Source of the DNA: Spiroplasma endosymbiont of Clivina fossor
GTDB lineage: Bacteria; Bacillota_I; Bacilli_A; Mycoplasmatales; Nriv7
DNA length: 64,000 nucleotides
Direction of reading: 5' to 3'
Assembly (NCBI RefSeq): GCF_964031115.1
Contig: NZ_OZ035006.1
Span: forward strand, 1,489,605-1,553,604
Numbering within the stretch: the stretch's first letter is position 1; each line of letters starts with the position of its first letter. The notes beneath the pieces are model-generated. The model saw only the letters and a program-made list of their open reading frames with translations. It was not told the origin of the DNA and did not search any database. Of this stretch, positions 1 through 64,000 are shown in pieces. The position numbers were made by a program, and so were the translations under genes.

Positions 1-234
1 TTCAGTTTCCAACACTTTAATATTTGTGGGCACCGAACCCAATGGAAAACCAACAACAGTACAAACATTAACCTTTGTCTTTTTTAACAAATTTTTAGCA
101 TGACTAACATAAATAAGATTAACACATACACTAGCAAATTTGTGCTTCTCAGCATCCACACAAATTTTTTGAATGTCATGACTCGTAGCATGTGAATTTA
201 ATAAAGTATAATCAATAAATTCATTCAGTTTCAT
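1..234 (-). CDS. deoC: Deoxyribose-phosphate aldolase, N-terminal part (gene runs off the window)
   Basis: The 78 visible codons start at the ATG complementary to 232-234, after a purine-rich ribosome site (AGGAGA) near 250. The translation opens MKLNEFIDYTLLNSHAT and contains FASVCVN and VCTVVGFPLGS, which are characteristic of the DeoC TIM barrel. In this family the enzyme cleaves 2-deoxyribose-5-phosphate to glyceraldehyde-3-phosphate and acetaldehyde in nucleoside salvage; the Schiff-base lysine lies beyond the window. It is transcribed away from the membrane-protein/rsmE pair upstream. The identification rests on these family motifs and is fairly secure; completeness cannot be judged. 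Confidence 0.88.
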   Translation of the reverse strand, partial: MKLNEFIDYTLLNSHATSHDIQKICVDAEKHKFASVCVNLIYVSHAKNLLKKTKVNVCTVVGFPLGSVPTNIKVLETE

Positions 235-318
235 AAAACAAGCAAATCTCCTTATTTCTCCTTATTAATTAATTTTTAATAACACAAATATGTTACTAAA
301 AATTAATTATACTACTAA

Positions 319-801
319 TTATTTATTTTTAATTATTAATTCATCATTTAGAATAGAAATTTCACTTTTTGATAATGCCTCTCATTTTAACCTTTGAATA
401 AAAAACTTAATATCAAAGATAATTGTTACTAAACCAAATATTCCAGAAATTCCAATTGATAAACCAAATGCTAAAATAGCATTTTGATGATTTTTAGCAA
501 TTAAAATTAATAAATTGGCTAAAATTGACATCACTGCCATCAATACGATTAATATTAAGTATTTATATGCTTTAAATTGATATTTAACATCAAAATTCTT
601 AATTGATACATAAGTTAATCAAACATAAACTATTATTAAACATAAAGTTATTAATGGAATTAAATAACTAGCAATTTCAAAGCCACCACTTAAAGGTAAA
701 TTTGATTTTTGAACGCTAATAAATACCATTGTTAAAAACAATCAATTAATTGCAAATAATAAATTTAAAATTACACCCACTCGCTTTGAACTTAAAGACA
801 T
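319..801 (-). CDS. Hypothetical four-helix membrane protein
   Basis: A 160-residue ORF read with TGA as Trp (MSLSSKRVGVILNLLFAINW...). It has about four hydrophobic segments at roughly residues 10-30, 42-65, 82-105 and 112-135, and a charged C-terminal tail ending in ELIIKNK. I recognise no domain. The start is supported by AAAGGAGC about 8 nt upstream. That ribosome site lies in the last codons of rsmE, whose stop is at 804, so the two genes are almost certainly co-transcribed and translationally coupled. Function is unknown; it may be a small integral membrane protein specific to Spiroplasma. Confidence 0.7.
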
Positions 802-803
802 TC

Positions 804-1544
804 TTATTGCTCCTTTAACTTTTCATGTTCATAACCGATATTAGCAAGAAATGCTAAAACAGCTGTTTCTGATCTTAAAACTCTTTTTCCTAAATTAATT
901 GCATGAAAACCTTCAAAATTAAAAAATTCTAATTCTTTATCACTAAAACCACCCTCAGGTCCACAAATAAAAGTAATACTTGTTGACTTGGGTAATGGTA
1001 ACATTAGTGCCGACAATGAACAGGTTGCTAATGTTAATTCATTAGCAATTAAATTTAATTCGCTCTTATAAGGAATAATAGCAGTAACATCAGTAATAAT
1101 ATCAACAATTTTTGGAATTTGATTACGATTCGACTGTTGTGCTGCTTCTTTAGCAATCTTTTGTCAACGCATCATCTTTTTTTGTTTATCATCATTTCGT
1201 TTAATCTTAGTAACACTTCGTTCTAAAGCAATACCAATAATTTGTGTCACACCTAATTCAGTTGCTTTTTGAACAATTCAATCATTACGATCTTGTTTAA
1301 GCAATGGCATTAATAATGTTACAACTATTTCTAATTCGGTATTTTCCAATAAATTTTTTTGAATTTCAACTTTTAATTGTGGTTTCTTTTCAATTATCTT
1401 CGTTTGATATTTTTTACCATTATATACAGCAATTAACAAGTCATTAATTTGAAATCTTAAAACATTAACTAAATGATGAGTATCAATATCATTAAAAATT
1501 AAATTGCCGAATTCATCTTGAAAATGAGCAAAATAACATTGCAT
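804..1544 (-). CDS. rsmE: 16S rRNA (uridine1498-N3)-methyltransferase RsmE
   Basis: A 246-residue protein read across in-frame TGA (Trp) codons, of normal family length. It opens MQCYFAHFQDEFGN. It carries the family motif WIVQKATELGV, an SNR-containing segment (KEAAQQSNRNQIP), and the C-terminal SAM-binding knot motifs ICGPEGGFSDKE and NLGKRVLRSETA. These identify the SPOUT-fold enzyme that methylates U1498 of 16S rRNA after 30S assembly. The gene is upstream of, and touches, the membrane-protein gene at 319-801. The start is placed at the first ATG after the intergenic region; confidence is high. Confidence 0.93.
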
Positions 1545-1587
1545 TATATCACCTACTCCAATATTAATTATATCATTTTTAAATCAT

Positions 1588-1842
1588 GGTCGCGTTTAGT
1601 TTTCTTAGGTATTGCTTTGAAGAAGTAAAACAATCAGCTAATTATATTATTTAATTACTAAACTAACCCTGCCTTTCTTGTTATTGTCATTTTTATTCGT
1701 TACCATTTTATCATATTATTGAATTTTTACACAACAAAAATCATACATAAGAAATATATACTTAATTTGAATATTGAAATAATTTATAGTAAATGATTAT
1801 TTTTTCTTTTTTAAAAAATACCTAAGAAAACTAAACGCGACC
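1588..1842. mobile_element. MITE-like deletion derivative of the ISLre2-type element
   Basis: A 255 bp non-coding unit bounded by a near-perfect inverted repeat, GGTCGCGTTTAGTTTTCTTA at the left and its complement at the right. About 150 bp on the left matches the 3-prime end of the ISLre2-type element, as at 18310-18469. About 105 bp on the right matches its 5-prime end, as at 10510-10613. The transposase gene is missing, so the unit looks like an internally deleted derivative that could be moved by a full-length relative. I see no clear target duplication. Confidence 0.75.
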
Positions 1843-1914
1843 GATAATTAAATTGTAGTTACTTTTCTTTCAAAATTAATCAAATATTTTTCCACCTAAC
1901 AAAACTTTACGCGT
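1843..1914 (-). repeat. Partial copy of a recurrent terminal block with phage-like end
   Basis: This 70 bp piece matches the last part of the blocks at 13004-13196 and 15417-15609 and ends CCTAACAAAACTTTACGCGT. The same terminal motif closes the plectrovirus fragments at 20897 and 43869. It abuts the MITE on one side and a decayed coding remnant on the other. Confidence 0.6.
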
Positions 1915-2092
1915 TCAAAAAGACAACAAGAAAAAAGAGCAAGAAAAAGCAGATCAAGAAAAAGAAAAAAGCCAACAAAGACAACAATGATTAACTGAAT
2001 AATTACTTAAATTTAATGATGGATTAAAATTATTTCTTGTTGCTAACAAAAAGGATGATAATTTGATTATATTGTGTTAATATTTAACTAAG
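1915..2092 (+). pseudogene. Decayed C-terminal coding remnant, unidentified
   Basis: One frame reads a Gln/Lys/Glu-rich coiled-coil-like stretch (KADQEKEKSQQRQQWLTE), then a TAA, then continues in the same frame (LLKFNDGLKLFLVANKKDD...) to a second TAA at about 2092. The 5-prime side has been replaced by mobile DNA. This looks like the tail of a lost chromosomal gene. I cannot name it. Confidence 0.4.
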
Positions 2093-2168
2093 TAATTCTA
2101 GTAATAGGTTTACTTAATGCTTACGCATATTGAAAAAGTTGAGAAAATATGTGTATTAAGTTTTTGGG

Positions 2169-2195
2169 GGAAACAATTTAATTGTTTCCTTTTTA
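2169..2195 (+). terminator. Rho-independent terminator upstream of truB
   Basis: A perfect stem (GGAAACAATT paired with AATTGTTTCC) is followed by a T run. It would end transcription from the decayed region before the truB promoter. Confidence 0.75.
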
Positions 2196-2210
2196 GTTGT
2201 ATTGGTAAAT

Positions 2211-2239
2211 TTTTCAAGGTCTTTTAAGTATGATATAAT
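2211..2239 (+). promoter_or_regulatory. Promoter of truB-ribF
   Basis: TTTTCA (2211-2216) and TATAAT (2234-2239) are separated by 17 nt, with a TG one base before the -10 (extended -10). A GGAG ribosome site follows and the truB ATG is at 2263. Confidence 0.65.
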
Positions 2240-2262
2240 ATCTTTGGAGATTTTTTATTATA

Positions 2263-3123
2263 ATGAATTCAGGAATTTTACTAATTGATAAACCTACTGG
2301 GATGACATCGCATCAAGTAGTATCTTATCTTAAAAAAAAGTTTAAATATTATAAAGTTGGTCACGCTGGAACTTTAGACCCTCTAGCTACTGGTGTACTA
2401 ATAATTTTGGTCAATCAAGCGACAAAGATTTCTTCATTATTATTGAACGAAACGAAAGAGTATTTAGTAACAATGCAATTTAATATTTTAACTAATAGTG
2501 GTGATATTACAGGTAATGTTATTGCTAATGATAATAAGTTAATTACAAAAGAACAATTTCTTAGTTGTTTAAAGTTTTTTCCGTTATCATACAATCAAAT
2601 ACCACCTAAATATTCTGCAATTAAGTTTCAAGGGAAAAAACTTTATGAATATGCTCGCAAGGAACAAGAAGTATTATTAGCAAAACGAGTTGTTAAGTTA
2701 GATTATTTAGAGTTAGTAAGTTTTGATTTTCCTTATGCTTCCTTAAAAGTTAAATGTTCAAAAGGAACATATATTCGTAGTTTAGTAGTAGACATTGCTA
2801 AAACTTTAAATACGATAGCAACAGTAAAAGAATTGCAGAGAATAGCTAGTGGTGTATATAAGATTAGTAATTGTTGAGAACTTGATAAAATTCAAGAACA
2901 AAATATGATTTCATTATCAAATGTATTACAAAACTATATGCCACTTATTAATATTAAGGAAACAAAAGATATTAAAAATGGTAAGGTTATTCAATTAAAA
3001 GGTGTTGAAAATGATACTGTATTGTTAACTGATAATAATCAAATTCCATTAGCAATATATGTTAAGGGACCAGAAAATAAATATTATTGTAAAAAAGGAT
3101 TATGAAATGATGAAAATAATTAA
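2263..3123 (+). CDS. truB: tRNA pseudouridine-55 synthase TruB
   Basis: A 286-residue protein; several in-frame TGA codons are read as Trp, including one near the C-terminus that a standard code would treat as a stop. It begins MNSGILLIDKPTGMTSH and contains VGHAGTLDPLATG, with the expected catalytic Asp at residue 39 and a KCSKGTYIRSL segment typical of TruB. The enzyme makes pseudouridine at position 55 in the T-loop of most tRNAs. The C-terminal region after residue 215 resembles a small PUA-like tail. The last codons overlap the start of ribF by 17 nt, and truB-ribF is a common firmicute-type operon. Confidence 0.93.
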
Positions 3124-4000
3124 TACTATTGATGAAAAACAGCAATTTTCAAATAAACAAGTAGCTTGTTTAGGATTTTTTGATGGCCTTCATATTGGAC
3201 ATCAAGTGTTAATGAAAACAGTATTAAACGAAGCTAAAGAAAATAATTATCAATCACTATTTTTTACTTTTTCAATAGCACCAAAGAAAATAATTTTACA
3301 ACAACAATATGATGACTTGCTTGATATGGAAGATAAGCAAAAATTAGTTTCATTAATGGGATTTGATAATTTTGTTATTTTTCCATTTAATGATAATACA
3401 AGAAAATGATCAGTTGAACAGTTTATTTTTTATCTTAAACAATTGAATATTGATATTATCGTTGTTGGTGATGATTTTCGTTTTGCAAATTTTGGTTTGG
3501 GAAATATTAGTCATTTGCAAAAAAATTTTTCTAAAGTAATTGTTGTTAATAAAGTTTTAATTAATAATGATATTCGGGTATCAACAACATATATTCGTCA
3601 GTTACTACAAGAAAAACAAATTACTAGTGCTAATAAGTTATTATTGCAACCTTATAATATTAAAGGTATTGTTGTTAAAGGTAATAAATTAGGTAATAAA
3701 ATTCAATTTCCAACAGCAAATATTCATTTAAATGATAATTTTTCAATATTAAATGCGGGTGTTTATATTACTAATGTTAGTTTAGATAATAAAAACTATC
3801 AAGCAATTTCTTGTATTATTAGAATTGATAATGTTTTAAAATGTGAATCATATATTCTTAATTTCAATAATAATATTTATGGCGTAAAAATTAAAATTTC
3901 CTTTTTAAAGTATTTACGAGATAATGTTGCTGTTAAAAGTTTAGAACATTTAAAACAATTAATTAGTGAAGATTACAGCAGACGCATAAAGTTTTGTTAG
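3107..4000 (+). CDS. ribF: Bifunctional riboflavin kinase / FMN adenylyltransferase, C-terminus altered by insertion
   Basis: A 297-residue protein in code 4. The ATG at 3107 follows AAAGGA by about 8 nt. The N-terminal adenylyltransferase half shows LGFFDGLHIGHQVL and the VVGDDFRFANFG and TYIRQLL segments. The C-terminal kinase half shows KGNKLGNKIQFPTANI and a NFNNNIYG segment. It converts riboflavin to FMN and then FAD. The final residues (SRRIKFC) are encoded by the repeat block that begins at about 3981, so the native last residues appear to have been replaced by mobile DNA. Both active domains look complete, and activity is probably retained. Confidence 0.9.
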
Positions 4001-4172
4001 GTAGGTAAATATTTGATTAATTTTGAAAGAAAAGTAACTACAATTTAATTATCGTTTTATTTGAAAAATAAGTAATAAAACAAAATATTTAATATTAACA
4101 AACATAATCTTAATAAAAGGTTATAAAAACTAAGTAAAATGCTTATAAAAACAACATTAAAATAATTTTTTA
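3981..4172 (+). repeat. Terminal block beginning GACGCATAAAGTTTTGTTAG
   Basis: A non-coding block of about 190 bp, also present inverted at 13004-13196 and 15417-15609 and partly at 1843-1914. It starts with the phage-like terminus and ends exactly where an IS1595a end begins. It supplies the last codons and the stop of ribF. Its origin is uncertain: the terminus of a diverged plectrovirus or of an unrecognised IS. Confidence 0.6.
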
Positions 4173-4489
4173 TTTTAATTTTGTCGAAAACTCTTGATAT
4201 TTATTGAATATACTTAATTTTAGGTATATTTTTAATATGATAGAGATGGATAATAATTATGGAAAAAATAATTCAAGAACTAGTAAATACTTTAACAGAT
4301 GATCAATTTTTAGAATTTTATGAAAAAGTCAAACAACAAGCAGAATTAATAAAAAAACAAAAACGTTTAAATGAAATTGATCAAAAATTTAGAGCGCAAG
4401 GTATTAAATGCCCTAAATGTGAAGCTTACCATTGCGTTAAAAATGGACATAATTCAGAAGGAAAACAAAAATATTTATGTAAAAATTGC
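4173..4489 (+). mobile_element. IS1595a fragment (5-prime end, truncated transposase)
   Basis: It starts with the IS1595a end TTTTAATTTTGTCGAAAACT and holds the leader, a ribosome site and the first 77 codons of the transposase from 4259 (MEKIIQELVNTL... with CPKC and CKNC zinc-ribbon halves). It is then cut by a second, oppositely oriented IS1595a copy beginning at 4490. Confidence 0.8.
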
Positions 4490-4844
4490 TTTTAATTTTG
4501 TCGAAAACTCTTGATAAAATAAAAAAAATCATCAACTTGATAATTTTAAAAGGCTTTTATGTAAAATTACTATTTTTACTTTAACTTTTTTATACATTAA
4601 AATATAATACCGCTGTTTGTTGGTTTGGAGTTAAACCCTTATGTTGGTATTTTCATTTTCAGAGATTTAAATAATTTTGAATATTAGTAAAACCTAAACC
4701 ATGATAATAGACTTCTTGCAAAATTAATATGATAATTATAATTTTTAAATTTAAAATAAATATAAAAGTGTTATTAAAATAATTTTTAGATTATTTTTAC
4801 AAATATTTTGTCATTAAAACATAATAAAAATTATTATTTACAAT

Positions 4845-5912
4845 AGACTTCTTGCAAAATTAATTTAAAATATAATTGAATTGTTGTTTTTAATAAAAAG
4901 GTGGAATTTAAATGAAATTTAAAAAAAATAATCAAATAAGTGATAAAAATTTTTTAAGATTAACTGGTATTAAACATACTACTTTTAATAAAATGCTAGA
5001 AATTTTAAAAATAGAAGAATTAAAAAAGAGATTTCGTCGCGGAAGAACCAATAAATTATCATTAGAAAATCGTATTTTAATGACTTTAGAATATTGAAGA
5101 GAATATAGAACTTATTTTCATATTGCAAAAAGTTATGATATTAGTGAAAGTAGTTGTTATAGAAATATCAAATGAATTGAAGACACTTTAATAAAACACC
5201 CTAATTTTCAACAACTTACTGGTCAAAAATCACTATTAAAAGATTATTTCAAAGATAAGACTGTTATAATTGATGTAACTGAAAGCCAAATCCAACGCCC
5301 AAAAAAAGACAAAAACAGCACTACTCAGGAAAAAAGAAAAAACACACAATAAAAACACAAGTTATAATTGAAAAAGATAGTAAAAAAATTATTAGTTCTG
5401 ATTTTTCTTATGGTAAAAACCATGACTTTAAAATTTTAAAAGATTCAAAAATTAAATTTTTACCAGAAACAACTGTTTTAGTGGATTTAGGTTATCAAGG
5501 CATACAAAAAATTAATCATAATGTTTTAATTCCTAAAAGAAAATCAAAGAAAAACCCTTTAAATAAAGAAGAAAAGCAAAATAATGAGCGAATTTCAAAA
5601 ATGAGAATTGTTATTGAAAATGTTTTTGCTATACTTAAAAAATTTAAAATTATTAGTGAAAAATATCGAAATCGTAGAAAAAGATTTGCTTTAAGATTTA
5701 ATTTAATAGCTTCAATTTATAATTTACAACTATTAGTTTAAATATATTTGATAATTTAAAATTTCAGTCTTTTTTTATTGTAAATAATAATTTTTATTAT
5801 GTTTTAATGACAAAATATTTGTAAAAATAATCTAAAAATTATTTTAATAACACTTTTATATTTATTTTAAATTTAAAAATTATAATTATCATATTAATTT
5901 TGCAAGAAGTCT
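4845..5912 (+). mobile_element. IS5a, complete 1068 bp copy
   Basis: Inverted ends AGACTTCTTGCAAAATTAAT, flanked by AAT on both sides (4842-4844 and 5913-5915). It contains the two-frame transposase at 4912-5741. Apparently complete copies also lie at 11899, 13442, 15623 and 49093, and a 1066 bp frameshifted copy at 60845. Confidence 0.9.
4912..5741 (+). CDS. IS5-family transposase made by -1 frameshift (ORF A + ORF B)
   Basis: ORF A (4912-5352, 146 aa) opens MKFKKNNQISDKNF, with a helix-turn-helix region and the first catalytic Asp in VIIDVTESQ. ORF B lies in the -1 frame and supplies DLGYQGI (second Asp), MRIVIENVFA (Glu) and the C-terminus. Slipping at A_AAA_AAA_G (5301-5307) joins them through a KKRQKQHYSGKKKK segment, typical of the DDE_Tnp_4 fold, to give about 276 residues. 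All complete copies keep the same overlap, so this is a programmed frameshift and not damage. Without the slip only the truncated 146 aa product is made, which may act as a regulator (inference). Confidence 0.85.
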
Positions 5913-6939
5913 AATAAAAAAAGACTGAAATTTTAAATTATCAAATATATTTAAACTAATAGTTGTAAATTATAAATTGAAGCTATTAAATTAAATCTTA
6001 AAGCAAATCTTTTTCTACGATTTCGATATTTTTCACTAATAATTTTAAATTTTTTAAGTATAGCAAAAACATTTTCAATAACAATTCTCATTTTTGAAAT
6101 TCGCTCATTATTTTGCTTTTCTTCTTTATTTAAAGGGTTTTTCTTTGATTTTCTTTTAGGAATTAAAACATTATGATTATCATATTAATTTTGCAAGAAG
6201 TCTATTGTTTTTGTAAACGTTTGGTGTTTGTGGATTTAACATAAATATTGTTATTATTATCAATTGCCATTTGAATACAGCATTTAGTATTAGTTGCGAA
6301 TGGGTCAAGGTGAATTCTTCGTGGATCAGTTTTATATTTGAAATTTCCTTTATGAATTTCTTTAATAAATGTTTCATCGATTTGGATTTTACCAGATAAT
6401 TTTTTAAATTTTAATTGGGTATTTTCTAATTGTTTTGATTTCATTAATTTTTGACGATTATATCAAGCAGTTTTTAATGTAGTTTTAATAAAACGAGAAA
6501 TTGTTTTACTAGATTGCCCCAGCAATGAAATTTGAATCAATAAATTTCATTGTTCATAATTTAAATGACTTCAATAAATAAAATGATTACGAAAAGCGTC
6601 AAAACTTGCACGGCAATTTTTACATAAATATTTTTGTTTTCCTTCTGAATTATGTCCATTTTTAACGCAATGGTAAGCTTCACATTTAGGGCATTTAATA
6701 CCTTGCGCTCTAAATTTTTGATCAATTTCATTTAACCGTTTTTGTTTTTTTATTAATTCTGCTTGTTGTTTAACTTTTTCATAAAATTCTAAAAATTGAT
6801 CATCTGTTAAAGTATTTACTAGTTCTTGAATTATTTTTTCCATAATTATTATCCACCTCTATCATATTAAAAATATACCTAAAATTAAGTATATTCAATA
6901 AATATCAAGAGTTTTCGACAAAATTAAAAGAAATTTTTG

Positions 6940-6968
6940 TTGTCAACAGAGCGGTAATAATATATAAT
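6940..6968 (+). promoter_or_regulatory. Promoter of the tRNA cluster
   Basis: TTGTCA (6940-6945) and TATAAT (6963-6968) with 17 nt spacing, 26 nt before tRNA-Arg. The IS1595a end stops about 10 bp upstream, so the core promoter was spared. Confidence 0.75.
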
Positions 6969-6994
6969 AATTTTGTTATTTAATGACACCATAG

Positions 6995-7071
6995 GCGCCC
7001 ATAGCTCAATTGGACAGAGTGCTTGACTACGGATCAAGAGGTTGCGGGTTCAACTCCTGTTGGGCGCACCA
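6995..7071 (+). tRNA. tRNA-Arg (ACG)
   Basis: A 77 nt cloverleaf with acceptor GCGCCCA/TGGGCGC, anticodon stem CTTGA/TCAAG around CTACGGA (anticodon ACG), T-arm GGTTCAACTCC, and CCA encoded. Confidence 0.95.
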
Positions 7072-7084
7072 TTTTATTTTAATA

Positions 7085-7161
7085 CGGGAAGTAGCTTAGC
7101 TTGGTAGAGCGCTCGGTTTGGGACCGAGAAGTCGTAGGTTCGAATCCTATCTTCCCGACCA
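7085..7161 (+). tRNA. tRNA-Pro (TGG)
   Basis: A 77 nt cloverleaf with acceptor CGGGAAG/CTTCCCG, anticodon stem CTCGG/CCGAG around TTTGGGA (anticodon TGG), T-arm GGTTCGAATCC, and CCA encoded. Confidence 0.95.
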
Positions 7162-7166
7162 TATTT

Positions 7167-7243
7167 GGCGAGATAGCTCAGTTGGTTAGAGTGTTCGGTT
7201 CATACTCGAAAGGTCGAGAGTTCAAGTCTCTCTCTCGCTACCA
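7167..7243 (+). tRNA. tRNA-Met (CAT)
   Basis: A 77 nt cloverleaf with acceptor GGCGAGA/TCTCGCT (G-U first pair), anticodon loop TTCATAC (CAT) and T-arm AGTTCAAGTCT. It is probably elongator Met. A lysidine-modified Ile decoder with a CAT anticodon cannot be excluded from sequence alone. Confidence 0.9.
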
Positions 7244-7261
7244 AGTTATGTTTACGGTTTG

Positions 7262-7294
7262 AAAACGACTTTATTTAAAAAATAAAGTCGTTTT
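7262..7294. terminator. Shared bidirectional terminator after the tRNAs
   Basis: A long stem (AAACGACTTTATT paired with AATAAAGTCGTTT) flanked by A and T runs on both sides. It lies between tRNA-Met and the convergent minus-strand pseudogene whose stop is at 7295, and could serve both. Confidence 0.85.
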
Positions 7295-7644
7295 TTAGTG
7301 TTTCTTTTCTTTTGGTTCTAAACTTTCCATATATTCAACAAAGTTTTGTACTTCTTCATAAATTTCTTCATAAGCGTGTTTTTCGGAATAATGTTCGGTT
7401 AATGTATTCTAGTAAGTGTTCAAGAGTATATTAGACTTGGTACATAACTATAACTAGCTTAATTCAAAATTATATATTCCTGAAATTAAGTTAAATCGTA
7501 ATCCAAATCTTCTAATCTTATTGCGATAACGATAAACTAGTATTTTAAATCTTTTTAATCTAGCAAAAACATGTTCAATGACAATTCTAACTTTACTTAA
7601 AAAGCTATTATATTCCTTTTTATCTGGATTTAAAGGATTATTTT

Positions 7645-8790
7645 TTTTAATTTTGTCGAAAACTCTTGATAAAATAAAAAAAATCATCAACTTGATAATT
7701 TTAAAAGGCTTTTATGTAAAATTACTATTTTTACTTTAACTTTTTTATACATTAAAATATAATACCGCTGTTTGTTGGTTTGGAGTTAAACCCTTATGTT
7801 GGTATTTTCATTTTCAGAGATTTAAATAATTTTGAATATTAGTAAAACCTAAACCATGATAATGAATTAAGGCTTCTTTAAGACTAGATTGTAATTTACT
7901 GATTTTATTTAAGTTACGATAACTAGCTTCAGGATTAATTGTTGTTTTAGTTACACATAAAGTAGAATTTGTTTGTTTTGCTACTAAAAAATATAATTTT
8001 TGCATATCAGAAGTAATAATTGAATTTTCATTAATTAATTCTTTGTTCATATTTTCAATAACTCATTGTTTTTGTAAACGTTTGGTGTTTGTGGATTTAA
8101 CATAAATATTGTTATTATTATCAATTGCCATTTGAATACAGCATTTAGTATTAGTTGCGAATGGGTCAAGGTGAATTCTTCGTGGATCAGTTTTATATTT
8201 GAAATTTCCTTTATGGATTTCTTTAATAAATGTTTCATCGATTTGGATTTTACCAGATAATTTTTTAAATTTTAATTGGGTATTTTCTAATTGTTTTGAT
8301 TTCATTAATTTTTGACGATTATATCAAGCAGTTTTTAATGTAGTTTTAATAAAACGAGAAATTGTTTTACTAGATTGCCCCAGCAATGAAATTTGAATCA
8401 ATAAATTTCATTGTTCATAATTTAAATGACTTCAATAAATAAAATGATTACGAAAAGCGTCAAAACTTGCACGGCAATTTTTACATAAATATTTTTGTTT
8501 TCCTTCTGAATTATGTCCATTTTTAACGCAATGGTAAGATTCACATTTAGGACATTTAATACCTTGCGCTCTAAATTTTTGATCAATTTCATTTAAACGT
8601 TTTTGTTTTTTTATTAATTCTGCTTGTTGTTTAACTTTTTCATAAAATTCTAAAAATTGATCATCTGTTAAAGTATTTACTAGTTCTTGAATTATTTTTT
8701 CCATAATTATTATCCACCTCTATCATATTAAAAATATACCTAAAATTAAGTATATTCAATAAATATCAAGAGTTTTCGACAAAATTAAAA
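7645..8790 (-). mobile_element. IS1595a, complete copy inside IS5b
   Basis: A 1146 bp element with inverted ends TTTTAATTTTGTCGAAAACT, flanked by the 8 bp duplication ATTATTTT (7637-7644 and 8791-8798). Its transposase gene is intact, making this the best reference copy in the window. Confidence 0.9.
7745..8704 (-). CDS. IS1595-type transposase, intact
   Basis: 319 residues in code 4. An N-terminal coiled segment (MEKIIQELVNTL) is followed by a four-Cys zinc ribbon, CPKC at about residues 45-48 and CKNC at about 71-74. The DDE core begins with KIQIDETFIKEIHKGNF and continues through CCIQMAID. The C-terminus carries HYHGLGFTNIQNYLNLW and ends in FNV. Zinc ribbon plus ISXO2-like DDE core plus an 8 bp duplication fits the IS1595 family; the exact subgroup is not established. 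The ribosome site AGAGGTGG is close upstream. Confidence 0.82.
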
Positions 8791-10509
8791 ATTATTTTTA
8801 CTCTTTTTAATTGGCAATAATGTATTTTTATGAACATTTTGCAAACCTTGATATCCTGAATCGGCAATTAATTCTAATTTTGGATTTATAAGTGTATTTG
8901 ATTTTAAAAATAACTTATAATCATGAGTACTGCCATAACAAAAATCTACTGAAATAATTTTATTGTTAAATAAATCAATAATTATTTGCGATTTTAATGA
9001 ATGTTGCCTTTTCTTACCAGAAAATAATAATTTTAGTTTTTTTTAATTCTTTCAATTGGAATTTCTGTAGCATCAATTGCTAATAAATTATTAGTAGTAC
9101 CCTTATTTTCTAATAATATCTTTTTGCCAGGTATATGAAAGTGACTATTTTTTATTAGAGTATTTTCAACTCAAAAGATATTACGAATACAACTAACATG
9201 ACTAATATTATATTTTTTTGCAATAATACGATATGTACTATATTCTTTTCAGTATTCTAAAGTCATAAGTAATCTTTGCTCTATTGATAATTTATTTGGT
9301 CTACCACCAATTTGTTTTTGTTTAGCTTCACCTTCTTTTAAAATTTCTACCATTTTCATGAAAGTTTTATATTTTATGCCTATTAAACTATAAAATTCGT
9401 TTTCGTCTTTGTATTTATCTAACATTTGTATTTCACCTAGGAAATAATATTATCAAAATAGTAGATAAAATTAAAGGTTATGTACCAAGTCTATTGAAGT
9501 TCTTCATTGTCAATTTCTAATTCTCAAAAGGCAATTAAATTGTTAGGAAGGTAAATGCTGTCATATTTGATAATGATTCTTTGTAATACTTCTCTAATAA
9601 CATCAAAGCATCGTTGTAAGGGTAAGGGATTATCTTTTAAAAAGTATTTATAATATACAGAATATTATAAATAAGTAATCAAAGAGATAATATTTATTTA
9701 AGGGAATATTAAAGTAACTATTGGCAAGATGATTATTTTTTATTGACATTTGGTAGTATAACCGTTTTACTAGTTGTAAAGTTTGCAAATAATAAGTATT
9801 AGTGATTTTATTTTTTTCTTGAATGTTTATTGTTTCAATTTGTGGAAAACGAGTATAAAAATCACGACTTCTTAGACGATAAAAAATACCTTCTAAATAT
9901 GTCTTTTTACTACGAAATGAATAATTATCAAAATGAAAATAACGAAAGGTTGGAATTAACCTGAGATGAAAGCCAGGAAAAATTTGTTTAAATAAAATAA
10001 ATCCTAAATCAAAGTAGAAATCATTTTTGTCTATTAAATCTCATTTTTGAGTAATGAAGTGTTTAATTGCTTTACTAAAAAGAAAATATTTAGCATCCTT
10101 TCAGCGTGGAAAATCTTGTTTAAATTGACTTATTTGGCGTTTTGTAAAGCGATAACCACTGGATGGCATTTCTCAATGGTATCATTCATAACACATTAAT
10201 AGGACATTAGAAGTCGTTATTGTTTTGTGAGTAATATAAAATGTAATTTCATTTTTAACATCAATTGTTGTATTTCAAGAGCATTCTTCATCTAATAAAA
10301 TCTCAATACAATCTTTTTCATTATTAAACTGAAAATTTTTAAAAATTTCTTTTAGTTGTTGGTGAATTTCAAGAATTGTATTCATTTTTTGAGATGGATT
10401 ACTATATATTTTAAGTTGTTCTTTAGTCATAATTTGCCATCTCTCGTTTACTATCGTTAATCTTATTATCTATTAATAGTAATAAAAATAAAAATAAAAG
10501 TTTTAGTGA

Positions 10510-10613
10510 GGTCGCGTTTAGTTTTCTTAGGTATTTTTTAAAAAAGAAAAAATAATCATTTACTATAAATTATTTCAATATTCAAATTAAGTATATATTT
10601 CTTATGTATGATT
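10510..10613 (+). mobile_element. ISLre2-type element, 5-prime end fragment
   Basis: It begins GGTCGCGTTTAGTTTTCTTA and continues with the sequence shared by the right half of the MITE at 1739-1842. It is cut at 10613 by an IS1595a tail. No coding sequence is retained. Confidence 0.7.
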
Positions 10614-10650
10614 TTTTTTATTTTATCAAGAGTTTTCGACAAAATTAAAA
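10614..10650 (+). mobile_element. IS1595a 3-prime tail fragment
   Basis: The terminal sequence ATCAAGAGTTTTCGACAAAA and a few flanking bases of IS1595a, joined directly to an IS256 fragment. Confidence 0.65.
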
Positions 10651-11838
10651 AAATATTTTAAAAACTGATGCGTCATTAGGAAAAATCTTTTTATTCTTAA
10701 TAACTTTTCTTAGTTGACTATTAACAGATTCAATCGCATTAGTTGTGTAAATAATCCTTCTAAATTCTTGAGGATATTCAAGAAAAATTATTAAATTATT
10801 TCAGTTATTTTTTCATGATTTAGTAATTTGTGGATACTTTTTATTTCATTTTTCTGAAAAATGATCTAAAGCAACTAGCGCTATTTCTTCATTAATTGCT
10901 GTATAAATTGATTTTAAATCATTAGCTACAAGTTTGCGATCTTTGTAAGGGACAAATTTTAAACTCTATTACGAATTTGATGAACGATGCATAATTGGTG
11001 CTGTGTTTTTGGGAACACAGCTTCTATTGCATCAGACATTCCAGTTAAATTATCGCTACAAGCAACAAGAATATCTTGTAAGCCACGATTTTTCATTTCC
11101 GTAAGAGAGGGGATTATATTAAGTCAAAATTTGGCTCCCTCATTCTCGCTAATTCACATTCCTAAAATATCTTTTAAACCATCTAAATTAATTCCTAAGG
11201 CAAGATAAACTGCTTTATTTATTATTCGTTTATCTTGCTTTACTTTAACAACAATACAATCAAAATAAACAATCGGATAAATCTTCTCTAAAGGTTTAGT
11301 TTGTCACATTTTAACTTCTTCAATAACATCATCAGTTATTTGACTAATTAAACTTTCTGAAATTTCTGCTCCGTGATAGAATTCTTGCAATTGTGCTTTG
11401 ATATCAGAAATTGTCATTCCTCTTGCATATAAAGAAATTACTTTTTGATCAAAGTTATCAAATCTTCTTTGTCTTTTCGGAATAATTACTGGTTCAAAAG
11501 TACTATTTCGATCTTTTGGTACATCAATTGCGATTGAACCATTTTTAGTAATAATGGTTTTTTGTGTGTTGCCATTTCTTTTATTATGATTCTCATCAGT
11601 TTCAAGATGATCTTTAATTTCCGTATTTAACATTCGTTCAGTTAATTTTTTGGTAAATTCCTGAAAAATAGTATTGCCTTTAAATAAATCTTGTGGATTA
11701 TCAATATTTTCTAAAAAATAATCAACAACTTTATCAATTGCATCAGGTTCTTTTTTTATTTTTTTTTTGTCATTTTCTGTTCTCCTTCGTTTAAGTATAA
11801 TTCAGAATGAATTATCGAGACACAGAATTTTGGACAGG
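10651..11838 (-). pseudogene. IS256-like transposase remnant
   Basis: This covers most of the 406-aa IS256-like transposase on the complement but lacks the last 40 or so codons (cut after VFKIF). It has +2 T in the run next to the ATG, shifting the start codon out of frame, a 2-base insertion near 10966, and an in-frame replacement adding 9 bases near 11105. The left element end (GACAGGCC) is still present at about 11838. It cannot encode a functional protein. Confidence 0.85.
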
Positions 11839-11860
11839 CCCTCCAGCAGCAGCCCCCCCC
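11839..11860. other. GC-rich 20-mer at an IS junction
   Basis: CCCTCCAGCAGCAGCCCCCC-type sequence between the IS256 end and the IS1595a leader, including a run of eight C. It matches neither element nor the AT-rich surroundings. It may be non-templated junction DNA or an assembly artefact. Confidence 0.6.
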
Positions 11861-11898
11861 TCTATCATATTAAAAATATACCTAAAATTAAGTATATT

Positions 11899-12966
11899 AG
11901 ACTTCTTGCAAAATTAATTTAAAATATAATTGAATTGTTGTTTTTAATAAAAAGGTGGAATTTAAATGAAATTTAAAAAAAATAATCAAATAAGTGATAA
12001 AAATTTTTTAAGATTAACTGGTATTAAACATACTACTTTTAATAAAATGCTAGAAATTTTAAAAATAGAAGAATTAAAAAAGAGATTTCGTCGCGGAAGA
12101 ACCAATAAATTATCATTAGAAAATCGTATTTTAATGACTTTAGAATATTGAAGAGAATATAGAACTTATTTTCATATTGCAAAAAGTTATGATATTAGTG
12201 AAAGTAGTTGTTATAGAAATATCAAATGAATTGAAGACACTTTAATAAAACACCCTAATTTTCAACAACTTACTGGTCAAAAATCACTATTAAAAGATTA
12301 TTTCAAAGATAAGACTGTTATAATTGATGTAACTGAAAGCCAAATCCAACGCCCAAAAAAAGACAAAAACAGCACTACTCAGGAAAAAAGAAAAAACACA
12401 CAATAAAAACACAAGTTATAATTGAAAAAGATAGTAAAAAAATTATTAGTTCTGATTTTTCTTATGGTAAAAACCATGACTTTAAAATTTTAAAAGATTC
12501 AAAAATTAAATTTTTACCAGAAACAACTGTTTTAGTGGATTTAGGTTATCAAGGCATACAAAAAATTAATCATAATGTTTTAATTCCTAAAAGAAAATCA
12601 AAGAAAAACCCTTTAAATAAAGAAGAAAAGCAAAATAATGAGCGAATTTCAAAAATGAGAATTGTTATTGAAAATGTTTTTGCTATACTTAAAAAATTTA
12701 AAATTATTAGTGAAAAATATCGAAATCGTAGAAAAAGATTTGCTTTAAGATTTAATTTAATAGCTTCAATTTATAATTTACAACTATTAGTTTAAATATA
12801 TTTGATAATTTAAAATTTCAGTCTTTTTTTATTGTAAATAATAATTTTTATTATGTTTTAATGACAAAATATTTGTAAAAATAATCTAAAAATTATTTTA
12901 ATAACACTTTTATATTTATTTTAAATTTAAAAATTATAATTATCATATTAATTTTGCAAGAAGTCT
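11899..12966 (+). mobile_element. IS5a, complete copy
   Basis: 1068 bp, same ends as the copy at 4845, target duplication ATT (11896-11898 and 12967-12969). The two-frame transposase lies at 11966-12795 with the A_AAA_AAA_G slip site. Confidence 0.9.
11966..12795 (+). CDS. IS5-family transposase (frameshift-fused), IS5a copy
   Basis: ORF A ends at 12406 and the -1 frame ORF B at 12795. The translated segments are identical to those of the copy at 4912-5741, including VIIDVTESQ, DLGYQGI and MRIVIENVFA. Apparently intact. Confidence 0.83.
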
Positions 12967-13003
12967 ATTCAATAAATATCAAGAGTTTTCGACAAAATTA
13001 AAA

Positions 13004-13196
13004 TAAAAAATTATTTTAATTTTGTTTTTATAAGCATTTTACTTAGTTTTTATAACCTTTTATTAAGATTATGTTTGTTAATATTAAATATTTTGTTTTA
13101 TTACTTATTTTTCAAATAAAACGATAATTAAATTGTAGTTACTTTTCTTTCAAAATTAATCAAATATTTTTCCACCTAACAAAACTTTACGCGTCC
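13004..13196 (-). repeat. Terminal block copy with phage-like end
   Basis: Inverted copy of the block at 3981-4172, ending ACAAAACTTTACGCGTCC. It starts exactly at an IS1595a end, as the other two long copies do, and is joined at 13197 to a truncated IS5a. Confidence 0.65.
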
Positions 13197-13441
13197 ATAA
13201 AAATTTTTTAAGATTAACTGGTATTAAACATACTACTTTTAATAAAATGCTAGAAATTTTAAAAATAGAAGAATTAAAAAAGAGATTTCGTCGCGGAAGA
13301 ACCAATAAATTATCATTAGAAAATCGTATTTTAATGACTTTAGAATATTGAAGAGAATATAGAACTTATTTTCATATTGCAAAAAGTTATGATATTAGTG
13401 AAAGTAGTTGTTATAGAAATATCAAATGAATTGAAGACACT

Positions 13442-14509
13442 AGACTTCTTGCAAAATTAATTTAAAATATAATTGAATTGTTGTTTTTAATAAAAAGGTG
13501 GAATTTAAATGAAATTTAAAAAAAATAATCAAATAAGTGATAAAAATTTTTTAAGATTAACTGGTATTAAACATACTACTTTTAATAAAATGCTAGAAAT
13601 TTTAAAAATAGAAGAATTAAAAAAGAGATTTCGTCGCGGAAGAACCAATAAATTATCATTAGAAAATCGTATTTTAATGACTTTAGAATATTGAAGAGAA
13701 TATAGAACTTATTTTCATATTGCAAAAAGTTATGATATTAGTGAAAGTAGTTGTTATAGAAATATCAAATGAATTGAAGACACTTTAATAAAACACCCTA
13801 ATTTTCAACAACTTACTGGTCAAAAATCACTATTAAAAGATTATTTCAAAGATAAGACTGTTATAATTGATGTAACTGAAAGCCAAATCCAACGCCCAAA
13901 AAAAGACAAAAACAGCACTACTCAGGAAAAAAGAAAAAACACACAATAAAAACACAAGTTATAATTGAAAAAGATAGTAAAAAAATTATTAGTTCTGATT
14001 TTTCTTATGGTAAAAACCATGACTTTAAAATTTTAAAAGATTCAAAAATTAAATTTTTACCAGAAACAACTGTTTTAGTGGATTTAGGTTATCAAGGCAT
14101 ACAAAAAATTAATCATAATGTTTTAATTCCTAAAAGAAAATCAAAGAAAAACCCTTTAAATAAAGAAGAAAAGCAAAATAATGAGCGAATTTCAAAAATG
14201 AGAATTGTTATTGAAAATGTTTTTGCTATACTTAAAAAATTTAAAATTATTAGTGAAAAATATCGAAATCGTAGAAAAAGATTTGCTTTAAGATTTAATT
14301 TAATAGCTTCAATTTATAATTTACAACTATTAGTTTAAATATATTTGATAATTTAAAATTTCAGTCTTTTTTTATTGTAAATAATAATTTTTATTATGTT
14401 TTAATGACAAAATATTTGTAAAAATAATCTAAAAATTATTTTAATAACACTTTTATATTTATTTTAAATTTAAAAATTATAATTATCATATTAATTTTGC
14501 AAGAAGTCT
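13442..14509 (+). mobile_element. IS5a, left arm of the composite element
   Basis: A complete 1068 bp copy with the two-frame transposase at 13509-14338 (slip site A_AAA_AAA_G, ORF A stop at 13949). The outer flank is ACT and the inner flank ATT. Confidence 0.9.
13509..14338 (+). CDS. IS5-family transposase (frameshift-fused), left arm
   Basis: Translated ORF segments are the same as in the 4912-5741 copy: ORF A MKFKKNNQISDK..., ORF B ending LQLLV. It probably supplies the activity that moved the composite unit. Confidence 0.83.
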
Positions 14510-14513
14510 ATTG

Positions 14514-14792
14514 TTATTTTTTGCCGATTATCAGTGCTGCTTGCTTTAAAATGTCATTTTCCATTCGTAATTGTTGGTTTTCTTTTCGCAAGTAAATTAA
14601 TTCATTTTCTTCGACAGTGCGATTATCTTTTGCTTTAAATGACCCAGAATTATTATAATTTTTAACTCAACTATAAATAGTTGGTTTTGATAAATTATAT
14701 TCTTTCCCTAAATTAATAACACTTTTGCCATTTTTGTATAGCATTACAATTTGTTTTTTAAATTCTTCAGAGTATGAGGTTTTATTTCCCAT
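14514..14792 (-). CDS. IS3-family OrfA (orphan)
   Basis: 92 residues from the ATG complementary to 14790-14792. It has a helix-turn-helix ([34 protein letters not shown]) followed by a leucine-zipper-like segment ([20 protein letters not shown]), the pattern of IS3-family OrfA, which binds DNA and pairs with the OrfB integrase. No OrfB remains because IS5a begins directly downstream. The IS3 end probably lies at about 14835-14865, where a TATGGTCCAATTTATTGTAG sequence occurs. It is unlikely to transpose alone. Confidence 0.8.
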
Positions 14793-14900
14793 TTTTATAT
14801 TCCTTCTTTCTTAATAATTTTGAAGTCTATATAATTATGGTCCAATTTATTGTAGCCTATCCAATATATATCAATAAGTAATTACAAATATTGTTACTAA

Positions 14901-15036
14901 GGCCGCGTTTAGTTTTCTTAGGTATTGCTTTGAAGAAGTAAAACAATCAGCTATATATTATTTAATTACTAAACTAACCCTGCCTTTCTTGTTATTGTCA
15001 TTTTTATTCGTTACCATTTTATCATATTATTGAATT
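14901..15036 (-). mobile_element. ISLre2-type element, 3-prime end fragment
   Basis: It begins GGCCGCGTTTAGTTTTCTTA (one change from the usual end) and continues through the 3-prime flank seen at 18310-18469 in inverse orientation. It is cut by an IS1595a fragment. Confidence 0.7.
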
Positions 15037-15416
15037 TTCGTTAATTAATTCTGATATGCAAAAATTATATTTTTTAGTAGCAAAACAAACAAATTCTACT
15101 TTATGTGTAACTAAAACAACAATTAATCCTGAAGCTAGTTATCGTAACTTAAATAAAATCAGTAAATTACAATCTAGTCTTAAAGAAGCCTTAATTCATT
15201 ATCATGGTTTAGGTTTTACTAATTTTCAAAATTATTTAAATCTCTGAAAATGAAAATACCAACATAAGGGTTTAACTTCAAACCAACAAACAGCGGTATT
15301 ATATTTTAATGTATAAAAAAGTTAAAGTAAAAATAGTAATTTTACATAAAAGCCTTTTAAAATTATCAAGTTGATGATTTTTTTTATTTTATCAAGAGTT
15401 TTCGACAAAATTAAAA
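15037..15416 (+). mobile_element. IS1595a 3-prime fragment
   Basis: Encodes the C-terminal third of the transposase (MQKLYFLVAKQTNSTLC... to FNV) and the right inverted repeat. The N-terminal two thirds are missing. One substitution (TNFQNYL for TNIQNYL) distinguishes it from other copies. Confidence 0.8.
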
Positions 15417-15609
15417 TAAAAAATTATTTTAATGTTGTTTTTATAAGCATTTTACTTAGTTTTTATAACCTTTTATTAAGATTATGTTTGTTAATATTAA
15501 ATATTTTGTTTTATTACTTATTTTTCAAATAAAACGATAATTAAATTGTAGTTACTTTTCTTTCAAAATTAATCAAATATTTTTCCACCTAACAAAACTT
15601 TACGCGTCC
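15417..15609 (-). repeat. Terminal block copy with phage-like end
   Basis: Same sequence as 13004-13196 apart from a few bases, again starting exactly at an IS1595a end but here at the 3-prime end, and closing ACAAAACTTTACGCGTCC. A 13 bp remainder separates it from IS5a. Confidence 0.65.
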
Positions 15610-15622
15610 ATTATCATATATT

Positions 15623-16690
15623 AGACTTCTTGCAAAATTAATATGATAATTATAATTTTTAAATTTAAAATAAATATAAAAGTGTTATTAAAATAATTTT
15701 TAGATTATTTTTACAAATATTTTGTCATTAAAACATAATAAAAATTATTATTTACAATAAAAAAAGACTGAAATTTTAAATTATCAAATATATTTAAACT
15801 AATAGTTGTAAATTATAAATTGAAGCTATTAAATTAAATCTTAAAGCAAATCTTTTTCTACGATTTCGATATTTTTCACTAATAATTTTAAATTTTTTAA
15901 GTATAGCAAAAACATTTTCAATAACAATTCTCATTTTTGAAATTCGCTCATTATTTTGCTTTTCTTCTTTATTTAAAGGGTTTTTCTTTGATTTTCTTTT
16001 AGGAATTAAAACATTATGATTAATTTTTTGTATGCCTTGATAACCTAAATCCACTAAAACAGTTGTTTCTGGTAAAAATTTAATTTTTGAATCTTTTAAA
16101 ATTTTAAAGTCATGGTTTTTACCATAAGAAAAATCAGAACTAATAATTTTTTTACTATCTTTTTCAATTATAACTTGTGTTTTTATTGTGTGTTTTTTCT
16201 TTTTTCCTGAGTAGTGCTGTTTTTGTCTTTTTTTGGGCGTTGGATTTGGCTTTCAGTTACATCAATTATAACAGTCTTATCTTTGAAATAATCTTTTAAT
16301 AGTGATTTTTGACCAGTAAGTTGTTGAAAATTAGGGTGTTTTATTAAAGTGTCTTCAATTCATTTGATATTTCTATAACAACTACTTTCACTAATATCAT
16401 AACTTTTTGCAATATGAAAATAAGTTCTATATTCTCTTCAATATTCTAAAGTCATTAAAATACGATTTTCTAATGATAATTTATTGGTTCTTCCGCGACG
16501 AAATCTCTTTTTTAATTCTTCTATTTTTAAAATTTCTAGCATTTTATTAAAAGTAGTATGTTTAATACCAGTTAATCTTAAAAAATTTTTATCACTTATT
16601 TGATTATTTTTTTTAAATTTCATTTAAATTCCACCTTTTTATTAAAAACAACAATTCAATTATATTTTAAATTAATTTTGCAAGAAGTCT
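15623..16690 (-). mobile_element. IS5a, right arm of the composite element
   Basis: A complete 1068 bp inverted copy. Transposase reading starts at 16623 on the complement and ends at 15794. Inner flank ATT, outer flank ACT. Confidence 0.9.
15794..16623 (-). CDS. IS5-family transposase (frameshift-fused), right arm
   Basis: ORF A runs from 16623 to 16183 and ORF B, in the -1 frame, to 15794. Sequence and slip site are as in the other copies. Apparently intact. Confidence 0.83.
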
Positions 16691-17419
16691 ACTTTAATAA
16701 AACACCCTAATTTTCAACAACTTACTGGTCAAAAATCACTATTAAAAGATTATTTCAAAGATAAGACTGTTATAATTGATGTAACTGAAAGCCAAATCCA
16801 ACGCCCAAAAAAAGACAAAAACAGCACTACTCAGGAAAAAAGAAAAAACACACAATAAAAACACAAGTTATAATTGAAAAAGATAGTAAAAAAATTATTA
16901 GTTCTGATTTTTCTTATGGTAAAAACCATGACTTTAAAATTTTAAAAGATTCAAAAATTAAATTTTTACCAGAAACAACTGTTTTAGTGGATTTAGGTTA
17001 TCAAGGCATACAAAAAATTAATCATAATGTTTTAATTCCTAAAAGAAAATCAAAGAAAAACCCTTTAAATAAAGAAGAAAAGCAAAATAATGAGCGAATT
17101 TCAAAAATGAGAATTGTTATTGAAAATGTTTTTGCTATACTTAAAAAATTTAAAATTATTAGTGAAAAATATCGAAATCGTAGAAAAAGATTTGCTTTAA
17201 GATTTAATTTAATAGCTTCAATTTATAATTTACAACTATTAGTTTAAATATATTTGATAATTTAAAATTTCAGTCTTTTTTTATTGTAAATAATAATTTT
17301 TATTATGTTTTAATGACAAAATATTTGTAAAAATAATCTAAAAATTATTTTAATAACACTTTTATATTTATTTTAAATTTAAAAATTATAATTATCATAT
17401 TAATTTTGCAAGAAGTCTA

Positions 17420-18469
17420 TTCAACTAGATGAAACATTTTTAGCGACATTAGATCAGAAAGTTAAACAAGACCAAAGAATTCGTTTAGTTACTTTTCATA
17501 CCGGGCATAAAGAAAAAAATTACAAACATGCTCGTAGAGAATTAGAAAACAAACGAGGTCATTTTCTAATGTTAAAAGTTGGTAAACGAATAAATACGAT
17601 GGATTATCGTGATTTATTAATTAAGGAATTACAAAAATATTATGTAAATATTAATTATGACAGAATAATTGTTTGTGGCGATGGTGCTACTTGAATTAGG
17701 GAAATTGCCAATAGTTTTGGTAATGTTAGATATATTTTAGATGGTTATCATGCTATTAAAAAATTAAAACAAACTGCATTTAATATTATTTTTGAAAATC
17801 GCAAAGTAACACTAAATAGTTGAATTAAATTATATAAGGATGGAAATCATCAAGAATTAATCAAAAACATTCGTAATGTTGCTAAAAATGAATTAAATAA
17901 AGATATTAAAACAAATTTACGAAAGGCGAGTAATTATTTCAGTAATAATAAGCAAGGTATTCATCATCAAAATTTAGAATGAAATATCGGCTGTAGCATC
18001 GAAAGTGATGTATCACATTTAGTAAAACAACAATTAGGCTATGGGGCAAAAATATATAATTATAAGAATTTAAATAACCTATTACATTTAAGAATGGCAA
18101 ATTTAAACAAATTAAATGTATTACATCATATTAATGAAAATATTAATTCAGAAATAGAAATCAGAAAAGAAATATATAAAAATTCATTATGAAATAAATA
18201 TAATAATAAAAATGATGATAGTTGAATTAATTATAAAGGTAATGCTGTAACAAATAAATATAATACATTTAAGTAAGTAAAAATATTAGTTAAAATTTAA
18301 TAATAATTAATAATTTTTTATTGTGTAAAAATTCAATAATATGATAAAATAAAAAAGAATAAAAATGACAATAACAAGAAAGGCAGGGTTAGTTTAGTAA
18401 TTAAATAATATAATTAGCTGATTGTTTTACTTCTTCAAAGAGCAATACCTAAGAAAACTAAACGCGACC
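17420..18469 (+). mobile_element. ISLre2-type element, 3-prime part with intact right end
   Basis: It holds the truncated transposase, a 190 bp AT-rich tail and the right end ending CTAAACGCGACC. The plectrovirus sequence begins at once after it at 18470. Confidence 0.8.
17422..18276 (+). pseudogene. ISLre2/UPF0236-type transposase, N-terminally truncated
   Basis: It opens at QLDETFLATLDQKVKQ directly after the IS5a end and stays in frame (code 4) for 284 codons to TAA at 18274. The segments FHTGHKEKNYKHARR, CGDGATWIREIANSFG and ILDGYHAIKKLKQ are typical of the UPF0236 transposases of the ISLre2 family. The N-terminal 120 residues or so, still present in the copy at 32297-35845, are missing, so it is inactive. 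This copy retains the native C-terminus (NAVTNKYNTFK). Confidence 0.82.
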
Positions 18470-18491
18470 CAAACAGTTCTAAGAATTCCAT

Positions 18492-19812
18492 GAGCCTGTC
18501 CAAAATTCTGTGTCTCGATAATTCATTCTGAATTATACTTAAAAGAAGGAGAACAGAAAATGACAAAAAAAATAAAAAAAGAACCTGACGCAATTGATAA
18601 AGTTGTTGATTATTTTTTAGAAAATATTGATAATCCACAAGATTTATTTAAAGGCAATACTATTTTTCAGGAATTTACCAAAAAATTAACTGAACGAATG
18701 TTAAATACGGAAATTAAAGATTATCTTGAAACTGATGAGAATCATAATAAAAGAAATGGCAACACACAAAAAACCATTATTACTAAAAATGGTTCAATCG
18801 CAATTGATGTACCAAGAGATCGAAATAGTACTTTTGAACCAGTAATTATTCCGAAAAGACAAAGAAGATTTGATAACTTTGATCAAAAAGTAATTTCTTT
18901 ATATGCAAGAGGAATGACAATTTCTGATATCAAAGCACAATTGCAAGAATTCTATCACGGAGCAGAAATTTCAGAAAGTTTAATTAGTCAAATAACTGAT
19001 GATGTTATTGAAGAAGTTAAAATGTGACAAACTAAACCTTTAGAGAAGATTTATCCGATTGTTTATTTTGATTGTATTGTTGTTAAAGTAAAGCAAGATA
19101 AACGAATAATAAATAAAGCAGTTTATCTTGCCTTAGGAATTAATTTAGATGGTTTAAAAGATATTTTAGGAATGTGAATTAGTGAGAATGAGGGAGCCAA
19201 ATTTTGACTTAATAATCTTACGGAAATGAAAAATCGTGGGTTACAAGATATTCTTGTTGCTTGTAGTGATAATTTAACTGGGATGTCTGATGCAATAGAA
19301 GCTGTTTTCCCAAAAACACAGCATCAATTATGCATTGTTCATCAAATTCGCAATAGTTTAAAATTTGTTCCTTACAAAGATCGCAAACTTGTAGCTAATG
19401 ATTTAAAATCAATTTATACAGCAATTAATGAAGAAATAGCGTTAATTGCTTTAGATCATTTTTCAGAAAAATGAAATAAAAAGTATCCACAAATTACTAA
19501 ATCATGAAAAAATAACTGAAATAATTTAATAATTTTTCTTGAATATCCTCAGGAATTTAGAAGAATTATTTACACAACTAATGCGATTGAATCTGTTAAT
19601 AGTCAATTAAGAAAAGTCATTAAGAATAAAAAGATTTTTCCTAATGACGCATCAGTTTTTAAAATATTTTATTTAGCATTTCAAAATATGGTTAAGAAAT
19701 GAACGATGCCAATTCAAAATTGGGGTAGTGCAATTTCACATTTAATGATAAAATTTGAGGACAGAGTGAATTTAAGTTAATTACTTAGAGACACAGTTAA
19801 TTGTACAGTCCC
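18492..19812 (+). mobile_element. IS256-like element, complete, in phage DNA
   Basis: 1321 bp, left end GAGCCTGTCCAAAATTCTGT, right end the complement of GGGACTGTACAATTAACTGT, with 8 bp target duplication AATTCCAT (18484-18491 and 19813-19820). Confidence 0.92.
18560..19780 (+). CDS. IS256-family (mutator-type) transposase
   Basis: 406 residues in code 4, normal for the family. The N-terminal region ([19 protein letters not shown]) is preceded by AGAAGGAGA. The DDE core shows [11 protein letters not shown] (first Asp), [12 protein letters not shown] (second Asp), the [15 protein letters not shown] block typical of Transposase_mut, and a C-terminal [15 protein letters not shown] segment. It catalyses cut/copy-type movement producing 8-9 bp duplications. 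An intact reading frame and a perfect duplication suggest recent activity. Confidence 0.92.
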
Positions 19813-19837
19813 AATTCCATGATAATTTTTCAAAACA

Positions 19838-20059
19838 TTATTTTTTATCCGCGTTATTGTTTTTTGAATTAGGAGCTTTAACTCATTCTTCAAAGCGAGC
19901 AATAAATACTTTTTCGTCTTTTGTAAAATTACCAGTATTACTTTTAATGGCATTTTTATATTTAATTCGCATTTTTATTTTGGCATAAATTTTATAAGCA
20001 AAATATGCCAATAGCATTATGCAAATGATAATAAATATTATTCCAATCGCAATATTCAT
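19838..20059 (-). CDS. Plectrovirus small membrane protein (copy 2)
   Basis: 73 residues with one N-terminal membrane helix (MNIAIGIIFIIICIMLLAYF) and a basic/acidic cytoplasmic tail (KDEKVFIARFEEWVKAP). It differs from the copy at 42810-43031 by a handful of residues. Function in the phage is unknown to me. Confidence 0.75.
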
Positions 20060-20061
20060 TT

Positions 20062-20388
20062 TTAAACTCCTTTAAAATAGTTATAATTTATATCTTTTTT
20101 GTTGTTTTCTTTTTCGGCAATGAAGAAGCCTAATAATTCTTGGCCTTTAATTAACTTGGTTTCTTGCTCTTGTTGATTAATTGAAATTACTTGATATTTA
20201 CTATCTTTTATTATTCCGATGCAAATTGAATTTTCATATTTTCCTTTATAAACAAATCGCTTTGGAAACCAAATACCGATTTGTTCACTAAATCACGGAA
20301 TTTTTGGGGCTTTAATAAGCATTGCGTTTTGTGTTTCTTTTAAGAGATATTTCTTAGTATTTAAGAAAATGTTTTCAATGTTTTTCAT
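20062..20388 (-). CDS. Plectrovirus early protein, 108 aa (copy 2)
   Basis: A soluble-looking 108-residue protein (MKNIENIFLNTKKYLLKETQ...) with a beta-rich middle and a Lys/Asn-rich tail, almost identical to 43034-43360. It is the first gene after the control region. A nucleic-acid-binding (ssDNA-binding-like) role is possible from its size, charge and position, but I see no diagnostic motif. Confidence 0.7.
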
Positions 20389-20897
20389 AATAAATTACCT
20401 CTCTTATAAATAAACTAAGTTATATTAACTAAGTTGTTAGTTAACTTAGTTTTTTAAACACTTATATATCGCAGATTTAAGTGTTTAACAAACTTTGTTA
20501 CTGAATTTTGTTTTTTAATTAGATAAAGATTTTAATAATTTTAAACTTAGCATACCCCTATATAGAAATTTTTACACTTTAACATCCGCATCCTACCCTT
20601 GGAACTAATTTAATAGCGTGTATATTTTTAGGAGATCCACCCATTCATTTTTTTATTGCAAAACGAAACAAATTGCTATAGTTAATAGGATGTTATCTAT
20701 TAACTGGTAAACTTCTTTTGGTTATGGCGACCACCCACAATTTATCGTGCTTTAATACATACCAACATTATTAATTCACTTGTATTTAATTTTCAAAGAA
20801 CAAATTTTTAACATCTTATAAAATAAAAAGACAATCATTGCTGACTGTCTTAATACTTATTCAAATCTTTTCCCACCTAACAAAACTTTATGCGTCC
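20389..20897 (-). promoter_or_regulatory. Plectrovirus non-coding control region (copy 2)
   Basis: About 500 bp without an ORF. It contains several stem-loops: AACTAAG/CTTAGTT at 20428-20452; AAACACTTA/TAAGTGTTT at 20455-20487; GTTAATAG/CTATTAAC near 20678-20701; and AGACAATCA/TGACTGTCT near 20831-20853, which on the minus strand is followed by a T run and can act as a terminator. It is almost identical to 43361-43869. Likely roles are replication origin, packaging signal and promoter (inference). Confidence 0.6.
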
Positions 20898-21749
20898 CTT
20901 TTAATAATTTAGCTAATGCATCTACATCGTCAATTAGAATTAATGAATTATTAAATGAAAAACCACAAATTAATCGTAATTTAGAGCAACCAATTATGAA
21001 GACTGTTACGGGAAATATTATTTTTGATAATGTTAGTTTCTATTATCCTAATAGTGATCAACTTATTTTGAATAAATTTAATTATCATTTTGAACAAGGT
21101 AAGTCTTATGCTTTCGTTGGTGAAACGGGAGTAGGAAAATCAACAATTTCTAAACTATTTATTAAGGTTTTATGATCCTTCTATGGGAACAATTTACATT
21201 AATGCTGATCAAGATTTAAAAAAAATTAATTTAACTTCTTATTTACAACATGTTGGTTATGTTGAACAAGAACCCCAAATTTTTTATGGTACTTTCTTTG
21301 AAAATATTAGTTATGGAATTTTTAAAGTTACTAAAGAAGAAGTTATTGTTGCTTGTAAAAAAGCAGAGTTGCATGATTTTATTATTAGTTTAAAAAATGG
21401 TTATGATACTGTTTTAGGTGAACGGGGATTTATTTTATCTGGTGGTCAAAAACAAAGATTAGTAATTGCAAGAATGTTTTTAAAAAATCCTGAAGTTTTA
21501 ATTTTAGATGAAGCAACAAGTTCTTTAGATAATATTGTGGAAAAAGAAATTCAAGAAAATCTTAATCAATTAATGAAAGGAAGAACAACCTTTATTATTG
21601 CGCATCGTTTATCAACGATTAAAGATGTAGATGAAATTCTTGTTTTAGAAAAAGATAAAGGTGTTGTTCAAAGTGGTGATTTTGTTGAAACATTAAAAAA
21701 TCAAGAAGGTCGCTTTAAAGCATTATATACTGCAGGATTAATGGCTTAG
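20898..21749 (+). pseudogene. ABC exporter ATPase domain, N-terminus lost and frameshifted
   Basis: The surviving part encodes the end of the membrane domain linker and the nucleotide-binding domain. Visible are GETGVGKST (Walker A), VEQEPQIF (Q-loop), LSGGQKQR (signature), VLILDEATS (Walker B) and AHRLST (H-loop). The plectrovirus end at 20897 has replaced the permease half. One extra T near 21158 shifts the frame just after Walker A, so KLLLRFYDPSMG is split. The gene is dead, or dead apart from a sequencing error. A type I ABC exporter (ATPase-permease fusion) is the likely ancestor. Confidence 0.85.
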
Positions 21750-21826
21750 TTTAAAAAACTAAAAGTTTTGATTTATAAAATTATATGATAATGAATCTAA
21801 AAATCGGATAAAATGGTGGTTATAAA

Positions 21827-22158
21827 GTGAAATTAATTGATGTTGATAAAATTGCTCATATTATTAAGCAAGTTGTATCAATAACACCAGGTGTTGTTGC
21901 GTTTGCTTATAGTCGTGAAAATAAAGAAAATGAAGATGCCATTGCTTTAGAAAAAGACATTACCCCAGCAATTGATGTTAAAAAATTGAACAAAATCATT
22001 ATGGGGTTAAAATTCATATTATTAGTTCAATTCATACTAATATTTTTGAAGTTTTACAAGAAGTGCAACATCGTGTTAAATATGAATTGGAAAAGCAAAT
22101 GGAATTTGATAGTAATTTTAAAATTGATATTTGCATTGATGATTTAATTAGTGAATAA
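21827..22158 (+). pseudogene. Asp23/Gls24-family protein, frameshifted
   Basis: A GTG start at 21827 follows GGTGGT. The first frame reads VDKIAHIIKQVVSITPGVVAFA, and a one-base loss near 22007 moves the C-terminal part to another frame (GVKIHIISSIHTNIFEVLQEVQHRV...DLISE) ending at 22158. The alternating envelope-stress-protein fold and position directly before fakA fit the Asp23 (DUF322) family protein that usually precedes this gene. Either the gene is decaying or there is an error in the G run. Confidence 0.7.
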
Positions 22159-22185
22159 TATTTATTAAGAGGTGGGTGAAATAAA

Positions 22186-23814
22186 ATGAAAATTGATGCA
22201 AAATTATTTAAAATCATGCTTATTAGTGCTGCTAATAACTTATATAATTATCATTTAGAAATTGATAAATTAAATGTTTTTCCTGTTCCAGATGGTGATA
22301 CGGGAACAAATATGAATTTAACAATGGAAAATGCTATTAAAGAAATTAAAAAATATGAAACTTCTAGTATTACTGAAATAGCAAATGTGTTTAGTCGTGG
22401 TTTGATTATGGGAGCTAGGGGAAATTCAGGAGTTATTTTGTCCCAAATTTTTCGTGGTTTTAGTAAAGGATTAGTTCATGAAGAATTTATCAGTACTAGC
22501 GATTTACTAAAAGCATGAACTTATGCTAAACAGGTAGCTTATAAAGCAGTTATGAAGCCTGTTGAAGGAACAATTTTAACTGTTATTAGACTTGCTATTG
22601 ATGATACTAAACTTGAAACTAAGGAAACAATATTACCATTAAATTTTATGGATAAGTTTTTGGAAAATGCTAACAATGCATTAGCACGAACTCCTGACTT
22701 ATTGCCAATTTTAAAAGAAGTTGGTGTTGTTGATTCTGGTGGGTTTGGATTAGTTAAAATTATTGAGGGAATGGTTTATTCATTAGAAAAAGGTAAAGAA
22801 ATTAAAAAGAAAAAGAATTTAGTAGCTAGTGATAATAAAGAAGTTGTTATTAAATTAGATGATGAAAATTTTGGTTATTGTACAGAAACAATTGTTATTT
22901 TAAGTGAAATGAAACAAAAAAATTTTCCTTTAGAAAAAGTTCGTTTTTCGTTAGAAGAACAAGGATGTAAATCAATCGTTGTTGTTCAAGATCAAGATAT
23001 TTTTAAAGTTCATGTTCATTCGTTAATGCCAGAGCAAATATTAGTTTATTTACAACAATTTGGTGATTTTCAAAAAGTAAAAATTGAAAATATGGGTTTA
23101 CAAGCAAAAAAGCATAGTACAGAAATTAAAGAAATTCGTAGTTTAAATAATCCTTGAGCAATTATTACTGTTGCTGCTGGTAAAGGTTTAGCAAAATATT
23201 TTATGAATGACTTGCAAGCATCGTATGTAGTTAATGGGGGACAAACAATGAACCCATCAACTGATGATTTTTTAAAAGCGATTGAATTAGTTGATGCTAA
23301 AGATGTTTATATTTTACCAAATAATTCCAATATTATTTCAACTGCACAACAGGCAGCGAAACTAGAAAAGAAATCTAATGTTTATGTTATCCCTACAACT
23401 TCAATTCCAGAAGGAATGCTTAGTATTCTTAGTTTTAATAAGGAAGAAAAAAATGCTAAAAAAAATTTTAATGATATGAAAAATGCTATTAAAAAGATTG
23501 TATCAGCAAGAATTACTGATGCTGTTAGAACAACAACTATTGATGGTGCTGCTGTGAAAGAAGGAAATTATCTTGGGATTTTAGATAAAAAAATTTATAC
23601 TCAAGAAGCAGATTTAGTTTTAGTAGCAAAAAAATTACTAAGTAAAATGATTAGTAAATCATCATCACAATTGGTAACAATTTTTATTGGTGAAGATGCT
23701 AAGCGTCAAGATTTACGACTAATTGAAAAGTATATTGATGAAAACTTTGATGTTGAATATGAAAAAGTTGAAGGTGAACAACCAGTATATCCTTTCATAT
23801 TTGGTGTTGAATAG
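22186..23814 (+). CDS. fakA: Fatty acid kinase, ATP-binding subunit (DAK2/YloV type)
   Basis: 542 residues in code 4, intact. The N-terminal DhaL-like domain contains NVFPVPDGDTGTNM (metal-binding Asp36/Asp38), MGARGNSGVILSQIFRG and VDSGGFGLV. A middle domain and a C-terminal EDD-like region follow. With a FakB carrier (not in this window) it phosphorylates exogenous fatty acids, which suits an organism that scavenges lipids. AAGAGGTGGG lies upstream of the ATG. PlsX, which interconverts acyl-phosphate and acyl-ACP, follows 33 nt downstream. Confidence 0.9.
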
Positions 23815-23847
23815 ATATAATTTAATTGTTAAAAAGAGGTGAAGTTT

Positions 23848-24864
23848 GTGAAAATTGCAGTAGATGTTATGGGCTCAGATTTAGGACATAAACCACTAAT
23901 AAGTGGTGTCATAAAATTTTTACAACAATATAATGACATTGATATTATTTTAGTTGGTAACGAACTGATAATTAAAGAATATTTAATTGGTTCTAAATTA
24001 AATGAAAAGTTATTATCACGGATTAGTTTTAAACATGCTAATGAAGAAATAATGATGACTGATAGTATTTTAGATATTAGAAGAAAAAACGATAATTCAA
24101 TGAGTAAAGCAATTGAATGTGTTGCTAATAAAGAAGCTGATGCAGTATTAACAGCAGGGGCTACGGGTCCTTTTTTAGCAGCTAATCATTTTATTTTAAA
24201 AGAAATAACTGGTGTCAGTCGTCCAGCTTTTATGGCAATTATGCCAACAAAAATAAAAAATAAGCAAGTTGTGCTTATTGATGCGGGAGCTAATGTTGAA
24301 AATGATAGTAATGATTTAGAAATATTTGCTATGATGGCAAATATTTATGTTCAAAAAATTTGAGAATTATCGCAACCAAAAGTAGCATTATTAAATATTG
24401 GTACAGAAGAGAAAAAAGGTAAGGAATATCATCAAGAAACTTATATAAAATTAAGTAACAATTCACAATTAAATTTTGTTGGTAATATTGAACCTAATAA
24501 TTTTATGAATGGTGATATTGATATTGTTGTAACTGATGGTTTTACTGGTAATATTTCCTTGAAAGCGGTTGAAGGAACGGCACGGAATTTATTGCAAGTT
24601 TTACGAAATCAGTTTACTAAGAATATCTTTCGTAAGCTAGCATCATTATGTTTGAAAAAAGCATTTAATGAAGTTAAAGAAATTTTTGATTATCGAAATA
24701 CGGGTGGAGCAATTTTAATTGGTGTTAATGGCATTGTTTTTAAAGCGCATGGTAGTAGTGATGTTAAAGCATTTTTTAGTACTTTAAAATTAGTTCGTAA
24801 AGCGCTTTTAGAAGATGTATTATCACTAATTAAAAATAATGTTGTTAAAGAAGAAGGAAAATAA
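23848..24864 (+). CDS. plsX: Phosphate acyltransferase PlsX
   Basis: 338 residues. I chose the GTG at 23848 because AAAGAGGTG lies 7-15 nt upstream and the family starts (M)KIAVDVMGSDLG; an in-frame GTG at 23839 overlaps that ribosome site. Motifs include LTAGATGPFLAANHF, DAGANVEN and DGFTGNISLKAVEG. The enzyme exchanges acyl-ACP and acyl-phosphate for the first acylation of glycerol-3-phosphate. It lies between fakA and rnc in an operon with short gaps. Confidence 0.93.
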
Positions 24865-24870
24865 GGATTT

Positions 24871-25575
24871 ATGTTTATTGAAGAAATTAAAATTTTGTTA
24901 AAAACATTTAATTTAGAACCACGAAATATTCATTTATATGAGGAAGCATTGACTCATAGTTCATATGCTAATGAAAAGCAATTAAATTATAATTATCAAC
25001 GATTAGAATTTTTAGGTGATGCGGTGTTGCAAATGTATACAACATTATATTTATATCGAATAAATGATGATTTAAATGAAGGCGAGTTAACAATTTGACG
25101 AAGTCAAATTGTTAGAGAAGAAACCTTAGCACAAGTATGTAGATTTTATAAGATGAATGAATATATTCGCTTAGGTAAAGGCGAAATTCAAACGAGTGGT
25201 CGTGAAAAAGATAGTATTTTAGGTGATGTTTTTGAAGCGATTGTTGGTGCTATTTATTTAGATTTAGGACAACAAGCCGTTAATACATTTTTAATACAAA
25301 CATTATTTAAAAAAATTAAAGATAAAAGTATTTATTTAGTTAAAGACTATAAAACTTTATTACAAGAATATTTACAAACTGAACGCCAAGACCCCATTGA
25401 GTATAAAGTTATTTTTGAACATAAAGATAAAAATAGTTATCAATATGTTGCTATTGTAAAAAGTGGTGACATTATTTTTGGTAAGGGAAGTGGTAGTTCA
25501 CATAGTAAAGCTGAGCAAGCAGCTGCAAAAGATGCTTATTTAAAATTAGTTAAGGTTGTTAAAATAAAAAGATAG
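24871..25575 (+). CDS. rnc: Ribonuclease III
   Basis: 234 residues. The catalytic domain has ALTHSSYANE and the signature RLEFLGDAVL (residues 44-53). The second acidic cluster is in DSILGDVFEAIVGAIYLD. The C-terminal double-stranded-RNA-binding domain begins DYKTLLQEYLQ and ends GSSHSKAEQAAAKDAYLKL. It processes rRNA precursors and structured mRNAs. It starts 6 nt after plsX. In relatives smc often follows; here the next gene is cut by an IS. Confidence 0.94.
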
Positions 25576-25594
25576 CAATTAATGAGGTAATTAG

Positions 25595-25683
25595 ATGTTA
25601 AAGTTATTTAAAAGTATTATTTATAGTTTTTTTCAAAACTTTTTTCAAGTAATTAGTTTACTAATTGTTATTTTTTTTAATAA
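25595..25683 (+). pseudogene. Start of a membrane protein gene cut by an IS256 fragment
   Basis: An ATG after AATGAGGTAA opens MLKLFKSIIYSFFQNFFQVI, a basic start and a long hydrophobic helix, then runs into the IS256 end at 25684. Only about 29 codons remain. It could be an ABC permease or another multi-pass protein; no identification is possible. Confidence 0.55.
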
Positions 25684-26073
25684 GGGCCTGTCCAAAATTC
25701 TGTGTCTCGATAATTCATTCTGAATTATACTTAAACGAAGAAGAACAGAAAATGACAAAAAAAAAAATAAAAAAATAAAAAAAGAACCTGATGCAATTGA
25801 TAAAGTTGTTGATTATTTTTTAGAAAATATTGATAATCCACAAGATTTATTTAAAGGCAATACTATTTTTCAGGAATTTACCAAAAAATTAACTGAACGA
25901 ATGTTAAATACGGAAATTAAAGATCATCTTGAAACTGATGAGAATCATAATAAAAGAAATGACAACACACAAAAAACCATTATTACTAAAAATGGTTCAA
26001 TCGCAATTGATGTACCAAGAGATCGAAATAGTACTTTTGAACCAGTAATTATTCCGAAAAGACAAAGAAGATT
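25684..26073 (+). mobile_element. IS256-like 5-prime fragment
   Basis: Left end and the first 110 or so codons of the transposase. Extra A bases after the ATG create an early TAA, and IS1595a cuts the rest at 26074. Inactive. Confidence 0.82.
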
Positions 26074-27218
26074 TTTTAATTTTGTCGAAAACTCTTGATA
26101 TTTATTGAATATACTTAATTTTAGGTATATTTTTAATATGATAGAGGTGGATAATAATTATGGAAAAAATAATTCAAGAACTAGTAAATACTTTAACAGA
26201 TGATCAATTTTTAGAATTTTATGAAAAAGTCAAACAACAAGCAGAATTAATAAAAAAACAAAAACGTTTAAATGAAATTGATCAAAAATTTAGAGCGCAA
26301 GGTATTAAATGCCCTAAATGTGAATCTTACCATTGCGTTAAAAATGGACATAATTCAGAAGGAAAACAAAAATATTTATGTAAAAATTGCCGTGCAAGTT
26401 TTGACGCTTTTCGTAATCATTTTATTTATTGAAGTCATTTAAATTATGAACAATGAAATTTATTGATTCAAATTTCATTGCTGGGGCAATCTAGTAAAAC
26501 AATTTCTCATTTTATTAAAACTACATTAAAAACTGCTTGATATAATCGTCAAAAATTAATGAAAACAAAACAATTAGAAAATACCCAATTAAAATTTAAA
26601 AAATTATCTGGTAAAATCCAAATCGATGAAACATTTATTAAAGAAATCCATAAAGGAAATTTCAAATATAAAACTGATCCACGAAGAATTCACCTTGACC
26701 CATTCGCAACTAATACTAAATGCTGTATTCAAATGGCAATTGATAATAATAACAATATTTATGTTAAATCCACAAACACCAAACGTTTACAAAAACAATG
26801 AGTTATTGAAAATATGAACAAAGAATTAATTAACGAAAATTCAATTATTACTTCTGATATGCAAAAATTATATTTTTTAGTAGCAAAACAAACAAATTCT
26901 ACTTTATGTGTAACTAAAACAACAATTAATCCTGAAGCTAGTTATCGTAACTTAAATAAAATCAGTAAATTACAATCTAGTCTTAAAGAAGCCTTAATTC
27001 ATTATCATGGTTTAGGTTTTACTAATATTCAAAATTATTTAAATCTCTGAAAATGAAAATACCAACATAAGGGTTTAACTCCAAACCAACAAACAGCGGT
27101 ATTATATTTTAATGTATAAAAAAGTTAAAGTAAAAATAGTAATTTTACATAAAAGCCTTTTAAAATTATCAAGTTGATGATTTTTTTATTTTATCAAGAG
27201 TTTTCGACAAAATTAAAA
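26074..27218 (+). mobile_element. IS1595a, complete copy
   Basis: Both inverted ends are present. The flanks do not match as an 8 bp duplication, so neighbouring DNA has been rearranged since insertion. Confidence 0.85.
26160..27119 (+). CDS. IS1595-type transposase, intact
   Basis: 319 residues, nearly identical to the copy at 7745-8704. The zinc ribbon has CPKC and CKNC, the DDE core IQIDETFI, and the C-terminus YHGLGFTNIQNY. It has small changes (for example MKTKQLEN for MKSKQLEN) and appears functional. Confidence 0.82.
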
Positions 27219-27309
27219 AAAAATTAATTTTATTCACAATAAAAAATATTTAATTCAAAATTAACCAAATTAAAACATTTTTCACGAGTTTCTATTATTT
27301 TTTAAATAA

Positions 27310-28279
27310 TTATTTTGCAATAATAAATTTATTTAAAGTTTCAAATGGAGTTTTGTAATTCAAGCTTTTATGTTTTCGTTTGAAATTATAAAATGTGTAC
27401 CACTCATTCAAATGAATTTGTAATTGTTTAACATCAAATTTTATTTCAAAACCACATTTTTTAAACCAAAATAAACTATTATAATTACGGTGAAACCGTT
27501 CAATCTTTCCGTTGCTCTGAGGAGAACGGATTGGTGTGGTTTCATGGATAATTCCATTTTTTGAAAGAAAGGTTGTAAAAGGTCTTTCTTTTACTTTGTA
27601 TGCTTTTTTATTACTTCAATTAGTAGTAGTGAATTCCGGAGCATTATCAGTGCGAATGCGTTTAATTGTTATGCCAAGTTCGCCAAAATCTTTTCATTGC
27701 TCTTTGCATGGCATTAATGGCATTATTGGTTCCTAAACTATCATACACATATCCAAAAGCAATTCTTGTTATTTCGTCAATGAAATCATAAACATATAAT
27801 CTATGCTTAGCAATAGGAAAATTTTTATCAGTAAACACTTTAGCATCCATTTGCAGTAGTCCAATATCTGAAACTTCATAACGCTTAAAATGGCGTTTTG
27901 CTTTTTTCATTTGCGTTTTTATTTCTCCATAGCGTTTGTCTTGTTTAATTCAACGATAAAAAGTATTAATTGATTTGGGGACATTATTTGTATCTATATC
28001 ATGCACATTTTTTTGATGAATATTATGATAAAGCGATAATACACCGCCCGCACCTACAAATTTGTAATCAAAGTAATAATCACAAATTTGTTTTCTGGTT
28101 TCTAATGAAAATTGATATTTAATATTTTTTGGTGTTGTTGATTTGAATTGCAATTCATAAAAGTTGTCTTGATAATAACCATTAATAATTTTTTTAGCTC
28201 AAATATAAAATGTCATTTTACTACCACGAAAATATTTTTTAATCAATTTATTTACAGATATGTTATCTGTATTATTCAT
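27310..28279 (-). pseudogene. Integrase-core (rve) transposase with a one-base frameshift
   Basis: It starts at the ATG complementary to 28277-28279 (MNNTDNISVNKLIKKYF). It has a helix-turn-helix region, then the catalytic motifs QMDAKVFTD, IRTDNAPEF and SPQSNGKIERFHR of the retroviral-integrase-type DDE fold. The frame breaks at an AAAA run near 27690 (RAMKRFW instead of KDFGELGI) and the rest continues in the next frame to NKFIIAK. It resembles IS481/IS3-OrfB-like or phage-borne transposases; the subgroup is unresolved. IS1595a copies lie on both sides. Confidence 0.75.
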
Positions 28280-28323
28280 ATATAAGTTGGTACATAAATT
28301 GAGATATTTACTTACTCATTTTT

Positions 28324-28680
28324 TTTTAATTTTGTCGAAAACTCTTGATATTTATTGAATATACTTAATTTTAGGTATATTTTAATATGATAGAGGTGGA
28401 TAATAATTATGGAAAAAATAATTCAAGAACTAGTAAATACTTTAACAGATGATCAATTTTTAGAATTTTATGAAAAAGTCAAACAACAAGCAGAATTAAT
28501 AAAAAAACAAAAACGTTTAAATGAAATTGATCAAAAATTTAGAGCGCAAGGTATTAAATGCCCTAAATGTGAATCTTACCATTGCGTTAAAAATGGACAT
28601 AATTCAGAAGGAAAACAAAAATATTTATGTAAAAATTGCCGTGCAAGTTTTGACGCTTTTCGTAATCATTTTATTTATTA
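28324..28680 (+). mobile_element. IS1595a 5-prime fragment
   Basis: Left end, leader and the first 90 codons of the transposase (from 28409), cut by the IS256 element at 28681. No target duplication of IS256 is visible, so the junction was rearranged. Confidence 0.8.
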
Positions 28681-30001
28681 GGGACTGTACAATTAACTGT
28701 GTCTTTAAGTAATTAACTTAAATTCACTCTGTCCTCAAATTTTATCATTAAATGTGAAATTGCACTACCCCAATTTTGAATTGGCATCGTTCATTTCTTA
28801 ACCATATTTTGAAATGCTAAATAAAATATTTTAAAAACTGATGCGTCATTAGGAAAAATCTTTTTATTCTTAATGACTTTTCTTAGTTGACTATTAACAG
28901 ATTCAATCGCATTAGTTGTGTAAATAATCCTTCTAAATTCTTGAGGATATTCAAGAAAAATTATTAAATTATTTCAGTTATTTTTTCATGATTTAGTAAT
29001 TTGTGGATACTTTTTATTTCATTTTTCAGAAAAATGATCTAAAGCAACTAGCGCTATTTCTTCATTAATTGCTGTATAAATTGATTTTAAATCATTAGCT
29101 ACAAGTTTGCGATCTTTGTAAGGGACAAATTTTAAACTATTACGAATTTGATGAACAATGCATAATTGGTGCTGTGTTTTTGGGAACACAGCTTCTATTG
29201 CATCAGACATTCCAGTTAAATTATCGCTACAAGCAACAAGAATATCTTGTAAGCCACGATTTTTCATTTCCGTAAGATTATTAAGTCAAAATTTGGCGCC
29301 CTCATTCTCGCTAATTCACATTCCTAAAATATCTTTTAAACCATCTAAATTAATTCCTAAGGCAAGATAAACTGCTTTATTTATTATTCGTTTATCTTGC
29401 TTTACTTTAACAACAATACAATCAAAATAAACAATCGGATAAATCTTCTCTAAAGGTTTAGTTTGTCACATTTTAACTTCTTCAATAACATCATCAGTTA
29501 TTTGACTAATTAAACTTTCTGAAATTTCTGCTCCGTGATAGAATTCTTGCAATTGTGCTTTGATATCAGAAATTGTCATTCCTCTTGCATATAAAGAAAT
29601 TACTTTTTGATCAAAGTTATCAAATCATCTTTGTCTTTTCGGAATAATTACTGGTTCAAAAGTACTATTTCGATCTCTTGGTACATCAATTGCGATTGAA
29701 CCATTTTTAGTAATAATGGTTTTTTGTGTGTTGCCATTTCTTTTATTATGATTCTCATCAGTTTCAAGATAATCTTTAATTTCCGTATTTAACATTCGTT
29801 CAGTTAATTTTTTGGTAAATTCCTGAAAAATAGTATTGCCTTTAAATAAATCTTGTGGATTATCAATATTTTCTAAAAAATAATCAACAACTTTATCAAT
29901 TGCGTCAGGTTCTTTTTTTATTTTTTTTGTCATTTTCTGTTCTCCTTCTTTTAAGTATAATTCAGAATGAATTATCGAGACACAGAATTTTGGACAGGCT
30001 C
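28681..30001 (-). mobile_element. IS256-like element, full length, mismatched flanks
   Basis: 1321 bp with both ends. The left flank is IS1595a coding DNA (TTTATTTATT) and the right flank AAATTTAAAC, with no 8 bp repeat, which points to recombination between IS256 copies or an adjacent deletion. Confidence 0.88.
28713..29933 (-). CDS. IS256-family transposase
   Basis: 406 residues. An AGA-to-TGA change (complement of 29625-29627) replaces Arg by Trp in code 4 (KRQRW instead of KRQRR), so the reading stays open. In the standard code this would look like a stop. The DDE segments are unchanged. Confidence 0.85.
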
Positions 30002-30073
30002 AAATTTAAACTTGTTGGGCTTGTTTTAATTAAAGTTATTGTTCTAAATAGCTAATATCGTTTTTATAAAACC

Positions 30074-32056
30074 TTATACTATAGTAGTAACTGTATTTGT
30101 TCTTACTGGCCCTTCTCTTTCTGATGAAAAAAATGCTTCACCGTTAAATGTTATTTTATCATTGTTTTTATCTATAGTAATTTCATTGGGTAATAAACTA
30201 TATTTTTGTAAAATTTGCATTATTTCTGTAATTGATAATGTAACTATTTGTTTTTTATTGTTATCGTCAATTATTTTGGCAGTAATATTTCCTGTAATTT
30301 TTTGTTTTAAATTTAATATAACATTAGATGAAATTATTCTTACTGGATAAGTAATTTTTAATTTTTCATTGGGATTAAGTTCAAATTTATCAGCGGGTTC
30401 CTTAAAAATACTTAAAATCATTTCTTGTTCTTGTTTATTTGTGTTTGATAAATCAAATTCATTTGATAATACATTAATGATTTCAGAATTTTTATTATTT
30501 ATATTTGTAAAATCTGTTAATTTCATTTCATCATCAGCATTTATGTTTCAACCATTTAATTTATTTTCTTGTTTTGTTTTAGTTAATCCTGTTGTAATTT
30601 GAAATACTAATTTTGATTTCGAATTATATTCACAAGCAGGTACATTAAATGATCTTATATTTGGAGTTTTATTGATGATTTCTCTATCAGAACATACATT
30701 TTTAGGAACATTAGATCATAAAAATGAATTTTCTTTTTTTGTTATTTCAATATCTGAAAAATTTAAATTATTAGTATCAATATAATTTATTTCCTTAAAT
30801 TTTAAATTAGGGTTTTCATCACGAAACTTAAAAAATACTGCTCTTTTAATTAATTCATTTAAATTAATAATTTTATTTTGTTGATTATTAATTGAATAAT
30901 GTATTTTTATATTATTATTTAAATTATCTTTTATCTTTACTATAGCTGAATTATTTGTTTTATTAATAATTTCTAATTGTGATATATCTAAATCAGGATT
31001 TAAATAATTTAATTCATTTAAAATTGCATTATCAGAATTATCATTAATTTGTCCCAAATTTGAATTTAAATTATACTGACTATATTCATAAACATTTTTA
31101 TCTCATGAGCCAACATATAATTTGTTGTTTAAAACCACACCAGAAGATATAACTTCTCCATTTGTTTTAATAACAATTTTTTGTTGTCCTGTGGCCGGAT
31201 CATATTCATAAACATTGTTATCTGACGAACCAAAATATAGTTTATTATTAAATACTACACCAGAAGACCTTATAATATTATTCGCTGTAATAACGATTTT
31301 TTGTTGTTCTGTTACTGGATCATATTCATAAACATTATGATCATGTGAACCAAAATATATTTTATTATTAAATACTACCCCAGAAGTTTGAACTCGCCCT
31401 TTTGTTCTAATAATAGTTTTTTGTTGTTCTGTTACTGGATCATATTCATAAACATTTTTATCTCATGAGCCAAAATATAAATTATTATTTAAAATAATTC
31501 CTTTAGAAAGAATTTCTCCATTTGTTTTAAAAACAATTTTTTGTTGTTTTGTTGCAGGATTATATTCATAAACATTTTTATCTGACGAACCAAAATATAG
31601 TTTAGTATTAAATACTACACCAGAAGAATCAATTCATCTATTTGTTTTAATAACAGTTTTTTGTTGTCCTGTGGCAGGATTATATTCATAAACATTTTTA
31701 TCTGACGAACCAAAATATAGTTTATTATTAAATACTACACCAGAAGTAATAACTTGTCCATTTGTTTTAATAACAGTTTTTTGTTCTTTGGTTACTGGAT
31801 CATATTCATAAACATTATGATCATGTGAACCAAAATATACTTTATTATTAAATACTACCCCAGAAGATTCAATTTGCTCTTTTGCTGTAATAACAATTTT
31901 TACTCTATTTATATTTTCATTATTGCTTCGTTTTTGTCTTTTATCATTTATATTTTCTAATTGCTCTTGTTTTTGATAAGGATTATTGGCAACGATTCCA
32001 GCCATTCCACCACTTGATATTGTTATTGTACTTAATAAACTAAGTAATTTTTTCAT
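30074..32056 (-). CDS. Secreted protein with seven tandem 40-residue propeller-like repeats
   Basis: A 660-residue protein in code 4, intact. The start follows AAAGGGA by about 10 nt. The N-terminus (MKKLLSLLSTITISSGGMAG, then IVANNPYQ) is a signal peptide of the kind seen on many Spiroplasma surface proteins; there is no lipobox cysteine. Residues about 52-340 form seven tandem repeats of 40 residues with consensus SSGVVFNNKLYFGSSDKNVY followed by EYDPATGQQK. DNA spacing is an exact 120 bp. Seven short beta-rich repeats with YxFGSxDxNVYxYD suggest a seven-bladed PQQ/WD-like beta propeller. Residues 345-660 are Asn/Lys/Ile-rich with no domain I recognise. It could be a surface adhesin or ligand-binding protein; function is not established. 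Confidence 0.85.
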
Positions 32057-32155
32057 ATTAATTAAATCCCTTTTGTGAATTTTTACTAATTAATAAAATT
32101 TACCAAACAATCAACATCCTTCCTTAAATTTTTAGAGTCTAATTAATACAAATTG

Positions 32156-32161
32156 ATTATA
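32156..32161 (-). promoter_or_regulatory. Possible -10 box of the propeller gene
   Basis: TATAAT on the minus strand, about 100 nt before the ATG. The matching -35 is weak (TAAAAA at 17 nt), so this is tentative. The remainder of 32062-32296 holds no ORF I can support. Confidence 0.35.
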
Positions 32162-33409
32162 ACTTATTAAAATAAGAATTTTTATCATTTTTTCAGGTTA
32201 TTAAATACTAATTCTAAAAAAATTATCATTAAAACAGAAAAATAAACTAACGAAATTTAACTTTGTTAAAATTACTACCAAGAAAGGCGATTTTTTATGT
32301 TAGAAATTAATAATAATGTAAAAACCTTAGGAAACAAGCATTGATTCAGTTTATTCGCAACCCATAAAAATATGTACACTAACAAATGTGAACAATTAGC
32401 TAATGAATACGAAAAATTGGATGAATACTTATATTTATATCATTATCGGTTAAAACAAGGTTATAAAGTAGTTCATTTTGCTTGAAGAACAATTATTACA
32501 ATTTTTGGTGATGTTACTTTTAAACGACGCCGATATAAATATTGAAATCAAAAATCAGGTAAATTTGAATATAGACTTGGTACATAACCTTTAATTTTAT
32601 CTACTATTTTGATAATATTATTTCCTAGGTGAAGTACAAATGTTAGATAAATACAAAGACGAAAACGAATTTTATAGTTTAATAGGCATAAAATATAAAA
32701 CTTTCATGAAAATGGTAGAAATTTTAAAAGAAGGTGAAGCTAAACAAAAACAAATTGGTGGTAGACCAAATAAATTATCAATAGAGCAAAGATTACTTAT
32801 GACTTTAGAATACTGAAAAGAATATAGTACATATCGTATTATTGCAAAAAAATATAATATTAGTCATGTTAGTTGTATTCGTAATATCTTTTGAGTTGAA
32901 AATACTCTAATAAAAAATAGTCACTTTCATATACCTGGCAAAAAGATATTATTAGAAAATAAGGGTACTACTAATAATTTATTAGCAATTGATGCTACAG
33001 AAATTCCAATTGAAAGAATTAAAAAAAACTAAAATTATTATTTTCTGGTAAGAAAAGGCAACATTCATTAAAATCGCAAATAATTATTGATTTATTTAAC
33101 AATAAAATTATTTCAGTAGATTTTTGTTATGGCAGTACTCATGATTATAAGTTATTTTTAAAATCAAATACACTTATAAATCCAAAATTAGAATTAATTG
33201 CCGATTCAGGATATCAAGGTTTGCAAAATGTTCATAAAAATACATTATTGCCAATTAAAAAGAGTAAAAATAATCCTTTAAATCCAGATAAAAAGGAATA
33301 TAATAGCTTTTTAAGTAAAGTTAGAATTGTCATTGAACATGTTTTTGCTAGATTAAAAAGATTTAAAATACTAGTTTATCGTTATCGCAATAAGATTAGA
33401 AGATTTGGA

Positions 33410-34730
33410 GGGACTGTACAATTAACTGTGTCTCTAAGTAATTAACTTAAATTCACTCTGTCCTCAAATTTTATCATTAAATGTGAAATTGCACTACCCC
33501 AATTTTGAATTGGCATCGTTCATTTCTTAACCATATTTTGAAATGCTAAATAAAATATTTTAGAAACTGATGCGTCATTAGGAAAAATCTTTTTATTCTT
33601 AATGACTTTTCTTAATTGACTATTAACAGATTCAATCGCATTAGTTGTGTAAATAATTCTTCTAAATTCCTGAGGATATTCAAGAAAAATTATTAAATTA
33701 TTTCAGTTATTTTTTCATGATTTAGTAATTTGTGGATACTTTTTATTTCATTTTTCTGAAAAATGATCTAAAGCAATTAACGCTATTTCTTCATTAATTG
33801 CTGTATAAATTGATTTTAAATCATTAGCTACAAGTTTGCGATCTTTGTAAGGAACAAATTTTAAACTATTGCGAATTTGATGAACAATGCATAATTGATG
33901 CTGTGTTTTTGGGAAAACAGCTTCTATTGCATCAGACATCCCAGTTAAATTATCACTACAAGCAACAAGAATATCTTGTAACCCACGATTTTTCATTTCC
34001 GTAAGATTATTAAGTCAAAATTTGGCTCCCTCATTCTCACTAATTCACATTCCTAAAATATCTTTTAAACCATCTAAATTAATTCCTAAGGCAAGATAAA
34101 CTGCTTTATTTATTATTCGTTTATCTTGCTTTACTTTAACAACAATACAATCAAAATAAACAATCGGATAAATCTTCTCTAAAGGTTTAGTTTGTCACAT
34201 TTTAACTTCTTCAATAACATCATCAGTTATTTGACTAATTAAACTTTCTGAAATTTCTGCTCCGTGATAGAATTCTTGCAATTGTGCTTTGATATCAGAA
34301 ATTGTCATTCCTCTTGCATATAAAGAAATTACTTTTTGATCAAAGTTATCAAATCTTCTTTGTCTTTTTGGAATAATTACTGGTTCAAAAGTACTATTTC
34401 GATCTCTTGGTACATCAATTGCGATTGAACCATTTTTAGTAATAATGGTTTTTTGTGTGTTGCCATTTCTTTTATTATGATTCTCATCAGTTTCAAGATA
34501 ATCTTTAATTTCCGTATTTAACATTCGTTCAGTTAATTTTTTGGTAAATTCCTGAAAAATAGTATTGCCTTTAAATAAATCTTGTGGATTATCAATATTT
34601 TCTAAAAAATAATCAACAACTTTATCAATTGCGTCAGGTTCTTTTTTTATTTTTTTTGTCATTTTCTGTTCTCCTTCTTTTAAGTATAATTCAGAATGAA
34701 TTATCGAGACACAGAATTTTGGACAGGCTC
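33410..34730 (-). mobile_element. IS256-like element, complete, inside IS5b
   Basis: 1321 bp; duplication GATTTGGA at 33402-33409 and 34731-34738. This is the youngest layer of a three-level nest (IS256 in IS5b in ISLre2). Confidence 0.92.
33442..34662 (-). CDS. IS256-family transposase, intact
   Basis: 406 residues, same domains as 18560-19780 ([29 protein letters not shown]). A perfect duplication and open frame suggest recent movement. Confidence 0.9.
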
Positions 34731-35845
34731 GATTTGGATTACGATTTAACTTAATTTCAGGAATATATAATTTTGAATTAAGCTAGTTATAGTTATGTAC
34801 CAAGTCTTATGTATGTTTGTTAGATAAAGAAATTGGCTTATTGCCTAAACAACGCATTTATTTTGATGTCCAATTTAAAGTTTTAAGTCTTTTGGGAGAT
34901 GGTAAACGGTATCGTGATGTTTTAGATGCTCTAAATCATTGTTATATTTCAAAAGCTAGTATTTCAAATATTTTAAATAAATACGATATTGCCGAATATT
35001 TTCAACTAGCAGAAAAAGAAACTAAAACTAGAATTGATGTCAAAAATAAGAATTTATATATTCAACTAGATGAAACATTTTTAGCAACATTAGATAAGAA
35101 AATTAAACAAGACCAAAGAATTCGTTTAGTTACTTTTCATACCGGACATAAAGAAAAAAATTATAAACATGCTCGTAGAGCGTTAGAAAATAAACGAGGT
35201 CATTTTCTAATGTTAAAAGTTGGTAAACGAATAAATACGATGGATTATCGTGATTTATTAATTAAAGAATTGCAAAAACATTATGTAAATATTAATTATT
35301 ACAAAATAATTGTTTGTGGTGATGGTGATACTTGAATTAGAGAAATCGCCAATAGTTTTGGTAATGTTAGATATATTTTAGATGGTTATCATGCTATTAA
35401 AAAATTAAAACAAACTGCATTTAATATTATTTTTGAAAATCGCAAAGTAACATTAAATAGTTGAATTAAATTATATAAGGATGGAAATCATCAAGAATTA
35501 ATCAAAAACATTCGTAATATTGCTAAAAATGAATTAAATAAAGATATTAAAACAAATTTAAGAAAGGCGAGTAATTATTTCAGTAATAATAAGCAAGGTA
35601 TTCATCATCAAAATTTAGAATGAAATATCGGTTGTAGCATTGAAAGTGATGTATCGCATTTAGTAAAACAACAATTAGGATATGGAGCAAAAATATATAA
35701 TCATAAGAATTTAAATAATCTATTACATTTAAGAATGGCAAATTTAAACAAATTAAATGTATTACATTACATTAATGAAAATATTAATTCAGAAATAGAA
35801 ATCAGAAAAGAAATATATAAAAATTCATTATGAAATAAATATAAT

Positions 35846-35921
35846 AGACTTCTTGCAAAATTAATATGATAATTATAATTTTTAAATTTAAAATAAATAT
35901 AAAAGTGTTATTAAAATAATT
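35846..35921 (-). mobile_element. IS5a terminal fragment
   Basis: 76 bp of one IS5a end (3-prime side, minus orientation) left between the ISLre2 remnant and IS256. Non-coding. Confidence 0.8.
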
Positions 35922-37242
35922 GAGCCTGTCCAAAATTCTGTGTCTCGATAATTCATTCTGAATTATACTTAAAAGAAGGAGAACAGAAAATGACAAAAAA
36001 AATAAAAAAAGAACCTGACGCAATTGATAAAGTTGTTGATTATTTTTTAGAAAATATTGATAATCCACAAGATTTATTTAAAGGCAATACTATTTTTCAG
36101 GAATTTACCAAAAAATTAACTGAACGAATGTTAAATACGGAAATTAAAGATTATCTTGAAACTGATGAGAATCATAATAAAAGAAATGGCAACACACAAA
36201 AAACCATTATTACTAAAAATGGTTCAATCGCAATTGATGTACCAAGAGATCGAAATAGTACTTTTGAACCAGTAATTATTCCAAAAAGACAAAGAAGATT
36301 TGATAACTTTGATCAAAAAGTAATTTCTTTATATGCAAGAGGAATGACAATTTCTGATATCAAAGCACAATTGCAAGAATTCTATCACGGAGCAGAAATT
36401 TCAGAAAGTTTAATTAGTCAAATAACTGATGATGTTATTGAAGAAGTTAAAATGTGACAAACTAAACCTTTAGAGAAGATTTATCCGATTGTTTATTTTG
36501 ATTGTATTGTTGTTAAAGTAAAGCAAGATAAACGAATAATAAATAAAGCAGTTTATCTTGCCTTAGGAATTAATTTAGATGGTTTAAAAGATATTTTAGG
36601 AATGTGAATTAGTGAGAATGAGGGAGCCAAATTTTGACTTAATAATCTTACGGAAATGAAAAATCGTGGGTTACAAGATATTCTTGTTGCTTGTAGTGAT
36701 AATTTAACTGGGATGTCTGATGCAATAGAAGCTGTTTTCCCAAAAACACAGCATCAATTATGCATTGTTCATCAAATTCGCAATAGTTTAAAATTTGTTC
36801 CTTACAAAGATCGCAAACTTGTAGCTAATGATTTAAAATCAATTTATACAGCAATTAATGAAGAAATAGCGTTAATTGCTTTAGATCATTTTTCAGAAAA
36901 ATGAAATAAAAAGTATCCACAAATTACTAAATCATGAAAAAATAACTGAAATAATTTAATAATTTTTCTTGAATATCCTCAGGAATTTAGAAGAATTATT
37001 TACACAACTAATGCGATTGAATCTGTTAATAGTCAATTAAGAAAAGTCATTAAGAATAAAAAGATTTTTCCTAATGACGCATCAGTTTTTAAAATATTTT
37101 ATTTAGCATTTCAAAATATGGTTAAGAAATGAACGATGCCAATTCAAAATTGGGGTAGTGCAATTTCACATTTAATGATAAAATTTGAGGACAGAGTGAA
37201 TTTAAGTTAATTACTTAGAGACACAGTTAATTGTACAGTCCC
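35922..37242 (+). mobile_element. IS256-like element between IS5a debris and phage
   Basis: 1321 bp, both ends present, no matching flanks (TTAAAATAATT against GGCTTGTGAT). It probably sits at a recombination junction. Confidence 0.88.
35990..37210 (+). CDS. IS256-family transposase, intact
   Basis: 406 residues with the same motifs as the other intact copies, read through TGA Trp codons (for example KMWQTKPLEK). Apparently functional. Confidence 0.9.
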
Positions 37243-37314
37243 GGCTTGTGATCATAGAAAACTACCTTTATAGGTTAGTGATTTTAACAGTTTTTAAATT
37301 TAGTTATTAAAGGT

Positions 37315-37776
37315 TTAACCTTCAATTTTTGTTATTAGTTGTGTTCAAGTAGGATTTCTTAATATTGTTACTTTTAGATTAAAGATTTCCTTTTTTTGAA
37401 TATTACCGTTTTCAATTTCTTCATACTTGATATTAAAGTTGAGTTTTGTAAGTTCATCAAGAATATTTTCGTTTTTTGCATGGTAATTATCTATTATGCT
37501 ATGTATTGTCTTTTCGTTAATTGGAGATATTGTATCAATTTTTATTCAGTTTGGCATATTTTTTGGTCATTGTTGTGTATGTATATATAAATCTCATTTT
37601 ATATCAGTTTTAGGTTTTTCTCATCTATTTTTTACTAAGTAAACAAATCCTTTTTTTAAGTTTAATTCGTATGATTCATTCTCAATTTGTAATATTGGTT
37701 CATTTGCTTTTTTAGAACAACCAACTATTGGTAATGTTATTAGTCCTAAAACAGCGGTTATATTTAAAAATTTCAT
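37315..37776 (-). CDS. Lipoprotein sharing a domain with the phage attachment-type protein
   Basis: 153 residues. ATG complementary to 37774-37776 after AAAGGAG. The signal peptide MKFLNITAVLGLITLPIVGC ends in a lipobox (PIVGC), so the mature protein would be anchored by a lipid-modified Cys at residue 20. From about residue 35 (YELNLKKGFVYLVKNRW) to the end (TQLITKIEG) it is nearly identical to residues about 42-165 of the 619-residue phage protein at 37827-39686. The copies differ at a handful of positions (for example WEKPKTD versus WKKPTTD). A longer in-frame start at 37806 has no ribosome site. Role unknown; a receptor-masking or superinfection-exclusion function is conceivable (inference). 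Confidence 0.8.
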
Positions 37777-37826
37777 AAAATTAACTCCTTTATTTTGTTT
37801 TTTCAATATATATATATATATATATA

Positions 37827-39686
37827 TTATACGAAAATCCTTAAAATCATTAGAAAAATGGCAAAGCCGATTAAAAACTGAAAGGTATAGTAAAAGGCGG
37901 GTACCGTTTTAAAAATTGGAAAAATGGCAGTTGAAAAGTTAACTGTTGCTTTTGCAATGATTGCTAATGGTCGTAAAATCGTAATGATTTGTGAAGCAGT
38001 GAGCATTCAGTTTATCATTTTGATGCCAGCATTTTGAATGGCACAGCCAATGTCATTAAAAGTTGGTATTCATCGTCCAGAATATTTGCAATTTGCTGGC
38101 GGAATTAAATCATCTCATTCTGAGTTGGTTGAGCCATCAGGTATAAACGCCGTGGAATTTAAGACATTAAAGTCATAAATTTTAAAATTGTAGTTAGAGA
38201 TATTGCCTTTATGATAAAGCGGAAAAGTTAAGGTAAAAATATTAATACCATAGCGAATATCAATGTCGGTGTTAAGATAATTAATATTATTAGCAGTGTT
38301 ACTGGCTGACAATTTAATTAGTTTATTGTCATAAGATTTAAGAACATTAAAATCAATTTGATAAATGCTATTGTTGTTTTTAATGGCATTATAATTCTCT
38401 TGGTGCGATTTTTTATCAAAAGTAAAGAAATAACTTCTTAGTAATAATTCTGAGTTTCCTATAATATTTACTAAGTATTTTTTGGGATAAAAGGTAATTA
38501 ATGAACGGTAAAAGAAACCGATTTGAATAAAATAATCCTTCTTATAGTTTTCTACACCTTTAAAATCAATTTCTGTATGAGTGTTTTCATCCATATCAAA
38601 AGTAGCATAAAATAAACTTGCAAAGAAATTGCCAAGAATTTCGTAGATTTCGTCAAAAACATTTTTGTAATCGCTGTTGTTAATACTAGGTATGTTGTTT
38701 TTAAAATAAAGGTAAATGTCATTTTTTAATTCAGGGTCGTATCTCAAAAAACTAAATTTAACATTAAGATAATTTAAGGTACCAAAAAGGTACTTAATTA
38801 GGTAATAATCGTTAGTATTTGCCGTATCATATTTTCATATTTCACTTTCACCATGTAATAATTGTAAATAGTTATTACCTGCGATTAAGGTTTTATTAAA
38901 AGCTTTAATTTTTAAAACATTCTTATTAATTTCATTCTCACTACTAGAAGTCTTATGATGAAAATAGCTTTCATCTTTAAAACCATGGTTTTTAATGATA
39001 AATTCTTTGTAATAACCTTTTTCTAAGGTGTTAATGAAATTAAATATTGGCGTTCAATAGAGATAAGAGTAATTAAATTTATCAAAATCACCACGATGAA
39101 TCATTAAATAATCAAGATTATCAACAACATCGTTATAGTTATGGTTGCCATCAAATTTGGTGGTTTTTTCTGGTAAATCAATATCGGTTGATGGTCTTAT
39201 TTGACCTTCAATTTTTGTTATTAGTTGTGTTCAAGTAGGATTTCTTAATATTGTTACTTTTAGATTAAAGATTTCCTTTTTTTGAATATTACCGTTTTCA
39301 ATTTCTTCATACTTGATATTAAAGTTGAGTTTTGTAAGTTCATCAAGAATATTTTCGTTTATTGCATGGTAATTATCTATTATGCTATGTATTGTCTTTT
39401 CGTTAATTGGAGATATTTTATCAATTTTTATTCAGTTTGGCATATTTATTGGTCATTGTTGTGCATGTATATATAAATCTCATTTTATATCAGTAGTAGG
39501 TTTTTTTCATCTATTTTTTACTAAGTAAACAAATCCTTTTTTTAAGTTTAATTCATAAGTTTCTTTGCTTTCTCTTTTATTTCTAATTAGTGAATTTGCT
39601 GTTGTTTTGTCATTGTTAATGTTTTGGGGAATGGTAAAAATGTTATTTAAACTAATAACTATCACGGTAAATATTTTCATAAACAT
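37827..39686 (-). CDS. Plectrovirus attachment-type minor coat protein, 619 aa
   Basis: 619 residues in code 4, starting at 39686 after GAAGGA. It has an N-terminal signal-like helix (MKIFTVIVISLNNIFTI), a long polar extracellular-type region rich in Tyr/Asn, and a C-terminal membrane anchor (FYYTFQFLIGFAIFLMILRI). Size, topology and position at the end of the structural cluster match the large adsorption/assembly protein of filamentous phages (pIII-like); SpV1 relatives have a protein of this size. The N-terminal 120 residues are duplicated in the lipoprotein next door. A TA dinucleotide run lies just after the stop (37807-37826). Confidence 0.75.
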
Positions 39687-39701
39687 TTTTATCCTTCCTT
39701 T

Positions 39702-39908
39702 TTAAAATATTTTATTTTTCATTATTCTTTTAGCTTTAATTTTTTTAATAAATCACTCAATGCTACAGTTTGTAATTACCGCTATTGTAATGCATATATC
39801 TAAATACCCTAATATCATAAGTGAAATTAATGCTTCAAATTTTTCATATAATAATTTCAAATCATTAACTTCCAATTTTAAAAACGAAATGAAAAAGATA
39901 GTAATCAT
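39702..39908 (-). CDS. Small plectrovirus membrane protein, start uncertain
   Basis: 68 residues from MITIFFISFLKLEVND with two hydrophobic stretches and a basic end (KKIKAKRIMKNKIF). The same frame continues upstream (WWRILPYIF) to a TAA preceded by MKSNKLINSLKK, so the original protein may have been about 90 residues and has gained a stop. Function unknown. Confidence 0.5.
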
Positions 39909-39951
39909 AAAAATGTAAGGTAAAATTCTCCATCATTATTTTTTTAAAGAA

Positions 39952-40449
39952 TTAATGAGTTTGTTTGATTTCATTTTTCAAGGCTCTTTTTGTTTTAATT
40001 TTCTGAATAATCAAGCGGATTAATTTTTCAAATTTAAGTGAAAAATATATTGCTCCGCCTCATCAAAAAACAAATATTCCTGCCAGCATAATACCACTAT
40101 TGAACTTACCAAAGAAATCAACCATCTGTTTATTCATAAAATCATTAAATTCGTCATTTGTTCCGGTTATTCATTTAGTATCGATTACTGTTAATGCACA
40201 AATTAATAAGCTTATAAAGATGAAAATGATACTTAATACTATTTTTAACCACTGATTTTTAAAAGAATTTTTAATTCTTAATTTTAATGGCATTTTTTCT
40301 TTTGAATTATCTTTTTTAAATAATTTTGCTAAAAGTTTTTTCATTTTTATGTATTTAAGAGTATTAACACTATTTTCTAATATTACATTAACAATTTTTA
40401 ATTTGTCATTTTCTATTTCTAATTCTTGTTTTTTAGTTCATTTTTCCAT
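39952..40449 (-). CDS. Plectrovirus membrane protein, 165 aa
   Basis: 165 residues. A charged N-terminus (MEKWTKKQELEIENDKLKIV, coiled-coil-like) is followed by two membrane helices (IVLSIIFIFISLLICALTVI and SGIMLAGIFVFWWGGAIYF) and a basic C-terminus. It lies between the 82 aa coat-like gene and the attachment-type gene. Probably a virion or assembly protein; no family recognised. Confidence 0.65.
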
Positions 40450-40453
40450 TTTT

Positions 40454-40702
40454 TTACCTACCTTTAATCACAATAAATAAAGCAATAAGTACACAAGTTA
40501 CACCAAGAATGGTAAAAATTGGGTGTTGCGAAAATGTTCGTGCCATTGGTTTAAAAAGTTCTAAAATTGTTAAATTGCTAGTAATAAACTTTTGAAAATT
40601 CGCAAGGCCTTCGCTAATATAGTTTGTTAAAGTTTCAAAATGACTACCAGCTAATAATCCAAGAACGGTTATTAAGATAAAAATAATAATTAGTTTAAAC
40701 AT
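40454..40702 (-). CDS. Plectrovirus small coat-like membrane protein, 82 aa
   Basis: 82 residues: an N-terminal helix (MFKLIIIFILITVLGLLAG), an amphipathic middle, and a second helix (HPIFTILGVTCVLIALFIVI) ending in KGR. The layout is typical of minor or major coat proteins of filamentous phages. It starts 3 nt after the stop of the 94 aa gene upstream. Confidence 0.7.
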   Translation of the reverse strand: MFKLIIIFILITVLGLLAGSHFETLTNYISEGLANFQKFITSNLTILELFKPMARTFSQHPIFTILGVTCVLIALFIVIKGR

Positions 40703-40704
40703 TG

Positions 40705-40989
40705 TTAGTTACCTTGTTTTGTTTTTATTGGTTTTATTTGTTTTTTAGCTTTTCCTCACGCACTTAAACGCCCCTTATTTTTAACCGCATATTGGCGTTG
40801 TCTTTCTAAATTAACTTGTTGACTACCAAAACCGAGAATAATTGCCATAAGAAATTCTACAGCAAGCGTTAAGAATAGAGGAAATATTAATTGAATATTC
40901 GTTCCCGGCACCTCTAAACTTCAAATTAAATCAAAAACTTTATAAAGCATTTGGGCGAGAAAGTCGGCCATTTTTGCGAGATTTGCCAT
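40705..40989 (-). CDS. Plectrovirus small membrane protein, 94 aa
   Basis: 94 residues (MANLAKMADFLAQMLYKVFD...) with one long membrane segment (LIFPLFLTLAVEFLMAIILG) and a basic tail (RLSAWGKAKKQIKPIKTKQ). The basic C-terminus could contact the viral DNA, as in filamentous coat proteins (inference). It starts 4 nt downstream of the ATPase stop. Confidence 0.7.
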
Positions 40990-40992
40990 TTT

Positions 40993-41979
40993 TTATTGTT
41001 CCTTTTCTTTCATTTTTCTTAAAAATTTGCTAAATTTATCCATTTTTAAGTATTCTAAGTCTTCTAAATCAATTGCCGTATCAGTATAGTATTTATCTTC
41101 ATAATCAGGATTTACTTTTGAATTTAAGTAATCTCTTAAAAATGCTAGGTAAAAAGAATTGTAAGTGTTAAGTATTGGTAAAGGAATTTTTAGTTTAAAA
41201 AAATAAATATCAAGTTCAGGAATATCACGGTATTTAATACGGCGACCTTTTTTGCTATTTTTAGCATCAATTAAGGTGTTTCGTCAGCGTTCATATTCTT
41301 CAATGCTCGTAAAGGTGCCATAGACGACTTTCAAGTAGGGGCGAAAAATATTAACGGGTTTTTTGCGAATTCCCACAATTACATTATTGGCAATATCACG
41401 AACTTTAACTCAAATATGTTTATCTCTTTGACCGCTAGCGAGAACAATATGACCAAAATGTCGTGCTAGAGCGAAATACTCTTGGATACCGGTTTCTTCG
41501 TTTTTGGTATTATTTTTTTCTCAATCAGTTCCTTCTAAGAATAAATTGGTTTCATCTCACAAAAGTAAGGTTTTATCTGGTAATACCGGATAATCAAAGT
41601 CTAATAATCCCATATGTCCTAAACTTAATTTTTGGGTTTCTAGTAATGGAAAGGTTGAGGCGATGTGATATTTCTTCTTTTTTAGTAATTTTGATGCGTA
41701 TACTAGAAAAGCAGTTTTGCCAGTCCCTAATGAACCAATCACAATATTTAATGGTGAGTTTTTTAAGAAATTAATAACTTTGTTAATTTGTGTTAAATTA
41801 CCGATTTTAAAAAGGAAAATTAAAATGCAACCTGCTAAAAATAAATAGCTCACAATGTTTTTAAAATAACCGTTGTAAATATATCAAATTGCTCCTCAAT
41901 GTCATAAAATTAAAAATGAGGTGCGATTCAATTCAATAAAATGGTTATTTTTTTCTATTATTCATTTGCAAAATTTCAT
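40993..41979 (-). CDS. Zot-like (pI-type) phage assembly ATPase
   Basis: 328 residues. Two membrane segments lie near the N-terminus (about residues 18-36 and 43-58). Then Walker A GSLGTGKTA at about 82-90, a Walker B-like LLLWDETNLF, and an ALARHFGHIVLASGQ segment typical of Zot/pI ATPases of filamentous phages. In that family the protein powers virion extrusion across the membrane. The charged C-terminus ends KMKEKEQ. It is the best-supported phage assignment here. Confidence 0.85.
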
Positions 41980-42003
41980 CTTGCACCTCACTTTATTTTT
42001 TTG

Positions 42004-42249
42004 TTAGCGTACGGCTCCAAGTAATTTTTCAAACATTTTAAAGCAAATAAAGAATATTGCCAAAATAAATGGGAAAATGAAGATTCAGTAGTCAGCAAAG
42101 AAATTACCGACTTGTGGCATATTAACAGCAATAATTTCTCACATTTTAGTAAACGCTGTTATAATTGCGTTTCACAATTTAGTCATCGCGTCACTAGCTG
42201 TTATTTTTTCTACTGTTGCAGGTGCATCGGCCAAGAAAGTTCCAAACAT
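42004..42249 (-). CDS. Probable major coat protein of the plectrovirus
   Basis: 81 residues: an amphipathic N-terminal part (MFGTFLADAPATVEKITASD), a Trp-containing middle, a membrane helix (YWIFIFPFILAIFFICF) and a short basic end (KLLGAVR). The ribosome site is exceptionally strong (AAAGGGGGTGAT, 6 nt before ATG), as expected for the most abundant virion protein. It resembles the SpV1 coat protein B as I know it; an alignment would settle it. Confidence 0.75.
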
Positions 42250-42268
42250 ATAATCACCCCCTTTCTTT

Positions 42269-42403
42269 TTAAAACATTCATCATTTATATTCAAAGTTTT
42301 TCTTAAATTTGTTAAAACCACGATTAACCTTAACACGATTGTATTTTTTCCTAATTAATTTTGAATTTCTTTGGGAATGCATCACAATGTAACTCTGCGA
42401 CAT
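42269..42403 (-). CDS. Small basic plectrovirus protein, 44 aa
   Basis: 44 residues, strongly basic (SKLIRKKYNRVKVNRGFNKF), between the 76 aa gene and the coat gene. It may bind DNA or serve as a packaging/coat accessory protein; there is no family evidence. Confidence 0.5.
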
Positions 42404-42414
42404 TACTTTTGTCT

Positions 42415-42645
42415 CTATCTAAATACTGATATGGTTTTTCAAAGTAACATTAGAATAAATCACACCATAATCGCTGTTAGGAGTCAAAAAGCAATGTTTG
42501 CTATTAAAAGTCAAAGTGGTGCTTCGGTTAATTTAATTTCTTTACCACCAGTAATGTGGGCCGGAATAGTTGTAATTTGAATAAATAAATCTCAGAAAGT
42601 TTGTTTAATTTGTTCTCAATTAAATTCTTTTAAGTTTATTGTCAT
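42415..42645 (-). CDS. Plectrovirus membrane protein, 76 aa
   Basis: 76 residues (MTINLKEFNWEQIKQTFWDL...) with one strong C-terminal membrane helix (IANIAFWLLTAIMVWFILML). Five of its Trp codons are TGA. It is adjacent to other small virion-type genes; exact role unknown. Confidence 0.65.
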
Positions 42646-42648
42646 TTT

Positions 42649-42792
42649 TTATCTCCCAAAAATCATTTTTATTGGTAAATACATAATTGAAATTAATGCG
42701 AAAAGAAAAGTAATAATAATAATTAATCCGGCAATAAACGCAACCTGTGCAGGCATTTTTTCTATCGGAATAAACAGTTTTAAGAATTCCAT
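42649..42792 (-). CDS. Plectrovirus membrane peptide, 47 aa
   Basis: 47 residues (MEFLKLFIPIEKMPAQVAFI...) with one hydrophobic helix. The same gene was the target of the IS256 insertion in the other phage fragment (its start is at 18470-18491). Function unknown. Confidence 0.6.
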   Translation of the reverse strand: MEFLKLFIPIEKMPAQVAFIAGLIIIITFLFALISIMYLPIKMIFGR

Positions 42793-42809
42793 AATAATTT
42801 CTCAAAACA

Positions 42810-43031
42810 TTATTTTTTATTCTCATTATTTTCTTTTGAATTAGGAGCTTTAACTCATTCTTCAAAGCGGGCAATAAACACTTTTTCATCTTTTGTAAAA
42901 TTACCAGTATTATTTTTAATGGCATTTTTATATTTAATTCTAATTTTTATTTTGGCATAAATTTTATAAGCAAAATATGCCCATAGCATTATGCAAATGA
43001 TAATAAATATTATTCCAATCGCAATATTCAT
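42810..43031 (-). CDS. Plectrovirus small membrane protein, 73 aa (copy 1)
   Basis: One N-terminal helix and a mixed-charge tail (TKDEKVFIARFEEWVKAPNS). Nearly identical copy at 19838-20059. Confidence 0.75.
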
Positions 43032-43033
43032 TT

Positions 43034-43360
43034 TTAAACTCCTTTAAAATAGTTATAATTTATATCTTTTTTGTTGTTTTCTTTTTCGGCAATGAAAAAA
43101 CCTAATAATTCTTGTCCCTTAATTAATTTGGTTTCTTTTTCTTTTTGATTAATCGAAATTACTTGATATTTACTATCTTTTATTATTCCAATGCAAATTG
43201 AATTTTCGTATTTTCCTTTATAAACAAATCGCTTTGAAAACCAAATACCGATTTGTTCATTAAATCACGGAATTTTTGGTGCTTTAATAAGCATTGCGTT
43301 TTGAGTTTCTTTTAAAAGATATTTTTTAGTATTTAAGAAAATGTTTTCAATGTTTTTCAT
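43034..43360 (-). CDS. Plectrovirus early protein, 108 aa (copy 1)
   Basis: First gene after the control region; 108 residues (KNIENIFLNTKKYLL ... YNYFKGV). Nearly identical to 20062-20388. The position and small beta-rich build would suit a single-stranded-DNA-binding protein, but this is inference. Confidence 0.7.
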
Positions 43361-43869
43361 AATAAATTACCTTTCTTATGAATAAACTAAGTTTTATATT
43401 AACTAAGTTAGTTAACTTAGTTTTTTAAACACTTATATATCGCAGATTTAAGTGTTTAACAAGCTTTGTTAATAAATTTTGTTTTTTTAATTAGATAAAG
43501 ATTTTAATAATTTTAAACTTAGTATATCCCTATATAGAAATTTCTACACTTTAATGTCCGCATCCTACCCTTGGAACTAATTTAATAGCGTGTATATTTT
43601 TAGGAAATCCACCCATTCATTTTTTTATTGCAAAACGAAACAAATTGCTATAGCTAATAGGATGTTATCTATTAACTGGTAAACTTCTTTTGGTTATGGC
43701 GACCACCCACAATTTATTGTGCTTTAATACATACCAACATTATTAACTCACTTGTATTTAATTTTTAAAGAACAAATTTTTAACATCTTATAAAATAAAA
43801 AGACAATCATTGCTGACTGTCTTAATACTTATTCAAATCTTTTCCTACCTAACAAAACTTTATGCGTCC
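43361..43869 (-). promoter_or_regulatory. Plectrovirus non-coding control region (copy 1)
   Basis: Same hairpins as the region at 20389-20897, including AAACACTTA/TAAGTGTTT and the AGACAATCA/TGACTGTCT terminator-like stem. The copies differ by scattered single bases. It ends with the phage terminus. Confidence 0.6.
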
Positions 43870-44053
43870 TATAGTTAGTGAAAATTTAATAAAATTAATA
43901 ATTTTTATTGTGCAAAAATTCAATAATATGATAAAATGAAAACGAATAAAAATGACAATAACAAGAAAGGTAGGGTTAGTTTAGTAATTAAATAATATAA
44001 TTAGCTGATTGTTTTACTTCTTCAAAGCAATACCTAAGAAAACTAAACGCGAC
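43870..44053 (+). mobile_element. ISLre2-type element, 3-prime end remnant
   Basis: Starts directly at the phage terminus and ends CTAAACGCGACC. It contains the 3-prime flank (GACAATAACAAGAAAGG...) without transposase codons. Confidence 0.75.
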
Positions 44054-44091
44054 CCCCAAAAAATATTTTCTGTGTGTCTTTGTCTAGTTTT

Positions 44092-44100
44092 TGCTATAAT
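44092..44100 (+). promoter_or_regulatory. Extended -10 promoter of eno
   Basis: TGCTATAAT, an extended -10, lies about 39 nt before the eno ATG. No good -35 is visible at 17 nt. The mobile remnant stops about 40 bp upstream. Confidence 0.6.
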
Positions 44101-44138
44101 ATATAGTATATATCTCATTTAGAGGAGGATAGTAATAG

Positions 44139-45449
<1,311 letters not shown>

Positions 45450-45458
45450 AACCTTTAA

Positions 45459-45492
45459 ATATCTTCCAGTTAATTGGGAGATATTTTTTATT
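45459..45492 (+). terminator. Terminator after eno
   Basis: An imperfect stem (AAATATCT...AGATATTT) with an eight-base loop, followed by a T run, 10 nt after the eno stop. Confidence 0.8.
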
Positions 45493-45823
45493 TAAGAATA
45501 TTATTTCTTTAATTAGAAACAATTTTCACTCTATTCTTGCTATTGTAGTAGTAAAGAAGGCTTAACGACAAAATTAAAATTTTATATAGAAATAATAAAA
45601 GTAGGACTAGGCATAGTGCGAGCAGTTTACTTTTTCAGAAGTAATTTGATAAATCTAATGCTAAAACTTATCAAATTTATAAAAAACATATTAAGACAAT
45701 TATTAATTAAATATACCTTTTTTAAAAAATAACGAATTAATAGTACAGTACCCAACTAATTAATTATTAAGGAAACAAATACGGCTTTAATGAATTAGTA
45801 TATTGTGGGGAACATATTTTTGC
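45493..45823. other. Intergenic region with no supported gene
   Basis: About 330 bp. A 14 bp scrap of an IS1595a end (CGACAAAATTAAAA) is at about 45566-45579. I see no ORF with a ribosome site and no clear RNA structure. Confidence 0.5.
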
Positions 45824-45829
45824 TATAAT
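45821..45829 (+). promoter_or_regulatory. Promoter remnant of pfkA, separated from the gene by IS5b
   Basis: TGCTATAAT, an extended -10 of the same form as that of eno. IS5b begins 7 nt downstream and pushes the pfkA start 906+ bp away. Confidence 0.6.
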
Positions 45830-45835
45830 TATAAT

Positions 45836-46741
45836 AGACTTGGTACATAACCTTTAATTTTATCTACTATTTTGATAATATTATTTCCTAGGTGAAATAC
45901 AAATGTTAGATAAATACAAAGACGAAAACGAATTTTATAGTTTAATAGGCATAAAATATAAAACTTTCATGAAAATGGTAGAAATTTTAAAAGAAGGTGA
46001 AGCTAAACAAAAACAAATTGGTGGTAGACCAAATAAATTATCAATAGAGCAAAGATTACTTATGACTTTAGAATACTGAAAAGAATATAGTACATATCGT
46101 ATTATTGCAAAAAAATATAATATTAGTCATGTTAGTTGTATTCGTAATATCTTTTGAGTTGAAAATACTCTAATAAAAAATAGTCACTTTCATATACCTG
46201 GCAAAAAGATATTATTAGAAAATAAAGGTACTACTAATAATTTATTAGCAATTGATGCTACAGAAATTCCAATTGAAAGAATTAAAAAAAACTAAAATTA
46301 TTATTTTCTGGTAAGAAAAGGCAACATTCATTAAAATCGCAAATAATTATTGATTTATTTAACAATAAAATTATTTCAGTAGATTTTTGTTATGGCAGTA
46401 CTCATGATTATAAGTTATTTTTAAAATCAAATACACTTATAAATCCAAAATTAGAATTAATTGCCGATTCAGGATATCAAGGTTTGCAAAATGTTCATAA
46501 AAATACATTATTGCCAATTAAAAAGAGTAAAAATAATCCTTTAAATCCAGATAAAAAGGAATATAATAGCTTTTTAAGTAAAGTTAGAATTGTCATTGAA
46601 CATGTTTTTGCTAGATTAAAAAGATTTAAAATACTAGTTTATCGTTATCGCAATAAGATTAGAAGATTTGGATTACGATTTAACTTAATTTCAGGAATAT
46701 ATAATTTTGAATTAAGCTAGTTATAGTTATGTACCAAGTCT
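45836..46741 (+). mobile_element. IS5b, complete 906 bp copy between promoter and pfkA
   Basis: Perfect ends AGACTTGGTACATAAC and complement, with duplication AAT (45833-45835 and 46742-46744). It is oriented the same way as pfkA. Confidence 0.92.
45903..46720 (+). CDS. IS5-family transposase (IS5b), made by -1 frameshift
   Basis: ORF A (45903-46295, 130 aa) opens MLDKYKDENEFYSL and ends ATEIPIERIKKN just before TAA. ORF B, in the -1 frame, contains SGKKRQHSLKSQ, ADSGYQGLQN and KVRIVIEHVFARLK. A slip at A_AAA_AAC (46286-46292), the classical heptamer, immediately before the stop gives a 272-residue DDE transposase. Catalytic residues: Asp in AIDATEIP, Asp in ADSGYQG, Glu in VIEHVFA. It is a distant relative of IS5a. 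Confidence 0.87.
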
Positions 46742-46773
46742 AATACTAAATATTTAGAAAGGATAAATTAAAA

Positions 46774-47703
46774 ATGGCAAAATTGATGAAAAAAGTTGCG
46801 ATATTAACTTCTGGTGGCGATGCTCCAGGAATGAACAATACGGTGGCGCAAATAATTAAAAAAGCAATAGCAAATAATATCCTGCCTTACATTGTTAGGG
46901 ATGGTTATGAAGGTTTAACACAAGGTTGAATTGAAGAAACTAATGAAGACTTTGCAAGAAAAATTGTTAATCGTGGGGGAACAGCGATTGGTACTTCGCG
47001 TTATCCTGAATTTGCAAAGGAAGAAGTAAGACAACGAGCGATTAATAATTTAAAACAATTAGAAATTAATAATTTAATTGTTATTGGTGGTGATGGTAGT
47101 TATCAAGGTGCTAATAAATTAGTAGCAATGGGATTAAATTGTATTGGTTTGCCAGGAACAATAGATAATGATGTTGTATCAAGTGATTTTACTATTGGTT
47201 TTGATACGGCATTAAATACCGTTATTGAAGCAATTGACCGTGTTCGCGATACTAATGAATCTCATAATCGTTGTGGAATTATTGAAGTTATGGGTCGTTA
47301 TTGTGGAGATATTGCGATGCTGGCGGGAATTGGTAGTGGTGTGGAAATTATTAGTACATCAGAAAATAAATTGACAGAAGAAGAAATTATTCAGCAAACT
47401 AAAAAATGTTATGAAAAAAAATATCGTTCGGTAATTATTCTTGTAACGGAAAAACTGTATGATGTTCATCAATTGGCGAAAGAAGTTGAAAAAGGTAGTG
47501 GTTATGTTACGCGAGCAACAGTCTTAGGACATATTCAAAGAGGCGGTATGCCAACAGCAATGGATCGCTATTTAGCAACAATTTTAGGAACTAAAGCTAT
47601 TAAACAATTAATTGCTGGCAATACAGGGATTTGTATTGGATTAAGTGGAAATGGTTTACAAAGTTATTCTTTTACTAAAGCATTAGCAATGAAACGAAAA
47701 TAG
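46774..47703 (+). CDS. pfkA: 6-phosphofructokinase
   Basis: 309 residues, close to the usual 320. ATP-binding AILTSGGDAPGMN, VIGGDGSYQGA, the catalytic PGTIDNDV, the substrate-binding VMGRYCGDIA, and the HIQRGGMPTAMDR signature near the C-terminus. It phosphorylates fructose-6-phosphate, the committed step of glycolysis. AGAAAGGAT precedes the ATG. The native promoter is cut off by IS5b, so present expression would need read-through from the IS or from upstream. Confidence 0.95.
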
Positions 47704-47750
47704 GTTGGTCGTATTCATCATTAGTCATAAAATATACAAGGAGTAAATTA

Positions 47751-48612
47751 ATGGAAAATAATAATTATGCAATTTCTATTAGTGGATTAACCAAAAGGTT
47801 TAAAAAACAAGTTGCTGTTAATAACATTACTATTAAAGTAAAAAGTGGTAAAATTCATGGTTTTATTGGACCTAATGGTGTAGTGGAAAAACAACAACAA
47901 TTAAATGTTTAATCGGTTCAATTATTCCTAATAGTGGTGAAATACAAATTGATGGTAAAGATGCTAGGCTGTCTGTAGCTAAAGAAGTTTTAGGATATAT
48001 TCCTGAAAATGCTCGTTTTCCAATGCACTTATCAACATATAAATATTTAACTTGAATGAGTTTTTTACGAGGAAACGATTGAAAAAAAGTAAAAAGGAAG
48101 CTAAGGCATCATTAGAACAATTAAGTTTATGAAAGTTTCAACGAAAAAATCCTAATAGTTTTTCTTCCGGAATGAAAAAAAGGTATTATTAGCACAAGCT
48201 CTTATTTCTAATCCTAAAATATTAATTTTAGATGAACCAGCAGCTAATTTAAATCCGACAGCGAGAATGGAATTATTTGATGAATTAATTAAACTTCGTG
48301 ATATGGGAAAAAGCATTTTGATTTCATCACATATTTTATTAGAGTTACAAAATATTATTGATGAAGTTACAATTTTAAATCATGGTAATGTTATTTACAG
48401 TGATATCATTCAAACTAAAAAACAAAATTTATATATGTTTGATCCTTTAAAACCAGAATTGTTTATTAAAGTATTAAAAAAAGCTGGTTATGATGTTCAA
48501 ATAATGAATGAAAAAATTGTGGTGCAAATTAAAAATGATCAAGAATCAGAAATTATGTCTAGTCATAAAAATAGTAATAAAAAGGAAGGTAAGAAGGTAA
48601 TGCCGATTAAAA
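47751..48612 (+). pseudogene. ABC transporter ATPase with multiple frameshifts, truncated by IS256
   Basis: ATG after AAGGAG, opening ISISGLTKRFKKQVAVNN. The Walker A region is frame-broken (GPNGV then SGKTTTIKCLIG), the frame is lost again at A runs near 48090 and 48180, then ILILDEPAANLNPTARM (Walker B) and a C-terminal part follow to an IS256 fragment at 48613. Signature-like SFSSGMKK is present. It was an ABC-2-type ATPase; the three indels are all in or near short homopolymers. Confidence 0.85.
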
Positions 48613-48896
48613 GGGACTGTACAATTAACTGTGTCTCTAAGTAATTAACTTAAATTCACTCTGTCTTCAAATTTTATCATTAAATGTGAAATTGCACTAC
48701 CCCAATTTTGAATTGGCATCGTTCATTTCTTAACCATATTTTGAAATGCTAAATAAAATATTTTAAAAACTGATGCGTCATTAGGAAAAATCTTTTTATT
48801 CTTAATGACTTTTCTTAATTGACTATTAACAGATTCAATCGCATTAGTTGTGTAAATAATTCTTCTAAATTCCTGAGGATATTCAAGAAAAATTAT
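48613..48896 (-). mobile_element. IS256-like 3-prime fragment
   Basis: Right end GGGACTGTACAATTAACTGT and the last 80 or so transposase codons. Interrupted by IS1595b at 48897. Confidence 0.85.
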
Positions 48897-49092
48897 AGAT
48901 AAGTATTGATAAAATAAAAAAGTCATCAACCTGACTTTTAAAAATTAATTTTATTAAATTTTAGAATTAATGGTTATAAATTAAAATACAACAAGCTTGA
49001 TTGTTGATAAGGATTTAAACCATAATGTTGATATTTTCATTTTCATAAGTTGAGATAATCTTGAATGTTAGTAAACCCAATGCCATGATAAT

Positions 49093-50160
49093 AGACTTCT
49101 TGCAAAATTAATATGATAATTATAATTTTTAAATTTAAAATAAATATAAAAGTGTTATTAAAATAATTTTTAGATTATTTTTACAAATATTTTGTCATTA
49201 AAACATAATAAAAATTATTATTTACAATAAAAAAAGACTGAAATTTTAAATTATCAAATATATTTAAACTAATAGTTGTAAATTATAAATTGAAGCTATT
49301 AAATTAAATCTTAAAGCAAATCTTTTTCTACGATTTCGATATTTTTCACTAATAATTTTAAATTTTTTAAGTATAGCAAAAACATTTTCAATAACAATTC
49401 TCATTTTTGAAATTCGCTCATTATTTTGCTTTTCTTCTTTATTTAAAGGGTTTTTCTTTGATTTTCTTTTAGGAATTAAAACATTATGATTAATTTTTTG
49501 TATGCCTTGATAACCTAAATCCACTAAAACAGTTGTTTCTGGTAAAAATTTAATTTTTGAATCTTTTAAAATTTTAAAGTCATGGTTTTTACCATAAGAA
49601 AAATCAGAACTAATAATTTTTTTACTATCTTTTTCAATTATAACTTGTGTTTTTATTGTGTGTTTTTTCTTTTTTCCTGAGTAGTGCTGTTTTTGTCTTT
49701 TTTTGGGCGTTGGATTTGGCTTTCAGTTACATCAATTATAACAGTCTTATCTTTGAAATAATCTTTTAATAGTGATTTTTGACCAGTAAGTTGTTGAAAA
49801 TTAGGGTGTTTTATTAAAGTGTCTTCAATTCATTTGATATTTCTATAACAACTACTTTCACTAATATCATAACTTTTTGCAATATGAAAATAAGTTCTAT
49901 ATTCTCTTCAATATTCTAAAGTCATTAAAATACGATTTTCTAATGATAATTTATTGGTTCTTCCGCGACGAAATCTCTTTTTTAATTCTTCTATTTTTAA
50001 AATTTCTAGCATTTTATTAAAAGTAGTATGTTTAATACCAGTTAATCTTAAAAAATTTTTATCACTTATTTGATTATTTTTTTTAAATTTCATTTAAATT
50101 CCACCTTTTTATTAAAAACAACAATTCAATTATATTTTAAATTAATTTTGCAAGAAGTCT
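49093..50160 (-). mobile_element. IS5a, complete copy inside IS1595b
   Basis: 1068 bp, duplication AAT (49090-49092 and 50161-50163). Confidence 0.9.
49264..50093 (-). CDS. IS5-family transposase (frameshift-fused), IS5a copy
   Basis: ORF A from 50093, ORF B to 49264. Translated segments and A_AAA_AAA_G slip site are the same as in the other complete copies. Confidence 0.83.
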
Positions 50161-50891
50161 AATGAGTGAGAAATTCTTTTATACTGGATTGAACTTTGCT
50201 AACATTTTTTAAATTATAATAACTAGCTTTTTTAGAAGCATTATGTTTAACTTGTTTTAACTTACATTTAGTTTGTATTGCAACTAAATCATACAAGGGG
50301 TGCATATCTGTTTTTAAAAGCGAATTTTCTTTAATAAGTTTGTTAGTTAAATTATCTTCAACCCATTTTCGTTTTAGTCTTTTAGTATTGGTAATTTGTG
50401 CATAAATATTAAGGTTTTCATCAATAGCTACTTGAATACAACATTTTGTATTTTTAGCATTAGGTTCAATATAGAGTTTTCTTGGGTCATCTTTGGATTT
50501 AAAATTTCCTTTATGAATTTCTTTAATAAAAGTTTCATCAATTTCAATGATGCCACTAAGTTTCTTAAAAGATTTTTGAGTTTTTGCTAATTGTTTTGAT
50601 TTCATTAATTTTTGACGATTATATCATGCTGAAAGTGTTGAAGTGTTGATAAAATTAGCAATTATTCTTGAAGATTGTCCTAACATAGCAATTTTAATTA
50701 ATAAATCTCATTGTTCATAAGAAAGTTTACTACGATAAGTAAAATGATTACGAAAAGCGTCAAAACTTGCACGGCAATTTTTACATAAATATTTTTGCTT
50801 ATCATTTTTAAACCCATTTTTTACACATTTAAAGGATTTACAATCAGGACAAATTATATCCTTCTTTTTAAATTTATTATCAATAATTGCT
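50161..50891 (-). pseudogene. IS1595b transposase, central part
   Basis: Zinc-ribbon half CPDCKSFKCVKNG, DDE segment IIEIDETFIKEIHKGNF and CCIQVAIDENLNIYAQ. Related to IS1595a but clearly diverged throughout, so a separate lineage. Both flanking parts of the gene are displaced by insertions. Confidence 0.8.
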
Positions 50892-51115
50892 TTTTAATTT
50901 TGTCGAAAACTCTTGATAAAATAAAAAAAATCATCAACTTGATAATTTTAAAAGGCTTTTATGTAAAATTACTATTTTTACTTTAACTTTTTTATACATT
51001 AAAATATAATACCGCTGTTTGTTGATTTGGAGTTAAACCCTTATGTTGGTATTTTCATTTTCAGAGATTTAAATAATTTTGAATATTAGTAAAACCTAAA
51101 CCATGATAATGAATT
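50892..51115 (-). mobile_element. IS1595a 3-prime fragment
   Basis: Terminal repeat and C-terminal codons (YHGLGFTNIQNYL...) of IS1595a, cut at about 51115 where a chromosomal remnant begins. Confidence 0.8.
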
Positions 51116-51855
51116 AAATCAATTTTTTTATAAATAGTATTCCGAACATTATCAACAACAGAAGCATTGGCATCACTTGATTGCGTTTTACTTTCTTTAA
51201 CGGTAACAACTTGTTCTTGCAAATTATTCATTCGCTTCATAATTATTTCCCGAAATGATAACGGTTTTTCATTTTTCTTTATTAACTCTTCTGAAGTTGT
51301 TTTTGAACTTAAATTATTTTCAGACAATGGAGTTTTTTCTTGCATATCATTAATAACACTATTAGAATTAATAATACTTTGTTTTTTTTTTTCAATTACT
51401 TGATTTGGAGTTTTAAGTTTTGGCATTGGCGATAATTTTTCATTAATAACTTTTTTTTCAAATTTTGCTGTAAAATCCTTTTCTAAATGTGATTGATTTT
51501 CTGATAAATTAAACTTTAATTCTTGCTCTTGTTCTTCTAATTCTTCTCAATTAGAAAATGGCTTTTTTGATGACGATTTTATTGGTTTTACTGATTTTTC
51601 AGAAACAGTTTCTTTCAACATAATCTTCATTTTAACAACAACATCACCGCGTTTAACACTATATCACCCTCAGGGCAAACAAATAATTTTTCAATATCAC
51701 CATCAAATAAAGTACTAACCGGAATCTCTTGACCTTCACAGTTAGTTAATAAGCAAAATATTTTGAAAGGCTTTAACATGACTCCCTTGTTCAACTAAAA
51801 TTTGCTTAATAGTACCATATTTACTTGGTAAATAATTTAACTTAATTTTAATCAT
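51116..51855 (-). pseudogene. Lipoyl/biotinyl-like barrel protein remnant
   Basis: ATG complementary to 51853-51855 after AGAGGTGG. It opens MIKIKLNYLPSKYGTIKQIL and VEQGSHVKAFQNILLI, then, in other frames, DGDIEKLF and VKRGDVVVKM. The two 'VxxGxxVKxxxxLL' half-motifs look like a biotinyl/lipoyl-type barrel without an evident modified lysine. A long Ser/Lys/Glu-rich linker follows (SVKPIKSSSKKPFSNWEELE) and a coiled segment (FREIIMKRMNNLQEQ). At least two frameshifts (near 51755 and 51665) break it, and an IS1595a fragment removes the 3-prime end. Possible relatives are E2-like or RnfC-like domains; not resolved. Confidence 0.5.
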
Positions 51856-51921
51856 TAAAGCCACCTCTTAACTTTTATCTTATTTTAACATTTATTATTA
51901 TTTATGTATATCAAATAATTT

Positions 51922-52043
51922 TTTTAATTTTGTCGAAAACTCTTTTAATTTTGTCGAAAACTCTTGATATTTATTGAATATACTTAATTTTAGGTATATT
52001 TTTAATATGATAGAGGTGGATAATAATTATGGAAAAAATAATT
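51922..52043 (+). mobile_element. IS1595a 5-prime fragment with a duplicated terminal repeat
   Basis: The end TTTTAATTTTGTCGAAAACT occurs twice in tandem (51922-51942 and 51943-51963), followed by the leader, AGAGGTGG and the first five codons. It is then fused at a shared AATAATTGC to the IS1595b coding sequence. Confidence 0.75.
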
Positions 52044-52239
52044 GCTTGTTTTTCCTTTTTTTCAATTTTCTTTGCTCTATTTTTTAATTGCTGATATATT
52101 TTCATAAAAGTTTTATCATCAATATTATTTATTTCTTTTAAAATATCTTTTTCTTGCATATAAAATCACCTTTAAATTAAAAATAACCCATTTGCAGAAA
52201 AAAATAAAGAGGTTATCAATACTTATCTTTAAAATTAGA

Positions 52240-52596
52240 AAAATGATTACGAAAAGCGTCAAAACTTGCACGGCAATTTTTACATAAATATTTTTGTTTT
52301 CCTTCTGAATTATGTCCATTTTTAACGCAATGGTAAGATTCACATTTAGGGCATTTAATACCTTGCGCTCTAAATTTTTGATCAATTTCATTTAACCGTT
52401 TTTGTTTTTGTTTTTTTATTAATTCTGCTTGTTGTTTGACTTTTTCATAAAATTCTAAAAATTGATCATCTGTTAAAGTATTTACTAGTTCTTGAATTAT
52501 TTTTTTCCATAATTATTATCCACCTCTATCATATTAAAAATATACCTAAAATTAAGTATATTCAATAAATATCAAGAGTTTTCGACAAAATTAAAA
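52240..52596 (-). mobile_element. IS1595a 5-prime fragment
   Basis: Zinc-ribbon codons, start region and end of IS1595a. An extra T next to the start and an extra 6 bases in a T-rich run distinguish it. The transposase is truncated. Confidence 0.78.
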
Positions 52597-52752
52597 ATTT
52601 TTTATTGTGTAAAAATTCAATAATATGATAAAATGGTAATGAATAAAAATGACAATAACAAGAAAGGTATGGTTAGTTTAGTAATTAAATAATATAATTA
52701 GCTGATTGTTTTGCTTCTTCAAAGCAATACCTAAGAAAACTAAACGCGACCC
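52597..52752 (+). mobile_element. ISLre2-type element, 3-prime end remnant
   Basis: Matches 18310-18469 and ends CTAAACGCGACC, 17 bp before the glyS -35 box. Confidence 0.75.
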
Positions 52753-52768
52753 ACACCCTTATAATAGG

Positions 52769-52797
52769 TTGACAAAATATACGGTATACTCTATACT
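52769..52797 (+). promoter_or_regulatory. Strong promoter of the glyS-dnaG-rpoD operon
   Basis: TTGACA (52769-52774), 17 nt, TATACT (52792-52797): the best consensus match in the window. A leader of about 140 nt follows. It lacks the conserved T-box sequence, so I do not call a T-box. Confidence 0.8.
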
Positions 52798-52944
52798 TGT
52801 TTGGTGCATTAGATATTGCTATTGCATATATAATATAAAAATAAATAAAAATTTAATACAATTATTGTGAAGAACTCGGGTTTTATTTAGGTAGTATTTG
52901 AATGAATAATGTCTTGGGTCTTTGTTTTTTAGAGCGGGGTTGCT

Positions 52945-54327
52945 ATGACGGATATTAATAAGAGAATGGAATTGTTAGTTAATCATTTGAAGGAGTATGG
53001 CTTTGTTTTTCAGGGTTCGCAAATTTATGGTGGGTTAAGTAATAGTTGGGATTATGGTCCGTTGGGAGCACAGTTGAAAAATCGTTTGCAACATTTGTGA
53101 TGGGAACGGTTTGTGACGAAGCATCCTTTGAATGTTGGACTGGATAGTGCCATTGTTATGAACAGTAGTATTTGGAAGGCTTCGGGGCATCTTGATAATT
53201 TTTACGATTTATTTGTGGATTGTAAAAGTTGTATTAAGCGGTTTCGGGTGGATCATTTGTTAAGCAATGTGACTGTTGATTTTCAAAAATTGCGTGCTGA
53301 TGAATTGCAAGCCTTATTAAAAGAACATCAAGTTGTGTGCCCTAATTGTAAAAATAATAATTTTACATCGGTTCGTTCGTTTGATTTGATGTTTAAAACT
53401 CAACAAGGGGTTTTAGCAAATGATCAAGGTGTTGTTTATTTACGACCAGAAACAGCACAAGGAATTTTTGTAAATTTCAAAAATATTCAACGAAGTTTAA
53501 GGAAGAAATTGCCCTTTGGAGTTGGTCAAATTGGAAAAGCTTTTCGTAATGAAATTACTCCGGGACACTTTATTTTTCGGACAAGAGAATTTGAGCAAAT
53601 GGAATTGGAATTTTTTTTTAATCCTAATGATCAAACTGAGTGGTTTGATTATTGATTAAATTATTGTCAACAATTTTTATTAGATGTTGGTATTAAATAC
53701 GGTAATTTTAGTTTAAATGAACACGAAGATAGTGTTTTAGCTCATTATGCGAAGCGAACTGTGGATATTGAATATAATTTTCCTTTTGGTAAGCAAGAGT
53801 TATGGGGTATTAGTAATCGTTCTTCTTTTGATTTAAAAACGCATAGTGAACATAGTGGTGAAGATTTAAGTTATTTAGATTCAGAATTAAATGCGAAGAT
53901 ATTTGCGAATGTTATTGAACCGTCAGTCGGTGTTGGCAGATTAATGTTGGCCATTTTAAATGATGCTTATGATGTTGAGATTTTGCCAGATAATAGTAAA
54001 CGCACGATATTGCGATTAAATCACAATTTGGCCCCTTATTATATTGCTATTTTACCTTTAAGTAAGCAATTAAATGAAGAAGCGTATAAATTATATGAAG
54101 AGTTAGCTAATGATTTTTTAGCAACTTATGATGAAACGCAAAATATTGGGAAAAGATATCGCCGTCAAGATGCTATTGGAACGCCTTATTGCATTACAGT
54201 TGATTTTAAAAGCTTAAGACGATGAAGAAGAAGTGTAACGATGCGTTTTCGCGATACGATGGTGCAAAAACGAGTAAAAGTAAGAAAATTAAGAAAATAC
54301 CTTAAACATTTGCAAGAGCTAAATTAA
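52945..54327 (+). CDS. glyS: Glycyl-tRNA synthetase (single-chain, class II)
   Basis: 460 residues in code 4. The ATG at 52945 opens [30 protein letters not shown] follows, then RPETAQGIF, motif 2 ([10 protein letters not shown]), [11 protein letters not shown], and motif 3 ([13 protein letters not shown]). The C-terminal anticodon-binding domain ends [11 protein letters not shown]. It charges tRNA-Gly. The N-terminal third uses TGG as well as TGA for Trp, somewhat more than its neighbours. dnaG follows 24 nt downstream, the classical glyS-dnaG-rpoD order of firmicute-type genomes. Confidence 0.94.
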
Positions 54328-54351
54328 AGTGTAAGGAGAAATAAAGCTAGT

Positions 54352-56133
54352 ATGGTTAATCCTGAAAAAATTTCTCTCATTAGAATGAGAACTAATATTA
54401 CTGAAATTATTGGTCAATATTTAAAATTGCAAAAAAAAGGTCGTAATTATTGAACAGTTTGTCCTTTTCACGAAGATAATGCACCTTCAATGAGTATTTC
54501 TCCTGAAAAACAAATTTATCGGTGTTTTTCTTGTCAAGCTTCTGGAAATGTCTTTACCTTTTTGCAAAAATATAAAAAAATTTCCTTTTTAGAAGCTTTA
54601 AAAGAAGCAGCCACACTTGTAAATATTGATTTACAAGAATTAGAGCAATGAACAAAAAATAAATATGATAATGAAACTTTGAAAATATTTGCGATTAATG
54701 CTTTAGCTTGTGAATACTTTATGTATCATTTAGATAGCAAAATTGGTGTTCAAGCAAAAAAATATTTAGAACAGCGAAATATTGATAATAAGTTAAGAGA
54801 ACAATTTAGTATTGGATTGGCACCTAGCGAAGATGGACTAGTAGCATATTTACAACAAAAAGGTTATAAACCTAGTGAATTAGTTATTTCTGGTTTAGTT
54901 GTTTATCAAAATAATCATTTTAATGATTATTTTAGAAATCGGATTATGTTTCCGATTCGGGATATAGAACATAATATCATTGGTTTTTCGAGTCGTTCAT
55001 ATTTGGAAAATCAACAACCAAAGTATATGAATACCTTAGAAACTAATATTTTTAAAAAAAATCAATTATTGTATAACTTAAGTTTTGCAAAAAATAATTT
55101 GCATCAAGATAAGTATTTATTAATTTGTGAAGGATTTATGGATATTATTGCTTTAAGCAAAATTGGCATTAACAATGCCGTTGCCATTATGGGAACAAGT
55201 TTAAGTGCACAACATTGTTCAATATTAAAAAAAGTTACTAATGAAATTATTTTATTTTTGGATGGTGATGATGCTGGAATTATAGCTGCGTTTAAAATGA
55301 TTAGTGAATTATGGTATCACAAATTTAATGTTAAAGTAGTAAACAATCCAACAACATTGGATCCCGATGATTTAATTAAAAAAGAAGGTGCAGTAGCAGT
55401 TCGTGCTTTAATTAAAAATAGTATTCATCCTTTAGATTTTGTTTTAAATTATTTTCAAAATAACTTAGATTTAAAGAAAATTGATAATGTGACTGAACTT
55501 TTAAAAAAAGTTACTCCATTTTTTCAGTTATTACATACTGCTGTTGAAGTAAATTTTTATTTAAATAAATTGGAAACAATAACTAATTTGAATAAAAAAA
55601 TCCTTGAACAAACATTGTTTGCTAAGCAAACAATAGGAACTACTGATAAAATGAATCCTAAAAATGCTGGGACTAATAAGAATTTATATTTAAATCCAAT
55701 TGAGAAATCGGAAAATATTATTATATTTTCGTTGCTTTATACAAAAGAAACATTAACTAATAGCGAATTAAATAATTTTTCCTTAATTGATCCCATTAAA
55801 AAATTTTTATTATCAGAAATTATTAGTTGATATGATAAAAATCCGCAAGCAGAGAAAGTAAATTATGAAGATTTTCTAAAATCATTACAACAAGAACAAG
55901 TAAAAAAGTCGTTAGAAATGATTTATAGCCTTTATAATAAACAAGAATTTGTTTATCGTCCTAAGTTAATTAATGATTGTCAAGAAACTATTTATAATTA
56001 CTTAATTAAATTAGAAAAAGATAAATGAGCAAAAAAATGATTAGCAACTAATAATGTTAATGAAAAAATAGCAATTGGGCAAAAAATTATTAGTTTGTCA
56101 AAAAATATTAAAAGAGAAAAGAGTGGTCAATAG
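54352..56133 (+). CDS. dnaG: DNA primase
   Basis: 593 residues in code 4. The CHC2 zinc site has C37, H40, C58 and C61 (CPFH ... CFSC). The catalytic core has FSIGLAP, GFSSR and the Toprim motifs LLICEGFMDI and EIILFLDGDDAG. The C-terminal 220 residues form the helicase-binding region. It makes RNA primers for lagging-strand synthesis. The ribosome site AAGGAG is about 14 nt from the ATG, longer than usual; no better in-frame start is seen. The stop TAG directly abuts the rpoD ATG (TAGATG). Confidence 0.93.
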
Positions 56134-57444
56134 ATGCGAAAAAGAATATTTAAAAAAATAAAAACTTTTGATGAGATTAAGTATGACTTATTAAAAAAGA
56201 TTAAAAAAAATGATAATCATATTAGTCAAGAAGAGGTTTTAAAAGCATTTGAAATGTTAGATATTGAAGATGGACTCTTAGAATCTTTTATTAATGAACT
56301 ACAAAATGATGGTGTTGTTTGAACCGATTTAGTTGATGATGATAAAGTTGATATTGATTTAGAACATTCTGATTTTGAAGATGATGATATTATTATTAAC
56401 TTTAAAAATAATGGTCCAAGTATTTCTAATGAAACTAAAATTCATGACATTATTAAAGCCTATTTTAATCGTTTAGGTTCAAGTAAAATTTTAACAAAAG
56501 AAGAAGAAGTAAAATATGCAAGAATGTTGGATTCATCTGATCTTGAAATTAAGCAATATGGACGAAATAAGTTAATTATTTCTAACTTAAAGTTAGTTGT
56601 TTCAGTAGCTAGAAGGCATACTAATCGTGGTTTAGATTTTTCAGATTTAATTGAAGAAGGAAATATTGGTTTAATGAAAGCAGTTGATCGTTTTGATTAT
56701 CGCCGCGGATTTAAATTTTCTACTTATGCAACTTGATGAATTCGTCAAGCAATTACAAGAGCGATTGCTGATCAAGCAAGAACGATTAGAATACCGGTTC
56801 ATATGGTAGAAACTATTAATAAATTAACAAGAATTGAACGCCAATTAACTCAAGAATTAGGTCGGGAACCAACCCACACTGAAGTTGCCGAAAAAATTGG
56901 TTTGGGAATGACTGCTGAAAAAGTTCGTGAAATTAAACGATTGTCAATGGAACCAGTTTCTTTAGAAAAACCAATTGGCGAAGAAGATGATACACACTTT
57001 GCTGATTTTGTTGAAGACAAAGATATTTTTTCACCAGATGATTATGCTGAACGAGAATCATTACGAGAACAATTAGATAAGGTTTTTGAAGAAATCTTAA
57101 ATAAACGTGAGGAAAAGGTTATTCGGATGCGTTTTGGCTTACTACCAACTAAAATTCGATCGCTAATTGATTTAGCAGAAGAAGGAAGCGAAAAAGATGA
57201 ATTAATTAGTGAAATAATGAATTTAGATTTTAAGTTTGATACGCCAATTGAAAAAGTAATTAATTTAAATGATTATGTTATTGATAAACATTTAACTAAG
57301 TATGATTCACCAAAAACATTAGAAGAAGTTGGTAGTGAATTTGGTGTTACCAGAGAAAGAATTCGGCAAATTGAAGCTAAAGCTTGTCGTAAACTAAGAA
57401 GTCCTTCAAAGTCAAGAGTTTTGAAAGATTTTTATAAAGGTTAA
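56134..57444 (+). CDS. rpoD: Primary RNA polymerase sigma factor (with region-4 insertion)
   Basis: 436 residues. Region 2 is canonical: [59 protein letters not shown]. Region 3 has HMVETINKL and region 4.2 [19 protein letters not shown]. Between MRFGLLPTK and SPKTLEEVG, about residues 340-391, there is an insertion of roughly 50 residues ([20 protein letters not shown]...) where most bacteria have a few. The N-terminal 110 residues are acidic and lysine-rich. As the housekeeping sigma it recognises the TTGACA/TATAAT promoters seen here. Gene symbol sigA is equivalent. Confidence 0.93.
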
Positions 57445-57446
57445 TA

Positions 57447-58124
57447 ATGAAACTATCTCATCGTTTAGCAACAATTGCTAATTTAGTTAATCCTAATGAT
57501 ATTGTTGCTGATATTGCTTGTGACCACGGTTTAGTTGCTATTTATTTAGTAAAGAAAAAAGGAATGAATAATATTTTTGTTAGTGATATTAATCCTAAAG
57601 CATTAGCACAAGCTCAGAAAAATATTATTCAAAATCAATTACAAAATAATATTTTTCCAATTTTAGGAGATGGCATTAAATGAATTAATGCTAGTGATAA
57701 CATTAATTGTGTTATTATTGCGGGATTAGGTGCCAAAACAATTATTAATATTTTAACTAATGATTATCAATCAATTAATCGTTATATAATTCAAACAAAT
57801 AATGAAATGTCTAAAATTCGTAAATGAGTCCAAGACCACAATTATTTTATTGAAGACGAATTATTAATTAAAGATAATAATTTTATTTATGAGATTATTG
57901 TTATTAATAAAACGCACGGTTCTTTAATTGTTAATGATGAGCAAATTATGTTTGGACTAAATTTAGAAAATAAATATGAGTTATTATTTAAGAAAATGTG
58001 AACCGACAAACTTTTTCATTATGAAAATAATATCAATAAATTAACCCCAAATCAAATTAATGCCATAATGAATTTACAAGTTTTATTAATTAGAAATAAA
58101 TTGCAAAAGCAAAAGGAGAAATAA
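57447..58124 (+). CDS. trmK: tRNA (adenine22-N1)-methyltransferase TrmK
   Basis: 225 residues; starts 3 nt after rpoD. It opens KLSHRLATIANLVNPNDIVA, with the SAM-binding motif DIACDHGLVAIYL, then FVSDINPKALAQAQKN, GDGIKW and CVIIAGLGAKTIINIL, the pattern of TrmK/YqfN, which methylates A22 of tRNA. Its position just after rpoD matches firmicute genomes. A C-terminal helical part ends RNKLQKQKEK, overlapping the efp ribosome site. Confidence 0.9.
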
Positions 58125-58126
58125 AG

Positions 58127-58684
58127 ATGATTAATGTTAATGATTTACGCAATGGTATGACTTTTAAACATAGTGGTAATCTATTTTTAATCTTAGATAT
58201 AGGTCGTGCTCAAGCTGGAAGAGGTCAAGCAAATGTTAAAGCTAAAGTTAAAAATTTGCGAAGCAATGCAATTATTAATTTAACTTTTACTAGTGGTGAT
58301 AAAGTTGAACGGGCGCATCTTGATAAACGCGTGATGCAATATTTATATAGTGATGGCAATAACTTGATTTTTATGGATAATGAAAGTTATGAACAAGTTG
58401 AAATTAATAAAACAAAAATGGCATGAGAATTAAAGTTTTTAACTTCTAATTTACCAGTTCAAGTATTACAATATGATAATGAAATTTTAACTATTTCGTT
58501 ACCAGATAAAGTAACTTTAAAAATTATTGAAGCTGAACAAGCCGTTAAAGGTGATAGTAGTTCTTCGCCAAGTAAAAGAGCAGTTGTTGAAACTGGATTA
58601 GCATTACAAGTACCATTATTTATTAATGCAGATGATTATATTGTTGTTTCCACAGTTGATGGTAAATATCAACACCGAGCTTAA
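58127..58684 (+). CDS. efp: Translation elongation factor P
   Basis: 185 residues, normal length, three beta domains. It opens MINVNDLRNGMTFKHSGNLF, with QYLYSDGNNLIFMDNESYEQ and the C-terminal signature ADDYIVVSTVDGKYQHRA. EF-P relieves ribosome stalling at polyproline. The tip loop reads AQAGRGQANVKAK, with Arg32 where many bacteria have a modified Lys (PGKGQ). AAAAGGAG lies 7 nt upstream within the end of trmK. A terminator follows. Confidence 0.93.
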
Positions 58685-58686
58685 AA

Positions 58687-58711
58687 TAACCTAAAAGGTT
58701 ATTTTTTTTAT
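58687..58711 (+). terminator. Terminator after efp
   Basis: Stem ATAACCT/AGGTTAT with an AAA loop, followed by seven or more T. Confidence 0.88.
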
Positions 58712-58749
58712 GTCATAATTATTACAAACATATAAAGGAGTTAAATAAA

Positions 58750-58977
58750 GTGAAAATTGGATTTTTAGGTGCTGGTAATATGGGGAAAGCAATTATTGAT
58801 GGGTTATTAAATACTAATGCTTTTACTAATGAAAATATTAAAGTTGTTATTAATAGCGATAAAAGTTTTCAATATTGAAATAATCGTCATATTAGTGTAA
58901 GTAAAAAATGAGAATTTTTAAGGGATTGTGAAATAATTATCTTAGCATTAACTCCACAAGATATTTTAAAATTAAAA
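58750..58977 (+). pseudogene. proC: Pyrroline-5-carboxylate reductase, truncated by IS1595a
   Basis: GTG start after AAGGAG. It reads MKIGFLGAGNMGKAIIDGLL (Rossmann NADP-binding motif), then IIILALTPQDILKLKF and stops at the IS1595a end at 58978. Only about 76 of some 265 residues remain and the catalytic C-terminal domain is absent from the window. Proline synthesis by this route is therefore lost unless another copy exists. Confidence 0.82.
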
Positions 58978-59461
58978 TTTTAATTTTGTCAAAAACTCTT
59001 GATATTTATTGAATATACTTAATTTTAGGTATATTTTTAATATGATAGAGGTGGATAATAATTATGGAAAAAATAATTCAAGAACTAGTAAATACTTTAA
59101 CAGATGATCAATTTTTAGAATTTTATGAAAAAGTCAAACAACAAGCAGAATTAATAAAAAAACAAAAACGTTTAAATGAAATTGATCAAAAATTTAGAGC
59201 GCAAGGTATTAAATGCCCTAAATGTGAATCTTACCATTGCGTTAAAAATGGACATAATTCAGAAGGAAAACAAAAATATTTATGTAAAAATTGCCGTGCA
59301 AGTTTTGACGCTTTTCGTAATCATTTTATTTATTGAAGTCATTTAAATTATGAACAATGAAATTTATTGATTCAAATTTCATTGCTGGGGCAATCTAGTA
59401 AAACAATTTCTCGTTTTATTAAAACTACATTAAAAACTGCTTGATATAATCGTCAAAAATT

Positions 59462-60367
59462 AGACTTGGTACATAACCTTTAATTTTATCTACTATTTTG
59501 ATAATATTATTTCCTAGGTGAAATACAAATGTTAGATAAATACAAAGACGAAAACGAATTTTATAGTTTAATAGGCATAAAATATAAAAATTTCATGAAA
59601 ATGGTAGAAATTTTAAAAGAAGGTGAAGCTAAACAAAAACAAATTGGTGGTAGACCAAATAAATTATCAATAGAGCAAAGATTACTTATGACTTTAGAAT
59701 ACTGAAAAGAATATAGTACATATCGTATTATTGCAAAAAAATATAATATTAGTCATGTTAGTTGTATTCGTAATATCTTTTGAGTTGAAAATACTCTAAT
59801 AAAAAATAGTCACTTTCATATACCTGGCAAAAAGATATTATTAGAAAATAAGGGTACTACTAATAATTTATTAGCAATTGATGCTACAGAAATTCCAATT
59901 GAAAGAATTAAAAAAAACTAAAATTATTATTTTCTGGTAAGAAAAGGCAACATTCATTAAAATCGCAAATAATTATTGATTTATTTAACAATAAAATTAT
60001 TTCAGTAGATTTTTGTTATGGCAGTACTCATGATTATAAGTTATTTTTAAAATCAAATACACTTATAAATCCAAAATTAGAATTAATTGCCGATTCAGGA
60101 TATCAAGGTTTGCAAAATGTTCATAAAAATACATTATTGCCAATTAAAAAGAGTAAAAATAATCCTTTAAATCCAGATAAAAAGGAATATAATAGCTTTT
60201 TAAGTAAAGTTAGAATTGTCATTGAACATGTTTTTGCTAGATTAAAAAGATTTAAAATACTAGTTTATCGTTATCGCAATAAGATTAGAAGATTTGGATT
60301 ACGATTTAACTTAATTTCAGGAATATATAATTTTGAATTAAGCTAGTTATAGTTATGTACCAAGTCT
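59462..60367 (+). mobile_element. IS5b, complete 906 bp copy
   Basis: Ends AGACTTGGTACATAAC, duplication ATT (59459-59461 and 60368-60370). Confidence 0.92.
59529..60346 (+). CDS. IS5-family transposase (IS5b), made by -1 frameshift
   Basis: Same two-frame layout and A_AAA_AAC-TAA slip site as 45903-46720; one change near the start (KYKNFMKM for KYKTFMKM). DDE residues retained. Confidence 0.85.
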
Positions 60368-60705
60368 ATTAATGAAATCAAAACAATTAGAAAATACCCA
60401 ATTAAAATTTAAAAAATTATCTGGTAAAATCCAAATCGATGAAACATTTATTAAAGAAATCCATAAAGGAAATTTCAAATATAAAACTGATCCACGAAGA
60501 ATTCACCTTGACCCATTCGCAACTAATACTAAATGCTGTATTCAAATGGCAATTGATAATAATAACAATATTTATGTTAAATCCACAAACACCAAACGTT
60601 TACAAAAACAATGAGTTATTGAAAATATGAACAAAGAATTAATTAACGAAAATTCAATTATTACTTCCGATATGCAAAAATTATATTTTTTAGTAGCAAA
60701 ACAAC

Positions 60706-60809
60706 AAGGACGCATAAAGTTTTGTTAGGTATTGCTTTGAAGAAGTAAAACAATCAGCTAATTATATTATTTAATTACTAAACTAACCCTGCCTTTCTTG
60801 TTATTGTCA
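60706..60809. repeat. Hybrid junction: phage terminus fused to ISLre2 3-prime end
   Basis: It begins GGACGCATAAAGTTTTGTTA (the phage end) and continues at AGGTATTGCTTTGAAGAAG as the ISLre2 3-prime flank, exactly in register with GGTCGCGTTTAGTTTTCTTA AGGTATTG at 1588. It ends at IS256. Confidence 0.75.
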
Positions 60810-60844
60810 GGGACTGTACAATTTAACTGTGTCTCTAAGTAATT

Positions 60845-61910
60845 AGACTTCTTGCAAAATTAATTTAAAATATAATTGAATTGTTGTTTTTAATAAAAAG
60901 GTGGAATTTAAATGAAATTTAAAAAAAATAATCAAATAAGTGATAAAAATTTTTTAAGATTAACTGGTATTAAACATACTACTTTTAATAAAATGCTAGA
61001 AATTTTAAAAATAGAAGAATTAAAAAAGAGATTTCGTCGCGGAAGAACCAATAAATTATCATTAGAAAATCGTATTTTAATGACTTTAGAATATTGAAGA
61101 GAATATAGAACTTATTTTCATATTGCAAAAAGTTATGATATTAGTGAAAGTAGTTGTTATAGAAATATCAAATGAATTGAAGACACTTTAATAAAACACC
61201 CTAATTTTCAACAACTTACTGGTCAAAAATCACTATTAAAAGATTATTTCAAAGATAAGACTGTTATAATTGATGTAACTGAAAGCCAAATCCAACGCCC
61301 AAAAAAAGACAAAAACAGCACTACTCAGGAAAAAAGAAAAAACACACAATAAAAACACAAGTTATAATTGAAAAAGATAGTAAAAAAATTATTAGTTCTG
61401 ATTTTTCTTATGGTAAAAACCATGACTTTAAAATTTTAAAAGATTCAAAAATTAAATTTTTACCAGAAACAACTGTTTTAGTGGATTTAGGTTATCAAGG
61501 CATACAAAAAATTAATCATAATGTTTTAATTCCTAAAAGAAAATCAAAAAAACCCTTTAAATAAAGAAGAAAAGCAAAATAATGAGCGAATTTCAAAAAT
61601 GAGAATTGTTATTGAAAATGTTTTTGCTATACTTAAAAAATTTAAAATTATTAGTGAAAAATATCGAAATCGTAGAAAAAGATTTGCTTTAAGATTTAAT
61701 TTAATAGCTTCAATTTATAATTTACAACTATTAGTTTAAATATATTTGATAATTTAAAATTTCAGTCTTTTTTTATTGTAAATAATAATTTTTATTATGT
61801 TTTAATGACAAAATATTTGTAAAAATAATCTAAAAATTATTTTAATAACACTTTTATATTTATTTTAAATTTAAAAATTATAATTATCATATTAATTTTG
61901 CAAGAAGTCT
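60845..61910 (+). mobile_element. IS5a with a 2-base deletion
   Basis: 1066 bp; AAAGAAAAACC has become AAAAAAACC near 61545, breaking ORF B. ORF A (60912-61352) is unchanged. Confidence 0.88.
60912..61737 (+). pseudogene. IS5a transposase, frame-broken
   Basis: ORF A is as in other copies (MKFKKNNQISDK...). The 2-base deletion after PKRKSK in ORF B destroys the C-terminal catalytic Glu region in the fused product. Confidence 0.8.
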
Positions 61911-61911
61911 A

Positions 61912-63136
61912 TTAACTTAAATTCACTCTGTCCTCAAATTTTATCATTAAATGTGAAATTGCACTACCCCAATTTTGAATTGGCATCGTTCATTTCTTAA
62001 CCATATTTTGAAATGCTAAATAAAATATTTTAAAAACTGATGCGTCATTAGGAAAAATCTTTTTATTCTTAATGACTTTTCTTAGTTGACTATTAACAGA
62101 TTCAATCGCATTAGTTGTGTAAATAATCCTTCTAAATTCTTGAGGATATTCAAGAAAAATTATTAAATTATTTCAGTTATTTTTTCATGATTTAGTAATT
62201 TGTGAATACTTTTTATTTCATTTTTCTGAAAAATGATCTAAAGCAACTAGCGCTATTTCTTCATTAATTGCTGTATAAATTGATTTTAAATCATTAGCTA
62301 CAAGTTTGCGATCTTTGTAAGGGACAAATTTTAAACTATTACGAATTTGATGAACGATGCATAATTGGTGCTGTGTTTTTGGGAACACAGCTTCTATTGC
62401 ATCAGACATTCCAGTTAAATTATCGCTACAAGCAACAAGAATATCTTGTAAGCCACGATTTTTCATTTCCGTAAGCATTAATATTAAGTCAAAATTTGGC
62501 TCCCTCATTCTCGCTAATTCACATTCCTAAAATATCTTTTAAACCATCTAAATTAATTCCTAAGGCAAGATAAACTGCTTTATTTATTATTCGTTTATCT
62601 TGCTTTACTTTAACAACAATACAATCAAAATAAACAATCGGATAAATCTTCTCTAAAGGTTTAGTTTGTCACATTTTAACTTCTTCAATAACATCATCAG
62701 TTATTTGACTAATTAAACTTTCTGAAATTTCTGCTCCGTGATAGAATTCTTGCAATTGTGCTTTGATATCAGAAATTGTCATTCCTCTTGCATATAAAGA
62801 AATTACTTTTTGATCAAAGTTATCAAATCTTCTTTGTCTTTTCGGAATAATTACTGGTTCAAAAGTACTATTTCGATCTCTTGGTACATCAATTGCGATT
62901 GAACCATTTTTAGTAATAATGGTTTTTTGTGTGTTGCCATTTCTTTTATTATGATTCTCATCAGTTTCAAGATAATCTTTAATTTCCGTATTTAACATTC
63001 GTTCAGTTAATTTTTTGGTAAATTCCTGAAAAATAGTATTGCCTTTAAATAAATCTTGTGGATTATCAATATTTTCTAAAAAATAATCAACAACTTTATC
63101 AATTGCATCAGGTTCTTTTTTTATTTTTTTTGTCAT
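61912..63136 (-). pseudogene. IS256-like transposase, frameshifted by +4
   Basis: Start at 63136 ([15 protein letters not shown]), open to EGAKFWL. A net 4-base insertion near 62476 then changes the frame; the rest resumes as [18 protein letters not shown]. Not functional as one chain. Confidence 0.85.
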
Positions 63137-63210
63137 TTTCTGTTCTCCTTCGTTTAAGTATAATTCAGAATGAATTATCGAGACACAGAATTTTGAACAG
63201 GCCCAATTAA

Positions 63211-63505
63211 AAAAATCCTGAAGCTAGTTATCGTAACTTAAATAAAATCAGTAAATTACAATCTAGTCTTAAAGAAGCCTTAATTCATTATCATGGTTTA
63301 GGTTTTACTAATATTCAAAATTATTTAAATCTCTGAAAATGAAAATACCAACATAAGGGTTTAACTCCAAACCAACAAACAGCGGTATTATATTTTAATG
63401 TATAAAAAAGTTAAAGTAAAAATAGTAATTTTACATAAAAGCCTTTTAAAATTATCAAGTTGATGATTTTTTTTATTTTATCAAGAGTTTTCGACAAAAT
63501 TAAAA
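63211..63505 (+). mobile_element. IS1595a 3-prime fragment
   Basis: C-terminal transposase codons (NPEASYRNLNKISKL ... FNV) and right end. Confidence 0.82.
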
Positions 63506-63512
63506 AATTTTT

Positions 63513-64000
63513 TTTTAATTTTGTCGAAAACTCTTGATATTTATTGAATATACTTAATTTTAGGTATATTTTTAATATGATAGAGGTGGATAATAATTAT
63601 GGAAAAAATAATTCAAGAACTAGTAAATACTTTAACAGATGATCAATTTTTAGAATTTTATGAAAAAGTCAAACAACAAGCAGAATTAATAAAAAAACAA
63701 AAACGTTTAAATGAAATTGATCAAAAATTTAGAGCGCAAGGTATTAAACGCCCTAAATGTGAATCTTACCATTGCGTTAAAAATGGACATAATTCAGAAG
63801 GAAAACAAAAATATTTATGTAAAAATTGCCGTGCAAGTTTTGACCCTTTTCGTAATCATTTTATTTATTGAAGTCATTTAAATTATGAACAATGAAATTT
63901 ATTGATTCAAATTTCATTGCTGGGGCAATCTAGTAAAACAATTTCTCGTTTTATTAAAACTACATTAAAAACTGCTTGATATAATCGTCAAAAATTAATG
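63513..64000 (+). mobile_element. IS1595a, 5-prime part (continues beyond the window)
   Basis: Left end, leader and transposase from 63599. The zinc ribbon has a TGC-to-CGC change (KRPKC instead of KCPKC) and SFDPF instead of SFDAF, so metal binding is likely impaired even if the rest is complete. Confidence 0.82.

Follow-up and report, generated by a model that had tools for sequence, protein, structure and literature searches.

A Spiroplasma plectrovirus whose integrated genome resembles an 11-kb transposon inserting upstream of promoters

Analysis of a 64,000-nucleotide window (bases 1489605-1553604 of the 2.05-Mb single-contig chromosome of a Spiroplasma endosymbiont of Clivina fossor) and of related copies elsewhere very probably reveals a temperate Spiroplasma plectrovirus that is integrated in the form of a roughly 11-kb transposon, with its own transposase, 9-bp target duplications and insertion upstream of promoters. 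This reading draws on features legible in the DNA itself, namely paired ends, a target duplication, a target rule, gene linkage and identical copies. The window is crowded with phage sequence and with remnants of IS256, IS1595 and IS5-like elements, and the first-pass annotation had interpreted its ends as those of two separate elements, a plectrovirus and an ISLre2 insertion sequence.

Two 22-bp tips, GGACGCATAAAGTTTTGTTAGG and GGTCGCGTTTAGTTTTCTTAGG, are identical at 17 of 22 positions, and each has seven matches in the window (three or fewer mismatches) where shuffles gave an expectation of 0, bearing out the earlier remark that the two end sequences agree at most positions. Across the chromosome, the first tip has 121 matches with two mismatches allowed and the second 130 with one. 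We catalogued 254 ends, from which strongly diverged ends may be missing, and classed them by the sequence inside the tip as A1 (65), RE (77), A2 (54), LE (54) or odd (4, two of them hybrids of the kind found at 60708). The inverted repeats are imperfect (left, GGACGC(A/G)TAAAGTTTTGTTAGGT; right, GGTCGCGTTTAGTTTTCTTAGGT) and span about 22-24 bp, inside the range of the Mutator-like (p-MULT) superfamily, for which repeats of 18-39 bp and duplications of 8-9 bp are described (PMC3942029).

The bases outside all 254 ends were then compared, and pairs with a flank overlap of exactly k bases were counted against shuffles. At k = 9, 47 pairs were obtained versus 1, 1 and 1 in the shuffles, with shorter and longer overlaps at or near background. 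Sixteen of the 9-bp matches join face-to-face ends no more than 20 kb apart, and for six of these the uninterrupted target was located elsewhere, hits corresponding to the element's own end having been excluded. Fourteen of the 16 local pairs combine A1 with RE at 8.4-14.2 kb, all with perfect 9-bp duplications and five with a spacing of 11,006 or 11,010 bp; duplications of 8-12 bp around full phage copies, which had been proposed as a check, are thus present. Because A1 and RE pair with target duplications, we regard them as the two ends of one element of about 11 kb, and the supposed ISLre2 end is the second end of the phage. Three 11,010-bp copies at three sites are identical base for base, and their spread must therefore be recent; the majority of ends in the genome are without an intact partner. 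The other two local pairs combine LE with A2 at a spacing of 304-305 bp, again with a 9-bp duplication, so that these two classes are the ends of one 304-bp element. In addition, three 512-bp elements bear A1 and A2 ends, both L-type; two of them (chromosome 740851-741362 and 1082951-1083462) have no 9-bp duplication, and the third (1828164-1828675) is not among the matched pairs.

The gene content of the 11-kb element was read from a full copy at 1240188-1251197, and a second full copy has the same ORFs. From the L repeat inward lie a 108-aa ORF4-like protein, small proteins, a 109-aa coat-like protein, the 331-aa ORF2 ATPase, a 106-aa ORF5-like protein, proteins of 82 and 127 aa, the 732-aa ORF1 and a 172-aa lipoprotein-like protein, followed by a 705-aa beta-propeller protein on the other strand, a 460-aa transposase whose gene stops 194 bp short of the R end, and the R repeat. 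Blastp against SkV1CR23x (Vespertiliovirus, Plectroviridae, SpV1 type, NC_009987; from Spiroplasma kunkelii) identified homologues of ORF2 (33%, E 1e-39), ORF1 (25%, E 2e-12), coat/ORF7 (36%, E 3e-8), ORF4 (34%, E 1e-11) and ORF5 (25%, E 1e-6), and the phage genes were also compared by tblastn to 10 Spiroplasma phage records. The core homologues of Plectroviridae (Vespertiliovirus-like), ORF1, ORF2 ATPase and coat, are present in conserved order. As in SkV1, ORF2, ORF5, (ORF9) and ORF1 follow one another, a transposase gene comes after ORF1, and no HUH Rep was found. However, the SkV1 transposase is of the unrelated rve integrase-core type while that of the element is UPF0236, and SkV1 measures 7.9 kb against 11 kb and has no beta-propeller accessory gene. 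No rve-type transposase or rolling-circle Rep was found in the proteins tested from the element, unlike SVTS2, which has a rolling-circle Rep, and no conjugation or type IV secretion genes were recognised among the main ORFs of the 11-kb copy. We read the arrangement as a putative replacement of the plectrovirus integration module, with a UPF0236 transposase downstream of ORF1 where SkV1 has the rve type. DNA searches with two window pieces against phage records returned no match, and an IMG/VR search returned no relative of ORF2. The beta-propeller gene of the full copies (L180:7365-9482 (-)), which opposes the phage genes, encodes BamB/PQQ-like repeats, and its product is possibly a cell-surface or superinfection factor.

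The transposase matched UPF0236 (PF06782) in Pfam at 1e-24. It passed the NCBIfam model for Mbov_0401 of mycoplasma ICEs (NF046004; 284.3 bits, cut-off 162) and failed that for ISLre2 (NF033529; 104.8 bits, cut-off 200), and in a tree of 20 sequences it grouped with mollicute members (support 95/90 and 97/92, on long branches). "ISLre2" is therefore only a loose name for it. Among 296 genomes sampled across the class, only members of the same order gave matches above the Mbov_0401 cut-off. The motifs LDETF, GDGDTW and SIES, picked by eye, contain candidate residues that would fit a DDE triad; a PDB sequence search gave chance matches only, and an AlphaFold model built without an alignment had a pLDDT of 34. 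We infer that the Mbov_0401 family corresponds to p-MULT 5 of PMC3942029. As reported for mycoplasma ICEs, the transposase gene lies beside one inverted repeat. The last gene (17549-18886) of Spiroplasma poulsonii phage MaM-2019a (OL689227) encodes a transposase of the same NCBIfam family, but this 19-kb phage encodes capsid, portal and terminase and belongs to an unrelated type; the repeats of our element were not seen at the ends of its record.

It is very improbable that two separate elements are present, an integrase-less plectrovirus and an ISLre2-type insertion sequence, with the phage moved in trans through its IS-like ends. The ends are indeed similar, and the 304-bp satellites show that short elements with such ends exist; however, 9-bp duplications match L to R ends over a span of 11 kb, and this span includes the transposase gene. 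This gene is also linked to ORF2 in five genomes, where, of the 128 transposase copies listed, 64 lie 4-13 kb downstream of a same-strand ORF2; random placement would give about 12, and the wrong side gave 11. A stand-alone insertion sequence would have an inward-facing tip near the 5' side of its transposase gene, and no such tip accompanies any of the 21 longest transposase copies of the genome; nor did the stretches of sequence retrieved contain a short, R-bounded, transposase-only element flanked by a 9-bp duplication of its own. Both end types thus belong to one element. The proposal that the phage entered by an ISLre2 transposase survives insofar as an ISLre2-like transposase on similar ends is indicated by the 9-bp duplications, the oriented insertion upstream of promoters and the PF06782 gene inside the element; what is not supported is the idea that it was borrowed from an insertion sequence.

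After removal of similar flanks, a TATAAT-like -10 box was found exactly 39 bp outside the R ends in 24 of 66 flanks, against a mean of 2.0 at other positions. The same box lies at +39 in 13 of 45 satellite R-type ends and in 1 of 58 and 4 of 48 L-type ends. The first base of the -35 box, at offset 16, is T in 82% of R-type flanks, a signal absent at L-type ends. The phage thus tends to sit in a fixed orientation, its R end toward a sigmaA-type promoter whose -35 box is about 16 bp away. The window R ends at 1588, 44054 and 52751 have promoter-like boxes at this distance or within 1-2 bp of it. Separately, a promoter-like TTGTGT...TAAAAT lies about 130 bp inside the R end and reads outward to the flanking gene (window 52590-52640, and the same place in other R ends); this outward site is itself an insertion target (chromosome 1048677, 1145803, 34264).

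The target rule recalls TnGBS/ISLre2 (p-MULT 3), in which the right repeat points at a sigmaA promoter and stands 16 bp from the -35 box (PMC3942029), and which share with our element the Mutator-like superfamily (PF06782 match), short imperfect inverted repeats and 8-9 bp duplications. Those are, however, ICEs or short insertion sequences, whereas the present element is a phage by its genes and its enzyme fails the ISLre2 cut-off. For IS256 and mycoplasma ICEs no flanking motif is described, the latter reportedly inserting at random (PMC3942029), in contrast to the oriented promoter targeting seen here in an element without visible conjugation genes. Given the promoter rule and the NCBIfam scores, the phage therefore targets like TnGBS/ISLre2 with an enzyme of the mycoplasma-ICE branch, extending promoter-targeted insertion to a filamentous-type phage and to that branch of transposases.

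The 304-bp LE-A2 satellite, of which about 19 copies of 303-305 bp were found, resembles the phage ends at 90% over 41 bp and 83% over about 70 bp. It shares the promoter rule with the phage, and two copies show the 9-bp duplication; in most copies the flanks do not match. Several phage R ends carry a satellite R-type end about 163 bp inward, with one verified insertion (34264-34567). Most simply, the satellite is a non-autonomous passenger of the phage transposase. Assignment of the LE class as an ISLre2 left end was tried and rejected, LE being the R-type end of this satellite.

The features of the window are collected in Table 1. At 60708 an L-type tip continues in register with TATTGCTTTGAAGAAG..., which is interior sequence of the other end, and 60706-60707 are flank. 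The junction described by the first-pass annotation, a phage terminus continuing in register into ISLre2 flank, is therefore real and begins at 60708, but its "ISLre2 end" label was mistaken. Nor do phage pieces abut ISLre2 ends at the two other places named: the R end at 18469/18470 adjoins an IS256-family transposase gene, and the L end at 43869/43870 adjoins 163 bp of the R-end interior of another phage copy.

Table 1. Phage, satellite and insertion-sequence features of the window (window positions)
Feature	Position	Strand	Details
Right inverted repeat	1588-1609	+	TATAAT 39 bp outside, reading toward gene 804-1544 (-)
Satellite ends	1821-1916	-	R-type 1821-1842, L-type 1895-1916
Satellite L-type end	3980-4001	+	
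Satellite R-type and L-type ends	10510-13196	+	R-type 10510-10531, L-type 13175-13196, IS sequence between
Right inverted repeat	14901-14922	+	One mismatch
Satellite L-type end	15588-15609	-	
C-terminal transposase fragment with its right inverted repeat	17569-18469	+	Fragment 17569-18276, repeat 18448-18469
Phage left-end fragment	20062-20897	-	108-aa gene 20062-20388, left repeat 20876-20897
Orphan beta-propeller gene	30074-32056	-	660 aa, homologous to the 705-aa gene of full copies
Transposase fragment	34817-35872	+	351 aa, UPF0236 / Mbov_0401 family
Truncated phage copy	37315-43847	-	Cut beside an IS256 copy
Lipoprotein-like gene of truncated copy	37315-37806	-	
ORF1 of truncated copy	37827-39686	-	
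Gene of truncated copy	39952-40494	-	
Gene of truncated copy	40705-40989	-	
ORF2 ATPase gene of truncated copy	40993-41991	-	
Coat-like gene of truncated copy	42004-42336	-	
108-aa gene of truncated copy	43034-43360	-	
Left inverted repeat (A1) of truncated phage copy	43848-43869	-	
R-end fragment of another phage copy	43870-44054	+	163 bp interior, tip 44033-44054; upstream of an enolase-like gene (named by eye), promoter-like boxes outside the tip
Right inverted repeat	52730-52751	-	TTGACA 17 bp and TATACT 40 bp outside; upstream of a glycyl-tRNA-synthetase-like gene (named by eye)
IS1595-type transposase gene fragment	60372-60707	+	Outer flank of the hybrid end; same protein as 7745-8704
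Hybrid end	60708-60809	+	From sequence: L-type 22-bp tip in register with the first ~80 bp of R-end interior, then cut by an IS5-like element

Only two of the 254 ends are such hybrids, the one at window 60708 (chromosome 1550312) and one at chromosome 940931. The 60708 hybrid is probably a recombination scar, in which a crossover or conversion within the shared tip joined an L-type tip to R-end interior. Most of the non-local matches in the set of 47 join ends at distant loci, which suggests recombination between copies that swapped their flanks, with duplicated loci contributing as well. Both the hybrid tips and these flank matches would suit a scheme in which the phage copies arrived through homologous recombination with the ends of resident elements, as the first-pass annotation had also entertained, and not by transposition. 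We consider this even less probable than two separate elements: homologous recombination does not yield perfect 9-bp duplications at unrelated targets together with a fixed promoter distance, and it is contradicted for the 14 paired copies, though it could explain the hybrids and some unpaired ends. The view that the ends have recombined accordingly holds, but as a process secondary to transposition.

Least probable of all is integration by another enzyme, either host XerCD, which is known to serve the inovirus XacF1 (PMC5666396), or an rve-type transposase such as SkV1 encodes and to which a gene at window 27310-28279 is related, since the targets are many and unrelated, carry 9-bp duplications and offer no single dif-like site, the full copies read carry the UPF0236 transposase with no rve gene noted among their ORFs, and the promoter rule agrees with the UPF0236 superfamily. 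The many unrelated targets with 9-bp duplications are the ground on which both XerCD and homology-driven entry are rejected; another enzyme is largely contradicted for the full copies, while ORF2 lineages of 59-64% identity may differ. For the present lineage, the way in which a plectrovirus enters Spiroplasma chromosomes can thus be read from sequence as its own transposase, 9-bp duplications and promoter-upstream targeting, and the integration gene of plectroviruses appears swapped at an equivalent position in the gene order, rve type in SkV1 and Mutator-like here. No description of this combination was found in the open-access literature searched.

Four other genomes of the genus contain 35 to 102 ORF2 copies each. 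Among 20 stretches from these relatives, picked for transposase-ORF2 linkage, L-R duplications of 9 bp were found in five and of 8 bp in three. In one relative (G002:C1 ~170943-193298; L219, L220), two identical 11,175-bp phage copies stand head to tail around the spacer GAAAA, a sequence also found as the five bases immediately past the outer L end. In p-MULT transposons the ends of the circular intermediate are separated by 6-10 flanking bases (PMC3942029), against 5 bp here. The tandem pair is what would be expected as a remnant of a circle junction with a flank-derived spacer, and unequal recombination or an assembly effect is also possible.

In the transposon-phage proposed here, the phage-encoded UPF0236/Mbov_0401-type transposase would bind both ends, make a circle in which they are joined by a few flanking bases, and insert it at sites upstream of promoters. 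This circle may also serve as the viral replicative form, particles would be made by the phage, and the short satellites with the same ends would be moved in trans. Many copies have since decayed, nested or recombined, leaving remnants such as those in the window, the 60708 hybrid among them. More speculatively, and with the balance of probability somewhat against it, a Rep-less filamentous phage might rely on one Mutator-like transposase for everything, from the circle or replicative form to integration and steering to host-tolerated sites upstream of promoters, so that lysogeny would amount to transposition, with dozens of copies and satellites per genome.

Two further observations concern other phage sequences in the chromosome. 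A second ORF2 group of 59-64% identity occurs at chromosome 296915, 304987, 1709264 and 1895682, with counterparts in relatives, and probably represents another plectrovirus lineage. At window 27310-28279 (-), two overlapping ORFs were found that may be left over from an SpV1-type phage or its transposase, the first of them matching phrog_8463, the family of SkV1-type phage transposases.
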